Assembly (NCBI RefSeq): GCF_024385575.1
Contig: NZ_JANFMV010000001.1
Coordinates: forward strand, 1,517,681 to 1,581,680
From: Rhizobium sp. NRK18
GTDB taxonomy: Bacteria > Pseudomonadota > Alphaproteobacteria > Rhizobiales > Rhizobiaceae
Length of the DNA stretch: 64,000 nucleotides
Direction of reading: 5' to 3'
Part shown: positions 1-64,000 of the stretch, piece after piece
Layout of the letters: each line of letters starts with the position of its first letter
How positions within the stretch are numbered: position 1 is the first letter of the stretch
Notes under the pieces: model-generated
Seen by the model: only the letters and a program-made list of their open reading frames with translations
The model's database searches: none
Told to the model about the DNA's origin: nothing
Made by a program: the position numbers and the translations under genes

Positions 1-491
1 CAGAGTTCGCCATTGATGAAGTTGGCGATACGGCCGAAGAAAAGGCCGATCGGCACGACGGCCGACACGGTGTCGAAGAGGCTCCAGGCGGGAATGGCGT
101 TGTTGCGGGCAAACAGCAGCATGGCGATCAGCGTGCCGGTCAAGCCACCGTGGAAGGACATGCCGCCGTTCCAGATTTCCAGCGCCCTGAGCGGATTGGC
201 CAGCACCGACGGCAGGTCGTAGAAAAGGATGTAGCCGATACGGCCGCCGAGCACGATGCCGAGCGCCACCCACAGGATGAAATCGTCGAGCTGCTCCGCC
301 GTCAGCGGGGCCTTGTCACCAGCCCAAAGCCGGTTGTTCTTCGCCAGCTGGCGCGCGTAATACCAGCCACCCATGATGCCGGCCACATAGGCGAGGCCGT
401 ACCAGTGAATCGGGATCGGACCGAGCCGGATGGCGACCGGGTCGATGTTGGGGAAATTGATCAGTGCTAAGGCGTTGGCAATTAACAGCAA
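1..491 (-). CDS. lgt: Prolipoprotein diacylglyceryl transferase, C-terminus cut by window edge
   Basis: Lgt is an inner-membrane enzyme that moves a diacylglyceryl group from phosphatidylglycerol to the lipobox cysteine of prolipoproteins, the first step of lipoprotein maturation. The translated minus strand reads INFPNIDPVAIRLGP, then HWYGLAYVAG, GGRIGYILFYD, MSFHGGLTG and finally GRIANFINGELW, which are the family's conserved blocks in order. About 163 residues are present and the rest lies beyond base 1. No ATG occurs in this frame after the in-frame TGA near 528; the best start I see is TTG at 491, with only a weak purine-rich stretch before it, so the start is uncertain. It is divergent from ubiK. 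Confidence 0.9.
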   Translation of the reverse strand, partial: MLLIANALALINFPNIDPVAIRLGPIPIHWYGLAYVAGIMGGWYYARQLAKNNRLWAGDKAPLTAEQLDDFILWVALGIVLGGRIGYILFYDLPSVLANPLRALEIWNGGMSFHGGLTGTLIAMLLFARNNAIPAWSLFDTVSAVVPIGLFFGRIANFINGEL

Positions 492-710
492 ATTGATGAT
501 CCGTCCGGTTTGCGCGGAACATGCCGCTCAATGTCTGTCTGGTCAAGGCGAATCTTTACGCAGTCAAAGATGTCCGAAGCTTGGCGAATGGCCGGTTTGC
601 CTGATTTGTCTTGCAACCTTCATGACGGCGTCTTACCTGATAGAAAGAGCATTATCCCATGGCCCCCGCACGCGGGAGGTCTTTCGCGGCACGCCGAGAG
701 GAGCACGAAG

Positions 711-971
711 ATGTCGACCGGACAGAACCGTTTCATGGATGAATTCGCCAAGCTGATGACCGATGCGGCGGGCGCCGCGCAGGGCCTCGGCAAGGAGGTC
801 GAAACGATGTTTCATACCCAGGCCGAGCGTTGGGCAAACAGCATGAACCTCGTCAAGCGCGAGGAGTTCGAAGCGGTGAAGGAGATGGCGGTCAAGGCGC
901 GTGAGGAAAACGACGCGTTGGCGGCCCGCATCGACGCCCTTGAAAAGCGGCTTGAGGCTGCCGGCAAGTAA
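711..971 (+). CDS. ubiK: UbiK/BMFP-family ubiquinone biosynthesis accessory factor
   Basis: This 86-residue protein belongs to the BMFP (YqiC/UbiK) family. In enterobacteria UbiK binds UbiJ and helps the soluble ubiquinone-biosynthesis complex under aerobic growth. The N-terminal half (about residues 1-45) is amphipathic. The C-terminal half, from VKREEFEAVKEMAVKAREEN onward, is a coiled coil with heptad-spaced leucines, as expected of this trimer-forming family. The ATG at 711 has a GAGAGGAG site 8 to 10 bases upstream, which rules out the longer reading frame that opens further 5'. It is divergent from lgt and is followed by a strong terminator. Confidence 0.82.
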   Translation: MSTGQNRFMDEFAKLMTDAAGAAQGLGKEVETMFHTQAERWANSMNLVKREEFEAVKEMAVKAREENDALAARIDALEKRLEAAGK

Positions 972-1002
972 GGCCGGTCTCTTCACCTTCACGCACTTGT
1001 CG

Positions 1003-1033
1003 AATGGCCGGAGGTAAAATCCCGGCCATTTTT
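1003..1033 (+). terminator. Rho-independent terminator after ubiK
   Basis: Inverted repeat AATGGCCGG (1003-1011) and CCGGCCATT (1022-1030) is followed at once by a T run. It sits 32 bases after the ubiK stop. Confidence 0.85.
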
Positions 1034-1422
1034 CGTTTCCGGAACACTATTCCACAGGACACGGCCGCCGCCGCCCGATTCCCGAACCTTTTCAAGGATT
1101 TTATTTCGGCCCTGTGGACAGCCCCAAAAAACGCAATTGCCTGAATCCCTTATGAGTCAGGTTTGAAACCTCGTCCCAAGCGGGAATAGGGGGTTTGGGT
1201 GCAAAAGCCCGGGCAAGGGGCTGTTCCACTGACTCCGCCATTATATGCTGATTTTAAATGATGATTCGAAACGGTCTTGGTCAGTTCCGGGCATGCTCTG
1301 CCGCCTAGGCTCGATTCCGTCGGACAATCATCGCGGGAAAGTTTCCGGTCAGTTGTATGAGCGTCCTTCAGTTTGTCCGCAAACCCGAAGAGCCACAATC
1401 ATTCCGGTCAAGAAGGTGCTGC
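1034..1422. other. Intergenic region between ubiK terminator and ybjN-like gene
   Basis: This stretch of 389 bases has no credible gene. The local reading frames on both strands have no ribosome site and no family resemblance. It should carry the promoter of the YbjN-like gene at 1423, but I see no convincing -35/-10 pair. Confidence 0.4.
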
Positions 1423-1923
1423 ATGAGCCTTGTGGATTTTGAAATTGAACGCCATTCAAATCCGGTCGACATGATCGAATTTGTCGCCTCGAACAACGAC
1501 TGGTCGTTCGAGCGTTCCGGAGAGGACGAGATCGCCATGACCGTCGAGGGTCGCTGGGCGGACTACCACGTGTCCTTCTCCTGGATGGAAGAGTTCGAAG
1601 CCCTGCATATTGCCAGCGCCTTCGACATCAAGGTCCCCGAGAGCCGGGTCAACGAGGTCATCCGGCTTTTGTCGCACATCAACGGCCAGGTGCTGATGGG
1701 CCACTTCGACTTGTGGCGCAATGAGGACGTCGTGATCTTCCGGCAGTCCCTTCTGCTGTCTGGCGGAGCAGAGCCGACCAACCAGCAGGTCGAGGTTCTG
1801 CTTTCGAATGCGCTCGAGACCTGCGAAGCCTATTTCCAGGCCTTCCAGTTCGTCGTCTGGTCCGGCATGGATGCGGCGAGCGCCATGGCAGCGGTGCTGT
1901 TCGAGACCGTCGGCGAAGCCTGA
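1423..1923 (+). CDS. YbjN domain-containing protein
   Basis: A 166-residue soluble acidic protein of the YbjN family, whose fold resembles type III secretion chaperones and whose members in enterobacteria affect stress and motility. The protein starts MSLVDFEIERHSNP and contains the family's typical blocks DMIEFVASNNDWSFER, WADYHVSFSWMEE and NEVIRLLSHINGQVLMGHFD. The ATG at 1423 is preceded by AAGAAGGTGCTGC; the longer frame opening at 1357 adds 22 residues of unrelated composition and is rejected. It is transcribed toward the CsaA-like gene 148 bases later. The exact biochemical role is not known for rhizobial members. Confidence 0.8.
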   Translation: MSLVDFEIERHSNPVDMIEFVASNNDWSFERSGEDEIAMTVEGRWADYHVSFSWMEEFEALHIASAFDIKVPESRVNEVIRLLSHINGQVLMGHFDLWRNEDVVIFRQSLLLSGGAEPTNQQVEVLLSNALETCEAYFQAFQFVVWSGMDAASAMAAVLFETVGEA

Positions 1924-2071
1924 GCAGGGCAAGTTTTTCCGGCCTCAAAAGGCCGGCACATGCATGCGGGGCCGCGGTCGGGGGACAGCGGCTCCGTTTT
2001 CGTTTCGGGCGGGCTTTGCCGTTCGCCGTCTCCGTTGCTATGACGGTCCTTTCGATGAAGGAGCGATTTTG

Positions 2072-2413
2072 ATGAGCGAACAGATTTCATATGCGGATTT
2101 CGAGCGCGTCGACATTCGGGTCGGCACCGTGCTGGAGGCATCGGATTTTCCCGAAGCCCGCAAGCCGGCCATCAAGCTGAAGATCGATTTCGGACCGGAG
2201 ATCGGCGTGAAGCGTTCGTCCGCCCAGATCACGGTGCACTACAAGCCGGAAGACCTTGTCGGTCGGCAGGTGCTCGGTGTGGTCAATTTTCCGCCGCGCC
2301 AGATCGGTCCCTTCATGTCGGAAGTCCTCACACTGGGCTTTGCGGACGACAAGGGCGCGATCGTGCTCGCAGCCTCCGACAAGCCGGTGCCGAACGGCGA
2401 AAAGCTGATGTGA
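2072..2413 (+). CDS. csaA: CsaA-type tRNA-binding domain protein
   Basis: This 113-residue single-domain protein has the OB-fold tRNA-binding domain of CsaA, described as a chaperone-like tRNA-binding protein. Family blocks visible are FERVDIRVGTVLEA near the N-terminus, ARKPAIKLKIDFG, and the C-terminal VVNFPPRQIGPFMSEVLTLGF. Its length equals that of typical stand-alone CsaA. The ATG at 2072 follows GAAGGAG at 2057-2063. The longer upstream frame runs through the preceding intergenic region and is not used. It converges with the histidine kinase gene, whose stop lies 13 bases away, and I see no obvious terminator in that short gap. Confidence 0.87.
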   Translation: MSEQISYADFERVDIRVGTVLEASDFPEARKPAIKLKIDFGPEIGVKRSSAQITVHYKPEDLVGRQVLGVVNFPPRQIGPFMSEVLTLGFADDKGAIVLAASDKPVPNGEKLM

Positions 2414-2425
2414 GCGGCAACCGCC

Positions 2426-3802
2426 CTACAGCGGAATCTTGATGACGGCGCGCAGGCCGCCGAGCGGGCTGTCGCCAAGCGTGACATTTCCGCCGTGGGC
2501 GCGGGCGATGTCGCGGGCGATGGTCAGGCCGAGGCCCGTGCCGGATGCGTCGAGATTGCGGGCCTCGTCCATGCGGAAGAATGGCTTGAACACATCTTCG
2601 CGCGTTTCCGCCGGAATGCCCGGGCCATCGTCATCGAAGGTGACCGTCAGCCATTTCTCGCTGTGTACCGCCTTGATCGTCAGGTGGTTGGCGTAGCGGC
2701 GCGCATTGCCTGCGAGATTGGATACGAGCCGGCTGAAGGCGTTCGGCTTGACGACAATCCTGCCGCCGCCTTCGATTTCATAGTCCAGGCTGCGGCCATG
2801 CAGTTCCGCCTCGTATTGCAGGCGCGAGAACATCTCGTCCAGATCCACTTCCGCGGCATCCTCGGCGACTTCGCCGCGGGCAAAATCGAGATAGCCCTCG
2901 AGCATGGTTTGCATGTCCTCGATGTCCTGATGCAAGGGCTTGAGATCAGGATGATCGCCGGCCAGCGCCAGTTGCAGCTTGAAGCGGGTGAGGATGGTGC
3001 GAAGGTCATGGCTGACGCCTGAGAGCATGGCGGTGCGCTGCTCCAGCTGCCGTTCGATACGCTCGCGCATCAGCAGGAAGGCAAGGCCGGCGCGGCGGAT
3101 CTCGTCGGCACCGCGCGGAACGTAGCCGGGGATCTTCTGGCCCTTGCCGAAGCTTTCGGCGGCCTTCGCCAATGTCAGGATCGGGCGGATCTGACCGCGC
3201 AGGAACAGAATGGCGATGGTGATCAGCACCAGTGAGGTGGAAACCATCCAGACCAGGAAGATGTGGCTGTTGGACGCGTAGGTTCGGTAGCGGTCGACAC
3301 TGACCTTCAGGACCCGGTCGCCGAGCTTGATGCGAATGTCGACCCGCTTCGGGTCGCTGAAGGTGTCGACCCAGAATGGCTTGCGGATCTTTTCGCTGAT
3401 GTTCTGGCTCAGCACTTCGTCCAGCAGCGAAAAGAACGGCTTGTGCTGAACCGGCGGCAGTTTGCCACCTTCTTCAATGGAAATGGTGAGGTTGAGATCG
3501 GTTCTGGCAATGCTGATGAGCCGTGCGTAATTGCTGCCCGGCGGCATGTCTTCCAGCAACTCGACGACCGCTGCGATGTCGCCGGTGACGGCATCCGAAA
3601 GCCGGGAGGTCACGAGTTGCCAGTGGCGCTCGAAGAAGACCGCAGCCACCACGGTCTGAAGGAGCACCATCGGCAGGATGATGATCAGCAGTGAGCGCCC
3701 GTAAAGCCCCGTCGGCAGCCTTCGGCGCAGCCAGATACTGATGGCTTTCAAGCCGGTATGGCGACTGCCGAATTCGCTTCTGAGGAAATCGAAATTTGCC
3801 AT
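2426..3802 (-). CDS. Sensor histidine kinase, EnvZ-like
   Basis: A 458-residue inner-membrane sensor kinase. Transmembrane segments are near residues 36-57 and 181-202 and enclose a periplasmic sensor domain of about 125 residues. A HAMP linker follows, then the H-box with His265 (SGVSHDLRTILTRF), the N-box Asn366 (NLAGNA), DDDGPG at 390-395 and GTGLGL at 421-426. All catalytic motifs are intact. It lies 30 bases downstream of its response regulator and probably phosphorylates it. The organisation resembles OmpR/EnvZ. The signal sensed is unknown. Confidence 0.88.
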   Translation of the reverse strand: MANFDFLRSEFGSRHTGLKAISIWLRRRLPTGLYGRSLLIIILPMVLLQTVVAAVFFERHWQLVTSRLSDAVTGDIAAVVELLEDMPPGSNYARLISIARTDLNLTISIEEGGKLPPVQHKPFFSLLDEVLSQNISEKIRKPFWVDTFSDPKRVDIRIKLGDRVLKVSVDRYRTYASNSHIFLVWMVSTSLVLITIAILFLRGQIRPILTLAKAAESFGKGQKIPGYVPRGADEIRRAGLAFLLMRERIERQLEQRTAMLSGVSHDLRTILTRFKLQLALAGDHPDLKPLHQDIEDMQTMLEGYLDFARGEVAEDAAEVDLDEMFSRLQYEAELHGRSLDYEIEGGGRIVVKPNAFSRLVSNLAGNARRYANHLTIKAVHSEKWLTVTFDDDGPGIPAETREDVFKPFFRMDEARNLDASGTGLGLTIARDIARAHGGNVTLGDSPLGGLRAVIKIPL

Positions 3803-3832
3803 GATCTGTTGCGCGGTGATCCTGTCGGAGGC

Positions 3833-4540
3833 CTAGTCGATGGTCAGTCTATAGCCGATGCCGCGCACCGTCTGCAGCCATGTGGGATTGGCGGGATCGT
3901 CCTCGATCTTGCGCCGGAGCCGGTTGATCTGGACGTCGATCGTCCGTTCGCCGACCGAGACGTCTTCGCCGATCAGCTCGTGGCGGGGTACCGTTTCGCC
4001 GGCGCGGCTGGCGAAGATCACCATGATGTCCTGCTCGCGATCGGTCAGCCGTATCGTCTCGCCGCCTTTCTTCAGTTCGCGGCGAACGAGCGAGAACGTG
4101 TAGGGACCGAAGATCACCTGTTCGATCTTGGGGGCGCCGGACGGCATGTTGCGCTTGAGGATGTTGCGGATGCGCAGGACCAGTTCGCGCGGGTCGAAGG
4201 GTTTGGGCAGATAGTCGTCGGCACCGGCCTGCAGTCCGGCGACGCGCGCCTCCGCTTCGGCAAGCGCGGTGAGCATCAGGATCGGAACCTGGCCGCGGTC
4301 CTTAAGGGATTCGGTCAGTTTCAGTCCCGTCTCGCCCGGCATCATGATGTCCATGATGATGAGGTCGAATTCGAGACCTTCCAGCTTGCGGCGGGCCTCG
4401 GCGGCGCTGCCGGCCACGGTGACCCGGAAGCCGTTTTCTCCGAGATAACGGCTGAGCAGGTCGCGGATGCGCGTGTCGTCGTCAACAATCAGAAGGTGAG
4501 GGGCGTCGTCCATGATGTCGGTTTTCACTTTCGCATTCAA
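3833..4540 (-). CDS. OmpR-family response regulator
   Basis: A 235-residue two-domain regulator. The receiver has the acidic pocket DDD at 20-22, the phosphoacceptor Asp64 in IIMDIMMPG, Thr91 and Lys113 (LPKPFD). The C-terminal winged helix-turn-helix (about 140-232) contains LTDREQDIMVIFA and the closing TVRGIGYRL motif. The ATG at 4540 is preceded by GAGAGGAG; an internal ATG at 4513 lacks a good site. It sits between a MarR gene (27-base gap) and the histidine kinase (30-base gap), so the three genes probably form one transcript. Confidence 0.9.
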   Translation of the reverse strand: MNAKVKTDIMDDAPHLLIVDDDTRIRDLLSRYLGENGFRVTVAGSAAEARRKLEGLEFDLIIMDIMMPGETGLKLTESLKDRGQVPILMLTALAEAEARVAGLQAGADDYLPKPFDPRELVLRIRNILKRNMPSGAPKIEQVIFGPYTFSLVRRELKKGGETIRLTDREQDIMVIFASRAGETVPRHELIGEDVSVGERTIDVQINRLRRKIEDDPANPTWLQTVRGIGYRLTID

Positions 4541-4567
4541 TTCACCGGCTCCTCTCGCCGAACTGCC

Positions 4568-5098
4568 TCAATCCCGAAGGCCCTTCAGGAAGCCGACCAC
4601 ATGCTTGCGGCTGTCGGCGGGCAGGGCATCCAGCGCCCTGGCGATCCGGGCAGATTGCGGCGCGGCGAGCGCGATGGCGAGTTCTTTGCCTGCAAGCGTC
4701 GTGTAGAGACGCCGCTGGCGGCGGTCCTCGGGACCGTTCAACTGGCGGACATAGCCGCCGTCAAGCAACTGCTTGAGAACGCGCGCCAGGCTCTGCTTGG
4801 TGATCTTCAGCGTATCCAGGAGATCGGCGACCGTCATGCCGGGATTGCGGTTGACGAAGTGGATGACGCGGTGATGCGCCCGGCCGAAACCCTTCTGCTC
4901 GAGGATGGCGTCAGGATCCGACGTGAAGTCGCGATAGGCGAAAAACAGAAGTTCGATGATCTCGAAGTCGATGCCGCCGCCATCCGCGGATGGCGCGGGT
5001 GTGATCTCATCGGCGGATGTCTTCTTGGTCAGTGCTGCTGGCACCTGATTTTCCTTTTTCTTTTTGCCGTGCGGTCGCGAATATAGCCTATTCACCAT
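4568..5098 (-). CDS. MarR-family transcriptional regulator
   Basis: A winged-helix MarR-type regulator of about 176 residues from the ATG at 5098. A basic, disordered N-terminal tail (about 45 residues, Lys-rich then Ala/Pro-rich) precedes IDFEIIELLFFAYRDF. The DNA-binding part includes GFGRAHHRVIHFVNRNPGMTV, then LKITKQSLARVLKQLLDGG and the wing GPEDRRQRRLY. It is the first gene of a MarR-response regulator-kinase operon, which suggests it modulates the same regulon. An alternative start at 5134 would add 12 residues. Neither start has a strong ribosome site, so the N-terminus is uncertain. Confidence 0.82.
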   Translation of the reverse strand: MVNRLYSRPHGKKKKENQVPAALTKKTSADEITPAPSADGGGIDFEIIELLFFAYRDFTSDPDAILEQKGFGRAHHRVIHFVNRNPGMTVADLLDTLKITKQSLARVLKQLLDGGYVRQLNGPEDRRQRRLYTTLAGKELAIALAAPQSARIARALDALPADSRKHVVGFLKGLRD

Positions 5099-5125
5099 CG
5101 GATTGCCGGTGCCAAGTCCGCGTTC

Positions 5126-5154
5126 TTGACACATTTTTTTAAAGCCTGTTACAG
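5126..5154 (+). promoter_or_regulatory. Candidate sigma-70 promoter of the metallo-hydrolase gene
   Basis: A perfect -35 TTGACA (5126-5131) is followed after 17 bases by TTACAG (5149-5154), a weak -10. It lies 62 bases upstream of the ATG at 5216. Sequence-only call. Confidence 0.35.
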
Positions 5155-5215
5155 CCTCGGGCTCAACGCGGCCGCGCCGTTCCCGTCAATGCCGACAGAT
5201 CTGGAAGGATATTCC

Positions 5216-5863
5216 ATGGGCATGCTTCAGGCAGGCATCATCCCCGTTACACCGTTTCAGCAGAATTGCACCATCCTTTTCGACATGGAGACCAAGCATG
5301 GCGTTGTCGTCGATCCGGGCGGTGATGTCGAGGTGATCCTGCAGACCGTGCAGGAAAACGGCATCACGCTGGAGGCGATCTGGCTGACCCACGGCCATAT
5401 CGACCATGCCGGCGGTGCCGAAGAACTGAAGGAGGCCCTCGGCATCAAGATTATCGGTCCGCACAAGGACGACCTGCCGCTGCTCAGCCGGCTGGAAGAC
5501 CAGGCGAAGATGTTCAACGTACCGATGGCAGTCAGGAACGTCACGCCGGACCGCTGGCTCGACGATGGCGACACGGTGTCGTTCGGCGACCATTCCTTCG
5601 AAGTCTTCCATTGCCCCGGCCACGCACCGGGTCATGTGATCTTCTTCAACCGGGAGCAGAATTTCGCCCATCTCGGCGATGTGCTGTTTTCCGGCTCGAT
5701 CGGTCGAACCGATCTGCCGGGCGGAAACCACCAGCAGCTTCTCGATTCGATCCGCGACAAGGTGCTGCCGCTCGGCGATGACGTCGGCTTCATCTGCGGT
5801 CACGGGCCTGGTGGCCGCATCGGCGACGAGCGGCGGACCAACCCGTTTCTGAAGGGCATCTGA
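5216..5863 (+). CDS. MBL-fold metallo-hydrolase (glyoxalase II-like)
   Basis: A 215-residue cytoplasmic metallo-beta-lactamase-fold enzyme. The metal-binding motif THGHIDHAGG supplies His59, His61, Asp63 and His64, with further ligands expected at HCPGHAPGH, GDVLFSGSIGRTD and CGHGPGG. The overall arrangement is that of the YcbL/GloB-like group, which hydrolyses thioesters such as S-lactoylglutathione; substrate assignment here is inference. The ATG at 5216 has GGAAGGAT just upstream, while the longer frame from 5126 would start inside the promoter. It is divergent from the MarR operon and followed by a bidirectional hairpin. Confidence 0.85.
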   Translation: MGMLQAGIIPVTPFQQNCTILFDMETKHGVVVDPGGDVEVILQTVQENGITLEAIWLTHGHIDHAGGAEELKEALGIKIIGPHKDDLPLLSRLEDQAKMFNVPMAVRNVTPDRWLDDGDTVSFGDHSFEVFHCPGHAPGHVIFFNREQNFAHLGDVLFSGSIGRTDLPGGNHQQLLDSIRDKVLPLGDDVGFICGHGPGGRIGDERRTNPFLKGI

Positions 5864-5883
5864 CCTCTGCCGGCTACAAACAA

Positions 5884-5907
5884 AAATGCGCCCGGGAGGG
5901 CGCATTT
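5884..5907. terminator. Bidirectional terminator hairpin
   Basis: AAATGCGCCC (5884-5893) and GGGCGCATTT (5898-5907) with a 4-base loop, A-rich on the left and T-rich on the right. It serves the two convergent genes around it. Confidence 0.8.
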
Positions 5908-5936
5908 CCGATAATTCCGATGGTGGTCCGACCTGA

Positions 5937-6371
5937 TCAGCCGCCGGCTTCGCAGAAATGGCTGCGGCCGTCATAGCCGATATAGGTGCCGGTGCGGGCG
6001 TTGAACGACCGGTAGCGGTCGGAGCAGTACTCATACCAGGCGGACGTCCAGGGCTCGAGATCGGCCTCCGGGGCGCTGTAGCGGCGGGGCGAAACCGGAT
6101 AGTAGTCGGGATCATAGGCCGGCGGCGGCGGTGCGACGACAGGGCCTTCCAGGTAGTCCCGGTTGACGTAGCGCGGCTGGTTCAATGCGTTCGACAGGAT
6201 CACTCCTGCTGCAAGTCCGGCGACGCCGGCGGCAACGGCCCGGCCGCCATCGTCGTGGTGACGATGATGGCGATGGCGCCAGTAATCGTCGGCATAGGAC
6301 GGCGCAAATGAGGAAAGGGTCGCAGCGATCGCTGTCGCGCTGATGATTGTGATTTTTGCAAGCTTGTTCAT
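5937..6371 (-). CDS. BA14K-family secreted protein
   Basis: A 144-residue exported protein. The N-terminus MNKLAKITIISATAIAATL followed by SFAPSYA is a Sec signal peptide. The mature part starts with a His-rich stretch (WRHRHHRHHDD), then a glycine/alanine segment that may be membrane-associated, a Pro/Tyr-rich linker, and the C-terminal BA14K signature with CSDRYRSFNARTGTYIGYDG and the final Cys. This family, first seen as a Brucella immunoreactive protein, is typical of Rhizobiales; a lectin-like role was proposed. The ATG at 6371 follows AGAGGAAGC; the ATG at 6389 has a poorer site. Confidence 0.85.
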   Translation of the reverse strand: MNKLAKITIISATAIAATLSSFAPSYADDYWRHRHHRHHDDGGRAVAAGVAGLAAGVILSNALNQPRYVNRDYLEGPVVAPPPPAYDPDYYPVSPRRYSAPEADLEPWTSAWYEYCSDRYRSFNARTGTYIGYDGRSHFCEAGG

Positions 6372-6458
6372 TTTCAGCTTCCTCTTCATGTGCGGACCAA
6401 TCGGTACCGCCGATGATTGAAGACTAGCGATTTGAAGCTGAATGTAACCTGAACGAAA

Positions 6459-6482
6459 AACCCGGCAGGTGAGTGCCGGGTT
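6459..6482 (-). terminator. Terminator of cspA
   Basis: AACCCGGCA and TGCCGGGTT form a 9-bp stem with a 6-base loop. On the minus strand it is followed by a T run, 27 bases after the cspA stop. Confidence 0.88.
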
Positions 6483-6508
6483 CTGAAGCGTTCAAACCGA
6501 TCGGCTGA

Positions 6509-6724
6509 TCAAGCCTCGATCTGCAGGTTTACGGCCTTCGGGCCTTTCCCGCGGCGGTCCGGCTCGGTTTCGAAGCTGACCTTCTGGTTTTCGGTAAGTC
6601 CTGTCAGGCCGGAAGCCTGGACAGCGGAAATGTGAACAAAGATGTCGGCGCCACCCTTGTCCGGCTTGATGAAGCCGAAGCCTTTTTCAGTATTGAAGAA
6701 TTTTACGGTGCCAGTCTCGGCCAT
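6509..6724 (-). CDS. cspA: Cold shock protein
   Basis: A 71-residue single cold-shock domain. RNP1 is KGFGFI and RNP2 is DIFVHIS, so the nucleic-acid-binding face is intact. It probably melts RNA structure as a chaperone; some rhizobial paralogues are not cold-inducible, so induction should not be assumed. The gene has a long purine-rich ribosome site (GGAGAGAAAAGGA) 9 bases before the ATG. The transcript's 5' region carries a compact hairpin at 6786-6803. It is monocistronic, with its own terminator. Confidence 0.93.
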   Translation of the reverse strand: MAETGTVKFFNTEKGFGFIKPDKGGADIFVHISAVQASGLTGLTENQKVSFETEPDRRGKGPKAVNLQIEA

Positions 6725-7144
6725 GCGTCAGGTCCTTTTCTCTCCGCCAGTCCAGAAATAGGCGGCATTGCATCATTGCATTTGACCCCTTTCTTCAAAG
6801 GGGCGCGGGCAGGCAGTTCTTGATTACGGAGTGGAAAGGGCCTGTGTTTTTACCGCGGTCAGTGACTGGCGTTGACATCATCGACATCATCAAAGCGTTT
6901 CGTCTTTCAGCCGCCCGGAGATTTTGCGTTTCCGGTGCGCGTGATTATAGGTCTTCCCGTGTTCGCAAAATGCCCGAACCGCGACAGATTGTCGTGTTTA
7001 TCCGCCTTTGGCAAGTGAAACTTTTCTTAAATGACGCAGTTGAAACCCTTGGATTACAGGGGTTTGAAGCAACGGAGCCGAAAATAGTCGCTCCTTTGTG
7101 TCGAAACGGTACGACCGCCGCCGGGTTAACTTGCCAATCGCGAT
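6725..7144. other. Intergenic region upstream of cspA with a leader hairpin
   Basis: In the 420 bases between cspA and the EamA gene the clearest structure is CCCCTTT-CTTC-AAAGGGG at 6786-6803, about 60 bases upstream of the cspA ATG and so possibly in its 5' UTR. A 117-codon frame at 6820-7173 on the plus strand lacks family resemblance and a ribosome site, and I do not call it. Confidence 0.45.
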
Positions 7145-8035
7145 TCAGGCAGGCGCGCTTCGCCGCCGCGTGAGCTCCGGCACAATTTCTACGATCAGCA
7201 TCGCCGTGAAGATGATCGCGCAGCCGAAATAGCCTGTCGTGGTCAGCTTTTCACCGAGGAATATCGCGCCGGCGGCGGCCGCAAACAGGGATTCCGAGGA
7301 CAGGAATATCGCCGCCTGCGGAGCGGTCGTGTAGCGCTGGCCGATGACCTGAAGGACGAAGGCGAGACCCGACGAGAACAAGCCGGAATAGATGACCTCG
7401 GGCAGGGCTTCCGTCAGGCCCTTGATATCTATCGGTTCGGTGACATAGGCGATCGCAAGGCCGAGCACGGCGCAGACGGTGAACTGGATGCAGGACAGCA
7501 GCAGCGGCCGCCCGTGCCGTTCGAGGAAGAAGCCGATCAGCGTGACCTGAATGGCCCAGAAGACACCGCAGATGATGGTGAGAACGTCGCCGCTGTTCAG
7601 CGCGCCGAGATCGCCACCGCTCAAGAGATAAATGCCGGACACCGCCATCACGGCCGCCGGCCAGATGATCCAGTGCGGCTTGCGGCGCAGGAAGACGACG
7701 AAGAGAATGGGGACGATGATGACGTAGAGCCCGGTCAGGAAGCCGGAATTGGTCACCGACGTCGTCAGAAGGCCGAACTGCTGCGTTGCCGCGCCGCCGA
7801 ACAGGGCGAGACCGATCAGGATGAAGGCCCGGATTGCCTTTGGTCCGGCCGGCGCCTCGGCCTTGCGGGCTTCGCGGATGACGAAAGGGACCGTGGCGAG
7901 CGCCGCGATCGCGAACCGGAGGCCGATGAACCACATGGCGCCCAGCGTCTCCATGGCCGTTGCCTGGGCGACGAAGCCTCCACCCCAGACGGCGGCGGCA
8001 ATCAACAGGACGATGTTGGCCTGAATACGGGACAT
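7145..8035 (-). CDS. EamA/DMT-family transporter
   Basis: A 296-residue inner-membrane protein of the drug/metabolite transporter superfamily with ten predicted transmembrane helices in two EamA repeats. The first begins ANIVLLIAAAVWGGGFVAQ and the second includes SGDVLTIICGVFWAIQVTLIG. Typical family features are AAVWGGGF in helix 1 and the late SSESLFAAAAGAIFLGE segment. The ATG at 8035 follows a perfect GGAGG, so the longer frame to 8155 is not used. Substrate is unknown; relatives export amino acids or metabolites. It is co-directional with the sugar dehydrogenase, 166 bases upstream. Confidence 0.87.
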   Translation of the reverse strand: MSRIQANIVLLIAAAVWGGGFVAQATAMETLGAMWFIGLRFAIAALATVPFVIREARKAEAPAGPKAIRAFILIGLALFGGAATQQFGLLTTSVTNSGFLTGLYVIIVPILFVVFLRRKPHWIIWPAAVMAVSGIYLLSGGDLGALNSGDVLTIICGVFWAIQVTLIGFFLERHGRPLLLSCIQFTVCAVLGLAIAYVTEPIDIKGLTEALPEVIYSGLFSSGLAFVLQVIGQRYTTAPQAAIFLSSESLFAAAAGAIFLGEKLTTTGYFGCAIIFTAMLIVEIVPELTRRRSAPA

Positions 8036-8201
8036 TTGCGACCTCCAAGAAACAAATAGCGGTCCGTTCCGGATACAGGGGGGACGGCTCCGAATGTCAT
8101 TCCGTTGTCGAACAGGAAGAGGCCGAGCGATATCAGTTGGCCACAGCCGCGGCAAGAACCGGGCCTGCCGCCGGATGCAAAATCGTCGATGGGGTCAAAC
8201 T

Positions 8202-9356
8202 TTACTGCTCGGCGGTATTGGAACGGGTGATGCGCATCAGGGCGCCGTTTTCGTCGTCGGTGATGAAGATGATCGAGCCGTCCGGCGCGACCTTCACGTC
8301 ACGGATGCGGCCGTAGTCGCCCTGCAGCATGCGCTCCTCCGACAGGATGGTGCCACTGTCCTCGCGTTCCAGTCTTGCGATCAGCTGGTATTTGAGCGCC
8401 GCGACGAGGAAGTCGCCCTCCCATTCCGGGAACATCGGGCCGTGATAGACGGCGATCGCCCCGGGCGCGATGGAGGGATCCCAATAGTAGAGCGGCTGTT
8501 CGTAGCCTTCGGCTTCCGTGCCGATTCCGATATCGGCGCCGGAATAGTCCTTGCCGTAGGTGATCACCGGCCAGCCGTAATTCTTGCCGGCTTCCGGCAT
8601 GTTAATCTCGTCGCCGCCGCGTGCGCCGTGTTCCACGGTAAAGAGCCGGTCGTCCTTCGGATCGATGACGGTGCCCTGCGGGTTGCGGTGACCGAGCGAC
8701 CAGATTTCCGGTCTGCCCTTCGCGCCGCCGGCAAAGGGATTGTCGGCGGGAATGGTGCCGTCGGCGTTGATGTGCAGGATCTTGCCGGCATCGTCCATGG
8801 GATCCTGCGCGCGGTCGCGCTCGCCGCAATCGCCGATGCCGAAGAACAGGCTGCCGTCCGGCGCCTGGGCGATGCGGCTGCCGAACTGGATGTCGGTGGT
8901 GCAGGCCGGATGCATGAGGAAAATCTGTTGCACGTCGTCGAGCCGGCTTTCGTCACGCGCGAGCGTGGCGCTGTAGACGGCCGTGCCATGGCCGGCTTCG
9001 TCGGTGACGACGGCGGTGAAATAGAGGCGGCGGTTCTGTGCGAAGTCGGCATCGAGCGCGATGTCCAGGAGGCCGGCCTGACCGGCGTCATAGACCGCCG
9101 GGACGCCGGCGATCGACTTGGAAACCTTGCCGTCGCGCACGATGCGCATGGTGCCGGCCTTTTCGCTGATGATGTAGGCGCCGTCGGGCAGGATCTCTAC
9201 AGACCAGGGTGAGGCCAGGCCGTCGGCGATCTTCGTGACCTCGAGAATGGCCGATTGCGTCTCGGCGACGTCGTCCTGCGCAGATGCACAAAAGGCGGTG
9301 GTCATCATCGCGGCGGCAGCCGCAAAAGCGAGACTTGTGTATTTCCGCCGGGCCAT
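8202..9356 (-). CDS. PQQ-dependent aldose sugar dehydrogenase-like (YliI family)
   Basis: A 384-residue periplasmic six-bladed beta-propeller of the glucose/sorbosone dehydrogenase family. Residues 1-26 are a Sec signal peptide ending near CASA. Motifs include GLASPWSVEILPDG, AGQAGLLDIALDADF, SLGHRNPQG and EHGARGGDEINMPEAGKNYGWP, with the blade His and Arg residues that contact PQQ and Ca2+ in Asd. It oxidises aldoses using pyrroloquinoline quinone; no PQQ synthesis genes are in this window. It belongs to a run of minus-strand genes with the sortase pair upstream, from which it is separated by 61 bases. Confidence 0.86.
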   Translation of the reverse strand: MARRKYTSLAFAAAAAMMTTAFCASAQDDVAETQSAILEVTKIADGLASPWSVEILPDGAYIISEKAGTMRIVRDGKVSKSIAGVPAVYDAGQAGLLDIALDADFAQNRRLYFTAVVTDEAGHGTAVYSATLARDESRLDDVQQIFLMHPACTTDIQFGSRIAQAPDGSLFFGIGDCGERDRAQDPMDDAGKILHINADGTIPADNPFAGGAKGRPEIWSLGHRNPQGTVIDPKDDRLFTVEHGARGGDEINMPEAGKNYGWPVITYGKDYSGADIGIGTEAEGYEQPLYYWDPSIAPGAIAVYHGPMFPEWEGDFLVAALKYQLIARLEREDSGTILSEERMLQGDYGRIRDVKVAPDGSIIFITDDENGALMRITRSNTAEQ

Positions 9357-9417
9357 GCGGACATCCTGACGCTAGATTTCAATCTTCAGGCGAATGTGGG
9401 GGATTCTCTTTCAGGTT

Positions 9418-10068
9418 TCAACGCGCCGCGACGATGTTTCCCGTGCCTTCGGTCATTCGTTCTGCATCGAGAATGTAGCGCAGCGGGCCGCGTTCGACCG
9501 CGTCGAAAGGCCAGCAGGTGGTCAGCGCCAGGTGCTGGCCGCTGGCCGCGGCGTCTATGCCGCTGTCATTCCAACGCGCAATCCGGCCGACGCCCGCCCG
9601 GTAGCGCAGGACGTTGCCGTTTGCCGTCGTGACCTCGATGATGTCGCCGGGACGGACGTCCTTCAGCCAGCGAAAATGCGTGTCGCGATGGGCGGCGAAG
9701 ACCGTTGTGCCGTTTTCACCGGGCGGCGGGGTGGTGGTCAGCCATGCCGGGCCGAAGGCGAGCGCCTGGCCGGACGCGCCTTTCAGCACGATCGCCGAAC
9801 GGTGGAGCCGCGGCACCCGGATTTCCGCTTCGGTGACGAAATCGGCCCAAGGCCAAGGTTTGCTGTTGGCATCTCCGGCCAGACGCTCGGCGAAGCTACG
9901 CTGCAGCAGAACCTGGGAGAGGGCGGCCTTCGCCTTCATGTACAGGCCGTCGCCGATCAGCATCAGGCCCGTCACGCCGACCACCGCAATGGCGCCGGCC
10001 AGCAACCGCTCGGCCGTCGACATACGGCGTATGAAGTCGAGGTGGTACCATCTGGGCTGGTCAGTCAA
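9418..10068 (-). CDS. Class GN sortase
   Basis: A 216-residue membrane-anchored sortase of the Gram-negative type. The N-terminal transmembrane helix spans about residues 22-46. Catalytic residues are His127 (FAAHRDTHF), Cys185 (ALTTCWPF) and Arg197 (ERGPLRYIL). These enzymes cleave at an LPxTx-like signal and transfer the substrate. Its gene overlaps the 3' end of the VIT/VWA protein gene by 8 bases, and that protein ends in a classic sorting signal, so enzyme and substrate are paired. What the sortase attaches its substrate to in a Gram-negative cell is not established. Confidence 0.9.
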   Translation of the reverse strand: MTDQPRWYHLDFIRRMSTAERLLAGAIAVVGVTGLMLIGDGLYMKAKAALSQVLLQRSFAERLAGDANSKPWPWADFVTEAEIRVPRLHRSAIVLKGASGQALAFGPAWLTTTPPPGENGTTVFAAHRDTHFRWLKDVRPGDIIEVTTANGNVLRYRAGVGRIARWNDSGIDAAASGQHLALTTCWPFDAVERGPLRYILDAERMTEGTGNIVAAR

Positions 10069-12439
10069 GGCGCGTTCCTCCCAAGGAGGCGAGGTGCTTG
10101 AAGCCCCGGCGCCAGATGGTGAGGCAAATGCCGGCCATCACGGCGAAGGCGACCATCAGCAGGCCGAGCAGTATGTTGCGATCGGCAAGCGTTGCCGTCT
10201 GCGGAAGATCGACGCTTGCCGTCTGGTTGGAGGCGATCAGGGCGGCGCTTTCGGCGCTGGGGGCGGCGAGCATCTGGTTTGCCGTCATGGAGGCTAGCTG
10301 GACGCGCTTTGCAGCCGGCGCATCGATTTCGGCCTTGTCGGGTTGCTGGCCGGGGACGGTGTTGTCCTGTGGGCGGTCGGAGCCGAAGACCTTGTCGTAA
10401 TCCCAGCCGGCCGGCAGGTTCAGCGGCAGCCTGGTTTCCGCCAGCCACTCGCCGCTCGGGCGGCTCGCCGTCACGTTGACGGCAACGAGGCTTGTGACGC
10501 GCGAGACGAGGTGGTGGGCCATGGCCACATCCTCGATCTGCTTGTCGAGCGCCTTCTGGTCGCCAATGCGGAAGGCGTTGGATTCCAGGTCCTCGATCTT
10601 GCGCTTGGCCCAGAGCTTGGCAATGCCGCTGCCCTTGGCCGCCTTGGCGATGTCCATGTCGACGCGCCAGGGCTGATCGCCGGTCTTGCCGGCGATCAGC
10701 AATGTGCCGGAGGGGTCCGCTTCCTGCAGTTCCGCCGTCAGCACGACAGGCTCTCCGGCATAAAGGTCGGGCATCGGATCGGGGGTGATTTCCTGCGCAC
10801 CAACGCCCTCGAACTTGGCGGAGATGTCGGTCATCGCCGGATGTTCGAGCTTCTGGAAGAGTTCGCCCATGCGTTCGGCGACCTGATCCTCCGAGCCGAT
10901 ATGGGTGTAGGTGCCGCGGCCGAGTTCGGCGGCCTTGGTCATGAAAAAGGAGTTCGGGGCCGAACCGATGCCGACGGTGAATACGCGTGCATCGCCACGG
11001 TTGCGGGCAATTTCGTCGAAGAGTTCCGCCTCATTGCCGATCGCGCCGTCGGTCAGGAACACGACCTGCCTCAGCGCGCCGTCCTCGTGCTTGCCCTGGG
11101 TCGTGAGCGCCGCATGCAGGGCCTGCAGCATTTCTGTGCCGCCGTCGGCCGTCAGGCTGCGGACATAGGCGATCGCCTTTTCACGGTTGTCGGGGGAGGC
11201 GGGCACGAGGCCGCCGAAGAAGTCCGTCATCGTGTCGTCGAAGCGGATGACGTTGAACCGGTCGCTGGCCTTCAGGCGGCTGATTGCCAGTGCCAGGCTC
11301 GCCTGCGCCTGTTCGATCGACGGGCCGGACATGGAGCCGGAATTGTCGAGGATGAAGACGACCTCGCGCTTGTCGACGGCCTTTTCTGCTGCCGGATCGG
11401 CAGGCGGCGTGACGAAGGCCATGACATAGGTCTTGCCGTCGACGCTCTCCTTGAAAAGACCTGCATTCGGGGCCTTGCCGGCGGCGGCGCGCCAGTCGAT
11501 CTCGAAGTCCCGGTCGGCCGGTACGCTGCCGTTCTTCAGGGCCAGCGTCTCGCTGCCGTTCTCGTCTTTGACCGTGTCCATCTCGTGGAACGGCGTCTTG
11601 ACCTCGCCGAGCGGGAAACCGGCATCAAGGTGGACGGTGAGGGTCACCGGATTGATCTTGGCGTTTTCGCGCGGATCGAGGACGGGGGCGGTGATCTTCT
11701 CACGGTCCGGAACCGGATCGCTGCCCGTCGCATAGCCCGAGCCGCTGTTGTCGAAGTCGACCGTCTGGACCAGCGGCTGCGGATTGTAGCGGGGTGCCAC
11801 GACCATCGGGAAGCGCAGGGAGAACTCGCCGTTCGACTGGTGGACCTCCTGCTGGTACTCGATTTGTACGGCCACCATTTCGCCGGGGCCGATATTGGCG
11901 ACCTGGTTGGTGAAGAGGTTGGGGCGCTGCTGTTCCAGAAGAGCGGCCTTCTTGCCTTCCTTCTTGGCTTGTTCGTAAATCTCGCGCGCCTCCTGGCGCG
12001 GCTTGATCTCGCCTTCGATGTAGCGATCGCCGATTTTCATCTTCAGCGTGTCTACCGCGGCGTTTTCGGGCAGCGGGAAGACGTAGGTGCCTTCGACCCA
12101 TCCCTTGGAGGGATTGACGAACTGCTGTGTGACCTTGACGCGGGCGATCGGTCCGGAGACGTCGATCTTCACGTCGGTGGCAAGCTTCGGCGCCTCGACA
12201 TAGAAACCGGGATCGCGCGCCGGAAAGAGCAGGGCACCGCTCATCATGTCGGAGGGCCGCACCAGTGCGATCTTCTGCGGTGCGGGAGGCTTGGCAGCGG
12301 TATCCTGCGCCTTCAGCCCCGACACGAGGCCGGTCAGCATGACCATGCAGGCGGCGAGCGCAAAGAAAGCCAGGCGAAACGCCGCGGCTGTTGTTCTTTG
12401 CTGCTCGCGCAGCTCGTGATCCTCGCGCTCGAATGACAT
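10061..12439 (-). CDS. Sortase target protein with VIT and VWA domains
   Basis: A 792-residue exported protein. A signal or anchor segment lies near 20-44. A VIT domain (about 60-215) includes VKVTQQFVNPS and the EGEIKPRQEAREIYEQAKKEG stretch. The VWA domain starts at about 358 with an intact MIDAS, DNSGS at 365-369. The C-terminus carries the sorting signal LPQTA (745-749), then a hydrophobic helix and the basic tail RRGFKH. This layout is that of the marine proteobacterial sortase target family. The ATG at 12439 follows GAGGGGGAAATATC. It is translationally coupled to the sortase and may act as an adhesion or scaffold protein at the envelope. Confidence 0.9.
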   Translation of the reverse strand: MSFEREDHELREQQRTTAAAFRLAFFALAACMVMLTGLVSGLKAQDTAAKPPAPQKIALVRPSDMMSGALLFPARDPGFYVEAPKLATDVKIDVSGPIARVKVTQQFVNPSKGWVEGTYVFPLPENAAVDTLKMKIGDRYIEGEIKPRQEAREIYEQAKKEGKKAALLEQQRPNLFTNQVANIGPGEMVAVQIEYQQEVHQSNGEFSLRFPMVVAPRYNPQPLVQTVDFDNSGSGYATGSDPVPDREKITAPVLDPRENAKINPVTLTVHLDAGFPLGEVKTPFHEMDTVKDENGSETLALKNGSVPADRDFEIDWRAAAGKAPNAGLFKESVDGKTYVMAFVTPPADPAAEKAVDKREVVFILDNSGSMSGPSIEQAQASLALAISRLKASDRFNVIRFDDTMTDFFGGLVPASPDNREKAIAYVRSLTADGGTEMLQALHAALTTQGKHEDGALRQVVFLTDGAIGNEAELFDEIARNRGDARVFTVGIGSAPNSFFMTKAAELGRGTYTHIGSEDQVAERMGELFQKLEHPAMTDISAKFEGVGAQEITPDPMPDLYAGEPVVLTAELQEADPSGTLLIAGKTGDQPWRVDMDIAKAAKGSGIAKLWAKRKIEDLESNAFRIGDQKALDKQIEDVAMAHHLVSRVTSLVAVNVTASRPSGEWLAETRLPLNLPAGWDYDKVFGSDRPQDNTVPGQQPDKAEIDAPAAKRVQLASMTANQMLAAPSAESAALIASNQTASVDLPQTATLADRNILLGLLMVAFAVMAGICLTIWRRGFKHLASLGGTRLD

Positions 12440-14037
<1,598 letters not shown>

Positions 14038-14060
14038 GCGCCTGACAAAATCGAAATTTG

Positions 14061-14096
14061 AAGGCCCGCCGGATATGCGTCCAGCGGGCCTTTTGT
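14061..14096 (+). terminator. Terminator of aatA
   Basis: AAGGCCCGC (14061-14069) and GCGGGCCTT (14084-14092) followed by TTTG. It also faces the end of the convergent LysR gene. Confidence 0.87.
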
Positions 14097-14101
14097 TTGC
14101 G

Positions 14102-14998
14102 CTACAGGCTGCGGACGTATTGCAGCATGCCTTCGACAAGGGCGTCGAACGCGGCACGGCAACGCGGCGTATTCCTGAGGTTCTCGTGCATGGCGGCCCA
14201 GACGGGCAGGCGGATCGGCAGGGTGCCTTCCAGAATCTCCACGAGATTGGGGTCCCTCAGGCCCAATTGCCTCTGACACAGCCCTATGCCGCAACCGGCT
14301 CTCAGCATGGCCAGTTGCGCGGTGTTGCTGTCGGCGCGGAAATGAAACCGGGGCAGGGCGACGCCCGGGAAATTGCGCATGACATCGCGGACATAGGCAA
14401 GGTTCCTGTCGTAGCCGATGACATCATGCTTGGCGAGATCGGCTAGGCTTTGCGGCGTACCGCGTCTTACAAGATAGTCGCGATGGGCGAAGAAGCCGAT
14501 CGGAATGTCGCCGAGATGGCGGACGACGAGGGCTGTCTGGACCGGTTCCGTCATTCTGAGGGCGATGTCGGCCTGCCGGTGCAGCAGGTCCTCCACGGCG
14601 TCAGAGGCCGACAACTCGATCTCGAGCTTTGGATGGGTCTCGCCTAGCTTTGCAAGGATCGGCGGCAGCACCTCGACGGCGACGATCTCGCTGGCGCTGA
14701 TCCTGACCGTGCCTTCGACGGCGCCGGGCGAGGCGGAGGTGGCGCGCGCCAGCGCGGCGGCGGTGGCTGCCATGCTTTCGGCGTAGGGCTTGAGGGTCAG
14801 CGCCGCTTCCGTCGGCTGCAGGCCGCTTTGCGAGCGGGTGAAGAGCGGAAAGCCGGCGGCCTGTTCCAGCGCCTCGACATGCCGGCCTACGGTGGGCTGG
14901 CTGAGGTTCAGTTGCCGCGCCGCAGCCGAGAGCGAGCCGGTCTGCAACACGGCAAGAAACGTCCGATAGAGATCCCAGTCGACATCATGTGTTGCCAT
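14102..14998 (-). CDS. LysR-family transcriptional regulator
   Basis: A 298-residue LysR-type regulator. The N-terminal helix-turn-helix (about 8-65) contains LSAAARQLNLSQPTVGRHVEALE. A periplasmic-binding-like effector domain follows from about residue 93. It is divergent from the SDR-family gene at 15096 with a 97-base gap, so it probably controls that gene. The palindrome ATAC-N6-GTAT at 14997-15010 touches its own start codon and could be an autoregulatory site. Effector unknown. Confidence 0.87.
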   Translation of the reverse strand: MATHDVDWDLYRTFLAVLQTGSLSAAARQLNLSQPTVGRHVEALEQAAGFPLFTRSQSGLQPTEAALTLKPYAESMAATAAALARATSASPGAVEGTVRISASEIVAVEVLPPILAKLGETHPKLEIELSASDAVEDLLHRQADIALRMTEPVQTALVVRHLGDIPIGFFAHRDYLVRRGTPQSLADLAKHDVIGYDRNLAYVRDVMRNFPGVALPRFHFRADSNTAQLAMLRAGCGIGLCQRQLGLRDPNLVEILEGTLPIRLPVWAAMHENLRNTPRCRAAFDALVEGMLQYVRSL

Positions 14999-15095
14999 AC
15001 AAAAACGTATAGCAGGGCAACCAATTTATACAATTCCGAATTTTTGGAAGATCGCCGATGATTGCGCCACACAAACCCAACAGTGGAGATTATCG

Positions 15096-16103
15096 ATGTC
15101 GAACGATTTGAAGTTACCTGTTGCCCTTATCCTGGGCGCAACCGGAGGCATTGGCGGCGCAGTCGCCCATGTGCTGAAGGCAAGAGGCTGGACGGTCCGC
15201 GCCCTGAACCGGAACTCGGCGGCCCTGCAAGGCCGGCATCCGGAATTCGAGTGGCGGCAAGGTGACGCGCTGGTCGCGGCGGATGTTTCGGCGGCAGCCA
15301 GCGGCGTCGATCTCATCGTGCATGCGGTCAATCCGCCCGGCTATCGCGACTGGGAAAAGCTGGTGCTGCCGATGCTCGACAATTCGATCGCGGCGGCTTC
15401 CCGCCATGGTGCACGGCTGCTGGTGCCGGGAACGGTCTACAATTTCGGGCCTGACGCGCGCCCCAACCCGGTCGAGGACAGCCCCCAGAACCCGGAGACG
15501 CGAAAGGGGAAGATCCGCGTTGCGTTCGAGAAGCGCCTGCGCCAGGCAGCCGCCAATGGCACACAGGTCATCATGGTCAGGGCCGGGGATTTCTTCGGTC
15601 CCGGTGCCGCCAACAACTGGTTTTCGCAACTGGTGACGCCCGGCAAGCCGGTGAAGGCGGTCGTCAATCCGGGTCGAAAAGGCGTTGGCCATCAATGGGC
15701 CTATCTGCCCGATCTGGCGGAAACCATGATGCGGCTGGTGGAGCGCTCGTCGAGCCTGCCGGCCTATGCCGACTATCACTTCGAAGGGTTCTGGGACCAT
15801 GACGGCATGCAGATGGCAAACGCAATCGGACGTGTGGTCGGAAAGCCGGATATCCGCGTCCGACGCTTCCCGTGGCCGCTCGCCTATGTTGCCTCCCCCT
15901 TCGTCCGGCTTTTCCGGGAGATTCTCGAGATGCGCTATCTCTGGCAGGAGCCGTTGCACCTGACCAACAGCAAGCTGACGGCGGCGATCGGGGAAGAGCC
16001 GCGTACGCCGATCGACGAGGCGGTGCGCGCCACCCTTGATGCGTTCGGTTGCCTGCCCGAAGCGCTCGGTGACCACCGGAGCGGCACGCTGGCTGTCGCC
16101 TAA
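15096..16103 (+). CDS. NAD(P)-dependent epimerase/dehydratase (extended SDR) family protein
   Basis: A 335-residue Rossmann protein. The nucleotide motif is LILGATGGIGGAVA near residues 11-24, followed by a strand/Arg pair (RALNRN) that suggests NADP binding. The later part contains VRAGDFFGPGAANNWF and the hydrophobic C-terminal segment typical of NmrA/GalE-like SDRs of uncertain substrate. The canonical YxxxK pair is not evident: the expected place reads TVYNFGPD, with no Lys three residues on, so catalysis may differ. It is divergent from a LysR gene, and its stop overlaps the ChaA-like gene's end by four bases. Confidence 0.78.
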   Translation: MSNDLKLPVALILGATGGIGGAVAHVLKARGWTVRALNRNSAALQGRHPEFEWRQGDALVAADVSAAASGVDLIVHAVNPPGYRDWEKLVLPMLDNSIAAASRHGARLLVPGTVYNFGPDARPNPVEDSPQNPETRKGKIRVAFEKRLRQAAANGTQVIMVRAGDFFGPGAANNWFSQLVTPGKPVKAVVNPGRKGVGHQWAYLPDLAETMMRLVERSSSLPAYADYHFEGFWDHDGMQMANAIGRVVGKPDIRVRRFPWPLAYVASPFVRLFREILEMRYLWQEPLHLTNSKLTAAIGEEPRTPIDEAVRATLDAFGCLPEALGDHRSGTLAVA

Positions 16104-17206
16104 AGGCCGATCGCGGACAGCATCAGGAAGGTGGCGAACAGCACGAAATGGGTCATGCCTTCGATCGCGTTGGTTTCGCCGTCGGAAAGATTGATGGCCG
16201 ATGCGATCAGCGTGATCGTCACCATCACCGTCTGTGTCGAGGTCATGGCCATCACGATCGGCTCGCCCTGGAAAAGGGCGAGCGCTTCCATCACCGGTAC
16301 GGTGAGGATGACTGTCGACAACGAGGCGCCGAGCGCGATGTTGATGACCGATTGCATGCGGTTGGCGAGCGCCGCCCTGAGGGCGGTCAGGATTTCCGGC
16401 GCCGCCGAGATGCCCGCCACGATGATGGCGGCGACGGCTGGCGGCGTGCCGGTGCCCTTGAGGCCCTCCGTCATGAAGCCGGACATCAGCTCCGCCAGTA
16501 AGCCGATGACGCACACGCCGGCGATCAGGAATGCGATCGAGACGCTCATCGGCGCGTCCTCGTCGTGGTCGCCTTCCGCCGCAACCGCTGCCGCCTCCGC
16601 CTTTCGGGTGTTGCGGGGGTAGTGGTAGCTGAAGAAATAGCTGTGCTGGTCGACCTGCATGCGCAGGAACAGCGCGTAGAGCGACAGCATGGCGACGATC
16701 GTAAAGCCGGAATAGAGATGCCACTTTGCCTGCGGCACGAACTCCGGGACCACCATGGAGATCCCCATGGCCGTCAGGATCATTACCGAATAGGTCTTGC
16801 CGGAATCGTCATTGTAGGCCTGCTCCCCGTGCTTCAGTCCGCCGAGCAGGGCGGCGAGGCCGAGTATGCCGTTGATATCCAGCATGACCGCCGAATAGAT
16901 GGTGTCGCGGGCCAGTGTCGGCGAGCTTTCCGCGCTCATCATGATGGCGAGGATCACCACTTCGACGACCACCGCCGACAAAGTCAGGATCATCGTGCCG
17001 TAAGGATCGCCGACCTTGGCGGCGATCGCCTCGGCATGGTGGGCCACGCGGATGGACACGCCGACAATGGCGGCGATCAGCACCGCTGCGGCGATCAGGT
17101 TGACGGTCTGGGAAAGATGCGTGCCGGAGTGTTCGAGGAAATAGGCGGCCAAAGCCGCGATCAGCGCGATGCCAAACGCCAGTTCCTGTTTCAGTCTGCC
17201 GGCCAT
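16100..17206 (-). CDS. chaA: Calcium:proton antiporter, ChaA-like
   Basis: A 368-residue inner-membrane cation/Ca2+ exchanger with about 10-11 transmembrane helices. The two alpha repeats carry the acidic motifs: SAVVVEVVILAIMM with AVMLDINGILG in the first half, and AGISAAPEILTALRAAL in the second half. An acidic cytoplasmic loop (AAVAAEGDHDEDAP) separates the halves. By homology it exchanges cytoplasmic Ca2+ (or Na+/K+) for protons and helps in alkaline or salt stress. It is convergent with the SDR gene. Confidence 0.85.
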   Translation of the reverse strand: MAGRLKQELAFGIALIAALAAYFLEHSGTHLSQTVNLIAAAVLIAAIVGVSIRVAHHAEAIAAKVGDPYGTMILTLSAVVVEVVILAIMMSAESSPTLARDTIYSAVMLDINGILGLAALLGGLKHGEQAYNDDSGKTYSVMILTAMGISMVVPEFVPQAKWHLYSGFTIVAMLSLYALFLRMQVDQHSYFFSYHYPRNTRKAEAAAVAAEGDHDEDAPMSVSIAFLIAGVCVIGLLAELMSGFMTEGLKGTGTPPAVAAIIVAGISAAPEILTALRAALANRMQSVINIALGASLSTVILTVPVMEALALFQGEPIVMAMTSTQTVMVTITLIASAINLSDGETNAIEGMTHFVLFATFLMLSAIGL

Positions 17207-17313
17207 GCCTGCCCCTTCTCGCGTGATTGTCCTGTCCCTTGAGAAGCTTAGGGCATGATGGTGACAATGAGGAGGGGCAGAGCGCGATTTTGCCGCTCTG
17301 CCCCCGCCTTTGA

Positions 17314-18441
17314 TCAGGCCGCGTTGCTTTCATTCAGCGACGGATAGTCGATGTAGCCCTTGGCGCCGCCGCCATAGAAGGTCTGCTGGTCGGGTGTGTT
17401 GAGCGGGGCGTTCTTCTCAAGCCGCTCGGCCAGATCCGGATTGGCGATGTAGAGCTTGCCGAAGGCGACGAGATCGGCGCGGTCGCTGTCGACGGCATCG
17501 ATCGCGAGGTCACGGGTGTAGCCGTTGTTGACCATCCAGGCAGCCTTGCCACCGGCCTGCCGGTAGGCGTTCTTGAACGCGGCATAGTCGAACGGCTTCG
17601 GACCCTGGGTGAAGTCCCGGTCGCCGCCGGTCGCGCCTTCGATCACATGGACATAGGCCAGCGGATGCGCGGCAATCGCCTTCGCGACATAATCATAGAG
17701 CGCCTGCGGATCGTCGTCGGAGATGTCATTGGCCGGGGTGACCGGCGACAGGCGCAGGCCGGTGCGGGCACCGCCGACAGCAGCCACAACGGCTTCCACG
17801 ACCTCGACGAGGAAGCGGGCGCGGTTTTCGATCGGGCCGCCATATTCATCGATGCGCTTGTTGGCGCCGCTCTTCAGGAACTGGCCGATCAGGTAACCGT
17901 TGGCGCCATGAATTTCGACACCGTCGAAGCCGGCTTCGATCGCGGCCTTGGCGGCATGGGCGTAATCCTGGACCGTGGTCTTGATTTCCTCCAGCGTCAG
18001 TGCGCGGGGTTCGGAGGTCTCAACGAAGCCACCGGAACCGTCGGCATTGATGACGTAGGTCTTAGACTTGGCGGTGACTGCCGACGGCGCGACCGGCGCA
18101 TCACCATTCGGCTGCAGCGAGGTGTGCGAGACGCGACCGACATGCCAGATCTGCGTGAAGATGTGGCCGCCGGCCTTGTGAACCGCGTCCGTCACCTTCT
18201 TCCAGGCTTCAATGGCCTCGGCCTTGTAGAGGCCCGGAACGTCCGCATAGCCCTGGCCTTGGTGGGTGATGGCGGTGCCTTCGGTGATCAGCAGGCCGGC
18301 GCCGGCGCGCTGGCGGTAATATTCGACCGCATGGGGGCCGGGAATGGCGTTCGGCGAGCGGTTGCGGGTCAGCGGCGCCATGACGACGCGGTTCTTCAGC
18401 TTGATGTCTCCGAGCTTGAAGGGTTCGAACAGCTTGGTCAT
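17314..18441 (-). CDS. nemA: Old yellow enzyme-family alkene reductase
   Basis: A 375-residue FMN-dependent reductase of the NemA/OYE family that reduces electrophilic alkenes, maleimides and nitro compounds with NAD(P)H. Motifs: KLKNRVVMAPLTRNRS near the N-terminus, TEGTAITHQGQGY, IWHVGRVSH, and the substrate-anion pair in EIHGANGYLIGQFLK. The ATG at 18441 follows AAAGGACTTCC; the 84-residue extension has no support. It lies 58 bases downstream of an ArsR-type gene on the same strand and probably forms an operon with it, so the regulator likely controls detoxification. Confidence 0.92.
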   Translation of the reverse strand: MTKLFEPFKLGDIKLKNRVVMAPLTRNRSPNAIPGPHAVEYYRQRAGAGLLITEGTAITHQGQGYADVPGLYKAEAIEAWKKVTDAVHKAGGHIFTQIWHVGRVSHTSLQPNGDAPVAPSAVTAKSKTYVINADGSGGFVETSEPRALTLEEIKTTVQDYAHAAKAAIEAGFDGVEIHGANGYLIGQFLKSGANKRIDEYGGPIENRARFLVEVVEAVVAAVGGARTGLRLSPVTPANDISDDDPQALYDYVAKAIAAHPLAYVHVIEGATGGDRDFTQGPKPFDYAAFKNAYRQAGGKAAWMVNNGYTRDLAIDAVDSDRADLVAFGKLYIANPDLAERLEKNAPLNTPDQQTFYGGGAKGYIDYPSLNESNAA

Positions 18442-18499
18442 TGGAAGTCCTTTTGATGTCTTGTTTGGGGAGGGAAGGGGGAAGCGGCGCGTCGGCCGG

Positions 18500-18802
18500 T
18501 CACAGGCTGGAGGCAACCTCTGACCTGAACGCCTCGATGAGGGTTTCGTTCCGGCGATAGTAGATCCATTGTCCGACCTTCTCGGCTTCAATGAGACCGG
18601 CGCGCTGCAGGGTTGCGAGATGGGCGGAGACCGTGGATTGCGACAGGCCGCAGCATTCGAAGCCGCCGGCGCAAACGCCAAAGTCGGATACATGACCCTT
18701 GCCGCCGAAATGCGCCTGCGGATCCTTCAGCCATTCGAGAATCTGCCGGCGAACCGGGCTGGAAAGCGCCTTGAAGATTTCGTCCCTGTCCATCGTGCTC
18801 AT
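18500..18802 (-). CDS. ArsR-family regulator with a Cys cluster
   Basis: A 100-residue winged-helix repressor. The fold runs DEIFKALSSPVRRQILEWLKD, then the recognition helix LSQSTVSAHLATLQRAGLI and the wing VGQWIYYRRN. Three cysteines, Cys44, Cys50 and Cys51, sit in a loop just before the recognition helix (GVCAGGFECCG). ArsR proteins often sense metals or oxidants through thiols at this place. Being directly upstream of an OYE gene, it is a candidate electrophile or redox sensor for that gene. Ligand is inferred, not shown. Confidence 0.86.
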   Translation of the reverse strand: MSTMDRDEIFKALSSPVRRQILEWLKDPQAHFGGKGHVSDFGVCAGGFECCGLSQSTVSAHLATLQRAGLIEAEKVGQWIYYRRNETLIEAFRSEVASSL

Positions 18803-18895
18803 TTCTGTATATCGCGATACATCGATATAGGTATCGTCGAAGATCGATGTTTCAAGATCGAGTGCGAAAAATAAGTGAGGGGCTGGCGAGAAGGC

Positions 18896-18928
18896 AAAAA
18901 AAGAGGGCCACCGGAAAACCAGGGCCCT
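18896..18928 (-). terminator. Terminator of the AbcR-like RNA
   Basis: On the minus strand AGGGCC-CTGG-TTTT-CCGG-T-GGCCCT is followed by C and seven Ts. Very strong rho-independent terminator. Confidence 0.9.
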
Positions 18929-19016
18929 TTATAAGTTAGAAGGTCAAAAAACCTCCAGAGGGGAACAGCTGGTGCGGCGGTACTGGGAGGAAAAAGACCG
19001 CCGTGTGCATCAGCTG
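18896..19016 (-). ncRNA. abcR: AbcR-type (alpha-r15 family) trans-acting small RNA
   Basis: About 121 nt, read on the minus strand from a predicted start near 19016. The 5' part forms a long hairpin: arm 18998-19016 pairs with arm 18966-18980 with a small bulge. Its loop (18981-18997) shows CCTCCCAGT on the RNA strand, an anti-Shine-Dalgarno type sequence. A second unpaired region carries CTGGAGGTTTTTTG, and a strong terminator closes the RNA. AbcR RNAs of rhizobia and Agrobacterium repress ABC-transporter mRNAs with Hfq and lie next to lsrB/vtlR; both structure and place fit. Several relatives have two tandem copies; I see one here. Family assignment rests on structure and context, not on an alignment. 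Confidence 0.72.
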
Positions 19017-19021
19017 TGTGC

Positions 19022-19087
19022 GATATGGTGCTTTTTTGTGCAGCCTTCAACCAATATTTGTGCATGACAGCCATGCAGTCGTTGCAT
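19022..19087 (-). promoter_or_regulatory. abcR promoter with LysR (LsrB) box
   Basis: On the minus strand, -35 TTGAAG (19045-19050) and -10 CATATC (19022-19027) are separated by exactly 17 bases. Upstream is the perfect palindrome ATGCA-N5-TGCAT (19073-19087), which contains T-N11-A, the LysR-family core. Its centre, about 19080, is near -64 relative to the predicted start, the classic activator position. LsrB, encoded just upstream, is the obvious candidate to bind. Confidence 0.7.
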
Positions 19088-19149
19088 CGCTAACAATTTC
19101 TAGCCCTTGAAACATCCGATAACCTCCATATGCCAGGGCCTGACGCCAC

Positions 19150-19176
19150 GGAAAAGCGTTTGCAAATCAAACGCTT
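19150..19176 (-). terminator. Terminator of the trxB-lsrB operon
   Basis: Perfect 9-bp inverted repeat AAGCGTTTG and CAAACGCTT with a 5-base loop, followed on the minus strand by TTTT-like sequence, 73 bases after the lsrB stop. Confidence 0.75.
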
Positions 19177-19248
19177 GATGTCGGATGGCCAAACACGCTC
19201 TGCGCAACGGTTCACAAGATTGCCGCATTCCGGCCTGTGAAAAAAGGA

Positions 19249-20151
19249 TCAGAAATTCCAGTTGCGCGCCTTGGCGACGATGAAATCGCGGAAAGCCTTC
19301 AGCTTGGCGGCGTTCTTCATCTCGTCCGGATAGCAGAAATAGGTATCGAAGGAGGGAACGTCTGCGCTGGTCACGAGCTGAATGAGGCCCGGATCGCGGC
19401 CGGCGATGTAGTCCGGCAGCATGGCAATGCCGATTCCTAGCAGGCAGGCGCGCTTGATCGACGTCAGGCTGTTGATCTGCAGATGGGGGAGGCGCGGATT
19501 GTCGGGCGAGCGCCCGGCGATTTCCAGCCAGTTGACGTTCAGGAGATAGTTCGGTGCCGGTTCGCCGAAGGTGATGACGCGGTGATTGTCGAGTTCTTCG
19601 ATGCTGCGCGGTTCGCCGTGCTTGTTGATGTAGGACGGCGCGGCATAGACGTGCATGTGCACGGTGAACAGCTTGCGCTGGATGAGATCCGATTGCTGCG
19701 GCTGGCGCAGGCGAATGGCGCAGTCGGCCTGGCGCATGTTCACGTCCAGCTCCTCATTGTCGAGAATCAACTGGACCTGCATGTCCGGATAAAGCTGCAG
19801 GAACTCCTGGACCTTGTCGGTGAGCCAGCCCTGGCCGAGGCCGACGGTCGTCGTCACCCGAAGCTTGCCGCTCGGCTTCTCGTTGGTCTCCGTCAACTGG
19901 GCGCGGGCAGTCTCGAGCTTCAGCAAGACCTCGTTGGCGGTGCGATAAAGAAGTTCGCCCTGTTCGGTCAGGATCAGTCCGCGCGCATGGCGATGAAAGA
20001 GCTTGACGCCGACTTCCATTTCCAGCGCGCTGACCTGACGGCTGATGGCGGATTGCGAAAGGTGCAGCTTGTCGGCCGCATGGGTGAAAGATCCGGCTTC
20101 GGCGGCTGCGTGGAAAATTCGCAGCTTGTCCCAATCGAGAGGTACACCCAC
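19249..20151 (-). CDS. lsrB: LysR-family regulator LsrB/VtlR
   Basis: A 300-residue LysR regulator. The helix-turn-helix is at about 8-60 (GSFTHAADKLHLSQSAISRQ) and the effector domain runs from about 95. Cysteines are at 144, 236 and 273, all in the effector domain; LsrB of Sinorhizobium is described as redox-responsive through conserved cysteines, so these are likely the sensing thiols. Orthologues (LsrB, VtlR) control LPS genes, oxidative-stress functions and AbcR RNAs. It lies 17 bases after trxB on the same strand, and upstream of the AbcR-like RNA. Identity is supported mostly by this neighbourhood and the protein's length and motifs. Confidence 0.8.
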   Translation of the reverse strand: MGVPLDWDKLRIFHAAAEAGSFTHAADKLHLSQSAISRQVSALEMEVGVKLFHRHARGLILTEQGELLYRTANEVLLKLETARAQLTETNEKPSGKLRVTTTVGLGQGWLTDKVQEFLQLYPDMQVQLILDNEELDVNMRQADCAIRLRQPQQSDLIQRKLFTVHMHVYAAPSYINKHGEPRSIEELDNHRVITFGEPAPNYLLNVNWLEIAGRSPDNPRLPHLQINSLTSIKRACLLGIGIAMLPDYIAGRDPGLIQLVTSADVPSFDTYFCYPDEMKNAAKLKAFRDFIVAKARNWNF

Positions 20152-20168
20152 CTGGCTCTACGCCTCCG

Positions 20169-21143
20169 TTATTCTGCTGCGATCGCCACCGGCTGATGGC
20201 CGGCGAGATAGCGTTCTGCCTCGAGGGCCGCCATGCAGCCCATGCCGGCTGCCGTGACCGCCTGGCGGTAGATGTCGTCCGTCACGTCGCCGGCGGCGAA
20301 CACGCCGTCGATGTCGGTCGCCGTCGAATCCGGGGCCGTCCACAGATAGCCGTTGGATTTCAGCTTCAGCTTGCCCTTGAAGAGCTCAGTCGCCGGGGCG
20401 TGGCCGATCGCGACGAAGACGCCGTCGGTGGCAACCTCGGTGATCTCGCCGGTCTTGACGTTCTTCAGCCTTGCGCCGGTCACGGTCGGCGGCAACGGGC
20501 CCTTGTTCTTCACGCCGGTGATCTCGTCCAGCGTCGAGTCCCAGATGACCTTGACGTTTTCCTTGGCAAACAGGCGTTCCTGCAGGATCTTTTCCGAGCG
20601 GAAGGCGTCGCGGCGGTGCACGACGGTGACCGACTTGGCGATGTTCGACAGATAGAGCGCCTCTTCGACGGCGGAGTTGCCACCGCCGACGACGATGACG
20701 TCGCGGTTACGGTAGAAGAAGCCGTCGCAGGTGGCGCAGGCCGAAACGCCGCCGCCCTGGAAGGTCTGCTCGCTCTCGATGCCGAGCCACTTGGCCTTCG
20801 CACCGGTGGCGATGATCAGCGTGTCTGCGGTCCACACGGTACCGGAATCGGTCTTGGCGGTGAACGGACGATGGGTAAGGTCGACCTCGGTGACGATGTC
20901 GGACACGAGCTCGGCGCCGACATGCTCGGCCTGCTGGCGCATCTGGTCCATCAGCCACGGACCCTGGACCGGATCGGCAAAGCCCGGATAGTTTTCGACG
21001 TCCGTGGTGATCATCAGCTGGCCGCCCTGTTCCATGCCGGCGATCAGCACCGGCGACAGCATGGCACGCGCGGCATAGACCGCCGCCGTATAGCCGGCCG
21101 GGCCGGACCCGATAATCAAGACCTTGGTATGACGCACGGTCAT
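20169..21143 (-). CDS. trxB: Thioredoxin reductase
   Basis: A 324-residue FAD enzyme that passes electrons from NADPH to thioredoxin. FAD motif GSGPAGYTAA at 12-21; redox pair Cys136 and Cys139 in ACATCDG; NADPH motif VGGGNSAVEEA followed by HRRDAFR; C-terminal FAD motif GVFAAGDVTDD. The ATG at 21143 follows AAAGGAAA, so the frame's earlier ATG at 21161 is not used. It is followed after 17 bases by lsrB, giving a redox enzyme plus redox regulator operon. Its 5' end and promoter are duplicated near 24.1 kb. Confidence 0.95.
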   Translation of the reverse strand: MTVRHTKVLIIGSGPAGYTAAVYAARAMLSPVLIAGMEQGGQLMITTDVENYPGFADPVQGPWLMDQMRQQAEHVGAELVSDIVTEVDLTHRPFTAKTDSGTVWTADTLIIATGAKAKWLGIESEQTFQGGGVSACATCDGFFYRNRDVIVVGGGNSAVEEALYLSNIAKSVTVVHRRDAFRSEKILQERLFAKENVKVIWDSTLDEITGVKNKGPLPPTVTGARLKNVKTGEITEVATDGVFVAIGHAPATELFKGKLKLKSNGYLWTAPDSTATDIDGVFAAGDVTDDIYRQAVTAAGMGCMAALEAERYLAGHQPVAIAAE

Positions 21144-21296
21144 GGCATTTCCTTTCAACACCCTTCAACGGAGCGGCGCATCATAAACGACAGGCGCCAG
21201 CACCCGGAGGCAAATCCGACCAAATATCCAGCTTCATTTATGAATGCTTGCCGTGTTTATTCAAGGGCGGGGTATGGGTTACCAACAGGGAAGGGG
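21064..21296. repeat. Direct repeat, copy A: trxB 5' end and upstream region
   Basis: Matches 24088-24318 in the same orientation at roughly 85-90 percent by eye. It spans the first 26 codons of trxB and about 150 bases upstream, ending with TTACCAACAGGGAAGGGG. Further in, trxB 20912-20960 also matches 24041-24080. Confidence 0.88.
21237..21264 (-). promoter_or_regulatory. Promoter of trxB
   Basis: Minus strand -35 TTGAAT (21259-21264), 16-base spacer, -10 CATAAA (21237-21242), about 95 bases upstream of the start codon. In the duplicated copy the -10 survives but the -35 has changed to CTGATT. Confidence 0.55.
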
Positions 21297-21361
21297 TGTC
21301 ACAATCGAGGCGTAGTGATTGCGATTTGACAATTTGAAAAAGTTCTTCGGGTAGTATCTTG

Positions 21362-22348
21362 CTAAAGATTGATGTTGAAACGGCGCAGCCTGCGGCTAAG
21401 CTTGTCTATTGTCGCATCGCCTGCCGACGCAAGATAAGAATAGCCTTCGACGTCACCGGTGAGTGCTGAACCAATGATTCTTGTCAGTCCCATGATCTTA
21501 TCAAGCTGGTGAACGCTCATTCTGTCGTTCATTTTACACAAGCTTTGATAAATGTCAGATGTAATCGGGGCCTCAAAAAAGCATTTGTTTCCATGGAAAT
21601 ACAGTACCTTATCGGATTGAGCCCTTCTCCATATCGTTTCCCCATCCGTAGTCGCTAAGTTGGCATTGCTATCCGTTGTCAGTTCGAAAAAGTCCTCCAG
21701 GAGATTCTCACCATCCCAAGCAGAGATTTTGCTCTTAGTTGGATCTTTGGGGAGAATGTGAGCAAATGAAAGTTCATTGCCGTTGACGGTTTCCAATTGT
21801 AACGCCGTTTTCGAACGCTTGATCCGAAACTTTCTGTCTTCGATTCTGTGTTGCATCAGTTTTCTTGTCGCAGACAAAAAGTGAGTTGCTACGCCAAAAT
21901 GCATGAACTTAAAGTGCATAGCTTTTTTTGAAACCTTCGCGAAATTCTCCAGCGGTTGCAGGTTTGGCATGTATGGCCAGTCTTCAAGAGAAAACATCTG
22001 AAATTTACGCGATAACCTTCTGGCCTTCGTATATTGAAATAAAGATGAGATAACTGGCGTGTCACAAAAATTGATGGCGTTTGGATACATTTCTAGAGCT
22101 GAAGTCTGAAGGTCAAGCATTATTTCCGCTGGCGCGCAATTCAAAATAAGTTCATAATTCTCTTTCAGCTCAGAAGAGCTGTTTAATTGTTCTATGTCGC
22201 TGAGTATTCCAGAATATTCAGGAGTTGACTTGCGCAATATACAGATATTTTTTGGCTCTATAGAGCAGCACTTAAGTGCTGGTATTATGAACTCCTTAAC
22301 TCGCCAGCCGGCGCCAATAATCAAAAATTTCTTGTCTATTTTTTCCAT
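21362..22348 (-). CDS. Gfo/Idh/MocA-like NAD(P)-binding oxidoreductase
   Basis: A 328-residue protein with an N-terminal Rossmann motif FLIIGAGWRVKEFIIPALK (8-26) and a segment NFCDTPVISS that sits where Gfo/Idh enzymes have their EKP-like motif. The C-terminal half is compatible with the mixed sheet of the family but is divergent. Base composition is much more AT-rich than the flanks, and codon use differs, which suggests transfer. It starts 6 bases after the flavoprotein gene's stop, so the two are co-translated. A sugar or cyclitol substrate linked to the neighbouring polysaccharide genes is plausible but unproven. Confidence 0.62.
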   Translation of the reverse strand: MEKIDKKFLIIGAGWRVKEFIIPALKCCSIEPKNICILRKSTPEYSGILSDIEQLNSSSELKENYELILNCAPAEIMLDLQTSALEMYPNAINFCDTPVISSLFQYTKARRLSRKFQMFSLEDWPYMPNLQPLENFAKVSKKAMHFKFMHFGVATHFLSATRKLMQHRIEDRKFRIKRSKTALQLETVNGNELSFAHILPKDPTKSKISAWDGENLLEDFFELTTDSNANLATTDGETIWRRAQSDKVLYFHGNKCFFEAPITSDIYQSLCKMNDRMSVHQLDKIMGLTRIIGSALTGDVEGYSYLASAGDATIDKLSRRLRRFNINL

Positions 22349-22354
22349 GATGAG

Positions 22355-23686
22355 TCACAATAAGCGGTGTACGATGTGATTACCCAGTGCAGCGACGGTC
22401 ATCGTTGGATTGGCCGAACCGCAAACCGGGAATGCGGAAGACGAAGCGCAGAATATATTTTCAAACTTTGATACGCGGCCCTCAGCGGTGAGCTCCCAAT
22501 CCTCCTTCGGGAATTTTGAAAGGGGGGTCGTGCCGGCCGGGTGGCTGGATGCGCGAAGCGGTACCCAGGCCAATCTTTCGACGCGTCCGAATGCCATCTC
22601 AATTCGGGGGATGAAGAGGTCGAGGAAGCGGTCAAGCATACGCCTCGTATTTCCGTTGATCCGCCAGTTGGCGCGCGTGAAGGGTTCCACCTCCAAGCGA
22701 TTGTCAGCTTCCGGGAATTGATCAACATTAACAATCAGCGAAACGCTACGTCGGTTGTACCAGTGTGCCAATTTTGCGCCATAGCCAGATTGGCCCCAAA
22801 GAAATATAGTTGAATTTGGCAGCCCTGTTTTCAGGAGTTCCTCTTCCGGCAAGGCCAGCGCAAACCGGATATACGGGTGAGTTGGACTCAGTATTGCGTC
22901 GAGACAATCTAGGTTTTTGCGCGGTATGAGCTTTCCAATCGGACCTTTCGGATGATCCATGTATCCTGTGTATTTGGTATTTTTTGAACATGGCGCTTTT
23001 GATATTAAGGCGGAGATGAGCTCTGTCGAGCCAATGCATCCTGCTGCTATAAGGTGATTATGTGCGGAAACCTCCAGTGGGTTCGAGGTGTCATGGCGAA
23101 TGCGCGCGCTCCTGACAGAACCTTTGTCCGCTAGAAATTCAATTGAGGTGGCACCCTCATAAAGCGACACCTTGGAGGTCGCCTGTAAGTCTATCCAGCG
23201 CTGTTTCAGACGTGTGACTTCATGTTCTTGGGCAAACGGGACTACTCTGATGCCACAAGATTGCAATTCTTTGAAGCTTTCCAGCAGCTGTGGCTCTGTG
23301 AAGGTTGAGAAGCCGAACAATTTCTCGACCACCTGATAGTTCTGTCGCATGTCTTGATAGGAAATTGGCCATTTGCGGCCGCTAATTTCTCTATCAAAGT
23401 CAATCGCATCAAGCGGTCGCCACTTTCCCGACCACATTGCGGAAGTTCCGCCCAAGCCGACGAAACGAGGCGAATGCGAGAATTTCTTTAAGTCCGCCGC
23501 CCCGAAGTCAAAACCACCCGAGCGAATGGGCTCCCAATTTCCAGAAACTTGAGACATTTCGAGGGACTGCTTCAGGCTGTCTCGCCCACCCTTGTCGATA
23601 ACCGCAACCTTTAATCCGCGTCGGACTGCAGCCTGGGCGGCGGCGTAAGCGGCGAATCCGGAACCGTAAATCGCCAAATCATACAT
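22355..23686 (-). CDS. GMC-type FAD-dependent oxidoreductase
   Basis: A 443-residue flavoprotein. The N-terminal dinucleotide motif is YGSGFAAYAAAQAAVRRG (7-24), with Ala in place of the third Gly, followed by VIDKG. GLGGTSAMWSGKW fits the FAD-covering loop. The C-terminal catalytic region has SSHPAGT (His382) and GSANPTMTVAALGNHI (Asn426), the GMC His/Asn pair. No signal peptide, so cytoplasmic. The ATG at 23686 follows AAGGAGTAAATTG. Shorter than most GMC enzymes (500-600 residues). It is paired with a Gfo/Idh-like gene and is AT-rich like it. It may oxidise a hydroxyl group of a sugar or cyclitol for surface polysaccharide; this is inference. Confidence 0.75.
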   Translation of the reverse strand: MYDLAIYGSGFAAYAAAQAAVRRGLKVAVIDKGGRDSLKQSLEMSQVSGNWEPIRSGGFDFGAADLKKFSHSPRFVGLGGTSAMWSGKWRPLDAIDFDREISGRKWPISYQDMRQNYQVVEKLFGFSTFTEPQLLESFKELQSCGIRVVPFAQEHEVTRLKQRWIDLQATSKVSLYEGATSIEFLADKGSVRSARIRHDTSNPLEVSAHNHLIAAGCIGSTELISALISKAPCSKNTKYTGYMDHPKGPIGKLIPRKNLDCLDAILSPTHPYIRFALALPEEELLKTGLPNSTIFLWGQSGYGAKLAHWYNRRSVSLIVNVDQFPEADNRLEVEPFTRANWRINGNTRRMLDRFLDLFIPRIEMAFGRVERLAWVPLRASSHPAGTTPLSKFPKEDWELTAEGRVSKFENIFCASSSAFPVCGSANPTMTVAALGNHIVHRLL

Positions 23687-24040
23687 CAATTTACTCCTTG
23701 CGCCCTTATTTGTTTCGAACAATCAGATATTTTGTCAGTTTTGGCGGTTTACTTTACAGAGCATGTCTGGAAGTGTGCGGGTGCTGAGAAATTAATCCAC
23801 TGTTTCCATAAATGTTCATTTTAGACAGTATTTCTGTCGAGTGAAATCACTCCGATGTATTTGCGTTGGGAAAGGGGTATTTGAAGCGAGGTCGCGAGCT
23901 GCTGGAAATTAAAGTTTGTTTATCATAAGCGGTCCGAAAATAATGGACGCGATTATAACGCTAGAAAAATAATGTCGATCGTCGTCGCGATGATATGACC
24001 ACATCATTCGCGAATGCAGAAATGTGTTCATATACAAATT

Positions 24041-24166
24041 CGGCGCCCAAAGGCTCGGCCTGCTGGATCATCAGCCGCGGCGTTTGGTGCGCGCAGCATA
24101 GATTGCCGCCGTATAGCCTGCCGATCCGGACCCGATAATCAAGGCCTTGGTATCACGCACGGTCAT
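24041..24166 (-). pseudogene. Truncated trxB remnant
   Basis: Starting at ATG 24166 the frame reads MTVRDTKALIIGSGSAGYTA and AIYAARTKRRG, then TGA at 24071-24073. The first 26 codons match the intact trxB. The sequence then jumps to the region encoding LMDQ...QAEHVGAEL, so about 40 codons are deleted, and similarity ends near 24041. The ribosome site AAAGGAAA is kept. It cannot make thioredoxin reductase. Confidence 0.88.
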
Positions 24167-24318
24167 GGCATTTCCTTTCAAGGCCCTTCAACGGGACGGA
24201 ACATCATAGGCGACCGGCGCCAGCACCCTGAGGCAAAGCCGACCAAATATCCACCTTCATTTATGAATGCTTGCCGAATTTAATCAGGGGTGGGTATGGG
24301 TTACCAACAGGGAAGGGG
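24088..24318. repeat. Direct repeat, copy B
   Basis: Second copy of the trxB 5' region (see 21064-21296), same orientation. Differences are spread evenly, including loss of the -35 box, as expected of an older or diverged copy. Confidence 0.88.
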
Positions 24319-24386
24319 GATTGAATTTCGTTTCAACCATGTGCTTGTTGTGAAATCTCGCCGCATCTGTTAATTCGATTTCTCTA

Positions 24387-25421
24387 ATGACCAAGGCCAT
24401 ACAATACCCCTTTGGATCGCCCCGCGACGAGACCAAAGTTGCCAGTTCATCGTTCCTGCAATTGCTTTTCGCGCGCCTGGAGACACGGCGCATTCGTCGT
24501 CGCGAAAAGCGGATGGCACTCGACATTGAGATGCGTTGCGAACGGAAAGGGGGGCCTTCCAAGCTTTCGGCATCCGACATGCCGCTGATATTTCTGACGC
24601 GCAACGATCGAAGGTACCTTCCGTCATTCCTCGCGCATTATCGCACATTGGGCGTGACGCGCTTCATATGTGTCGATGATCAGTCTTCCGACGGCACGTC
24701 GGAGTTTCTGGCAGATCAACCGGATGTCGATCTCTGGACTTCCCCCGTCCGATACAAGGAAGCACGACGGGGCCGTTTGTGGCGGATGCAGCTGTTCGCG
24801 ACCTATGGAAAAGGGCGGTGGTACGTCAATGTTGATTCAGACGAATATCTCCTCTTCCGGGACTGTGGAACGCTTTCGCTGAAGGAGCTTGCAGCCAGGC
24901 TGGAAAGCAATGGCGAGTGGAGGCTTGCTGCGCCCATGCTCGACATGTTCCCGGCTGGCAACATGTCGGGAGCGACTTTCGACGGGACGTCGGAGCGCAT
25001 GCCATGGGAAGTGGCTGATCATTTCGATGCGGAAGGCTATCGTTTGTCTCTCGGCAAACGAGGTCTTCATCTGCGTGGAGGATTGCGTCACCGGAAATTC
25101 GGTACGGCAGTCGAGCTCATGAAGTACCCGCTGGTCTATTGGGATGAGTCTTGCAGCCTTGTAACCAGTATCCATAGCCCCGCGCCGTTCGTTCGAAACT
25201 TCATTCCTATTCGCGGCGTTCTTCTCCATTTTAAGTTCTTTTCCGATTATCGTCGGCAGATCCAGGAAACGGTGCAGGACGAACAGCATTTCGGGAATGC
25301 CGCGGCATACCGCGAGATGTTGGAACAGGTCGAAAGTGAAACGTACGTCACTTTTCATGACGATGTGTCACGTCGCTTCGAGGGGGTCGATCAATTGGCG
25401 AGTCTCGGCTTCATGCAATGA
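24387..25421 (+). CDS. Glycosyltransferase family 2-like protein
   Basis: A 344-residue predicted cytoplasmic glycosyltransferase with the GT-A start MPLIFLTRNDRRYLPSFL (about 65-82), the nucleotide-binding VDDQSSDGTSEFL, and a DxD-type motif in WYVNVDSDEYLLF. This arrangement matches the GT2_4/GT92-like group. It is the first of a plus-strand series of polysaccharide genes, 68 bases after the trxB repeat. The ATG at 24387 has no good ribosome site; a later in-frame ATG near residue 43 is possible. The N-terminal 55 residues are basic and not conserved in the fold. Confidence 0.77.
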   Translation: MTKAIQYPFGSPRDETKVASSSFLQLLFARLETRRIRRREKRMALDIEMRCERKGGPSKLSASDMPLIFLTRNDRRYLPSFLAHYRTLGVTRFICVDDQSSDGTSEFLADQPDVDLWTSPVRYKEARRGRLWRMQLFATYGKGRWYVNVDSDEYLLFRDCGTLSLKELAARLESNGEWRLAAPMLDMFPAGNMSGATFDGTSERMPWEVADHFDAEGYRLSLGKRGLHLRGGLRHRKFGTAVELMKYPLVYWDESCSLVTSIHSPAPFVRNFIPIRGVLLHFKFFSDYRRQIQETVQDEQHFGNAAAYREMLEQVESETYVTFHDDVSRRFEGVDQLASLGFMQ

Positions 25422-25786
25422 TCCAGTCGGTTTCTCCGCGATGTATGCAGGCAGTTTCCATGGGTTGCCTGTGGATCAGCTTCGAATAAATTCGCCCTAT
25501 TTGCCGGTATTCCGCTTGCGCGTGTATCGCCCATTATATCCGACCAAATTTGGGGCATACGCGACTTGGCGTTGCAGTGACGTACCCTTGATGGTACTCG
25601 CTTTTCCCATGCAAGCCGTCCGTCTCGAGCGCCACTACCAACCATCAGACAGCCCGTTATTGCATTCCGGAAGAATATTGCCTTTACCGAACCGCGGTGA
25701 AGGGTGTTGATTTTTGATTGGGCAATGCTTGGGTTGTTGCCCGGATAATGCACGTATAAATGTTAACCAGAATTGGGTGAAGTCGG
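25422..25786. other. Intergenic region in the polysaccharide cluster
   Basis: These 365 bases have no credible gene. A hairpin GGGCAA (25720-25725) with TTGCCC (25737-25742) lies about 45 bases before the next gene and lacks a T run. The rest resembles decayed coding DNA in composition, but I cannot name a source. Confidence 0.4.
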
Positions 25787-26503
25787 ATGTCATCGCGCGG
25801 TGCAATATACATCGCATTTGGAGAGCAGCATATTCGCGAGGCGCTTCATTCAGCGGCGTCCTTGAAGCGGCATAATAATCTCTCAGTCACTCTTTTTGCT
25901 GATGCAAAGGTTGATGACCGCAATATCGATGATCTTATCTTGATAAACCCAAGTCACAAGAGGGCAAAAGTCGACTACATCAGTCAAAGTCCCTATGATT
26001 ATACAATATACCTCGACAACGACACCGAAATTCTCGAAAATATAGACGATGATCTCAGTATTCTAGATCGATTTGACATCGCCTGCGCGCAGGACTTCTC
26101 GCGAAAATCGAGCCGCTGGGCGAGCGTCATCGAAAGCTATAGAGATATTCCCTATGTCTTCCCGGAGTTCAATTCGGGCGTCATCTTCTTCAGGAACAAC
26201 CCGGCTGTGACGGAGTTCTTCGCCCTCTGGGCCTCACGGTTCTACGAGCACATGGAAAAGAGCAAGGGGCAGGATCAGGCGTCCTTTCGCATCGCATTGT
26301 GGGAAAGCGATCTCCGCATCCATTCGCTGCCACCGGAATTCAATGTCCGCAATCTCCGGATCAGGGACAAGATGGTCAAGCGGCAGAAGGGGCCGAAGGA
26401 CGCCATGCTGCTGAAACCGCGCATATATCACTGGCATGGACTGGATCGTATGACGCCGCTTAAAAGGCTGTTGCGCAAATACAGGCCGATGAAGGTATTC
26501 TGA
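25787..26503 (+). CDS. Glycosyltransferase (GT8/GT77-like nucleotide-sugar fold)
   Basis: A 238-residue GT-A-fold protein. The N-terminal strand AIYIAFGEQHIREALHSAASLK is followed by the metal-binding motif YLDNDTEIL and EFNSGVIFFRNN, a pattern typical of the GT8/GT77-type retaining transferases. The C-terminus has KPRIYHWHGLDR, in the place where GT8 proteins have their HxxG-type metal ligand. The protein is soluble. The base composition of the first third is AT-rich. It follows a 365-base gap and precedes the ATP-grasp gene by 51 bases. Donor and acceptor unknown. Confidence 0.7.
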   Translation: MSSRGAIYIAFGEQHIREALHSAASLKRHNNLSVTLFADAKVDDRNIDDLILINPSHKRAKVDYISQSPYDYTIYLDNDTEILENIDDDLSILDRFDIACAQDFSRKSSRWASVIESYRDIPYVFPEFNSGVIFFRNNPAVTEFFALWASRFYEHMEKSKGQDQASFRIALWESDLRIHSLPPEFNVRNLRIRDKMVKRQKGPKDAMLLKPRIYHWHGLDRMTPLKRLLRKYRPMKVF

Positions 26504-26554
26504 TTGGCGGAAATGGTAATTTTTATCGGGTTGTTCTGCTGCGTCGTGAGATAA

Positions 26555-27472
26555 ATGTACGTGAAAGATACTTGGCAGTCCCGCATTCTTCGGTTGAGTA
26601 GATTTTCATGGAGCAAGCCGCTTCTCAACATCTTGAGAGTGTCGTCTGGGCATTCGGCGCTCGGCGATTTTCTTGTCGGTTTGAGGCAATTTCAGAGACA
26701 CCATGGTCGTGTTCCCGCAGACCCGAACCTTTTCAATGATCGCCTTTTCCAGATACGGTTTTCCGATGAAATCATGCGACCGGAGCGAACCTTCACCACC
26801 GACAAGGAACTTGTGAAGCTCTATGTCGAATCCGTGCTGGGTCCCGGGTATAACGTGCCCACACTGGCGGTCATTCGTCGACCTGAGGACGTCGACGATT
26901 TCGAGTTTCCCCGGCGATGCGTCATCAAGCCGACCCATGCTTCGGGAGAAGTGATTATCCGAAGAGACGGCGAGGAAATCGACCGTCTGAGGATTCGCAA
27001 GTGGTTCAAGCTCGACTATTATGCGAGAGGCCGGGAATGGAACTACAAATATCTTAAGCCCAAGGTCATCGTTGAGTCCCTCGCTTTTGATTCTGATAAC
27101 ATCGAGGACATAAAGCTGTTCTGCTATAATGGCCGCGTCAAAATGATCGAGTGTGATTTTGATCGCTACTCCGATCACCGGCGGAGCCTGTTCACGGCCG
27201 ACTGGCAGGAGTTGCCGTTTGAGCTCCATCATCCACGTCCGGATTTTCTGAAACAGAAGCCGCCGAACCTGGATAATATGATTGATGTGGCGGAAAAGCT
27301 TGCATCAGCATTTGATTTCGTGAGGATCGACCTCTACAGCAATGATGAAACTCTCCTTGTCGGTGAGATGACGCATTGCCACCAGGGTGCCTTCGGAACG
27401 TTCGAGCCGCGCGACGCCGAGTTCGAGGTCAGCAGGCTGATCTTTGGTGACAACACCTCTGCGGATATTTGA
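26555..27472 (+). CDS. TupA-like ATP-grasp protein of polysaccharide biosynthesis
   Basis: A 305-residue protein of the TupA-like ATP-grasp family. Visible are FNDRLFQIRFSDEIM, the DKELVKLYVESVLG segment, the ATP-binding strand RCVIKPTHASGEVIIRR, the KPKVIVESLAF segment, DIKLFCYNGRVKMIECDFDR and the metal-binding end FDFVRIDLYSND with GEMTHCHQG. TupA proteins make amide bonds, as in teichuronopeptide, and relatives occur in many capsule and O-antigen loci. Here it could join an amino acid to a uronic acid of the surface glycan (inference). It is co-directional with the glycosyltransferases. Confidence 0.82.
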   Translation: MYVKDTWQSRILRLSRFSWSKPLLNILRVSSGHSALGDFLVGLRQFQRHHGRVPADPNLFNDRLFQIRFSDEIMRPERTFTTDKELVKLYVESVLGPGYNVPTLAVIRRPEDVDDFEFPRRCVIKPTHASGEVIIRRDGEEIDRLRIRKWFKLDYYARGREWNYKYLKPKVIVESLAFDSDNIEDIKLFCYNGRVKMIECDFDRYSDHRRSLFTADWQELPFELHHPRPDFLKQKPPNLDNMIDVAEKLASAFDFVRIDLYSNDETLLVGEMTHCHQGAFGTFEPRDAEFEVSRLIFGDNTSADI

Positions 27473-27589
27473 TCCGGGCCAGGACGTGATTGGTTTGAGG
27501 TGGCAAAAGTCTCTCTGGCAGTCGCAGCCCGCTGACCACGGAGGGCGGGGAGGACGTGAGGCTCTGGTTCCGTCAGGATTGTGTTGTCG

Positions 27590-28396
27590 ATGCTTTTGCC
27601 GATATCCGCTTACATCATTTGCCTGAATGAGGAAGCATACCTCGGCAAGTGCATCGAAAGCCTCGTGGGCTTCGCCGAGATTGTCATCGTCGATTCAGGT
27701 TCGTCCGATGGCACCAAGACCCTGGTTGAGGGGTACATAGCCAAAGGCTGGCCGATCCGGTTCCTGTACGAACCGTGGCGGGGATATGCAGGCCAGAAAC
27801 AATTTGCGCTGGAGCAGTGTGCCCAACCCTGGTGCTTCAATATAGATGCCGACGAGCGCGTGGATGCCGCCTTGTTGAAACGCCTTCCTGAGCTCGTCGG
27901 TGTTTCCGAGGACATCGTCGGTTGGCGCGTTGCCCGCCGTCCTTATCTTATCGGATATGGATACACTCCGGAAAATGTCATGGAACGCAAGAACCTGCGT
28001 CTCATCCGCAAGGGCAAGGGCAGCTATGATCTTTCACAGGCTGTGCATGAGGGAATCGTGCCGGACGGCCAGGTCCGCAAATCGCCCACCGGCAGCCTGT
28101 TGCATTTTCGGCCTCTCATCATCGATGAGCAGATCCTGAAGGAAAACAAATATTCGACGTTGAAGGCCGATCAGCGTGTTTTGGAAGGGCGGCGCGCAAA
28201 TGTCGCCAGCCTCGTTTTCAGCCCGCCGCTCTATTTTTTTCGCCTCTATTTTAGAAATGGCCTATGGCGCTGTGGCGCTTCCGGCTTTATCGAAGCGATG
28301 ACCGGTGCGGTATATGCCTTTCTGACCCAGGCCAAGATTTACCAGCGCCATGCTTTGAGGGCGCGTCCGAATGCGGACGACGCAGAAAGACATTAG
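27590..28396 (+). CDS. Glycosyltransferase family 2, WaaE/KdtX-like
   Basis: A 268-residue GT2 enzyme. Motifs: ISAYIICLNEEAYLGKCIESL at the start, VDSGSSDGTKTL, the DxD motif in CFNIDADERVDAALL, then RRPYLIGYGY and ERKNLRLIRKGKGSYD typical of the WaaE/LgtF glucosyltransferases that modify inner-core LPS. The C-terminal amphipathic region FRLYFRNGLWRCGASG may touch the membrane. Possible starts are GTG 27581, TTG 27584 and ATG 27590; AGGA at 27575 fits the last two. It is followed after 15 bases by a GT4 enzyme. Confidence 0.83.
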   Translation: MLLPISAYIICLNEEAYLGKCIESLVGFAEIVIVDSGSSDGTKTLVEGYIAKGWPIRFLYEPWRGYAGQKQFALEQCAQPWCFNIDADERVDAALLKRLPELVGVSEDIVGWRVARRPYLIGYGYTPENVMERKNLRLIRKGKGSYDLSQAVHEGIVPDGQVRKSPTGSLLHFRPLIIDEQILKENKYSTLKADQRVLEGRRANVASLVFSPPLYFFRLYFRNGLWRCGASGFIEAMTGAVYAFLTQAKIYQRHALRARPNADDAERH

Positions 28397-28411
28397 GAGC
28401 AGTCTCTGCCC

Positions 28412-29437
28412 ATGAAAGTGATGCACTACCACCTCGGCAAGGACGGCGGCGCCGAGAAATTCTTCGTCCATCTGGTCAATGGTCTGGCCCGGCGCGGCGT
28501 CGAACAGACCTGCGTGATACGGCCGAAGAGACTGTGGAAGAAGGATATTGAACCCGTCGCCCGCATCATCGAGAGCAATTTCCGGAACGCGCATCCGGAT
28601 CGCATTCTCCTGCCGATGAGGATCGGGCGGATCGTCAGGCGGGAAAAGCCCGACGCCCTGTTTTCGTGGGCCACCCGGGCCAGCAGGCTGATCCCGGCCT
28701 ATGAGGGCGCTATCAAGATATCGCGGCTCGGCGACTACCCGACGAACCTCAGCTATTTCAAGAATACCGACGTTCTGGTGTGCAACACTCCGGGCATTGC
28801 AGAGCATGTCCGCGAAACACTGGGTTGGGATCGTGGCGTCGAGGTGATCTCGAATTTCACCGATGTGACGGCGGTCGCTCCCATCACGCGCGCCAGCGTC
28901 GATACGCCGGAAGGCGTGCCAGTGGTCATGTCGATGGGACGGTTCGTTTCACGCAAGGAATTCGCGTTGCTGATCGCGGCTGTTGCCAAGTTGCCTGGCG
29001 CGTATCTCTGGTTGGCCGGCGACGGCGAAGAACGTGAAAATCTGGAAAGAATGGCCGCGAATCTGGGCATCAGTGAACGGGTTCGCTTCCTTGGCTGGCT
29101 GCAAGATACGCGACCTTATGTGGCGGCTTGCGACATTTTCGTTATGCCGTCCAGTCACGAGCCACTCGGCAATGTCGTTCTGGAAGCCTGGGCTCAGAAG
29201 CGACCGGTTGTGTCGTCGCGCTCGGAAGGGCCTTCCTGGTTCATGCGCCACGGCGAAAATGGTCTGCTGGTTGATATCGGCGATACGGACGGTTTTTCGA
29301 CTGCGATCGAGACGCTGATCAATGACGAGGCTCTTGCGTCCAAGGTTGCTGCCGGCGGTCATCAGACCGTATTGGGGCAATTTTCGGAAGATGCGATCGT
29401 CGATGCGTATATGGCGCTCTTTGCCAGAAAGCCTTGA
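28412..29437 (+). CDS. Glycosyltransferase family 4 (GT-B), LPS core type
   Basis: A 341-residue GT-B enzyme. The N-terminal domain begins MKVMHYHLGKDGGAEKFFVH. The C-terminal nucleotide-sugar domain contains VVMSMGRFVSRKEFALLI, YLWLAGDGEERENLE, FLGWLQDTRPYVAACDIFVMPS and the EPLGNVVLEAW motif whose Glu residues bind the donor. It is a retaining enzyme of the same family as rhizobial LPS core transferases such as LpsD and LpsE. It is close to the WaaE-like gene upstream and the unknown gene downstream. I do not assign one of these symbols. Confidence 0.85.
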   Translation: MKVMHYHLGKDGGAEKFFVHLVNGLARRGVEQTCVIRPKRLWKKDIEPVARIIESNFRNAHPDRILLPMRIGRIVRREKPDALFSWATRASRLIPAYEGAIKISRLGDYPTNLSYFKNTDVLVCNTPGIAEHVRETLGWDRGVEVISNFTDVTAVAPITRASVDTPEGVPVVMSMGRFVSRKEFALLIAAVAKLPGAYLWLAGDGEERENLERMAANLGISERVRFLGWLQDTRPYVAACDIFVMPSSHEPLGNVVLEAWAQKRPVVSSRSEGPSWFMRHGENGLLVDIGDTDGFSTAIETLINDEALASKVAAGGHQTVLGQFSEDAIVDAYMALFARKP

Positions 29438-29574
29438 GAGACCTATTATTCGGATCCCTATCCAGCGCCTTCCGCAGTCTCTTGCATTTCGAGATGATTT
29501 GGGTGTGTTTACAGGGAAGGCCGGCTTGATCGTACCTGCCTGGTCCAGGGTCCGCCGCAAAGGAGAAGTCCAAG

Positions 29575-30228
29575 GTGCAGATTTTCGTGGTCGGCTCCAA
29601 ACCCAACCCGCATTGGCCGGCGGTTCAGCCCGATGTCGTAATTCTCGCCAATGGTGCGATCGCCTACGCCAGGGACCGCTTCTCCGCCGCTCATTGCATT
29701 GGTTTTGCGTCACTGAATTTCTGTCGCCAGAGCCGGGGCGTTCAGAACAGAGCAGATCGAGACGCGGTAGAGGGCGTCGAGCTTGATGAGTTGGTCTATT
29801 GGGATCCGGTCGGCAAGGATTGGCTCAAGGATGTCAACTTCAAATACAAGACTGGCAAGGAGCTCAGCAATTGGGAGCAGTGGTGGTTCAATTACTGCCA
29901 CTATTCTTTTGTCCGATGGCTTGTCGCGATTGCCAACCCACGGAATTGGTGGCACGCCTTCAAAAAACACAGGGTTGGCATGCCTGCGTATTTTGCCGGC
30001 AGTCGGCTATCGACAGGCATGCTTGCTGTCGAATATGCGATGAGGCGCTTCCCTGACGCTGACAAAATTCATGTTTGTGGGATTGGTGTGAAGTGGACCG
30101 GCGGGCATTTTTATGACCAGGCCCATGCGCATGACAATTTTCACGAAAAGGCGGATGTCGCGCTTTACCGGTGGATCAAGAAGAATAGGGCTAACGTAAT
30201 CTTTTGCGAGGTCGGCGAACCTTTGTAG
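29575..30228 (+). CDS. Uncharacterised protein of the LPS core cluster
   Basis: A 217-residue soluble protein, rich in Trp, Tyr and His, which I do not recognise with confidence. It starts MQIFVVGSKPNPHWPAV and VVILANGAIAYARDR, then the Trp-rich WEQWWFNYCHYSFVRW, and MPAYFAGSRLSTGMLAVEYAMRRF with DKIHVCGIGVKWTGGHFYDQ. The last two segments resemble the nucleotide-binding part of sialyltransferase-like GT42/DUF115 enzymes (phosphosugar or nucleotide-sugar binding), but this is weak. The GTG start at 29575 is supported by AAGGAG at 29559-29564. Its place between a GT4 enzyme and lpsB suggests a role in LPS core sugar transfer. Confidence 0.6.
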   Translation: MQIFVVGSKPNPHWPAVQPDVVILANGAIAYARDRFSAAHCIGFASLNFCRQSRGVQNRADRDAVEGVELDELVYWDPVGKDWLKDVNFKYKTGKELSNWEQWWFNYCHYSFVRWLVAIANPRNWWHAFKKHRVGMPAYFAGSRLSTGMLAVEYAMRRFPDADKIHVCGIGVKWTGGHFYDQAHAHDNFHEKADVALYRWIKKNRANVIFCEVGEPL

Positions 30229-30320
30229 CCGTCCTTTTGCGCCTTTCGACGCCTGGCCGCGTTTGGTACTGCGGTGGTGGCGCCTGCTCATAAGGCACTA
30301 TTTTGTCGACGCTCGTTCGC

Positions 30321-31418
30321 CTAACCGCCCATCACCTTCGCATAAACCGCCCCAAGCCGCTCCGCCTCGCTTTCGATCGCGAAGTTATGGCGCGCGTGGG
30401 CGAGCGCATTCGCTCCCGCCCGTTCGCGCCTTGGTTCGTCGTCCATGAACTGAGCGGTCGCTTCCGCCATGGCGTCGAGGTTGTCGCGGGGGATGATGGT
30501 GCCGGTTTCGGCGTCTCCCGTCTCGATCAGTTCCGGAAAGGCGCCGACGTCGGTGGCGATGACGGGGACGGCGGTGGCCATGGCTTCGAGCGGGGTCAGG
30601 CCGAAACCTTCCCAGCGCTGCGGGGCGATGAAGAGGTCGAGGCCGCGGTACCAGTCGTTGATGTTGGTGTGCTCGCCGACAAACAAAATCCGGTCGGCAA
30701 GGCCGGCTGCCTTCACCTTCTCCTTCAGGCCGTTTTCGAATTCTACATGCTGCGGGGTGGCGCGGCCGGCGATGATCGCCGACCAGTCTGGCCGCTGCGG
30801 CAGAAGCCGGATCATGGTGTCGACGAAGAGATCGGTTCCCTTCTGGCGGCGAACACGGCCGAAGCAGCCGGCGATCTTCTGCGCCGGATCAAGGCCGAGT
30901 GCGCGCTTTGCCTCGGCCTTGTCGGCCGGCGGCGAAAATCGCGTCGTGTCGATGCCATGCAGGCTTACGGTGCTTTCGACCTCAAGATAGGCCGCCGTCT
31001 TGGCGCTGGTGGCGATCACCGCGTCCATCTTCGAAATCAGGAATTTCGTCCAGCCGGTGTGGCGGCGCTGCGAGGCGGAGGTGAAGACGATCTTCAATGG
31101 CATGCGCAGGAGGTCGCGCAGGATGATCGCCGGCAGCATCTCGATGTTGCGCCGCGCGTGCCAGACGCGGAAGCGCTTGCCCTTCGGCGGCGTCCACAGG
31201 CGCCAGAGGTCGCGGTAGCGGATATGGGGCAGGGTGGCCGGCAGGCCGGATCCGAGAACGGCAATGCGCTGGCCGAGCCGGCGCTGCACCGGAACGAGCT
31301 GGATGATCGTCGAGGTGACCCCCGACAGCCGCTGCTTGAAGTTCGGCGCGATGATGTCGATTTCGCGGAGATCGGCCACCGCGCCTTGATGGGCGGTGGC
31401 CTTGCTTGCGACCGTCAC
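30321..31418 (-). CDS. lpsB: LPS core mannosyltransferase LpsB/LpcC
   Basis: A 365-residue GT-B enzyme of GT4. In rhizobia LpsB/LpcC adds mannose to Kdo in the inner core, and mutants are impaired in symbiosis. Features: APNFKQRLSGVTSTIIQLVPVQ near the N-terminus, TSASQRRHTGWTKFLISKMD, GCFGRVRRQKGTDLFV, and the donor-binding EGFGLTPLEAMA. It starts 9 bases after the greA stop, so the two are co-transcribed. The called start is GTG at 31418, with no clear ribosome site, and a start some residues further in is possible because the fold begins near residue 20. Confidence 0.86.
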   Translation of the reverse strand: MTVASKATAHQGAVADLREIDIIAPNFKQRLSGVTSTIIQLVPVQRRLGQRIAVLGSGLPATLPHIRYRDLWRLWTPPKGKRFRVWHARRNIEMLPAIILRDLLRMPLKIVFTSASQRRHTGWTKFLISKMDAVIATSAKTAAYLEVESTVSLHGIDTTRFSPPADKAEAKRALGLDPAQKIAGCFGRVRRQKGTDLFVDTMIRLLPQRPDWSAIIAGRATPQHVEFENGLKEKVKAAGLADRILFVGEHTNINDWYRGLDLFIAPQRWEGFGLTPLEAMATAVPVIATDVGAFPELIETGDAETGTIIPRDNLDAMAEATAQFMDDEPRRERAGANALAHARHNFAIESEAERLGAVYAKVMGG

Positions 31419-31426
31419 GGTCGCGC

Positions 31427-31903
31427 TCAGCCCCAGCTGACGGCGAGGATTTCGTAGGCCTTGGAGCCGCCGGGGGCGTTCACTTCGATGGAATCGCCTT
31501 CCTCCTTGCCGATCAGTGCGCGGGCTATCGGCGACGAGATGGAAATGCGGCCCGCCTTCACATCGGCTTCCTGGTCGCCGACGATCTGGTAGGTCTTTTC
31601 CTCTTCGGTGTCTTCATCGACGAGCTTGACGGTCGCGCCGAACTTGACGGTGGAACCGGACATTTTCGTGAGGTCGATGACTTCCGCACGGGCAATCAGG
31701 TCTTCCAGCTCGCCGATGCGGCCCTCATTGTGGCTCTGCGCTTCCTTGGCGGCGTGGTACTCTGCGTTTTCCGAAAGGTCGCCATGGGCGCGCGCTTCGG
31801 CGATCGCCTCGATGATTCTCGGGCGTTCCTCCTGCTGGCGCCAGCGAAGCTCTTCGTTGAGCTTGGTGAAACCACCCGGGGTCATCGGAACTTTCTCAAC
31901 CAT
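31427..31903 (-). CDS. greA: Transcription elongation factor GreA
   Basis: A 158-residue factor that stimulates RNA polymerase to cleave backtracked transcripts. The N-terminal coiled coil contains the acidic tip [17 protein letters not shown], with the catalytic Asp and Glu residues present. The C-terminal domain starts near residue 80 ([20 protein letters not shown]) and ends [16 protein letters not shown]. The ATG at 31903 follows AAGGAAAAGGAA. The earlier ATG at 31948 would add 15 residues and is not supported. Its leader carries a terminator-like hairpin at 31958-31982. Confidence 0.94.
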
Positions 31904-31957
31904 TTCCTTTTCCTTACTGCGCGTCCCGTTCGTTGTGCATAGGGACAAAAGAAAACA

Positions 31958-31982
31958 GGTTCCGAAGAGGAACTTCGGAACC
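31958..31982 (-). promoter_or_regulatory. Hairpin in the greA leader
   Basis: Perfect 10-bp inverted repeat GGTTCCGAAG / CTTCGGAACC with a 5-base loop. On the greA strand it is followed by TGTTTTCTTTTG, resembling an attenuator, about 55 bases before the greA start. E. coli greA has a similar leader terminator; relation here is inference. Confidence 0.5.
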
Positions 31983-32014
31983 AGTCAAACTGTCAACTTG
32001 AGCGTTTATAGCAG

Positions 32015-32043
32015 ACTCGCCCGGTCAAATGCGAGTTTTTTTT
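32015..32043 (+). terminator. Orphan plus-strand terminator
   Basis: ACTCGC (32015-32020) and GCGAGT (32031-32036) with an eight-T tail on the plus strand. No plus-strand gene lies upstream, so either an unannotated small RNA or antisense transcript of greA's leader ends here. Confidence 0.65.
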
Positions 32044-32165
32044 AGCCAACTCCGGCTCCCGTGCCGGCTCTTGCCCTGCCCGTCAGGGGATGTGGCCTTC
32101 ATCCAAGTGTCATGGTCAGGGACTATCCGACGTGTGTCGCAATTCCCTGCCTAAGGAGAGAGACC

Positions 32166-33920
32166 ATGATGAAGTGTTTTTCGGCGCTTGCCGCCGCAAC
32201 CATGCTGGCCGGTGCCGCGCATGCCGCCACCGTCTATCCGCTCGATCGTGCCACGATCCTCGTCAACTCGCCGTTCGACTTCAAGGTCGAGCTCGACAAG
32301 GTCTACGGTGAGGGTGATGTCGCTGTCACCGTCAACGGCAAGCCCTATGCCGAAGTCTTCGGCAAGCCGGCCGAATTCGTCGCCGAAGAAAAGGGCAAGG
32401 ACGACGCCGTCCTCGGCTCGGCCCTGATCCTGCGCGATCTGGCGCTTGCCTCGGCCGGCGATTACACCGTCGAAGTCAAGGCCGGCGATGAAACCAAGTC
32501 GGTTACCTGGAACGTCTACGGCACCCCGGCTGCGCCGAAGGCCAAGAACATCATCTTCTTCCTCGGTGACGGCCTTTCGGTCGCCCACCGCACCGCCGCC
32601 CGCATCATGTCGAAGGGCATGACCGAGGGTAAGGCCAACGGTCGTCTGAACATCGACGATCTCGATCACATGGCCTTCATCGGCACCTCGTCGACCCATT
32701 CGATCGCCACCGACTCGGCCAACACCATGTCGGCCTACATGACCGGCCACAAGTCGCGCGTGAACGCCCTTGGCGTCTATGCCGACCGCACCCCGGCAAG
32801 CCTTGACGATCCGAAGGTCGAGACGATCGCCGAAGCGCTGCGCCGCACGACCAAGAAGTCGATCGGCGTCGTTTCCACCGCCGAAATCGAAGACGCGACC
32901 CCGGCCGCCGTCATCGCCCACACCCGCAAGCGTGCCGACAAGGCCGAGATCGTCGGCATGTTCATGAAGACCCAGCCCGACGTCATCCTCGGAGGCGGTT
33001 CGGCCTACTTCCTGTCGAAGGATGTCCCCGGCTCCAAGCGCAAGGACGACAACGACTACATCGCCCAGTTCAAGGATGCCGGCTACACGCTCGCAACCTC
33101 CAAGACGGAACTGGATGCAGCCGCCGGTACCAACACCGGCAAGCTGCTTGGCCTGTTCCACACCGGCAACATGGACGTCGCGCTCGACCGCATGTTCCTG
33201 AAGAAGGGCACCGTCGACAAGTTCCCCGACCAGCCGGGCCTCGTCGACATGACCAAGACCGCCCTCGACCAGCTGTCGAAGAACCCGGAAGGCTTCTTCC
33301 TGATGGTTGAAGCTGCCTCCGTCGACAAGATGTCTCACCCGATGGACTGGGAACGCTCCGAATTCGACGTCATCGAGATGGACCAGGCCGTCGGCGCTGC
33401 CATGGAGTTCGCCAAGACCCATCCCGATACGCTGATCGTCGTCACCGGCGACCATACGCACGGCGTGTCGATCGTCGGCACCGTCGATGACGAAAAGCCG
33501 GGCGACGTGATGAGCGAGAAGGTTGGCACCTATGACGACGCCGGCTTCCCGAACTACACCGACGAGAATGGCGACGGCTATCCGGACAAGGTGGACGTGT
33601 CCCGCCGCATTCAGATGTATGCCGGCAACCATCCGGAATACTACGAGACCTTCCGTCCGAAGATGGATGGTCCGTTCGAGCCGTCGATCAAGAATGCGGA
33701 CGGCAAGTATGTCGCCAACCCGGCCTACAAGGATGTCCCCGGCGCCGTGCTGATGCCGGCCAACATCCCGTCCGACGGCGACACCGCTGCCCATACCGTT
33801 GACGACGTCGTGCTGCAGGCCACCGGCCCCGGCTCGGAAGAGTTCAAGGGCTACATGGAGCAGAGCGACGTCTACAAGGTCCTGATGGACACCTTCGCGC
33901 TCGGCTCGCAGTCGATGTAA
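32166..33920 (+). CDS. phoA: Alkaline phosphatase (PhoA family)
   Basis: A 584-residue periplasmic metalloenzyme that releases phosphate from monoesters. Residues 1-20 are a signal peptide (cut near AHA). A beta-rich N-terminal domain of about 100 residues precedes the catalytic fold. Metal and catalytic motifs: FFLGDGLS (Asp135), ATDSANTMSAYMTG with the nucleophile Ser184, VEAASVDKMSH, TGDHTHG. An EF-hand-like DENGDGYPD suggests Ca2+ binding. The ATG at 32166 follows AAGGAGAGAG. No clear Pho box was found upstream, so PhoB control is unproven. It ends in a strong terminator and precedes the zinc-type ABC operon. Confidence 0.9.
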   Translation: MMKCFSALAAATMLAGAAHAATVYPLDRATILVNSPFDFKVELDKVYGEGDVAVTVNGKPYAEVFGKPAEFVAEEKGKDDAVLGSALILRDLALASAGDYTVEVKAGDETKSVTWNVYGTPAAPKAKNIIFFLGDGLSVAHRTAARIMSKGMTEGKANGRLNIDDLDHMAFIGTSSTHSIATDSANTMSAYMTGHKSRVNALGVYADRTPASLDDPKVETIAEALRRTTKKSIGVVSTAEIEDATPAAVIAHTRKRADKAEIVGMFMKTQPDVILGGGSAYFLSKDVPGSKRKDDNDYIAQFKDAGYTLATSKTELDAAAGTNTGKLLGLFHTGNMDVALDRMFLKKGTVDKFPDQPGLVDMTKTALDQLSKNPEGFFLMVEAASVDKMSHPMDWERSEFDVIEMDQAVGAAMEFAKTHPDTLIVVTGDHTHGVSIVGTVDDEKPGDVMSEKVGTYDDAGFPNYTDENGDGYPDKVDVSRRIQMYAGNHPEYYETFRPKMDGPFEPSIKNADGKYVANPAYKDVPGAVLMPANIPSDGDTAAHTVDDVVLQATGPGSEEFKGYMEQSDVYKVLMDTFALGSQSM

Positions 33921-33940
33921 TCGCGACCATCGGATAAACT

Positions 33941-33975
33941 GGTTCCGGGCGGCACGGTCGCCCGGAACCGCTTTT
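33941..33975 (+). terminator. Terminator of phoA
   Basis: GGTTCCGGGCG (33941-33951) and CGCCCGGAACC (33959-33969), followed by GCTTTTG. Confidence 0.88.
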
Positions 33976-34016
33976 GACGTGAGCGACGACCGGAAATCAA
34001 AGACCAGGAGGCGGAG

Positions 34017-34484
34017 ATGAACCGTCAACCCTCTCCATTCACTCTCTCCCGCAGACGCCTGATGGCGCTTGCCGCCGGCATGCCGCTCGCGGCCTTGACG
34101 CGACCGGCCTTCGCGGCGACCGATCTGACGTTTGACGAGCTTTACAGCAAGGTGACTGTGCTCGGGCTGGAGTTTTCCGACAAGGTGAAATCGCTCGACG
34201 GCAAGCCGGTGACAATGGGCGGATTCATGGCGCCGCCGCTCAAAGCTGAAGCCAATTTCTTCGTTTTGACCGAAATTCCGATGGCGCTCTGCCCGTTCTG
34301 CTCGTCGGATGCCGACTGGCCGGACAATATCGTCGTCATCTATCTCGGCGACAAGCAGACCTTTCTGCCCGGCGGCACGCGGATCGCCGTCGAGGGGCGG
34401 ATGGAGGTCGGCTCCTGGGTCGATCCGGACACCGGTTTCCTGAGCCGTCTGCGCCTGCGCGACGCCCGTTTCTGGGAAAGCTGA
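34017..34484 (+). CDS. Tat-type exported DUF3299 protein
   Basis: A 155-residue exported protein. The twin-arginine signal SRRRLMALAAGMPLAALT is followed by an Ala-rich cleavage site near FAA. The mature part has GKPVTMGGFMAPP and the Cys pair MALCPFCSSDAD, then VIYLGDK and RIAVEGRMEVGSW. This is the DUF3299 pattern. In Pseudomonas aeruginosa the homologue PA4066 is part of a Zur-regulated zinc operon with an ABC transporter, as here. The Cys pair could bind metal. The start follows AGGAGGCGGAG. It is the first gene of a three-gene operon (7-base gap to the ATPase). Confidence 0.8.
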   Translation: MNRQPSPFTLSRRRLMALAAGMPLAALTRPAFAATDLTFDELYSKVTVLGLEFSDKVKSLDGKPVTMGGFMAPPLKAEANFFVLTEIPMALCPFCSSDADWPDNIVVIYLGDKQTFLPGGTRIAVEGRMEVGSWVDPDTGFLSRLRLRDARFWES

Positions 34485-34491
34485 GGTTTCC

Positions 34492-35178
34492 ATGATCGAT
34501 CTGAAAGTGAATGACCTGGAGGTCGGTTATCCGGGCCTGCCGGCACCCGTGCTCGCGATCGACTCCTTTGACCTGCCGGCCGGCGGGCGGTTGGCGGTCA
34601 CCGGAGCGTCCGGTTCGGGCAAGAGCACCTTCGTCAACGTCATCTGCGGCCTGCAGGCGCTGAAAAGCGGTTCGGTCCGCTGGGCCGGCACCGAGCTTTC
34701 GGGGCTTTCCGAAAGCCGGCGCGACCGTTGGCGCGGTGCCCATGTCGGGTTGGTCATGCAGGATTTCCATCTCTTCGAAGGTCTGTCGGCGCTCGACAAC
34801 ATTCTCCTGCCGGCGCGGCTTTCCGGTGCAGCCGGCACCGGGACTGTCGAGCGGGCGCGCCACCTGATCGAGACGGTCGGGCTGTCGCGTCCGGACCAGA
34901 AGGTCGAGACCATGTCGCGCGGTGAAATGCAGCGTGTGGCGGTTGCCCGCGCCGTGCTGCGCAAGCCCGGCGTCGTCGTCGCGGACGAACCGACCGCCAG
35001 CCTCGACGTCGAGAGCGGCGCGCAGGTCGCCGACCTGCTCTTGTCGATCGCCGACCAGGAGAAATGCACGCTGATCGTCGTCTCGCATGACGAGCGGCTG
35101 ATCGGGCGGTTCGACCGGCGCATGCAGCTTTCTGCCGGCCGTATCCAGTCCGCCCAGCTTGCCACCGAGGAGGCCTGA
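34492..35178 (+). CDS. ABC transporter ATP-binding protein, MacB/LolD type
   Basis: A 228-residue ATPase. Walker A GASGSGKST at 38-46, Q-loop Gln90, a degenerate signature MSRGE at 141-145, Walker B VVVADE at 161-166, switch His199. The short size and family place it with FtsX-type permeases (MacB, LolD and the PA4064 group) rather than with importers that use binding-protein permeases. It partners with the permease gene whose start lies one base after this stop. Whether the pair moves metal or uses ATP for mechanical work in the periplasm is open. Confidence 0.9.
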   Translation: MIDLKVNDLEVGYPGLPAPVLAIDSFDLPAGGRLAVTGASGSGKSTFVNVICGLQALKSGSVRWAGTELSGLSESRRDRWRGAHVGLVMQDFHLFEGLSALDNILLPARLSGAAGTGTVERARHLIETVGLSRPDQKVETMSRGEMQRVAVARAVLRKPGVVVADEPTASLDVESGAQVADLLLSIADQEKCTLIVVSHDERLIGRFDRRMQLSAGRIQSAQLATEEA

Positions 35179-35179
35179 C

Positions 35180-36520
35180 ATGTTCCGCTTCATTCTGGCC
35201 GATCTCACCCGTTTCCGCCTTGGCGCCGTCGTGGTGGTGCTGATCGTCGCGCTTGCCGTCGCGCTCGGCGTTGCGGTCACGTTGCAGGAAAGGGCGCTTC
35301 GGCTCGGCTCCGCGCGGGCCGCCGAGAAGTTCGACCTGATCATCGGCGCGGCGGGCAGCGAGACGCAGCTCGTCCTGTCGTCGGTGTTCCTCCAGGCCTC
35401 GCCGCTGCCGCTGATGGACGGCAACGTCCTGAAGGACCTCGACAATGATCCGCGCGTCGCCTGGGCGGCGCCGATCGGGTTTGGCGATTTCTACGGCCAT
35501 TATCCAATCGTCGGGACGACGACGAAGCTCGTTGCCAACCTGGCGCCGGGCGTTGCCAAAGGGCAGGTCTTTGCGCATGAGGGCGAGGCCGTGATCGGCG
35601 CCGCCGTCGATCTGCCGATCGGCGCGACGGTGAAGCCGCTGCACGGCACCGAGGAGGAGGGCGGGCACACACATACCGAGCTCGCCTATACGGTCGTCGG
35701 TCGCCTGCAGTCGTCCGGTAGCGCCTGGGACAAGGCGATCATGGTGCCGATCCAGGCGGTCTGGGATATTCACGGCCTTGGTCATCACGACGACCCCGAC
35801 CATGACGATCACGAAGATCACGACGGACAGGCTGAACCCGCCGGCAATGGCGATGCGGCGGCTATGCCGGCTGCAACGCCTGTCGCTGCTGAAATCAGCC
35901 ATGATGGCGGCGACGAGCATGAAGAGCACGAGCATCACCACATCGATGCAGATGCGGCCATCGACGAGGATTTCGACCATGCGCTGCCGGGACTGCCGGC
36001 GGTCGTCGTCAAGCCGAAGTCCATCGGTGACGCCTACAAGCTGCGCCAGCAGTACCGGCACGAAACGACTCTTGCCGTGTTCCCGGCCGAAGTGCTGACG
36101 CGGCTCTATGCGACGCTCGGCGATGTGCGTCAGGTGCTGTCCGCCGTCGCCATCGGGGCGCAGATCCTGGTTGCCTGCGCGCTGATGTTGGTCACCGTCA
36201 TGCATGTGACGCAGCGGCGCAAGCAGATCGGTGCGCTCAGGGCCTTCGGTGCGCCGCGCGAGGCGGTTTTCGGCATCGTCTGGCTGGAACTGTTCGGGCT
36301 GATCGCGATCGGCGTCGCGGCGGGTCTCGGGGTCGGCTTTGCCGCCGCCCGCCTGATTGCCGGGCGTCTGATGGCCGACAGCGGCATCCAGCTGCCGGTC
36401 GTCTTCGCCCGCGCCGATCTCGGTCCCATCGGTGCGCTGTTTCTGGCGGCGGCCATCTTCTCGCTGCTGCCGGCGCTGATGGCCTATCGCCAGTCGCCGG
36501 TGCAGGCCTTGAGGGCGTAA
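35180..36520 (+). CDS. FtsX-type ABC permease with a His/Asp-rich periplasmic segment
   Basis: A 446-residue inner-membrane protein. Helix 1 is at about 13-34. A large periplasmic domain follows and contains a His/Asp-rich insertion (about 198-267, with runs such as HHDDPDHDDHEDHD and HEEHEHHH) likely to bind Zn2+ or another metal. Three helices at the C-terminus surround the FtsX motif QRRKQIGALRAFGAPREAVFGIV. The ATG at 35180 follows GAGGAGGCCTGAC, coupled to the ATPase. It resembles PA4065 of the Zur-regulated zinc operon. No Zur box was recognised upstream of the operon. Confidence 0.87.
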   Translation: MFRFILADLTRFRLGAVVVVLIVALAVALGVAVTLQERALRLGSARAAEKFDLIIGAAGSETQLVLSSVFLQASPLPLMDGNVLKDLDNDPRVAWAAPIGFGDFYGHYPIVGTTTKLVANLAPGVAKGQVFAHEGEAVIGAAVDLPIGATVKPLHGTEEEGGHTHTELAYTVVGRLQSSGSAWDKAIMVPIQAVWDIHGLGHHDDPDHDDHEDHDGQAEPAGNGDAAAMPAATPVAAEISHDGGDEHEEHEHHHIDADAAIDEDFDHALPGLPAVVVKPKSIGDAYKLRQQYRHETTLAVFPAEVLTRLYATLGDVRQVLSAVAIGAQILVACALMLVTVMHVTQRRKQIGALRAFGAPREAVFGIVWLELFGLIAIGVAAGLGVGFAAARLIAGRLMADSGIQLPVVFARADLGPIGALFLAAAIFSLLPALMAYRQSPVQALRA

Positions 36521-36580
36521 AACGCAGACCTTCCCGGTCGGCACCCGGGCCTTGGACCGGGCGCCGATCGTCAATCCATC

Positions 36581-37762
36581 TCAATGACCGTGCTGATGGT
36601 GCATGTGTGCATGGTGATCATGAGCGCCGTGATCATGGCCGTCATGATCGTGGTTATGGCTATGATCCATCGGGTGCTTGTGATTGAGCCGGAACAGCCA
36701 GACGGCAAGTGCGCCAAAGAGGATGTTGAGCCAGAAGGTGTAGTCGAGGCTGAACTCGGTCAGCCGGTTGCGGATGTCGATCGTTCCTTCCGGAATGATG
36801 CCGAGCAGGGAGAAGGCGACATCCATGATCAGCGCTGCAGCCACCATGGTGACGAACAGGATGCCCGCCATATAGGCTGCAAACTTCCAGCCGAAATAGC
36901 GCCGATAGGTGTTGATCAGCGGCAGGATGATGAGGTCGGCATAAAGGAAGGCGAGCACGCCGCCGAATGATATGCCGCCGGAAAAGAGGATCGCGGCGAA
37001 GGGCACGTTGCCGATCGAGCAGACGAAGGTTAGCACCGCAATCACCGGACCAAGGACGGCATTGACCGGAACCTTGATCCATTCCGAGGCGTCGGTCAGG
37101 AACAGGGCCTTCCAGAAGCTGTCCGGGACGAAGGCGGCCAGAAAGCCGGCAATGACGAAGCCGGCGAGCATGTCCTTCCACAGCATCGACCACTCCATGG
37201 CGAAGTTCTGGGCAACGCTGACCTTCATCTTCGGGTTCCTCACCCGATCGCGCCAGGTGTCACCCTCCACGGCCATCGACATATGTTCGTGGCCCTTGCT
37301 CCTCTCCTCGTGGTTGCGGGCTTCCTCGACCAGCTTCTTCGGGTAGGTGAGCTTGACGAGCACCGCCATGATGGTGATCAGCACGACGCCGCCGATCCAT
37401 TCGCCGAGCATGAACTGCCAGCCCATGAGCAGGAGCAGGATGACGCCAAGTTCGATGACGAGATTGGTGGAGGCGAACAGGAAGGCAAGCGCATTGACGA
37501 GCGCCGCGCCTTTCTTGAACAGGGTGCGCATGATGGCGGCGGAGGCATAGGAGCAGGAGGAACTGGCGGCGCCGGCCGCGGAGGCGAGCACGATTTCCTT
37601 CGCCGTTCCCTTGCCGAGATAGTCCTTCATCTTCGACGAGGGCACCAGCGACTGCATGACGGAGGAAATGGTGAAGCCAAGGACGAGCGACCAGCCCGTC
37701 TTCCACGCCATGCCCAGCGCCATCAAGAGAGCCATGCCGGTTTTCGTCCAGATATCGTGCAT
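36581..37762 (-). CDS. DUF318/ArsP-like permease with His-rich tail
   Basis: A 393-residue inner-membrane permease with about eight helices. It has the Cys/Ser-rich motif AAGAASSSCSYASAAI and the second-half repeat FVCSIGNVPFAAILFSGGISFGG, typical of the DUF318 (UPF0718) family that includes ArsP. The C-terminus (about 361-393) is almost entirely His, Asp and Met, a probable metal-binding tail. The ATG at 37762 follows GAAGGGGAAAACGC. It converges with the zinc-type ABC operon. Metal efflux is a reasonable guess, but family substrates also include organoarsenicals. Confidence 0.82.
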   Translation of the reverse strand: MHDIWTKTGMALLMALGMAWKTGWSLVLGFTISSVMQSLVPSSKMKDYLGKGTAKEIVLASAAGAASSSCSYASAAIMRTLFKKGAALVNALAFLFASTNLVIELGVILLLLMGWQFMLGEWIGGVVLITIMAVLVKLTYPKKLVEEARNHEERSKGHEHMSMAVEGDTWRDRVRNPKMKVSVAQNFAMEWSMLWKDMLAGFVIAGFLAAFVPDSFWKALFLTDASEWIKVPVNAVLGPVIAVLTFVCSIGNVPFAAILFSGGISFGGVLAFLYADLIILPLINTYRRYFGWKFAAYMAGILFVTMVAAALIMDVAFSLLGIIPEGTIDIRNRLTEFSLDYTFWLNILFGALAVWLFRLNHKHPMDHSHNHDHDGHDHGAHDHHAHMHHQHGH

Positions 37763-37847
37763 GCGTTTTCCCCTTCTTCCAAAGAGGCAACGGTTCTTCA
37801 AACGGATTGTTCCGATCCATATTCGGGCGAATTCCCGGTGACTGTTT

Positions 37848-39212
37848 TTATGTTTGGCCGGGTGGCTCTTGCGCCTTTGCGGCGGAGCGTGCCTTTGCCT
37901 GCTTCTGCTTGACCGTGGCGATGTCCAGCGAAGGAGCCGGCATCTTCTTCTTCGGCAGGGACGGCGGCGCGGTCCGATAGGTTTCCGGCAGGTTCGGCGG
38001 CATGTAGGGGCCGTCGACTGGGATGCCGTTCATCCTTTCGATCACGGATGTGTGCAACGTCGCCCCGTCCTCGATCCGGCGGCGGTCGAACCAGGGAAAG
38101 TACCAGCCGAACAGCGATGGGCCGCCACGCCATGAGGTTTTGGGCATGCGGCGCGGAAGGAACTCCACGGCCGGCCAGAGGCGGCGCATGGAATTATGAC
38201 GCGCGGCCAGCGGATTGGGCTCGATATATTTGCCGCGCTTGCCGCGGACGATTTCGTTGACCGTGCGGGTGGCGTAGTCGAGGCCGAGCGGTTTCGTTTC
38301 CTCGATCATCCACAGAAGCGGCAGCTTGGCGAGGCCACTTTCGTCTTCCGGATATCCGCCTCCGATATCCGCGTGCACGCCGGCAAACCACACTTCCTCG
38401 ACGTTCTGGAGATGCACCTTCTTTTCGTCGCGCGGCCTGAACGGACCACCCCAATAGGGCTCGCCGGCCGGCCAGGGCTGCGGGTTGAACATCGTCCGGC
38501 GCTCGTCGATCGCCAGCGCGTGGCGGACATATTCGACGCTGCGGTTCCTGTCAGTGAAGGGATGCGTCTTTAGCCGCGGGAAATATTTGCCCATCTCGAT
38601 GACGGAGGCGACCGTGTCGAACAGGCCGAGGCACTTGATCGCCGGGCGGTATGGTTTCAGCGTCCGCTCGTAGAGACGCATTGTCGCAAAGGCGGACGGA
38701 GGAGGTGCCTCGCCGCCCTTTTCCTCCTCGGCGGAGATTTCGGTCACCGCCGTCGTCTCGCTGTCGCTGATCGCCTTGTAGGTCCGGTAGGCATAGTCGA
38801 CGAGGTTCAACTGGTACGGCTTGACGATGCCGAGCGCATGGATGAAGCCGGCTAGCACGCGTGCGGTATAGGCGCCCCGCGAAAAGCCGAAGATGAAGAT
38901 CCGGTCGTCTTCCTCCAGCCGCTTGCCGCTCTTGTCGCGGGCACCGGGCTGATAGTTCTCGACGAGGAAGCGATAGGCTTCCTTGACGTTCTGGTCGAGC
39001 CCCCAGCCGGTCGCCAGTCCCCAGACCTCGACCGTCTTGCGCCAGAGTTTCGACCAGGCATTGTCGGCGCCGAAGGTGCCGACGCCGGGGTCGTAGTAGA
39101 CGAGCTGGCTCTCGGTCCGGCGCAGGCAGCCGTAGAGCCGGAGGATGTTGGATCGGTCTGCGGAAATCTCGTTCGAGGTGCCGTCGAACAGGATGACGAT
39201 GGTCTTGGCCAT
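37848..39212 (-). CDS. DUF2235 alpha/beta-hydrolase domain protein
   Basis: A 454-residue cytoplasmic protein of the DUF2235 family. The N-terminus MAKTIVILFDGTSNE provides the Asp region, and the nucleophile elbow is IFGFSRGAYTARVLAGF, with GVHADIGGGYPE containing candidate Asp and His residues. DUF2235 overlaps with the type VI secretion phospholipase effectors (Tle group), but no T6SS gene is near and the protein lacks any export signal, so it may be a housekeeping or stress hydrolase. The tail after about 425 is Pro/Lys/Ala-rich. The ATG at 39212 follows GAGGGGAG. Confidence 0.82.
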   Translation of the reverse strand: MAKTIVILFDGTSNEISADRSNILRLYGCLRRTESQLVYYDPGVGTFGADNAWSKLWRKTVEVWGLATGWGLDQNVKEAYRFLVENYQPGARDKSGKRLEEDDRIFIFGFSRGAYTARVLAGFIHALGIVKPYQLNLVDYAYRTYKAISDSETTAVTEISAEEEKGGEAPPPSAFATMRLYERTLKPYRPAIKCLGLFDTVASVIEMGKYFPRLKTHPFTDRNRSVEYVRHALAIDERRTMFNPQPWPAGEPYWGGPFRPRDEKKVHLQNVEEVWFAGVHADIGGGYPEDESGLAKLPLLWMIEETKPLGLDYATRTVNEIVRGKRGKYIEPNPLAARHNSMRRLWPAVEFLPRRMPKTSWRGGPSLFGWYFPWFDRRRIEDGATLHTSVIERMNGIPVDGPYMPPNLPETYRTAPPSLPKKKMPAPSLDIATVKQKQAKARSAAKAQEPPGQT

Positions 39213-39411
39213 GGCATGCGCGCTCCCCTCAAGCGTGTGCTGCGGGAATATTAGCGGACTGCGATGTGTCCGGCAAACAGCTAAGGCAATGTGGACGAAT
39301 GTCATAGCCCGGGTGTCGACAGGGCGCTGATTGACGGTGAACAGGCCCGGGCGGATACTGTGTTGGCAGAGGGGAGCCGGGAGGATGCGTCTGACCGGTC
39401 GGGAGGGCGAG

Positions 39412-40263
39412 ATGAATCCGGTGGTGGGACTGACAGTCGCGGCGATGATCGCGTTCGCCGCAAATTCGCTTCTCGCGCGGCTGGCGCTTGGGGCAGGGTC
39501 TATCGATGCCGCAAGCTATACCGCGCTCCGCATCGTCTCCGGCGCGCTGTTCCTGTTCTTCTTCCTGTGTCGCCAACCTGGTCAGGTGAAGATGCCTGCC
39601 ATTCCCGGCAACTGGATTGCGGCCGGCGCCCTGTTTGCCTATGCGATTGCCTTTTCGCTCGCCTACCTGATGCTGGGTGCGGCGACCGGCGCGCTGATCC
39701 TTTTCTCGTCCGTACAGGCGACCATGGTCGGTTTCAGCCTCATCAGGGGCGAGCGGATGAGCCTGTTCGAGCTGGCCGGCTTCACCGTCGCCTTTCTCGC
39801 CTTCGTCTACCTGATCCTGCCCGGCATCGGCACGCCGGATCCGCTCGGCAGCCTGCTGATGGTGATCTCCGGCATCTCCTGGGGCATCTACACGCTTCGC
39901 GGTCGTGGCTCGGCCAACCCCTTGAAGGAAACGGCTGGCAATTTCCTGCGGGCCTCGGCCTTCTGCGTGCCGCTGGCGATCTACGCGCTGGTGGCTGGCA
40001 ATGCCACCTTGCGCGGCGCCGGTCTCGCCATCGTCTCCGGCGTCGTTGCCTCCGGACTTGGATACTCGCTCTGGTACCGGGCGCTCGGCGGGCTTTCGAC
40101 CTTTCAGGCGGCGCTGGTGCAGCTCTCCGTACCGGTGATCGCAGCGCTTGGAGCAATCCTCTTCCTCAATGAAGGGATCACGTTGCGCTTCGTTATCGCC
40201 AGCCTCTTCGTGTTGGGCGGTATCGCCTTCGCGATCGTTGCCAAGCGCAAGCGGCGGGGGTGA
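39412..40263 (+). CDS. EamA/DMT-family transporter
   Basis: A 283-residue inner-membrane protein with ten predicted helices in two EamA halves (VVGLTVAAMIAFAANSLLARL and LGSLLMVISGISWGIYTLRG). It is not a close copy of the exporter at 7145-8035. The ATG at 39412 follows GGGAGGGCGAG; the longer frame from 39331 is not supported. Substrate unknown. It converges with the lysozyme-like gene. Confidence 0.87.
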   Translation: MNPVVGLTVAAMIAFAANSLLARLALGAGSIDAASYTALRIVSGALFLFFFLCRQPGQVKMPAIPGNWIAAGALFAYAIAFSLAYLMLGAATGALILFSSVQATMVGFSLIRGERMSLFELAGFTVAFLAFVYLILPGIGTPDPLGSLLMVISGISWGIYTLRGRGSANPLKETAGNFLRASAFCVPLAIYALVAGNATLRGAGLAIVSGVVASGLGYSLWYRALGGLSTFQAALVQLSVPVIAALGAILFLNEGITLRFVIASLFVLGGIAFAIVAKRKRRG

Positions 40264-40298
40264 GCGCTCCAAACGCCGCTTCTGTCAAAGCGCCAAAT

Positions 40299-41129
40299 CT
40301 AGTCTAGAGCGGAACACGTCTCGGGATGAGTTTCCACATACTTCTCTACCTGAGATAACATGGAATCACAGACTTCCTTCACTTCGGCCTGATGCCTACG
40401 CAAAGGACCGAACTCGCCTTTGCTGCCGCCGCGGACACGCAAAAGGACGGCAGCATATTCTGTCGCGAAGGCTGGGCAGGACTTGGTTAGTTTTTGCCAG
40501 TCCGCACCTTTGCCGGTTCCCCATATTTTAGCATCCCAGGCGCTGCAATGAACACCGTTTGAGAATACATCCAGAAGGCACTGGCTTCGATCGGCGCTAT
40601 AATGGTCATTGAGCGCGGACAGCGTTTCATTTGCAGCATGCGCGCCCCATGATGTCTGAAAAAGTCCAGCTTCAGCGGAGTCCGCGCTACTGAAGTTTGC
40701 GCTGCGGTCGCGACCTACACAATATTGACCAGATGATTCTCTCATGCCCAACCCGATGAGCAGGGTGTAGGCGTGGCGTAAAGTGTCATTGCCTGAGACG
40801 TCATTCGTCATTGAGAGACTGCGAAAAATTGAGTCATACCAAGTTAATGCATCCGTCTTGTCCGACTTTGAGCCCGGAGCTCCCCTCTTCTGCGCGACAA
40901 GCTGGACATCGGTGCGTTCGGGGTTACAAATTGCCTTTGCGAAAACCAGCGCTATTCCTTCGTAATAGGCCTCTTTTGCAAGCCCTCTGTTTTTCCAATC
41001 CGTCGCCGCACAGGATGATTGCCTGGCGATCTTCTTGATTTCACTTACGCCTGTTTGGTCGTTTGCACTGGCTATATCCGACTGAAGCAGAGCCAGACAA
41101 AGAAAAATTGGAAACGGAGTAACTTTCAT
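40299..41129 (-). CDS. Secreted lysozyme-like protein
   Basis: A 276-residue exported protein with a signal peptide (1-22). The central part, IGLGMRESSGQYCVGRD and AEAGLFQTSWGAHAANETL, has the pattern of lysozyme-fold enzymes: a catalytic Glu (Glu131), then the G-x-x-Q-T segment. Seven or more Cys residues suggest disulphides, as in periplasmic proteins. Base composition is more AT-rich than its neighbours, suggesting recent arrival. The ATG at 41129 follows a perfect ATAAGGAGGTAGAC. Possible roles are cell-wall turnover or an antibacterial muramidase. No immunity gene is evident beside it. Confidence 0.66.
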   Translation of the reverse strand: MKVTPFPIFLCLALLQSDIASANDQTGVSEIKKIARQSSCAATDWKNRGLAKEAYYEGIALVFAKAICNPERTDVQLVAQKRGAPGSKSDKTDALTWYDSIFRSLSMTNDVSGNDTLRHAYTLLIGLGMRESSGQYCVGRDRSANFSSADSAEAGLFQTSWGAHAANETLSALNDHYSADRSQCLLDVFSNGVHCSAWDAKIWGTGKGADWQKLTKSCPAFATEYAAVLLRVRGGSKGEFGPLRRHQAEVKEVCDSMLSQVEKYVETHPETCSALD

Positions 41130-41224
41130 GTCTACCTCCTTATGTTGCGGAATAATATTACTGCAATTAAAGATAGGTAGCAATCGAGGCCAGGCAATCG
41201 ATCTAATTGCCTGCTCCTAAAAGC

Positions 41225-41257
41225 GACAAAGCCGGAATTTTGAGTTCCGGCTTTGTC
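41225..41257 (-). terminator. Terminator of carB
   Basis: Perfect 13-bp stem (41225-41237 with 41245-41257), then CGCTTTT on the carB strand. Confidence 0.85.
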
Positions 41258-41286
41258 ATACGTGGACAGCTTTAAGCGAGATTTGC

Positions 41287-44778
<3,492 letters not shown>

Positions 44779-45123
44779 GGGCGTTTTCCGTCTTTTATGT
44801 GTCCAGCCTGCATGAAAAGCCGGCGCGGTTGAAACCGGCCGGATGCAGGGCGTATCTGTCTAAAGGCTAGGTGGGCCTTATAGGCAAATGTTTTGGCGAA
44901 CGGAACCCCGAAAATGAAGAACGCAGGGGAAATATCCGACGGCGGCGATTTGCCTCCTGAACCTCCGCTAAAGCAGTGGCGCGTTGCGATCCGATAAGGG
45001 GCGTCCGGTGGGGCGTTTTCGGGAATGCGAGGTTTGGCAACCGCCCTTTCGGTGATGCAGGATGCCGTCCTCATTCAACTTGGCCGGAAATATCCGTGCC
45101 GTACTGGCGAGGTTCAACTTCCG
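44779..45123. other. carB leader region
   Basis: 345 bases between carB and the upstream diguanylate cyclase, which ends at 45124 on the same strand. It should hold the carB promoter and leader. A weak hairpin (GCCGGC/CCGGC) lies near 44818-44845. No gene seen. Confidence 0.4.
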
Positions 45124-47031
45124 TCAGATGACGAAGGAGTTTAGCGCGTCGAGCGATTGCTGATCCATTTGCTCAAACGTGCGGGACCAGACCTCAGCTC
45201 TGTTCCTGCCCTTGCGCTTGGCGGCATAGAGGGCAGTGTCTGCCTGCCTGATCAAAGCGCTCTTGTCGTAGCTGCCGGATTGTGCGGAGACCGATGCGAT
45301 GCCGATGCTCGCTGTCACCCTGCCATGAGGTGAGGACAGATGGCCGATGTCGCGGCGTGTCAGGATCGCTGCGAAATCGCGGGCGACGGCCGCTGCGCCG
45401 CTCTCGTCGGTGTCGGGCAAAAGAACAATGAATTCCTCACCCCCGAAACGCGCCACGATGTCGGCAGGACGTTTGGCCGCGTCACGCAGGCAGTTCGCGA
45501 CCTTTTTCAGGCACTCGTCGCCTTCATGATGGCCATGACTGTCGTTGAACGCCTTGAACAGATCGACGTCGATCATCATGACGGAAAGTGGCGACCTGCT
45601 GCGTCCATGCCTGGCCATCTCGACCGCGGCACGGTCATCGAAGGCGCGCCGGTTGAGCAAGCCGGTCAAGGGATCGGTTTCTGCGAGCAGGCGATAGGCC
45701 TGTGCCGTGTCGCGCAGGATTGCTTCCTGTCGCTTGGTATCGGTTATATCGGTTGCCAGCACGACGGCGCCCTGGCCGGACCAATGGACCTTGAGTTTCA
45801 GCCATATGTCGTTGAAGAGGTGCAGTTCCACGGCGCTGCTGCCGGAACTGCGCCTCGTCACGGCACGCTTCCAGTCAGCGAGCTGTGTTTCGCTGAGAGC
45901 GGTAAATTCGCCGGCCCTGGCACAGTCGTCGAGCAGGTTCGCGAGGGTTTCCCCTGGCTGTCTAGCCGAGCCGGTCTTTGGAAATGCTGCCTGGTACTGT
46001 CGGTTGCAGCGAAGCAACACACCGTCATGGTTGAAGATGGCCAAGCCGTCGTGCAGTGCCTCCAAAGCGTCGCTGAGGGTGGTTCTGCTTTCGGCAAGCT
46101 CCCGCTCAAGCATTTCCTTCTGCGTCACGTCGCGGCTGATGCCGATAAGGCCAATCACCCTGTCGTCCGTGTCGCAGAGCGGGTACTTCGAGGTCATGAA
46201 AACCTTACCGCCCACCTCTTCGCGGTGGTCGACGAGTTCCTGCCGGTTGCGCATCAGGTCCTGTTCCGAAAGGAATAGGGTCTCGGCTCGCATCTGAGGG
46301 GCGATGTGGAAGTCCGATAGACCGGCCATCTGGCCCGATCTTTCAAACCCGTTGTGTGCAGCCGTGTTGTTGTTGACGTGCAGAAAGCGGCTGTCACGGT
46401 TCTTGATGTAGAGATAATCCGGCGATTGAGCGAGGGCTGCTGCCAGAATGGCGTTGTCGAGATTGCGTGTCTTGACGAAATGGATGATCGAGCCACAGAT
46501 GACTATGCTGATGACATTGAGAGACAGGAGCGGGATCGCAACCGTCTTGAATGCATCAGCTTCCCGCAAGATCGCAACCGTCCACATGCTGACCGTCATG
46601 ACCAGAGAGACGCCGCCCGCCAGAGAGATGATCTTGCCCACTGTTTGGAATCTGTTTGCCGTGAGATGGCGCACGGTCAGCCCGACTGCGGAGAATATGG
46701 CCAACGATTCCATTCCCAGTGCCAAACCTTCTCCGCCGAGCATCAGGCGCGTCAGCGCGGAGACGGCCGCGGCGATTGCAAGGCCGGGGAGCCCCGCCTC
46801 CAATCCCGCGAGCGCGATGAGACCTGCCCGCAAATCGACGAGTACGCCCGGTCGGATTGGAAAGGACATGATCATCGACGCCGAAGTCGCAAGGCCAAGG
46901 AACAGGCCGAGCATCAACTTTTCACGGGAACGGGTGGAATTCTTGTTCGCTCCGGAGAGATGCGCCCATACGGACAGGATGAGCCCGATAACTGCCAGAT
47001 TGCCGATGAGGGTTTGCCACATATGCTGCAT
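45124..47031 (-). CDS. Membrane diguanylate cyclase with PAS domains
   Basis: A 635-residue inner-membrane signalling protein. The N-terminal 190 residues contain about six helices of the 5TM-5TMR-LYT type. Two PAS-like segments follow (about 195-315, 320-435; the first has DYLYIKNRDSRFLHVN and the PAC-like GLIGISRDVTQKEMLERELAES). The GGDEF domain spans about 455-620. The active site reads GGEEF at 530-534, an accepted variant, and an RxxD inhibitory site (RPAD) precedes it by five residues. It is expected to make cyclic di-GMP and be product-inhibited. The ligand is unknown. Confidence 0.88.
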   Translation of the reverse strand: MQHMWQTLIGNLAVIGLILSVWAHLSGANKNSTRSREKLMLGLFLGLATSASMIMSFPIRPGVLVDLRAGLIALAGLEAGLPGLAIAAAVSALTRLMLGGEGLALGMESLAIFSAVGLTVRHLTANRFQTVGKIISLAGGVSLVMTVSMWTVAILREADAFKTVAIPLLSLNVISIVICGSIIHFVKTRNLDNAILAAALAQSPDYLYIKNRDSRFLHVNNNTAAHNGFERSGQMAGLSDFHIAPQMRAETLFLSEQDLMRNRQELVDHREEVGGKVFMTSKYPLCDTDDRVIGLIGISRDVTQKEMLERELAESRTTLSDALEALHDGLAIFNHDGVLLRCNRQYQAAFPKTGSARQPGETLANLLDDCARAGEFTALSETQLADWKRAVTRRSSGSSAVELHLFNDIWLKLKVHWSGQGAVVLATDITDTKRQEAILRDTAQAYRLLAETDPLTGLLNRRAFDDRAAVEMARHGRSRSPLSVMMIDVDLFKAFNDSHGHHEGDECLKKVANCLRDAAKRPADIVARFGGEEFIVLLPDTDESGAAAVARDFAAILTRRDIGHLSSPHGRVTASIGIASVSAQSGSYDKSALIRQADTALYAAKRKGRNRAEVWSRTFEQMDQQSLDALNSFVI

Positions 47032-47368
47032 GGTGCGGATCGCACTCCCTTGGATGGAGGCCTACATGCGCAATTTCTTGCATGCTAAAATTTGATTTTC
47101 GTTAATTCTATCGAAGTTTCAGCCTGGCTTTGAAGAAACCACTACCTGCCAGGTTGGCCGCGTGTCCTGATGCTCGCGCGGCGAGAAAAAAACGGACGTG
47201 AGCGTCCGGATAATCAAGGTGAGCGTCGGAGTGTCTTAAAAAAATATGCCGGATCGTGAAACTTTTCCGGGGGCTTATGAGTACCTCTATCAGACGTCCG
47301 ATTGTCGGGCGCGGAACCGGCCAGCCCCCTCGTGGCCGAGTTCTCCACTAGTGCGAAGAAAGGAAAAG
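47032..47368. other. Intergenic region with an orphan minus-strand terminator
   Basis: 337 bases between divergent genes. It should contain both promoters. The main structure is a hairpin with a T tail at 47184-47208 on the minus strand (listed separately). No gene was recognised. Confidence 0.45.
47184..47208 (-). terminator. Terminator-like hairpin upstream of the diguanylate cyclase
   Basis: Minus strand CGGACG-CTCA-CGTCCG (47193-47208) followed by seven Ts. No minus-strand gene lies between this and the divergent small gene, so it could end a short RNA or attenuate the cyclase mRNA. Confidence 0.55.
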
Positions 47369-47638
47369 ATGATGAAAAAGATTATTGCTCTTACGCTTGC
47401 CGTTTCCGCTATCGGTGCCTCTTCTGCTTTCGCCATCCAGCCGATCAAGGGCAGCATCACCTATACCAATCCCAATGAAGTGCGCCTGACCAAGGCTCCG
47501 GCCGGCAGCCTCTTCACCCACGAGTTCCGCAGCGACGGCAATCACTACAAGGAACTCTATCGCGTCGAGCCGAACGGCACGGTCACGATCGTCGACCGTC
47601 AGCGTCTCGACAGCTTCGACATGAACGACATGAACTGA
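47369..47638 (+). CDS. Small secreted protein, unknown function
   Basis: An 89-residue exported protein. MMKKIIALTLAVSAIGASSAFA is a clear signal peptide; the mature part (about 67 residues) starts IQPIKGSITYTNPNEVRL and ends DSFDMNDMN. Polar and acidic at the end, with no Cys. Similar small periplasmic proteins occur in rhizobia without assigned roles. Two consecutive ATGs (47369, 47372) follow AAGAAAGGAAAAG. It has its own strong terminator. Confidence 0.75.
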   Translation: MMKKIIALTLAVSAIGASSAFAIQPIKGSITYTNPNEVRLTKAPAGSLFTHEFRSDGNHYKELYRVEPNGTVTIVDRQRLDSFDMNDMN

Positions 47639-47684
47639 GGTCCATGGACCCAGGTTCATCCTGCAGGGGTTAACCCCAACGAAC

Positions 47685-47721
47685 AAGCGGCGCCTGCAAG
47701 GTTTGCAGGCGCCGCTTTTTT
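47685..47721 (+). terminator. Terminator after the small secreted protein
   Basis: 15-bp inverted repeat 47685-47699 and 47703-47717, then TTTT. It also faces the end of the MFS gene. Confidence 0.92.
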
Positions 47722-47751
47722 CGTCGCATCAGAGGGATGTCGGCGTGGTCC

Positions 47752-49284
47752 TCAATCGCCGCCTTCGTGCTTGACCGGCAACTTTATGTTCTTCAGGCAG
47801 AGGGCTGCGATCAGGCCGGTGAGGCTGATGAAGGCGGCCGTGAGGAAGAGGGGCTCGCAGGCCGCCAGATAGATCTGCGCGATCGTGTGCTGCGCCGCTG
47901 CGGGCAGGGCGGAAGCGGCGGCAGGCGTGAGCTTCTCGATGTCTTCGACGCCGGGGATCGGAACAGCATGGCTGGCGACGCCGGCCGACAGGATGGCGCC
48001 ATAGATGGAGATGCCGATCGACGCGCCGCCCATGCGGGTCAGCGTCACCGTCGAGGTTGCAGCACCCGTGTCGGAGCGGCGCGCCGCATTCTGGACCCCG
48101 AGAACCGGCACCTGCTGGCCGCAGCCGATGCCGAGCCCCTGGACGAGAAGCAGTGCAACGAGCGTCCAGAGCGGCACGGTGGCTCCGAAGAAGGCGACGG
48201 CGGTCAAGGTGACGAGACCGGTTGCCGTCGAGAGGATCGAAAAGATCTTGTAGTCGCCGGTGCGGGATATGATGCGGCCGGCAGACAGTGAGCCGATGGC
48301 GATGCCGCCTGTCAGCGGAATGAAGAACAGCCCGGCGACCGTCGGCGACATGCCGAGGCCCGATTGCAGGTAGAGCGCATAATAGTTCGACATGCCGATG
48401 CCGATCGCGCCGGAAATCAGCGAGATGTAGAGCAGCAGGCTGACCGTGGTGTTGGAAAATAGCGTCAGCGGCACGACCGGTTCGGGCGCGCGCCGCTCGA
48501 CCATGATCCAGCCCGCAAGGCAGACGAGGCCGAAGGCGATGACCGCGAGGCTCTTCGGCGCGAGCAGGCCGCCGAACAGTTCGGAACTGTCGGCCCAGAG
48601 CACGACGCTGGCGATCGCGCCGGCCAGCAGGGCCGCGCCGGCATAGTCGATCTTCGGCTTCCTGACCGGCTTCTTGTAGGGCAGCAGGATGGCAAGTCCG
48701 ATGAAGACGGCAATGCCGATCGGCAGGTTGACGAGGAAGATCGAGCGCCAGCCGAAGAGATCGCTCATCGTGCCGCCGAGCGTCGGGCCGATGGCGCCGG
48801 AAATCATCAGAACGAGGCTCGCATAGCTCTGGTAGCGGGCGCGTTCGCGCGGCTCGAAGAGGTCGGCATTGATCGAGAAGATCGACACCATAATGCCGCC
48901 GCCGCCGAGCGCCTGCAGAACGCGCGCGGCAATCAGCGTGTTCATCGACACGGCCAGGCCGCAGGTGAGCGAGCCGACGGTAAAGATCAGGATCGCCGCC
49001 ATCATCACATATTTGCGACCGAACAGGTCGCCGAGCTTGCCGTAGATCGGCATGACGGCGCTGGAGGCAAGCAGATAGGCCGAGCCGACCCAGCCGAAGC
49101 GTTCCAGTTCGCCGAACTCTCCGACGATGGTGGGCAGGGCGGTGGAAACGATCTGGTTGTCGAGCGTCGCCATGAACATGCCGGTGAGCAGGATCAGAAA
49201 GACGATGATGCGCTGGCGCGGATCGCTGACGAGCGGTTGGTGCTGCGCCGGCCTGATGGCGGCGGTGTTCGTTATGGCATCCAT
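47752..49284 (-). CDS. DHA2-family (EmrB-like) MFS multidrug exporter
   Basis: A 510-residue inner-membrane protein with 14 predicted helices. Motif A-like GKLGDLFGRKYVMM, motif C-like ALGGGGIMVSIFS region and the N-terminal FMATLDNQIVSTALPTI motif D1 are those of DHA2 drug:proton antiporters. It starts at 49284; no membrane-fusion gene is next to it, so it may act alone or with a partner elsewhere. It is divergent from a MarR gene with two operator-like sites between, which implies repression relieved by a drug or metabolite. Confidence 0.9.
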   Translation of the reverse strand: MDAITNTAAIRPAQHQPLVSDPRQRIIVFLILLTGMFMATLDNQIVSTALPTIVGEFGELERFGWVGSAYLLASSAVMPIYGKLGDLFGRKYVMMAAILIFTVGSLTCGLAVSMNTLIAARVLQALGGGGIMVSIFSINADLFEPRERARYQSYASLVLMISGAIGPTLGGTMSDLFGWRSIFLVNLPIGIAVFIGLAILLPYKKPVRKPKIDYAGAALLAGAIASVVLWADSSELFGGLLAPKSLAVIAFGLVCLAGWIMVERRAPEPVVPLTLFSNTTVSLLLYISLISGAIGIGMSNYYALYLQSGLGMSPTVAGLFFIPLTGGIAIGSLSAGRIISRTGDYKIFSILSTATGLVTLTAVAFFGATVPLWTLVALLLVQGLGIGCGQQVPVLGVQNAARRSDTGAATSTVTLTRMGGASIGISIYGAILSAGVASHAVPIPGVEDIEKLTPAAASALPAAAQHTIAQIYLAACEPLFLTAAFISLTGLIAALCLKNIKLPVKHEGGD

Positions 49285-49326
49285 GGGAGGGACCGTTTCG
49301 CGTTCTCTTGATAGGGCAGGCTTGAA

Positions 49327-49382
49327 TTATGTGACTTTTGCACATAAATGTCAATACACAAATCAGTGACAAATGCACGTAA
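49327..49382. promoter_or_regulatory. Two MarR-type operators between MFS and marR genes
   Basis: Site 1, TTATGTG-N7-CACATAA at 49327-49347, is a perfect 7-bp palindrome. Site 2 at 49362-49382 shares the core GTGAC-N3-TGCAC-x-TAA. They are 35 bases apart in the divergent promoter region. Confidence 0.65.
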
Positions 49383-49435
49383 TTGCGCTATACCGGAAAC
49401 GACACTGTTGATTTGTCCTGACTGACGGAGCCGAA

Positions 49436-49951
49436 ATGACTGAAACCGCCGATCTTGTCCGCTCGCGTGCGGAAGACACTGCCGCATCAGGCGTGGAGGC
49501 CATTTCCGACGCCCTGTCGCGCATGCGGCTCATGATCGGCAGGCGTATCCTGGGACGGCTGATGATCAGCAAGTCGGCGCCGGATCTCGATCTCTCGCAT
49601 CTTGACGTGATCGAGGCCGTCAAACGCAGCACGGCGGAAAGCGAAGCGACCGTCGGCGCCGTGGCGGAGATGATGCGGGTCGATCATTCGCGCGCCAGCC
49701 GGCTGATCGCCGACCTGGTTCAGCGCGGCATATTGCAGCGCACGGTTTCGCAGGCGGATGCCCGCCGCAGCGTCGTCGAGCTGACGACGGAAGGCGAGGC
49801 GTTCAAGCGCGACATGCACGCGGTCAAGCGCCGCGTGCTCGAAAGCGTGGTGGCGAACTGGTCCAAACAGGATGTCGACCATTTTGCCCGCCTGTTTCCG
49901 CGGTTCGTGGACGAGTTCGAAGTCACCATCCGGAATGCGTCCGAAGACTGA
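49436..49951 (+). CDS. MarR-family transcriptional regulator
   Basis: A 171-residue winged-helix regulator. The DNA-binding part includes TVGAVAEMMRVDHSRASRLIADLVQRGIL and the wing QADARRSVVELT. Divergent from the DHA2 exporter and with a two-site operator region between, it most likely represses the exporter and itself, and leaves DNA when it binds a small phenolic or drug-like ligand. Ligand unknown. The start ATG 49436 follows GACGGAGCCGAA. Confidence 0.88.
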   Translation: MTETADLVRSRAEDTAASGVEAISDALSRMRLMIGRRILGRLMISKSAPDLDLSHLDVIEAVKRSTAESEATVGAVAEMMRVDHSRASRLIADLVQRGILQRTVSQADARRSVVELTTEGEAFKRDMHAVKRRVLESVVANWSKQDVDHFARLFPRFVDEFEVTIRNASED

Positions 49952-49975
49952 CCTCATCCCCTAGAGCGGGCGGGA

Positions 49976-50266
49976 TCAGGACGATGTGAAATCCGCCGCG
50001 ATCCGCATGTCGCGCAGCGGCCGGACGATGTCGATCGACGTCTGATACAGGGGATGCGCCTTGTAGCGGGCGAGCTGCTCCTCGTCCTCGAATTCGCCAT
50101 AGACGATGAAATCCGGACCGCCGGGGCTGATCGGGTCGTTGCGGAAATTGCGGCCGATTTCCAGATGCAGCTTGTCCGGAATGCCGGTGAGCAGCGCCAG
50201 TCCTTCATAGACGGCCTCGCGGTCCTGCGGATTGCTGGCGGTGAAGAAGACGATGTGGCGTATCAT
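49976..50266 (-). CDS. Dabb family (stress-responsive A/B barrel) protein
   Basis: A 96-residue protein of the dimeric alpha/beta barrel family. It starts MIRHIVFFTASNPQDREAVYEGL and has PDFIVYGEFEDEEQLARYKAHPLYQ, the Dabb core with the conserved His near the end of the helix. Function unknown; relatives respond to salt or oxidative stress or act as small-molecule enzymes. It converges with the MarR gene, 24 bases away. Confidence 0.8.
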   Translation of the reverse strand: MIRHIVFFTASNPQDREAVYEGLALLTGIPDKLHLEIGRNFRNDPISPGGPDFIVYGEFEDEEQLARYKAHPLYQTSIDIVRPLRDMRIAADFTSS

Positions 50267-50536
50267 GCGAAACTGATCATCACGTTTGAACTCAAGCCGT
50301 CATTCGCAGGTGAGCCGATGCCGGTCAAGGTTCGGGGCGATTGCGGACCGAATGCCGCATGCTTTCCATTGCTCGAAGCGCGCAGTGGAACCACTGCGCC
50401 ATCCGCATCGTTCTTGCCGCGGTACCGGCCTTCATGCCGCAGCAGCAATAAGAGCCGGGGTGGAGCTTGTTGGGCTCTACCAAAGTAAAAAGCGAAGCCT
50501 ATAATCGTTGCAAGGGTACATTCGGGAGAGCACAGC

Positions 50537-51460
50537 ATGGAATGGAAGGGACGCCGTCAGTCCGACAATGTCGAGGATGTCCGCGGCAGTTCGCGCCAGG
50601 GCGGATTTGGACGCAGCCCCTTCGGACGGGGCGGGATCAGTTTCCCGTCTTCCGGCGGAAGTGGCCGCCGCGGCGGCATCGGCTCTATCGTGGTGCTGGT
50701 GATCATCTTCTTCGTGCTGAAGGCGATGGGCATCGACGTGCTGCAGCTTCTGAACCAGGGTGGCGGCTCCGTCGGCGGGTCGGGCTACGAGCAGAGCACG
50801 TCGCCCTCCGGCAGCACCGTCAGCGCCGAGAAAAAGGCCTTCGTGGCGACCGTCCTTGCCGATACGGAAGACACCTGGACGAAGATCCTCGACCAGAGCG
50901 GCCAGACTTATGTGGCGCCCAAGCTGGTGCTGTTTTCCGGGGCTTATCCGTCCGCCTGCGGGCAGGCGTCCTCGGCCATGGGGCCGTTCTACTGCCCGAC
51001 CGACAGCAAGGTCTATCTCGACATGGACTTCTTCGACGAACTGTCGCAGCGCTTTGGCGCGGCCGGCGATTTCGCCGATGCCTATGTGATCGCTCACGAA
51101 GTGGGCCATCACGTACAGAACCTGCTCGGCATCCTTCCGGAATATCACCGCATGCGCCAGAAGATGGGCCAGGACGAGGCCAACAGGCTCTCCGTCCGCG
51201 TCGAACTGCAGGCCGATTGCTTTGCCGGCATTTTCGGGCGGGCCGAAAAGGACAAGGGCTACATGGATCCGGGCGACCTGGAAGAGGCGCTGAAGGCTGC
51301 CAACCAGATCGGCGACGACGCGCTGCAGAAGAGCGCGCAGGGCTATGCCGTTCCCGACAGCTTCACGCATGGAACCTCGGCGCAGCGCGTCAAATGGTTC
51401 AAGCGCGGCTTCGACACCGGCAATCTCGAATCCTGCGACACGTTTTCCAATCCGGTCTGA
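50537..51460 (+). CDS. ypfJ: YpfJ-type neutral zinc metallopeptidase
   Basis: A 307-residue membrane-anchored protein. A Gly/Arg-rich cytoplasmic N-terminus (1-46) precedes one transmembrane helix (47-64) and an extracytoplasmic peptidase domain. The zinc motif is HEVGH at 187-191 in AHEVGHHVQNLLG, with VELQADCFAGIFG supplying a likely third ligand. Cys pairs occur at 141/153 and near the C-terminus. No substrate is known for this family. The ATG at 50537 follows GGGAGAGCACAGC. It is monocistronic. Confidence 0.88.
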   Translation: MEWKGRRQSDNVEDVRGSSRQGGFGRSPFGRGGISFPSSGGSGRRGGIGSIVVLVIIFFVLKAMGIDVLQLLNQGGGSVGGSGYEQSTSPSGSTVSAEKKAFVATVLADTEDTWTKILDQSGQTYVAPKLVLFSGAYPSACGQASSAMGPFYCPTDSKVYLDMDFFDELSQRFGAAGDFADAYVIAHEVGHHVQNLLGILPEYHRMRQKMGQDEANRLSVRVELQADCFAGIFGRAEKDKGYMDPGDLEEALKAANQIGDDALQKSAQGYAVPDSFTHGTSAQRVKWFKRGFDTGNLESCDTFSNPV

Positions 51461-51538
51461 AGTGCCGAAGCGAACAGGGTCGGGGCCGGCTTCCGGATGG
51501 AAGCCGGCCCCGATTGTATAATGAGGCGGACAGTCGGA

Positions 51539-52534
51539 TCAGCGCTCGCTGTCGAGCGACGCCATCTGTGCGGGCGCATAGCGGCTGCCGGCCGCCGCGC
51601 CCTTGGGTACGGCGCTCTCGATCTCGGCGAGATCCGCCGCCGTCAAGGTGACATCGGTGCTGCCGAGCGCCTCGGCGAGACGGTCCCGGCGACGTGCGCC
51701 GACCAGCGGAACGATGTCTTCCCCCTGTGCCGAAACCCATGCTATGGCGGTCTGGGCGACCGTCAGGCCCTTTGCCTCCGCGACCGCGCGCAGCCTTTCG
51801 ACCAGCGCCAGGTTCTTCTCCTCGTTCTCGCCTTGGAATCGCGGCGAATGGGCGCGGAAGTCACTGCCGGAGGCCTGCTGCTTTTGCCAGTGACCGGAGA
51901 TCAGGCCGCGCGAGAGCACGCCGTAGGCGGTGACGCCGATGCCGAGTTCGCGGCAGGTCGGCAGGATCGCATCCTCGATGCCGCGCGAGATCAGCGAATA
52001 CTCGATCTGCAGATCCGAAATCGGATGGACGCTCGCCGCCTTGCGGATGGTTGCGGCGCCGACTTCCGAGAGGCCGATGTGGCGGACATAGCCGGCCTTG
52101 ACCATGTCGGCAATGGCGCCGACCGTTTCCTCGATCGGGACGTTCGGGTCGAGACGGGCGGGGCGGTAGATGTCGATATAGTCCGTGCCGAGACGCTGCA
52201 GCGTGTAGGCGAGAGCGGTCTTGACCGCCTGCGGCCGGGCGTCGTAGCCGAGCCAGTTGCCCGCCGGGTCGCGCTGTGCGCCGAACTTGACGCTGATGAC
52301 GGCGTCTTCCCGCTTGCGGCCCTTCAGGGCCTCGGCGATTAGCAGTTCGTTGTGCCCCATGGCGTAGAAATCGCCGGTGTCGAGCAGGTTGATGCCGGCC
52401 TCGAGGCTGGCGTGAATGGTGGCGATCGCTTCGGTGCGATCCGCGGGGCCGTAAAGGGCGGACATTCCCATGCAACCGAGACCGATGCGGGAGACGTTGG
52501 GGCCGGTCTTGCCGAGCGTGGTTCTTGCAATCAT
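51539..52534 (-). CDS. Aldo/keto reductase
   Basis: A 331-residue (beta/alpha)8 NADP-dependent reductase. The tetrad is visible as Asp and Tyr in [14 protein letters not shown], Lys in ISVKFGAQ, and the downstream position of the fourth residue near [13 protein letters not shown], which has Arg rather than the usual His. The cofactor-binding region near the C-terminus reads [17 protein letters not shown]. The family is the YajO/YdbC-like group. It is divergent from a LysR gene, which probably controls it. Confidence 0.87.
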
Positions 52535-52650
52535 TGATGGTCACTCCTTGGTTGGGCGCTTCACCTGCGCCGCTGGAAAGAGCTTTTACCGCCTTTGCGT
52601 CTGTGCGATAATACGGGCAATACGAGACAGCCTGTTTGGAATTTTGCACA

Positions 52651-53586
52651 ATGAACCAGTTGCCGCTTGCCGATCTCGATGCCTTTGCCGCGGTGGCGGC
52701 GGCGCGCAGCTTTCGCAAGGCGGCGCGGCTGCGGGCCGCATCGGCGTCTGCGCTCAGTGAAGCCGTGCGCCGGCTGGAGTCGCAGCTGGAGATACGGCTT
52801 TTCAATCGCACGACCCGGTCGGTAACGCTGACGGATGCCGGCGAGAGGCTGCTGGAACGGCTGCGGCCCGGGCTGGCGGGGATCGAGGCCGCACTGGAAG
52901 CCGTTCATGAGCAGGGCGACGAGCCGGCCGGCCGCCTGCGGTTGAACGTCCCCGGCATCGTCGCACGCGAAGTCCTGCCGCCGCTTGCCTGCCGCTTTCT
53001 TGTCGAACATCCGCGGGTTTCCATGGAGGTGACGACCAACGATGCGCTTGTCGATGTTCTGGCGGAGGGGTTCGATGCCGGTGTCCGCTACGAGGAAGCG
53101 CTGCATCAGGACATGATTGCCATTCCGATCGGTCCGCCGCGGCAACGGTCGATGACGGCCGCGTCGCCGGACTATCTGTCGCGTCGCGGCGTGCCGACGG
53201 TTCCGGCAGATCTGATGCGTCATGACTGTATCCTGCACCGGTTCGATTCCGGCCGCATCGTGCCATGGGAGTTTCAGGAGGACGGCCGCGAGATTGCCCT
53301 GCATCCGGCCGGCCGGATCATATCCGGCAATGTCGACATGGAGCTGGCCGCGGCGATCGCGGGCATCGGCATCGTCCACACGTTCGAGGAGTTTCTGGCG
53401 CCGGCCATCGCCGATGGACGGCTGATCCCCATTCTTAGCGAATACGACCTCTGGTTTTCCGGACCGTTTCTCTATTATCCGAGTCGGGCGTTCATGCCGG
53501 GACCGCTGCGCGCCTTCGTCGATTTCATCAAGGCGGACAATCGGGACCGGGAACGCAGGCTGCGCCACAATGGCGAGGCCGGCTGA
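52651..53586 (+). CDS. LysR-family transcriptional regulator
   Basis: A 311-residue LysR regulator. The helix-turn-helix is unusually rich in Arg/Ala (RSFRKAARLRAASASALSEAVRRLE) and the effector domain starts near residue 90. It is divergent from the aldo/keto reductase with a 116-base gap, which suggests regulation of that gene. The ATG at 52651 was chosen; an alternative TTG at 52636 would add five residues. It precedes the DUF1801 gene by 18 bases. Confidence 0.88.
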   Translation: MNQLPLADLDAFAAVAAARSFRKAARLRAASASALSEAVRRLESQLEIRLFNRTTRSVTLTDAGERLLERLRPGLAGIEAALEAVHEQGDEPAGRLRLNVPGIVAREVLPPLACRFLVEHPRVSMEVTTNDALVDVLAEGFDAGVRYEEALHQDMIAIPIGPPRQRSMTAASPDYLSRRGVPTVPADLMRHDCILHRFDSGRIVPWEFQEDGREIALHPAGRIISGNVDMELAAAIAGIGIVHTFEEFLAPAIADGRLIPILSEYDLWFSGPFLYYPSRAFMPGPLRAFVDFIKADNRDRERRLRHNGEAG

Positions 53587-53604
53587 GCGAGATGGGAGGA
53601 AGAA

Positions 53605-54006
53605 ATGGATGACAAGGCGAAGATCGACCAGGCGATCGCCGAACTCGACGACTGGCGCGGCACGATGCTGTCTGCCGCGCGGAAGGCCATTCTCGCCGCC
53701 GCTCCCGACATCGTCGAGGAATGGAAGTGGATGGGCAGCCCGACCTGGTCTTGCGACGGCATGATCGCGGTCGGCAATGCGCACAAGAAGAAGGTGAAGC
53801 TGACCTTTGCCTATGGGGCCCATCTTGCCGATCCCAAGGGGTTGTTCAACGGCGACGACAGGGGCAATACGCGCCGCTCCATCGATCTTGTGGAAGGGGC
53901 GGCTCTGGATGCCGATGCGCTGAAGGATCTGGTGGTTGCCGCGATCGCCTACAATCGCGCCCATTTGAAGAAGAACAAGGCCGGCAAGGCTGGCGCCAAG
54001 GGGTGA
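53605..54006 (+). CDS. DUF1801 domain protein
   Basis: A 133-residue protein of the DUF1801 (YdhG-like) family. Characteristic are AAPDIVEEWKWMGSPTWS, IAVGNAHKKKVKLTFAYGA and the basic C-terminal tail KKNKAGKAGAKG. Its start at 53605 follows GGGAGGAAGAA. It is 18 bases after a LysR gene on the same strand and may be co-transcribed. Function unknown. Confidence 0.82.
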   Translation: MDDKAKIDQAIAELDDWRGTMLSAARKAILAAAPDIVEEWKWMGSPTWSCDGMIAVGNAHKKKVKLTFAYGAHLADPKGLFNGDDRGNTRRSIDLVEGAALDADALKDLVVAAIAYNRAHLKKNKAGKAGAKG

Positions 54007-54204
54007 GGGCGACAGGCGGCGGGCAGGTTGCCGATCCGTTCAGGCTTTGTATTGCGTTCCATCAGGGCCGCTGAATTGCGGATCAATTGTTTTGACCTTT
54101 GGCCGTTTTTGCTGGCCGGGCTGACGGGGATATATTAAGGGCAGATGCGCGCCGCATTCCGGATCATTCCCGGGATCGGCGTTTTCGCATTTGGAGGAGC
54201 AGCA

Positions 54205-55623
54205 ATGTCCATGGCCGGTTCTCAGGCGGTCGCGACGGCGGATGATAACCGCTGGTCCGCGCATCTGAAGGCGACGCTGTTGCTGGGCCTGCCGCTGATC
54301 GGCGCCCAGCTCGCGCAGGTCGGCATCAACACCACCGACGTCATCATCGTCGGCCAGCTCGGTGCGGAGAAGCTTGCCGCGATCGTGCTCGGCAGCCAGT
54401 TCTTCTTCACGCTGCTGATCTTCGGTTCCGGCTTCTCCTATGCGGTGGTGCCGATGGTCGCGCAGGCCTATGGACGCAATGACGCAGTCGCCATCCGCCG
54501 GTCGGTGCGCATGGGGCTGTGGGCGTCGATTGCCTATTCGCTTCTGTCGCTGGTGCTGTTCTTCAATGCCGAGAGGATCCTGCTGGCCTTGGGCCAGGTG
54601 CCCGAGGTCGCCCGTCTTGCCGGCGAATTCCTGAAGATTGCCGGCATCGGCATTTTCCCGGCGCTCGCCTTCAACGTGCTGCGCTCTTTGGTGAGCGCCA
54701 TCGGGCGGGCGGGGATCATTCTCTATGTGACGCTGGTCATGCTGGTCTCGAATGCGGCGCTCGCCTATGCCCTCGTGCTCGGTCATTTCGGCCTGCCGCG
54801 CCTCGAACTGCAGGGCGCGGCGATCGTCGCGACCTCGGTCCACACGCTCGGCTTCCTCATTCTGGTGTTTTACGTGCAGACGCGGGCGGAAACGCGGGCC
54901 TATGAGCTTTTCGTCCGCTTCTGGCGGCCGGACTGGCCGGGCCTGATCGAGGTCGTGCGGCTCGGAATGCCGATCGCCATCACCATTCTCGCCGAAGTCA
55001 GCCTGTTTACCGCCGCCTCGCTGCTGATGGGCTGGATCGGCACGATCGAACTCGCCGCACACGGCATCGCGCTGCAGCTTGCCTCGATCGCCTTCATGAT
55101 CCCGCTCGGGCTGTCGCAGGCCGCGACCGTCCGAGTCGGCGTTGCGCACGGTCGAAGCGATTTCGAAGGGCTGGTCAGGGCGTCTCTGACCATCCTCGGC
55201 CTGACCGTCGTCACGCAGTGCACGGGGGCGGCGCTGTTTGCCACGATGCCGCGCTTGCTTGGAAGCCTCTATCTCGACACGTCGCTGCCGGAGGCGTCGG
55301 CAGTGCTCGACTATGCGACGAAGCTGATCATGATCGCGGCCGTGTTCCAGCTGATGGACGGCATGCAGGCCGTCGGCGCCGGACTGTTGCGCGGCATGAA
55401 GGATGCCCGCATCCCGATGATCCTGGCGCTTATTTCCTACTGGCCTATCGGACTGCTGCTTGCCTATGTGCTTGCCTTCAAGTTCGGCTTTGGCGGCGCG
55501 GGCATCTGGTACGGCTTCATGGTCGGGCTCGGCACGGCCGCGACGGCGCTTCTCGTGCGCTTCTACCTGCTGGTGAAGCGCGAGAAGCGGTGGATGAACG
55601 AGATGGCGGCCGTCAGCCGCTGA
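54205..55623 (+). CDS. MATE-family efflux protein (NorM-like)
   Basis: A 472-residue inner-membrane protein with 12 predicted helices. It has the family pattern LLLGLPLIGAQLAQVGINTTDVIIVGQLG in helix 1 and SYAVVPMVAQAYGRND, with a repeat in the second half (IEVVRLGMPIAITILAEVSLF). It exports cationic drugs or metabolites with Na+ or H+. The ATG at 54205 follows GGAGGAGCAGCA; the frame from 54145 adds 20 residues without support. Its stop overlaps the convergent monooxygenase gene by 11 bases. Confidence 0.9.
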   Translation: MSMAGSQAVATADDNRWSAHLKATLLLGLPLIGAQLAQVGINTTDVIIVGQLGAEKLAAIVLGSQFFFTLLIFGSGFSYAVVPMVAQAYGRNDAVAIRRSVRMGLWASIAYSLLSLVLFFNAERILLALGQVPEVARLAGEFLKIAGIGIFPALAFNVLRSLVSAIGRAGIILYVTLVMLVSNAALAYALVLGHFGLPRLELQGAAIVATSVHTLGFLILVFYVQTRAETRAYELFVRFWRPDWPGLIEVVRLGMPIAITILAEVSLFTAASLLMGWIGTIELAAHGIALQLASIAFMIPLGLSQAATVRVGVAHGRSDFEGLVRASLTILGLTVVTQCTGAALFATMPRLLGSLYLDTSLPEASAVLDYATKLIMIAAVFQLMDGMQAVGAGLLRGMKDARIPMILALISYWPIGLLLAYVLAFKFGFGGAGIWYGFMVGLGTAATALLVRFYLLVKREKRWMNEMAAVSR

Positions 55624-55933
55624 CCTCGGCGTAATTGGCAATGTCGGCGCGAATGCCGAGCCGGGCTATCAGTTCCTTCGGGTCGAAGTTCATCGCCGCC
55701 TGGACTTCCGCCATCGTGTCCCGGGCTTTGGCCAGAGCATTCTCGTTTTCCCATTCGGCAATCGTCACCACGTTGAACTCGCCGGGGCCGCTCACCTGTT
55801 CGAGTATCCTGTGGCCGAGACAGCCGTCCAATCCGTTCAGAATGCGCTCCATGCGCCTGACATTGACGAGGAATTCGTCGCGGGCTGCGGCGGGAACTGA
55901 AAACTTGTCGATCCTGTAGAGGCTTCCGCTCAT
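55613..55933 (-). CDS. Antibiotic biosynthesis monooxygenase-family (ABM) protein
   Basis: A 106-residue dimeric alpha/beta-barrel protein. It begins MSGSLYRIDKFSVPAAARDEF and has GCLGHRILEQVSG and VVTIAEWENENALAKARDTM, the ABM core. Such proteins act as cofactor-free monooxygenases or bind small ligands; here function is unknown. The ATG at 55933 follows AAAGGTGAGAAG; an earlier frame is not used. It converges with the MATE gene. Confidence 0.8.
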   Translation of the reverse strand: MSGSLYRIDKFSVPAAARDEFLVNVRRMERILNGLDGCLGHRILEQVSGPGEFNVVTIAEWENENALAKARDTMAEVQAAMNFDPKELIARLGIRADIANYAEVSG

Positions 55934-56023
55934 CTTCTCACCTTTCGATTCATGAGGGCGATGTCTGCAACGAGAGGTGTACGGCCTCAAGCAAGGTTTA
56001 GCTCAAGCGGGCTGCGCAAGAAA

Positions 56024-56054
56024 AAGCCCGGAGTGATCCGATCGCTCCGGGCTT
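56024..56054 (-). terminator. Terminator of carA
   Basis: AAGCCCGGAG (56024-56033) and CTCCGGGCTT (56045-56054), followed on the minus strand by TTTC-like T run. Confidence 0.87.
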
Positions 56055-56079
56055 CGATATTTGCGAATACCTGAAAGGC

Positions 56080-57285
56080 TCAGCGTTCGGCCAATGCCGG
56101 CTCGCCCTTCTGCTCGCGGATCAGATTGACGAAGCGGCGGAAGAGGTAGTGGCTGTCCTGCGGGCCGGGGGAGGCCTCCGGATGGTGCTGGACCGAGAAC
56201 ACCGGCTTGCCGGTGATGCGCAGGCCGCAATTGGTGCCGTCGAACAGCGAAACGTGAGTCTCCTCAATGCCTTCCGGCAAGGAGTTCGAATCCACCGCGA
56301 AGCCGTGGTTCATCGAGACGATCTCGACCTTGCCGGTGGTATAGTCCTTGACCGGATGGTTGGCGCCGTGGTGGCCCTGGTGCATCTTCATCGTCGTGCC
56401 GCCGACGGCGAGGCCGAGCATCTGGTGGCCGAGGCAGATGCCGAAGATCGGGATGCCGCTGTCGATCAGTCCCTTGATCGCCGGGACGGCATATTCGCCG
56501 GTTGCGGCCGGGTCGCCCGGGCCGTTCGACAGGAAGATGCCGTCCGGCTTGTGGGCAAGTACGTCTTCGGCGGTCGCGGTTGCCGGCAGCACGGTGACCT
56601 TGCAGTCAAGGCCGGCGAACAGGCGCAGGATGTTGCGCTTGACGCCGAAATCCATGCAGACGACGTGATAGGCGGCCTTGTCGGCATCCAGTTCGCCGTA
56701 GCCTTCATTCCAGACCCAGGGCGTTTGCGTCCAGGCGGACGACTGGCCGGCGGTGGCTTCCTTGGCGAGGTCGAGGCCTTCCAGCCCGCTCCAGGCCTTG
56801 GCTTCGGCCTTCAGGGTCTCGATGTCGAAGACGCCGGAGGGATCGTTGGCGATGACGGCGTTCGGCGCGCCGTGTTCGCGGATCCAGGCGGTCAGCGCGC
56901 GCGTGTCGATGCCGCACATGCCGATGATGCCGCGGGCCTTCAGCCAGGCGTCGAGATGCTTGGCGGCGCGATAGTTGGACGGTTCGGTGATGTCGGCCTT
57001 GAAGATGACGCCGACCGCGCCGCGGCGGGCCGCCGGCGTCAGGTCCTCGATGTCCTCGTCATTGGTGCCGATGTTGCCGATGTGCGGGAAGGTGAAGGTG
57101 ACGATCTGGCCGAGATAGGAGGGATCCGTGAGGATTTCCTCGTAACCGGTCAGCGCCGTGTTGAAGCAGACTTCCGCCTGCACCTTGCCGGTCGCGCCGA
57201 TGCCTGTGCCTTCGATCACCGTTCCGTCCGCCAGGACGAGGAGGGCGGTCGGCTTCTTGGGAGTCCATGCTGGGGTCGCGGTCAT
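56080..57285 (-). CDS. carA: Carbamoyl-phosphate synthase small subunit
   Basis: A 401-residue glutaminase that supplies ammonia to CarB. Catalytic triad: Cys284 in GICLGHQ, His368 and Glu370 in VQHHPE. The N-terminal domain (about 12-155) contains ALTGYEEILTDPSY and the GMCGIDTRALT block. ATG 57285 follows GGATAG, and the 121-residue upstream extension of the frame has no coding character. A very stable hairpin (57301-57341) lies just before the ribosome site. It is divergent from yqeY. carB is at 41287-44778. Confidence 0.95.
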   Translation of the reverse strand: MTATPAWTPKKPTALLVLADGTVIEGTGIGATGKVQAEVCFNTALTGYEEILTDPSYLGQIVTFTFPHIGNIGTNDEDIEDLTPAARRGAVGVIFKADITEPSNYRAAKHLDAWLKARGIIGMCGIDTRALTAWIREHGAPNAVIANDPSGVFDIETLKAEAKAWSGLEGLDLAKEATAGQSSAWTQTPWVWNEGYGELDADKAAYHVVCMDFGVKRNILRLFAGLDCKVTVLPATATAEDVLAHKPDGIFLSNGPGDPAATGEYAVPAIKGLIDSGIPIFGICLGHQMLGLAVGGTTMKMHQGHHGANHPVKDYTTGKVEIVSMNHGFAVDSNSLPEGIEETHVSLFDGTNCGLRITGKPVFSVQHHPEASPGPQDSHYLFRRFVNLIREQKGEPALAER

Positions 57286-57300
57286 CACTATCCGTTTCCG

Positions 57301-57341
57301 GCCCGCCGGCGGACGATCTTGAAAGATCGAGCCGCCCGGGC
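57301..57341 (-). promoter_or_regulatory. Stable hairpin in the carA leader
   Basis: Nested inverted repeats: GCCCG/CGGGC, GGCGG/CCGCC and CGATCTT/AAGATCG around a 2-base loop, ending 16 bases before the carA start. Just upstream on the minus strand is CTATAAAT, a likely -10, so the hairpin may be at or near the transcript 5' end. Could affect mRNA stability or translation. Confidence 0.5.
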
Positions 57342-57690
57342 CATTTATAGCTGCAGCAAAAGGCCCCGAGGGAACTCCCGCGGGACAAAGCCGTTTTTGA
57401 ATTCTGTGCAGGTGACGGTAAATAGTGAAAGCCCGGCGGGCGGTCAATCGGCACTTGGCATTCTTTGAAGGAAAAATCATCGGACCGGTGTCCAGCGCAA
57501 CGGAAGCGACAAGTTTGCGATTGATGAATTTCAATCGTTTCAAGGGCTTGTGCTTTTGATTTGATTGTTGCTCGGCCTCTGGTCTATGAGACGGCGAAAT
57601 AGGGCGAAATGACAGCAGGAACGAACGATGTTTGGCGGGCAGCTCCACGCGGGCGCCGGGCCATCCGTTTCTGCCAGGAGTGAACCAACA
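57342..57690. other. Divergent promoter region of carA and yqeY
   Basis: 349 bases, no gene. It holds the likely carA -10 (CTATAAAT, 57343-57350 on the minus strand) and a palindrome CGATTG-N8-CAATCG at 57518-57537. A candidate yqeY promoter lies near 57560-57590 but is not clear. Confidence 0.4.
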
Positions 57691-58140
57691 ATGCGTGAAG
57701 AACTATCGAATCAATTGAAGGACGCCTTGAAGGCGAAGGATGCGCCGCGGATTTCCACGATCCGGCTGGTTCAGGCCGCGATCAAGGATCGGGATATCGC
57801 CAATCGTGGCGTCGGCAAGGACCCCGTCTCCGACGACGAGATCCTGCAGATCCTCGCCAAGATGATCAAGCAGCGCGAGGAATCCGCCAAGATCTACCAG
57901 GAAGCCGGCCGCCAGGAGCTCGCCGACCAGGAACTGGCGGAAATCCAGGTGATCCGGTCCTTCATGCCGCAGCAGCTCTCCGAGGACAGGATCCGCGAAG
58001 TCTGCGCTTCCGTCGTGGCCGAAACCGGCGCACAGGGCCTGCGCGACATGGGCAAGTGCATCAGCGCGCTCAAGGAACGCTATGCCGGCCAGATGGATTT
58101 CGGCAAGGCGTCGGGTGTCGTCAAGGATATGTTGAAGTAG
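57691..58140 (+). CDS. yqeY: GatB/YqeY domain protein
   Basis: A 149-residue all-helical protein that resembles the tRNA-binding tail of GatB. It begins MREELSNQLKDALKAKDAPRISTIRL and has DPVSDDEILQILAKMIKQREES and the C-terminal LRDMGKCISALKERYAGQMD block. Its role is uncertain (translation-linked). The ATG at 57691 follows AGGAG. It is monocistronic with a strong terminator and sits between carA and dnaG, an arrangement common in alphaproteobacteria. Confidence 0.9.
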   Translation: MREELSNQLKDALKAKDAPRISTIRLVQAAIKDRDIANRGVGKDPVSDDEILQILAKMIKQREESAKIYQEAGRQELADQELAEIQVIRSFMPQQLSEDRIREVCASVVAETGAQGLRDMGKCISALKERYAGQMDFGKASGVVKDMLK

Positions 58141-58188
58141 GCGGCTGCCGCGAAACGCTCAGGGCTCCGGCCTTCAGAAAAAAACAAG

Positions 58189-58219
58189 GGGCAGGAACGG
58201 GGTCGTTCCTGCCCTTTTG
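58189..58219 (+). terminator. Terminator of yqeY
   Basis: GGGCAGGAACG (58189-58199) and CGTTCCTGCCC (58204-58214), then TTTTG. Confidence 0.9.
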
Positions 58220-58511
58220 TCTTTCCGAGCGCTGCCAGGTTGGCGGGGATGTGCAGCAGCATCGGCAACGACCGGACTGGGGTCTGCGTGTGGGGGTGGG
58301 GTAAACCCTGTCCGGTGATGAAGACAGTACGACCCGACCCCGGCCCATTCAAATTAATTATCGGTAATCAGATTACAAATTGGTAAGCCGGAGCGCCACG
58401 GTATAAGGAGGGTTCGGCCGGCCTCCAAATTGCTGTTGACTGCCGGCGAATATCGGATGATGGCACTGCCGTATTCATGTAAATTCTCTGTCTGCGAATT
58501 TCGGAGCCGCG
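58220..58511. other. Region upstream of dnaG
   Basis: 292 bases that should carry the dnaG promoter. A short A/T-rich stretch lies at 58351-58382. No gene and no clear -35/-10 pair were seen. Confidence 0.4.
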
Positions 58512-60479
58512 ATGCGCTTTTCCCCTTCCTTCCTTGACGAGATCAGAGATCGGGTGCCGATCTCGAGCGTCATTGGACGTCGGGTGACGTGGGACCGCAA
58601 GAAGACCAACCCGTCGCGCGGCGACTACTGGGCCTGCTGCCCATTCCACGGCGAGAAGTCTCCGAGCTTTCACTGCGAGGACAGGAAGGGGCGATACCAT
58701 TGCTTCGGCTGTGGCGTGTCGGGCGATCATTTCCGCTTCCTGACCGAGCTCGACGGCCTTCCGTTTCCCGAAGCGGTCGAGCAGATCGCCGACATGGCCG
58801 GCGTGCCGATGCCGAAGCCCGACATCCAGGCGGAGCGGCGCGAACGCCAACGCGCCACGCTTGAAGACGTCATGGAAATGGCGACGCAGTTCTTCCAGGA
58901 CCAGCTGCAATCGGCCGCCGGCGCGCGGGCGCGGGCCTATCTGCGCGAACGCGGGCTCTCAGGGCGGACGATCGAGACCTTCCGCCTCGGCTTTGCCCCG
59001 GAAAGCCGCAATGCGCTGAAGGAGCATCTCGCCGGCAAGGGCGTGGCGAAGGAACAGATCGAGGCCTGCGGCCTCGTCGTCCATGGCCCGGACATTCCCG
59101 TTTCCTACGACCGGTTCCGCGACCGGATCATGTTTCCGATCCTGTCGTCACGCGAAAGGGTGATCGCCTTCGGCGGCCGCGCCATGTCGCCGGATGCGCC
59201 GGCAAAATACTTGAACTCGAACGAGACCGAGCTCTTTCACAAGGGCAATGTTCTGTTCAACTTCGCTCGCGCCCGCCGAGCTCTCGGCGGGGCCGAGGGG
59301 GCATCCACTGTCATCGCCGTCGAAGGCTACATGGACGTGATCGCCCTCCACCAGGCGGGCATCGAGAACGCCGTTGCGCCGCTCGGCACGGCGCTTACCG
59401 AGAACCAGCTGGAACTTCTGTGGCGGATGACGCCCGAGCCGATGCTCTGCTTCGACGGCGACGGCGCCGGCAATCGCGCAGCCAACCGTGCCGCCGACTT
59501 GGCACTGCCGCACATCAAGCCCGGCCGTTCCGTGCGCTTCATCCTGTTGCCGGACGGCAAGGATCCTGATGATCTCGTGCGTGACGACGGTCGCGCCGCT
59601 TTCGACCGGATGGCCGCGCAATCGCTGCCATTGTCGGAAATGCTGTGGAACCGCGAAGTGCAGGCGGGGCAATACGACACGCCAGAAAAGCGGGCCGAGC
59701 TGGAGGCGCGGCTTCGCCAGATCACCGCGGTCATTGCCGACGAGAATGTCCGCCGGCACTACCAGCAGGACATGCGCGACCGGCTGAACGCCTTCTTCCG
59801 TCCGCAATTTGCCTCTTCCGGCGGCGGCGACCGCCGCAATGCCGGCCCGCGCCGCGGCGGGGGCAGGGGGATGCCGCCGGTCAAGTCCACGCTCGCCTCC
59901 CAGAGCCTGTCGGGCTCGGGCATGGTCAAGGGCCATCATTCGCAACCGGCACTGCGCGAAAGCGTTCTGGCGCTGACGATTGCCAATCATCCGGGCCTGC
60001 TTCTGTCGGAATATGACGAGGTGTCGACCATTCTCTACGAGAACCGCGAGCTGCAGCGCCTGTGGCCGGTACTCCTTGGTACGGCGGCGGCGCTCGGGCC
60101 CAAGCTTTCGCGCGAACTGTTGATGGAGGAGCTCGAGCGGCAAGGCTTTGCCTCGCTGATCGCCAGCCTCGAGCAGCAGGTGCGCAATGCCCGGCTGTGG
60201 ACGGCGACGGCGGAAGCGGCGGAAGAAGATGCCCGCGACGGCTACCTGCAGACGATCGCTCTGCACAAGCGGACGAAGGCCCTTTCACGGCAGAAGGTGG
60301 AGCTGGAACGCGAGATCGCCGAGGCGACGGAGGCGGGTGACGAAAACCGCATGATGCAGCTGATGCTGGCGCTTCAGGAGGTCCATCAGGAAGGCTTGCG
60401 GCTGGAAAACCAGGAGGCGATCATCGAGGGGTTCGGGGTCATGTCCGGTCGCGTCAAGGGCGTTGCGGGCAAGAAATAG
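58512..60479 (+). CDS. dnaG: DNA primase
   Basis: A 655-residue replication primase. The N-terminal zinc-binding domain has Cys43, His46, Cys64 and Cys67 (CPFHGEKSPSF ... YHCFGCG). The TOPRIM core contains VIAVEGYMDVIALHQAG and the DGDGAGNRAA metal-binding motif. The C-terminal DnaB-binding domain ends about 655. A Gly/Arg-rich linker (GGGDRRNAGPRRGGGRG) separates them. The ATG at 58512 follows CGGAG. It is followed, after a 498-base gap, by rpoD, as in the macromolecular-synthesis arrangement but with an unusually large space. Confidence 0.95.
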   Translation: MRFSPSFLDEIRDRVPISSVIGRRVTWDRKKTNPSRGDYWACCPFHGEKSPSFHCEDRKGRYHCFGCGVSGDHFRFLTELDGLPFPEAVEQIADMAGVPMPKPDIQAERRERQRATLEDVMEMATQFFQDQLQSAAGARARAYLRERGLSGRTIETFRLGFAPESRNALKEHLAGKGVAKEQIEACGLVVHGPDIPVSYDRFRDRIMFPILSSRERVIAFGGRAMSPDAPAKYLNSNETELFHKGNVLFNFARARRALGGAEGASTVIAVEGYMDVIALHQAGIENAVAPLGTALTENQLELLWRMTPEPMLCFDGDGAGNRAANRAADLALPHIKPGRSVRFILLPDGKDPDDLVRDDGRAAFDRMAAQSLPLSEMLWNREVQAGQYDTPEKRAELEARLRQITAVIADENVRRHYQQDMRDRLNAFFRPQFASSGGGDRRNAGPRRGGGRGMPPVKSTLASQSLSGSGMVKGHHSQPALRESVLALTIANHPGLLLSEYDEVSTILYENRELQRLWPVLLGTAAALGPKLSRELLMEELERQGFASLIASLEQQVRNARLWTATAEAAEEDARDGYLQTIALHKRTKALSRQKVELEREIAEATEAGDENRMMQLMLALQEVHQEGLRLENQEAIIEGFGVMSGRVKGVAGKK

Positions 60480-60977
60480 AGCGTCGACGGCGGTGCCGGA
60501 TATGCGGCCTTATGCAATCGCCGAGAGCGGGTCCGGATGGCGGGCATTGACGCAAGGTTTCGGGGGCCAAGATTGCGTGATCGCCTCTGCACTTGTCTTT
60601 GCATCCGGCGCTCCTACATTAGGGTCCAGATGGATGGTGAAGGTCCGGACCCCGGTTGTTAAAGGTTTTTTCCGTAAATTCGATGCTTTTTTGCGCTCGA
60701 AGCTTGACGGACGAAAAAATTGTGGGAATCACCATCTCTAAAGGTTTGGTGAACGGTATCGGGCGGATCAGGTAACCATGACTGGCAACAAGCGGTCGCA
60801 AATGTCGACCGGTGGGCAGACGTCCGAGAGTGTGGTTAATCTGGCATTAAATGTCGTTCCATTAGCTGGCGAAAGGCGATTCGTTCGCATGACCTCCGTA
60901 TCGTGATCGATCCGGCAGGCGCGGGCGACGTTTACCGTCTGGGCAATTGAAAGCGTCAACGAAAGCGACAAGGCAAT
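60480..60977. other. rpoD promoter/leader region
   Basis: 498 bases without a credible gene. It must contain rpoD promoters. A candidate lies at about 60594-60620 (CTTGTC, 16-base spacer, CTACAT), which resembles the heat-shock sigma32 pattern of alphaproteobacteria but is weak. The rest is AT-richer with several T runs (60667-60695). If the promoter is right the leader would be over 330 nt. Confidence 0.4.
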
Positions 60978-63035
<2,058 letters not shown>

Positions 63036-63062
63036 GCGCTCCGCATCGGATATCGATCAAAG

Positions 63063-63092
63063 ACCCGGCGTGTTCTGCACGCCGGGTTTTTT
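63063..63092 (+). terminator. Terminator of rpoD
   Basis: ACCCGGCGTG (63063-63072) and CACGCCGGGT (63078-63087), then a run of Ts. Confidence 0.92.
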
Positions 63093-63406
63093 GTTATTGA
63101 AACACGTCTGACGCGATTGAAGCCGCTAAGGTGTCTCGCGTGCTTCCCGCCGTCCAATTTTCAGCAGGGCACGGAACAAGTCTTGATCCCCGGAGTTATG
63201 CCAGCGAAGAGCCAGTCCTGCTGTCTCTTTCGCCGAAGGCACAAAGCGGCGCAACTTTTCAATCGAGAAAGCCGCGATGAAGCCTCAACTGCTGCAGGAC
63301 AAGCCATCGGGTGAGGCGGGTCGAACCCGGACCGCTCCGGCATGAGACATCTTCTTGAAATTCATATTCTCAGATTCCTCGTCACAATTTCGGGCGGTCA
63401 TCACTC
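63093..63406. other. Intergenic region upstream of glgX
   Basis: 314 bases without a gene. A GGGTCGAACCC-like stretch near 63318 recalls a tRNA T-arm, but no tRNA fold is present. No clear promoter was identified. Confidence 0.4.
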
Positions 63407-64000
63407 ATGAATGCTGAAGCTGGAAAATACGTCATCGAAGCCGGTCACTGGACCGAACTGGGTGCAGTCTGGGATGGGGAAGGGGTCAATTTCGCGCTGT
63501 TTTCGGCGCATGCGGAGCGTGTCGAGGTCTGCCTGTTCGACACCAGCGGGCAGGTCGAGGTCGCAAGGCTGACGCTGCCGGAATACACCAACGAGATCTG
63601 GCACGGCTATGTGCCGGGGCTGGCGCCGGGGACCATCTACGGTTTCCGCGTGCACGGTCCCTTCGACCCGATGGCCGGCCACCGGTTCAATGCGAACAAG
63701 CTTCTTCTCGACCCTTACGCCCGCGAGATCGTCGGCGACGTCAAGTGGTCGGAAGAGGTCTTCGGATACCGCTTCGGCGACGAGGCTGGCGACCTGTCCT
63801 TCAACGACCTCGACAGTGCCGCTTTCGTGCCCAGGGCGCGGGTCTGTGCGCCGCTGTCGGAGGGGGGCGAGGGCCGCCCGCATCGCCGGCCGGTGCTGTG
63901 GCCGCTGACCATCATCTACGAGGCGCATGTGAAAGGCTTTACGGCGCTCAAGGGCGATGTGCCCGAGCGGGAGCGCGGCAAGTTCCTCGGCATGGCGCAC
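63407..64000 (+). CDS. glgX: Glycogen debranching enzyme, N-terminal part
   Basis: 198 codons of a gene cut by the window edge. GlgX removes alpha-1,6 branches from phosphorylase-limited glycogen. The visible region is the N-terminal CBM48-type domain and the start of the GH13 domain: GAVWDGEGVNFALFSAHAERVEVCLFD, EIWHGYVPGLAPGTIYGFRVHGP, then NKLLLDPYAREI and TIIYEAHVKGFTA, a block typical of GlgX. The catalytic residues lie beyond the edge. The ATG at 63407 has only a weak GGGCGG site upstream. The genes that usually accompany it (glgA, glgB, glgP) would be expected outside this window. Confidence 0.87.
   Translation, partial: MNAEAGKYVIEAGHWTELGAVWDGEGVNFALFSAHAERVEVCLFDTSGQVEVARLTLPEYTNEIWHGYVPGLAPGTIYGFRVHGPFDPMAGHRFNANKLLLDPYAREIVGDVKWSEEVFGYRFGDEAGDLSFNDLDSAAFVPRARVCAPLSEGGEGRPHRRPVLWPLTIIYEAHVKGFTALKGDVPERERGKFLGMAH

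Follow-up and report, generated by a model that had tools for sequence, protein, structure and literature searches.

The closest described counterpart of the locus analysed here is the greA-lpsB-lpsCDE region of Sinorhizobium, whose greA, lpsB and lpsCDE products have 158, 351, 270, 343 and 340 residues according to an excerpt of PMC3788101. Annotation of Sinorhizobium meliloti Ak57 gives the order LysR, trxB, Lrp, three glycosyltransferases, a fourth on the opposite strand, greA, an MFS transporter, a hypothetical gene and carB; as far as that excerpt goes, the order and the gene lengths fit its description. A recombination pattern with which the locus can be compared comes from the T6SS effector-immunity arrays of Vibrio cholerae, for which homology-facilitated illegitimate recombination has been proposed, a process presented as rare in the excerpted text of PMC5361080.

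The window, by which we mean the whole 64,000-nucleotide stretch of DNA that was analysed, comes from Rhizobium sp. NRK18, a soil bacterium. As in the Sinorhizobium region, homologous genes lie between trxB and carB. Because the window encodes homologues of S. meliloti LysR (86%), LpsC (79%), LpsE (65%), LpsB (72%), GreA (91%) and CarB (91%), we place a repeat of the trxB 5' end, and the two-gene module that it frames, within a rhizobial lps core locus, at its trxB edge. The features are as follows.

19249..20151, minus strand: LysR regulator, the conserved left neighbour of trxB (Pfam HTH_1/LysR_substrate; 85.6% to the S. meliloti LysR beside trxB)
20169..21143, minus strand: trxB, intact thioredoxin reductase (TIGR01292, 400.6 bits, cut-off 343.45; ATG at 21143, the ORF listing opening at GTG 21161)
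21062..21296, minus strand: copy A, the intact trxB 5' end plus ~150 bp upstream (from repeat alignments)
21362..22348, minus strand: Orf328, with a predicted Gfo/Idh/MocA fold and no convincing Pfam/NCBIfam match
22355..23692, minus strand: short GMC-type flavoprotein, 445 aa from its ATG, with a possible TTG start at 23722
23693..24039, no strand: spacer from the GMC gene to the relic (40.1% GC over 23723-24039; the trxB match ends at ~24040)
24040..24318, minus strand: copy B, a truncated, decaying trxB 5' relic plus upstream block (from repeat alignments and base comparison with relatives)
24387..25421, plus strand: family 2 glycosyltransferase (PF13704), divergent, its start 221 bp from the relic ATG
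25787..26503, plus strand: nucleotide-diphospho-sugar transferase-like gene (PF03407)
26555..27472, plus strand: TupA-like ATP-grasp gene (PF14305)
27581..28396, plus strand: LpsC-like glycosyltransferase, 78.9% to the GT2 of 270 aa next to S. meliloti lrp (named by length and order from the excerpt of PMC3788101)
28412..29437, plus strand: LpsE/LpsD-like glycosyltransferase, 64.8% and 51.3% to two S. meliloti genes (names again by length and order from that excerpt of PMC3788101)
30321..31418, minus strand: LpsB-like glycosyltransferase (the S. meliloti GT4 matches 31379-30330 at 72%)
31427..31948, minus strand: GreA (S. meliloti GreA matches 31903-31430 at 91%)
41287..44778, minus strand: carB, the conserved right edge of the variable interval (Pfam CPSase_L domains; 91% to S. 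meliloti carB)

A plus-strand ORF at 30303-31457 was rejected as a gene; it runs antisense to lpsB, the S. meliloti GT4 match lying on the minus strand. Unlike the Sinorhizobium region, the window has no lrp, and one of lpsD/lpsE was not separately found between trxB and carB; it carries in addition an extra glycosyltransferase, the nucleotide-sugar transferase-like and TupA-like genes, and the GMC/Orf328 module.

Copies A and B are direct repeats, with 87% identity between 21062-21271 and 24085-24294 and 94% between 21264-21296 and 24286-24318, and a third piece, inside trxB, matches 20911-20943 to 24040-24072 at 85%. Overall identity is 86-87%, with 220/255 positions identical in a single gapped alignment (E 4e-84 for a comparison of the two pieces alone), and the repeat unit comprises the trxB 5' end and ~150 bp upstream; both the repeat and the further trxB segment had been recognised in the initial annotation. 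Its description of copy B as a dead fragment with a deletion and a premature stop also holds, in that ~105 bp of copy A are absent from copy B, between copy B's two trxB pieces, and the reading frame from the ATG at 24166 meets a TGA after 31 codons. The same annotation had copy B losing a -35 box, for which we found no confirmation, a consensus scan reporting no sigma-70-like site inside either copy. Since the copies differ by ~12%, misassembly is an unlikely cause of the repeat.

The two genes between the copies are AT-rich, at 42.4% GC for ORF 21362-22348 (minus strand) and 52.0% for ORF 22355-23692 (minus strand) in a window of 60.6%, and no transposase is found among the Pfam or NCBIfam matches of either, in agreement with what had been noted before. 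An AT-rich module between direct repeats might suggest that a mobile element inserted here and that the repeats are its target duplications or attachment sites. We regard this as very improbable: an integrase is as absent as a transposase from the matches of the two module genes, each repeat is a long gene fragment that has diverged from the other, the sole tRNA of the window lies at 51289, and three Orf328-type proteins have no match in 72,556 plasmid records.

Of the 40 best trxB matches found outside the genome itself, 39 were compared with the locus; they represent 18 genera and are nearest matches rather than a random sample. The remaining one (G259) was omitted because its stretch (L037) ends inside trxB. 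Stretches of ~11-17 kb upstream were examined. All 39 relatives have greA and 38 have carB, with varying content between; the distance from trxB to carB is 2.5-15.5 kb (median 7.8 kb) in the 38 that reach carB, against 20.1 kb in the window. The arrangement is not the rule in the family, and here too the earlier expectation stands: a trxB-fragment repeat is absent from 38/39 relatives, the exception (L170) having one 33-bp match at 85%, and no Orf328-type gene occurs in any of the 39 trxB stretches. With one weak 40-residue trxB match in L158, there is no clear recurrence of the trxB scar in this set.

An Lrp gene is found near trxB in 37/39 relatives (17/18 genera), within 200-657 bp in 34 of them and behind a glycosyltransferase in 3. 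Within 20001-33000 of the window, no match to Lrp is better than E 0.74, and the 12 Lrp-type matches in the whole genome are just 26-41% identical to S. meliloti Lrp. Judged by these searches, the usual Lrp neighbour of trxB is lost here.

In the three relatives with Lrp behind a glycosyltransferase (L164-L166, one genus), a homologue of the glycosyltransferase at 24387-25421 lies divergently ~251-281 bp from an intact trxB, and in L172 and L180 it lies ~715-720 bp away with Lrp between, these distances being extrapolated from alignments. Because the glycosyltransferase of L164-L166 stands at a similar divergent distance from an intact trxB, copy B is probably the trace of an older trxB junction, and the interval probably the scar of a replacement; the trxB-glycosyltransferase junction would then be the older state. 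The initial annotation had proposed a scar of recombination or replacement beside LPS genes, which the relic and the lps core locus setting support, and had predicted a module-free trxB-glycosyltransferase junction in relatives, which does exist but is limited to one genus. That limitation lowers our confidence in the replacement-scar account, and the absence of Lrp near trxB in two other relatives, both of one genus, counts against it.

The limitation also strengthens a mirror-image event, in which the module would be what is left of an older cluster, and the later arrival would be the glycosyltransferase side, bringing copy B from a sister lineage. Such an event would give the same end structure; moreover, copy A keeps the usual LysR link, and the glycosyltransferase beside copy B is AT-richer than trxB (55.2% vs 64.8% GC). 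The right side is nevertheless conserved, with LpsC-, LpsE-, LpsB-like, GreA and CarB proteins 65-91% identical to those of S. meliloti, and mostly looks resident. It is copy B, not copy A, that faces this conserved side: the neighbour of copy B forms a junction known from intact trxB elsewhere, and the neighbour of copy A is the module. We consider the mirror-image event somewhat unlikely.

Our preferred account, held with moderate confidence, is that the lps core locus underwent a one-sided exchange at its trxB edge, of which the interval is the scar, and that the module is a probable redox pair for a surface-glycan sugar. The incoming DNA, contributed by a closely related lineage that is not in the sample, would have paired with trxB on one side and been joined without homology on the other, inside the resident trxB 5' end. 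As the outcome, copy A would belong to a complete trxB, copy B would be truncated but still attached to its glycosyltransferase neighbour, the two-gene module would separate them and lrp would have disappeared, with the spacer at 23693..24039 as the probable side of the non-homologous join. Homology-facilitated illegitimate recombination may have been the route, join included; the resident remnant and the asymmetry of that pattern are observed. As far as the excerpt of PMC5361080 describes the V. cholerae arrays, they and the window would be alike in having a one-sided anchor, a non-homologous join opposite and a displaced resident piece beyond the module. In the window, by contrast, the housekeeping gene trxB serves as the anchor, the setting is an lps core locus, the remnant is a dead 5' fragment, and the join is one that we infer.

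Sequence divergence between the copies bears on how the relic has fared since. Ten of the first 80 coding bases differ between them, with 5 of these differences falling at codon positions 1-2; among pairs of relatives with 6-20 differences, half or more fall at codon positions 1-2 in just 8/687, a figure that serves as a guide rather than a formal test, as the pairs share genomes and are not independent. Coding constraint seems no longer to act on copy B. It holds, at 4 of the 10 differing sites, a base found in 0/39 relatives, and at 2 copy A holds the minority base; by this comparison, therefore, both copies have changed.

The initial annotation had expected copy B to be more like another lineage's trxB, and this was not borne out: a search of 297 family genomes with copy B ranks copy A first (86% over 253 bp), the runner-up reaching 80% over 90 bp, and the plasmid collection yields nothing better than 81% over 72 bp or 79% over 95 bp. 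In its first 87 coding bases copy A shares 87.4% with the relative L143 and 83.9% with copy B, and its coding end reaches up to 86.6% over 164 bases with Sinorhizobium trxB in the plasmid collection, which weighs against the preferred account. Because the coding part of copy A is nearer to L143 and Sinorhizobium, the link between the two copies lies in the upstream block, and no match outside the genome itself shares that block to any length (for copy B in the 297 family genomes and the plasmids, for copy A in the plasmids). On these comparisons the source of copy B is either a close, unsampled lineage or its own genome, in a set where the genus is represented by this genome alone. Origin in its own genome would mean local duplication of the trxB 5' end, then separate insertion of two genes between the copies. 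Over the whole block copies A and B are indeed closest to each other, and their coding and upstream divergence are alike (10/80, and 17 substitutions plus 1 gap in 153 columns); local duplication nevertheless needs two events and leaves unexplained both the loss of lrp and the junction of copy B with the glycosyltransferase, and we judge it decidedly unlikely.

The active site of GMC enzymes has a His, then an Asn or His ~44 residues later. In the flavoprotein encoded by the module these would be H382 and N426, which are kept in 25/25 GMC proteins, are aligned with FDH and FAD-GDH, and correspond to fructose dehydrogenase positions 1147 and 1190 (alignment A1, comprising 25 of 31 proteins, with one fragment and five distant ones omitted). 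The C-terminal GMC domain, PF05199, is matched at 31.7 bits against a curated cut-off of 24.6, and the N-terminal domain, PF00732, has no match at E 0.001, just short FAD-motif matches. Because PF00732 is absent though the predicted fold spans the whole chain (with pLDDT under 50 at 57-73, 76-81 and 300-311), the protein is filed as GMC-type and not as a typical member of the superfamily. It thus shares the fold and the active-site His/Asn with the large subunits of bacterial FAD glucose dehydrogenase and fructose dehydrogenase and with pyranose oxidases, and differs from them in the missing PF00732 match and in having a Rossmann-type protein as partner; it is also ~100 residues shorter than the two dehydrogenases (445 vs 544-545). 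A longer, more distant GMC gene is present in the same locus of L165.

The partner, Orf328, is predicted to adopt the two-domain Rossmann plus alpha/beta fold of the Gfo/Idh/MocA family, whose members include the NAD-dependent sulfoquinovosidase 8qc6 and myo-inositol dehydrogenases. The lysine of the Gfo/Idh 'EKP' motif is catalytic. Orf328 departs from this family in that none of 41 Orf328 members matches PF01408 at E up to 0.1 and in that DTP aligns with EKP, the lysine position being Thr in 40/41 and Met in 1, a column match that depends on a weak profile alignment (hhalign probability 47%). As Thr replaces the EKP lysine, classical dehydrogenase chemistry is doubtful for the Orf328 family. 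Its members have conserved motifs of their own relative to Gfo/Idh/MocA, SLEDWP and H-x2-DK, and SLEDW, H156, D219, R241, Y250 and K284 are conserved in 41/41 (alignment A3, 41 of 45 proteins, omitting P0066, P0073, P0074 and P0076). A glycine-rich GAGWRV motif is present in most members, and Orf328 may use NAD(P). A transaminase identity was rejected, the match of one of the 41 members to an NCBIfam model (E 0.00082) being taken as chance.

Across other genomes, 6/78 loci that match the GMC profile also match the Orf328 profile, five with the genes adjacent (L053-L057, in three Mesorhizobium, Kaistia terrae and a Gemmatimonadaceae MAG) and one apparently fused (L070, Xaviernesmea oryzae). The GMC ORF of L057 is shortened (316 aa). 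A further adjacent pair, in G437 (L163), makes six other loci with adjacency in all. In the apparent fusion, residues 21-518 are GMC and 534-832 are Orf328-like at 42 bits, although the same Orf328 profile did not report it in a search of its own whole genome; 294 family genomes yielded just 1 weak partial match to a further GMC-Orf328 fusion, with stops. No Orf328-type gene was seen in the remaining 72/78 GMC loci, some of which are short stretches, and the pairing therefore appears special to this GMC subgroup. Orf328 carriers number 2/397 genomes in the order and 3/146, 1/179 and 1/28 in the groups of L053, L056 and L055, counts that include the genome searched from and are lower bounds for distant members because the same search missed the L070 fusion in its own genome. 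By profile and neighbourhood comparison, GMC and Orf328 form a sporadic, conserved two-gene unit. Among the matches listed for open-licence PMC, no paper treats GMC and Gfo/Idh proteins paired in polysaccharide loci, or the trxB-lrp edge.

The neighbourhoods of three pairs (L053, L055 and L163) were scanned with Pfam. L053 is flanked by matches to two group 1 glycosyltransferases, GT2, Polysacc_synt_3, O-antigen ligase and Wzz, and L055 and L163 by glycosyltransferases and a capsule-synthesis protein; the ORFs around L070, viewed without a Pfam scan, show no obvious polysaccharide cluster. Given the conserved pairing, the one apparent fusion, the predicted folds, the GMC active-site residues and the polysaccharide genes at three other pairs, the module is probably a redox pair acting on a surface-glycan sugar, where substrate, reaction and NAD(P) use are those we infer. 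The GMC flavoenzyme would oxidise a sugar hydroxyl, and the Gfo/Idh/MocA-like partner would act on, reduce or hand over the keto product, to give an epimerised or otherwise changed sugar.

Alternatively, the Rossmann partner of a sugar oxidase may have no enzymatic activity and serve, for instance, as a chaperone or sensor, or the pair may be catabolic and its position next to LPS genes accidental. Loss of the EKP lysine in 40/41 members fits such a role, as does the presence of the regulator Gal80p among the structural matches of Orf328; catabolic GMC glycoside oxidases are the subject of published papers, and the silence of the own-genome search on the L070 fusion adds some weight. We nonetheless think it unlikely, since the polysaccharide gene neighbourhoods of L053, L055 and L163 speak against a non-biosynthetic pair, and the residues invariant in 41/41 members suggest that the Orf328 site is under selection. 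Returning to the redox pair acting on a surface-glycan sugar, we put forward, tentatively, a wider interpretation: that this is an undescribed two-enzyme unit, once fused, in which flavin oxidation of an LPS or surface-glycan sugar is followed by a step on a lysine-less Gfo/Idh/MocA-type fold, that it travels sporadically between polysaccharide loci, and that its arrival here displaced the locus's Lrp, so that one exchange may have altered both what the LPS core is made of and how it is controlled.

At this variable locus the window thus presents a known type of replacement scar, which encloses a conserved pair for which we found no description. The scar is readable, and illustrates a way of rewriting the lps core locus of a rhizobium on its trxB side: what looks like the older trxB junction is preserved, and a widely conserved regulator, Lrp, is lost. 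The conserved gene pair, one family of which has no convincing Pfam/NCBIfam match, is a candidate route to a modified surface sugar.

In the variable interval from trxB to carB, two further genes were identified:

26555-27472, TupA-like ATP-grasp protein, within the lps core locus
37848-39305, gene whose product carries a T6SS Tle1-like phospholipase domain (PF09994), flanked by the lps genes and carB

Homologues of the Tle1-like protein (55-62%) are encoded at the equivalent interval in five of the 39 relatives whose trxB-side stretches were compared.

GMC flavoprotein genes also occur in other genera. A longer GMC gene lies within the equivalent trxB-side lps locus of a genome from a different genus (G126; L165:5173-6831), and no Orf328 partner of this gene was detectable by profile. 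In Xaviernesmea oryzae, a single gene (L070:9941-12442) appears to encode a GMC flavoprotein together with an Orf328-like Rossmann domain, as a natural fusion; its ORF neighbourhood contains no obvious polysaccharide cluster.

An Lrp/AsnC gene is found close to trxB in 37 of the 39 relatives and is absent from the trxB-side locus of the window (21143-24387). The Lrp-type proteins encoded elsewhere in the genome of Rhizobium sp. NRK18 are only 26-41% identical to S. meliloti Lrp. No Lrp was found close to trxB in the stretches L174 and L177, which come from relatives belonging to one genus. Thus, loss or replacement of Lrp at this position is not unique to the window.
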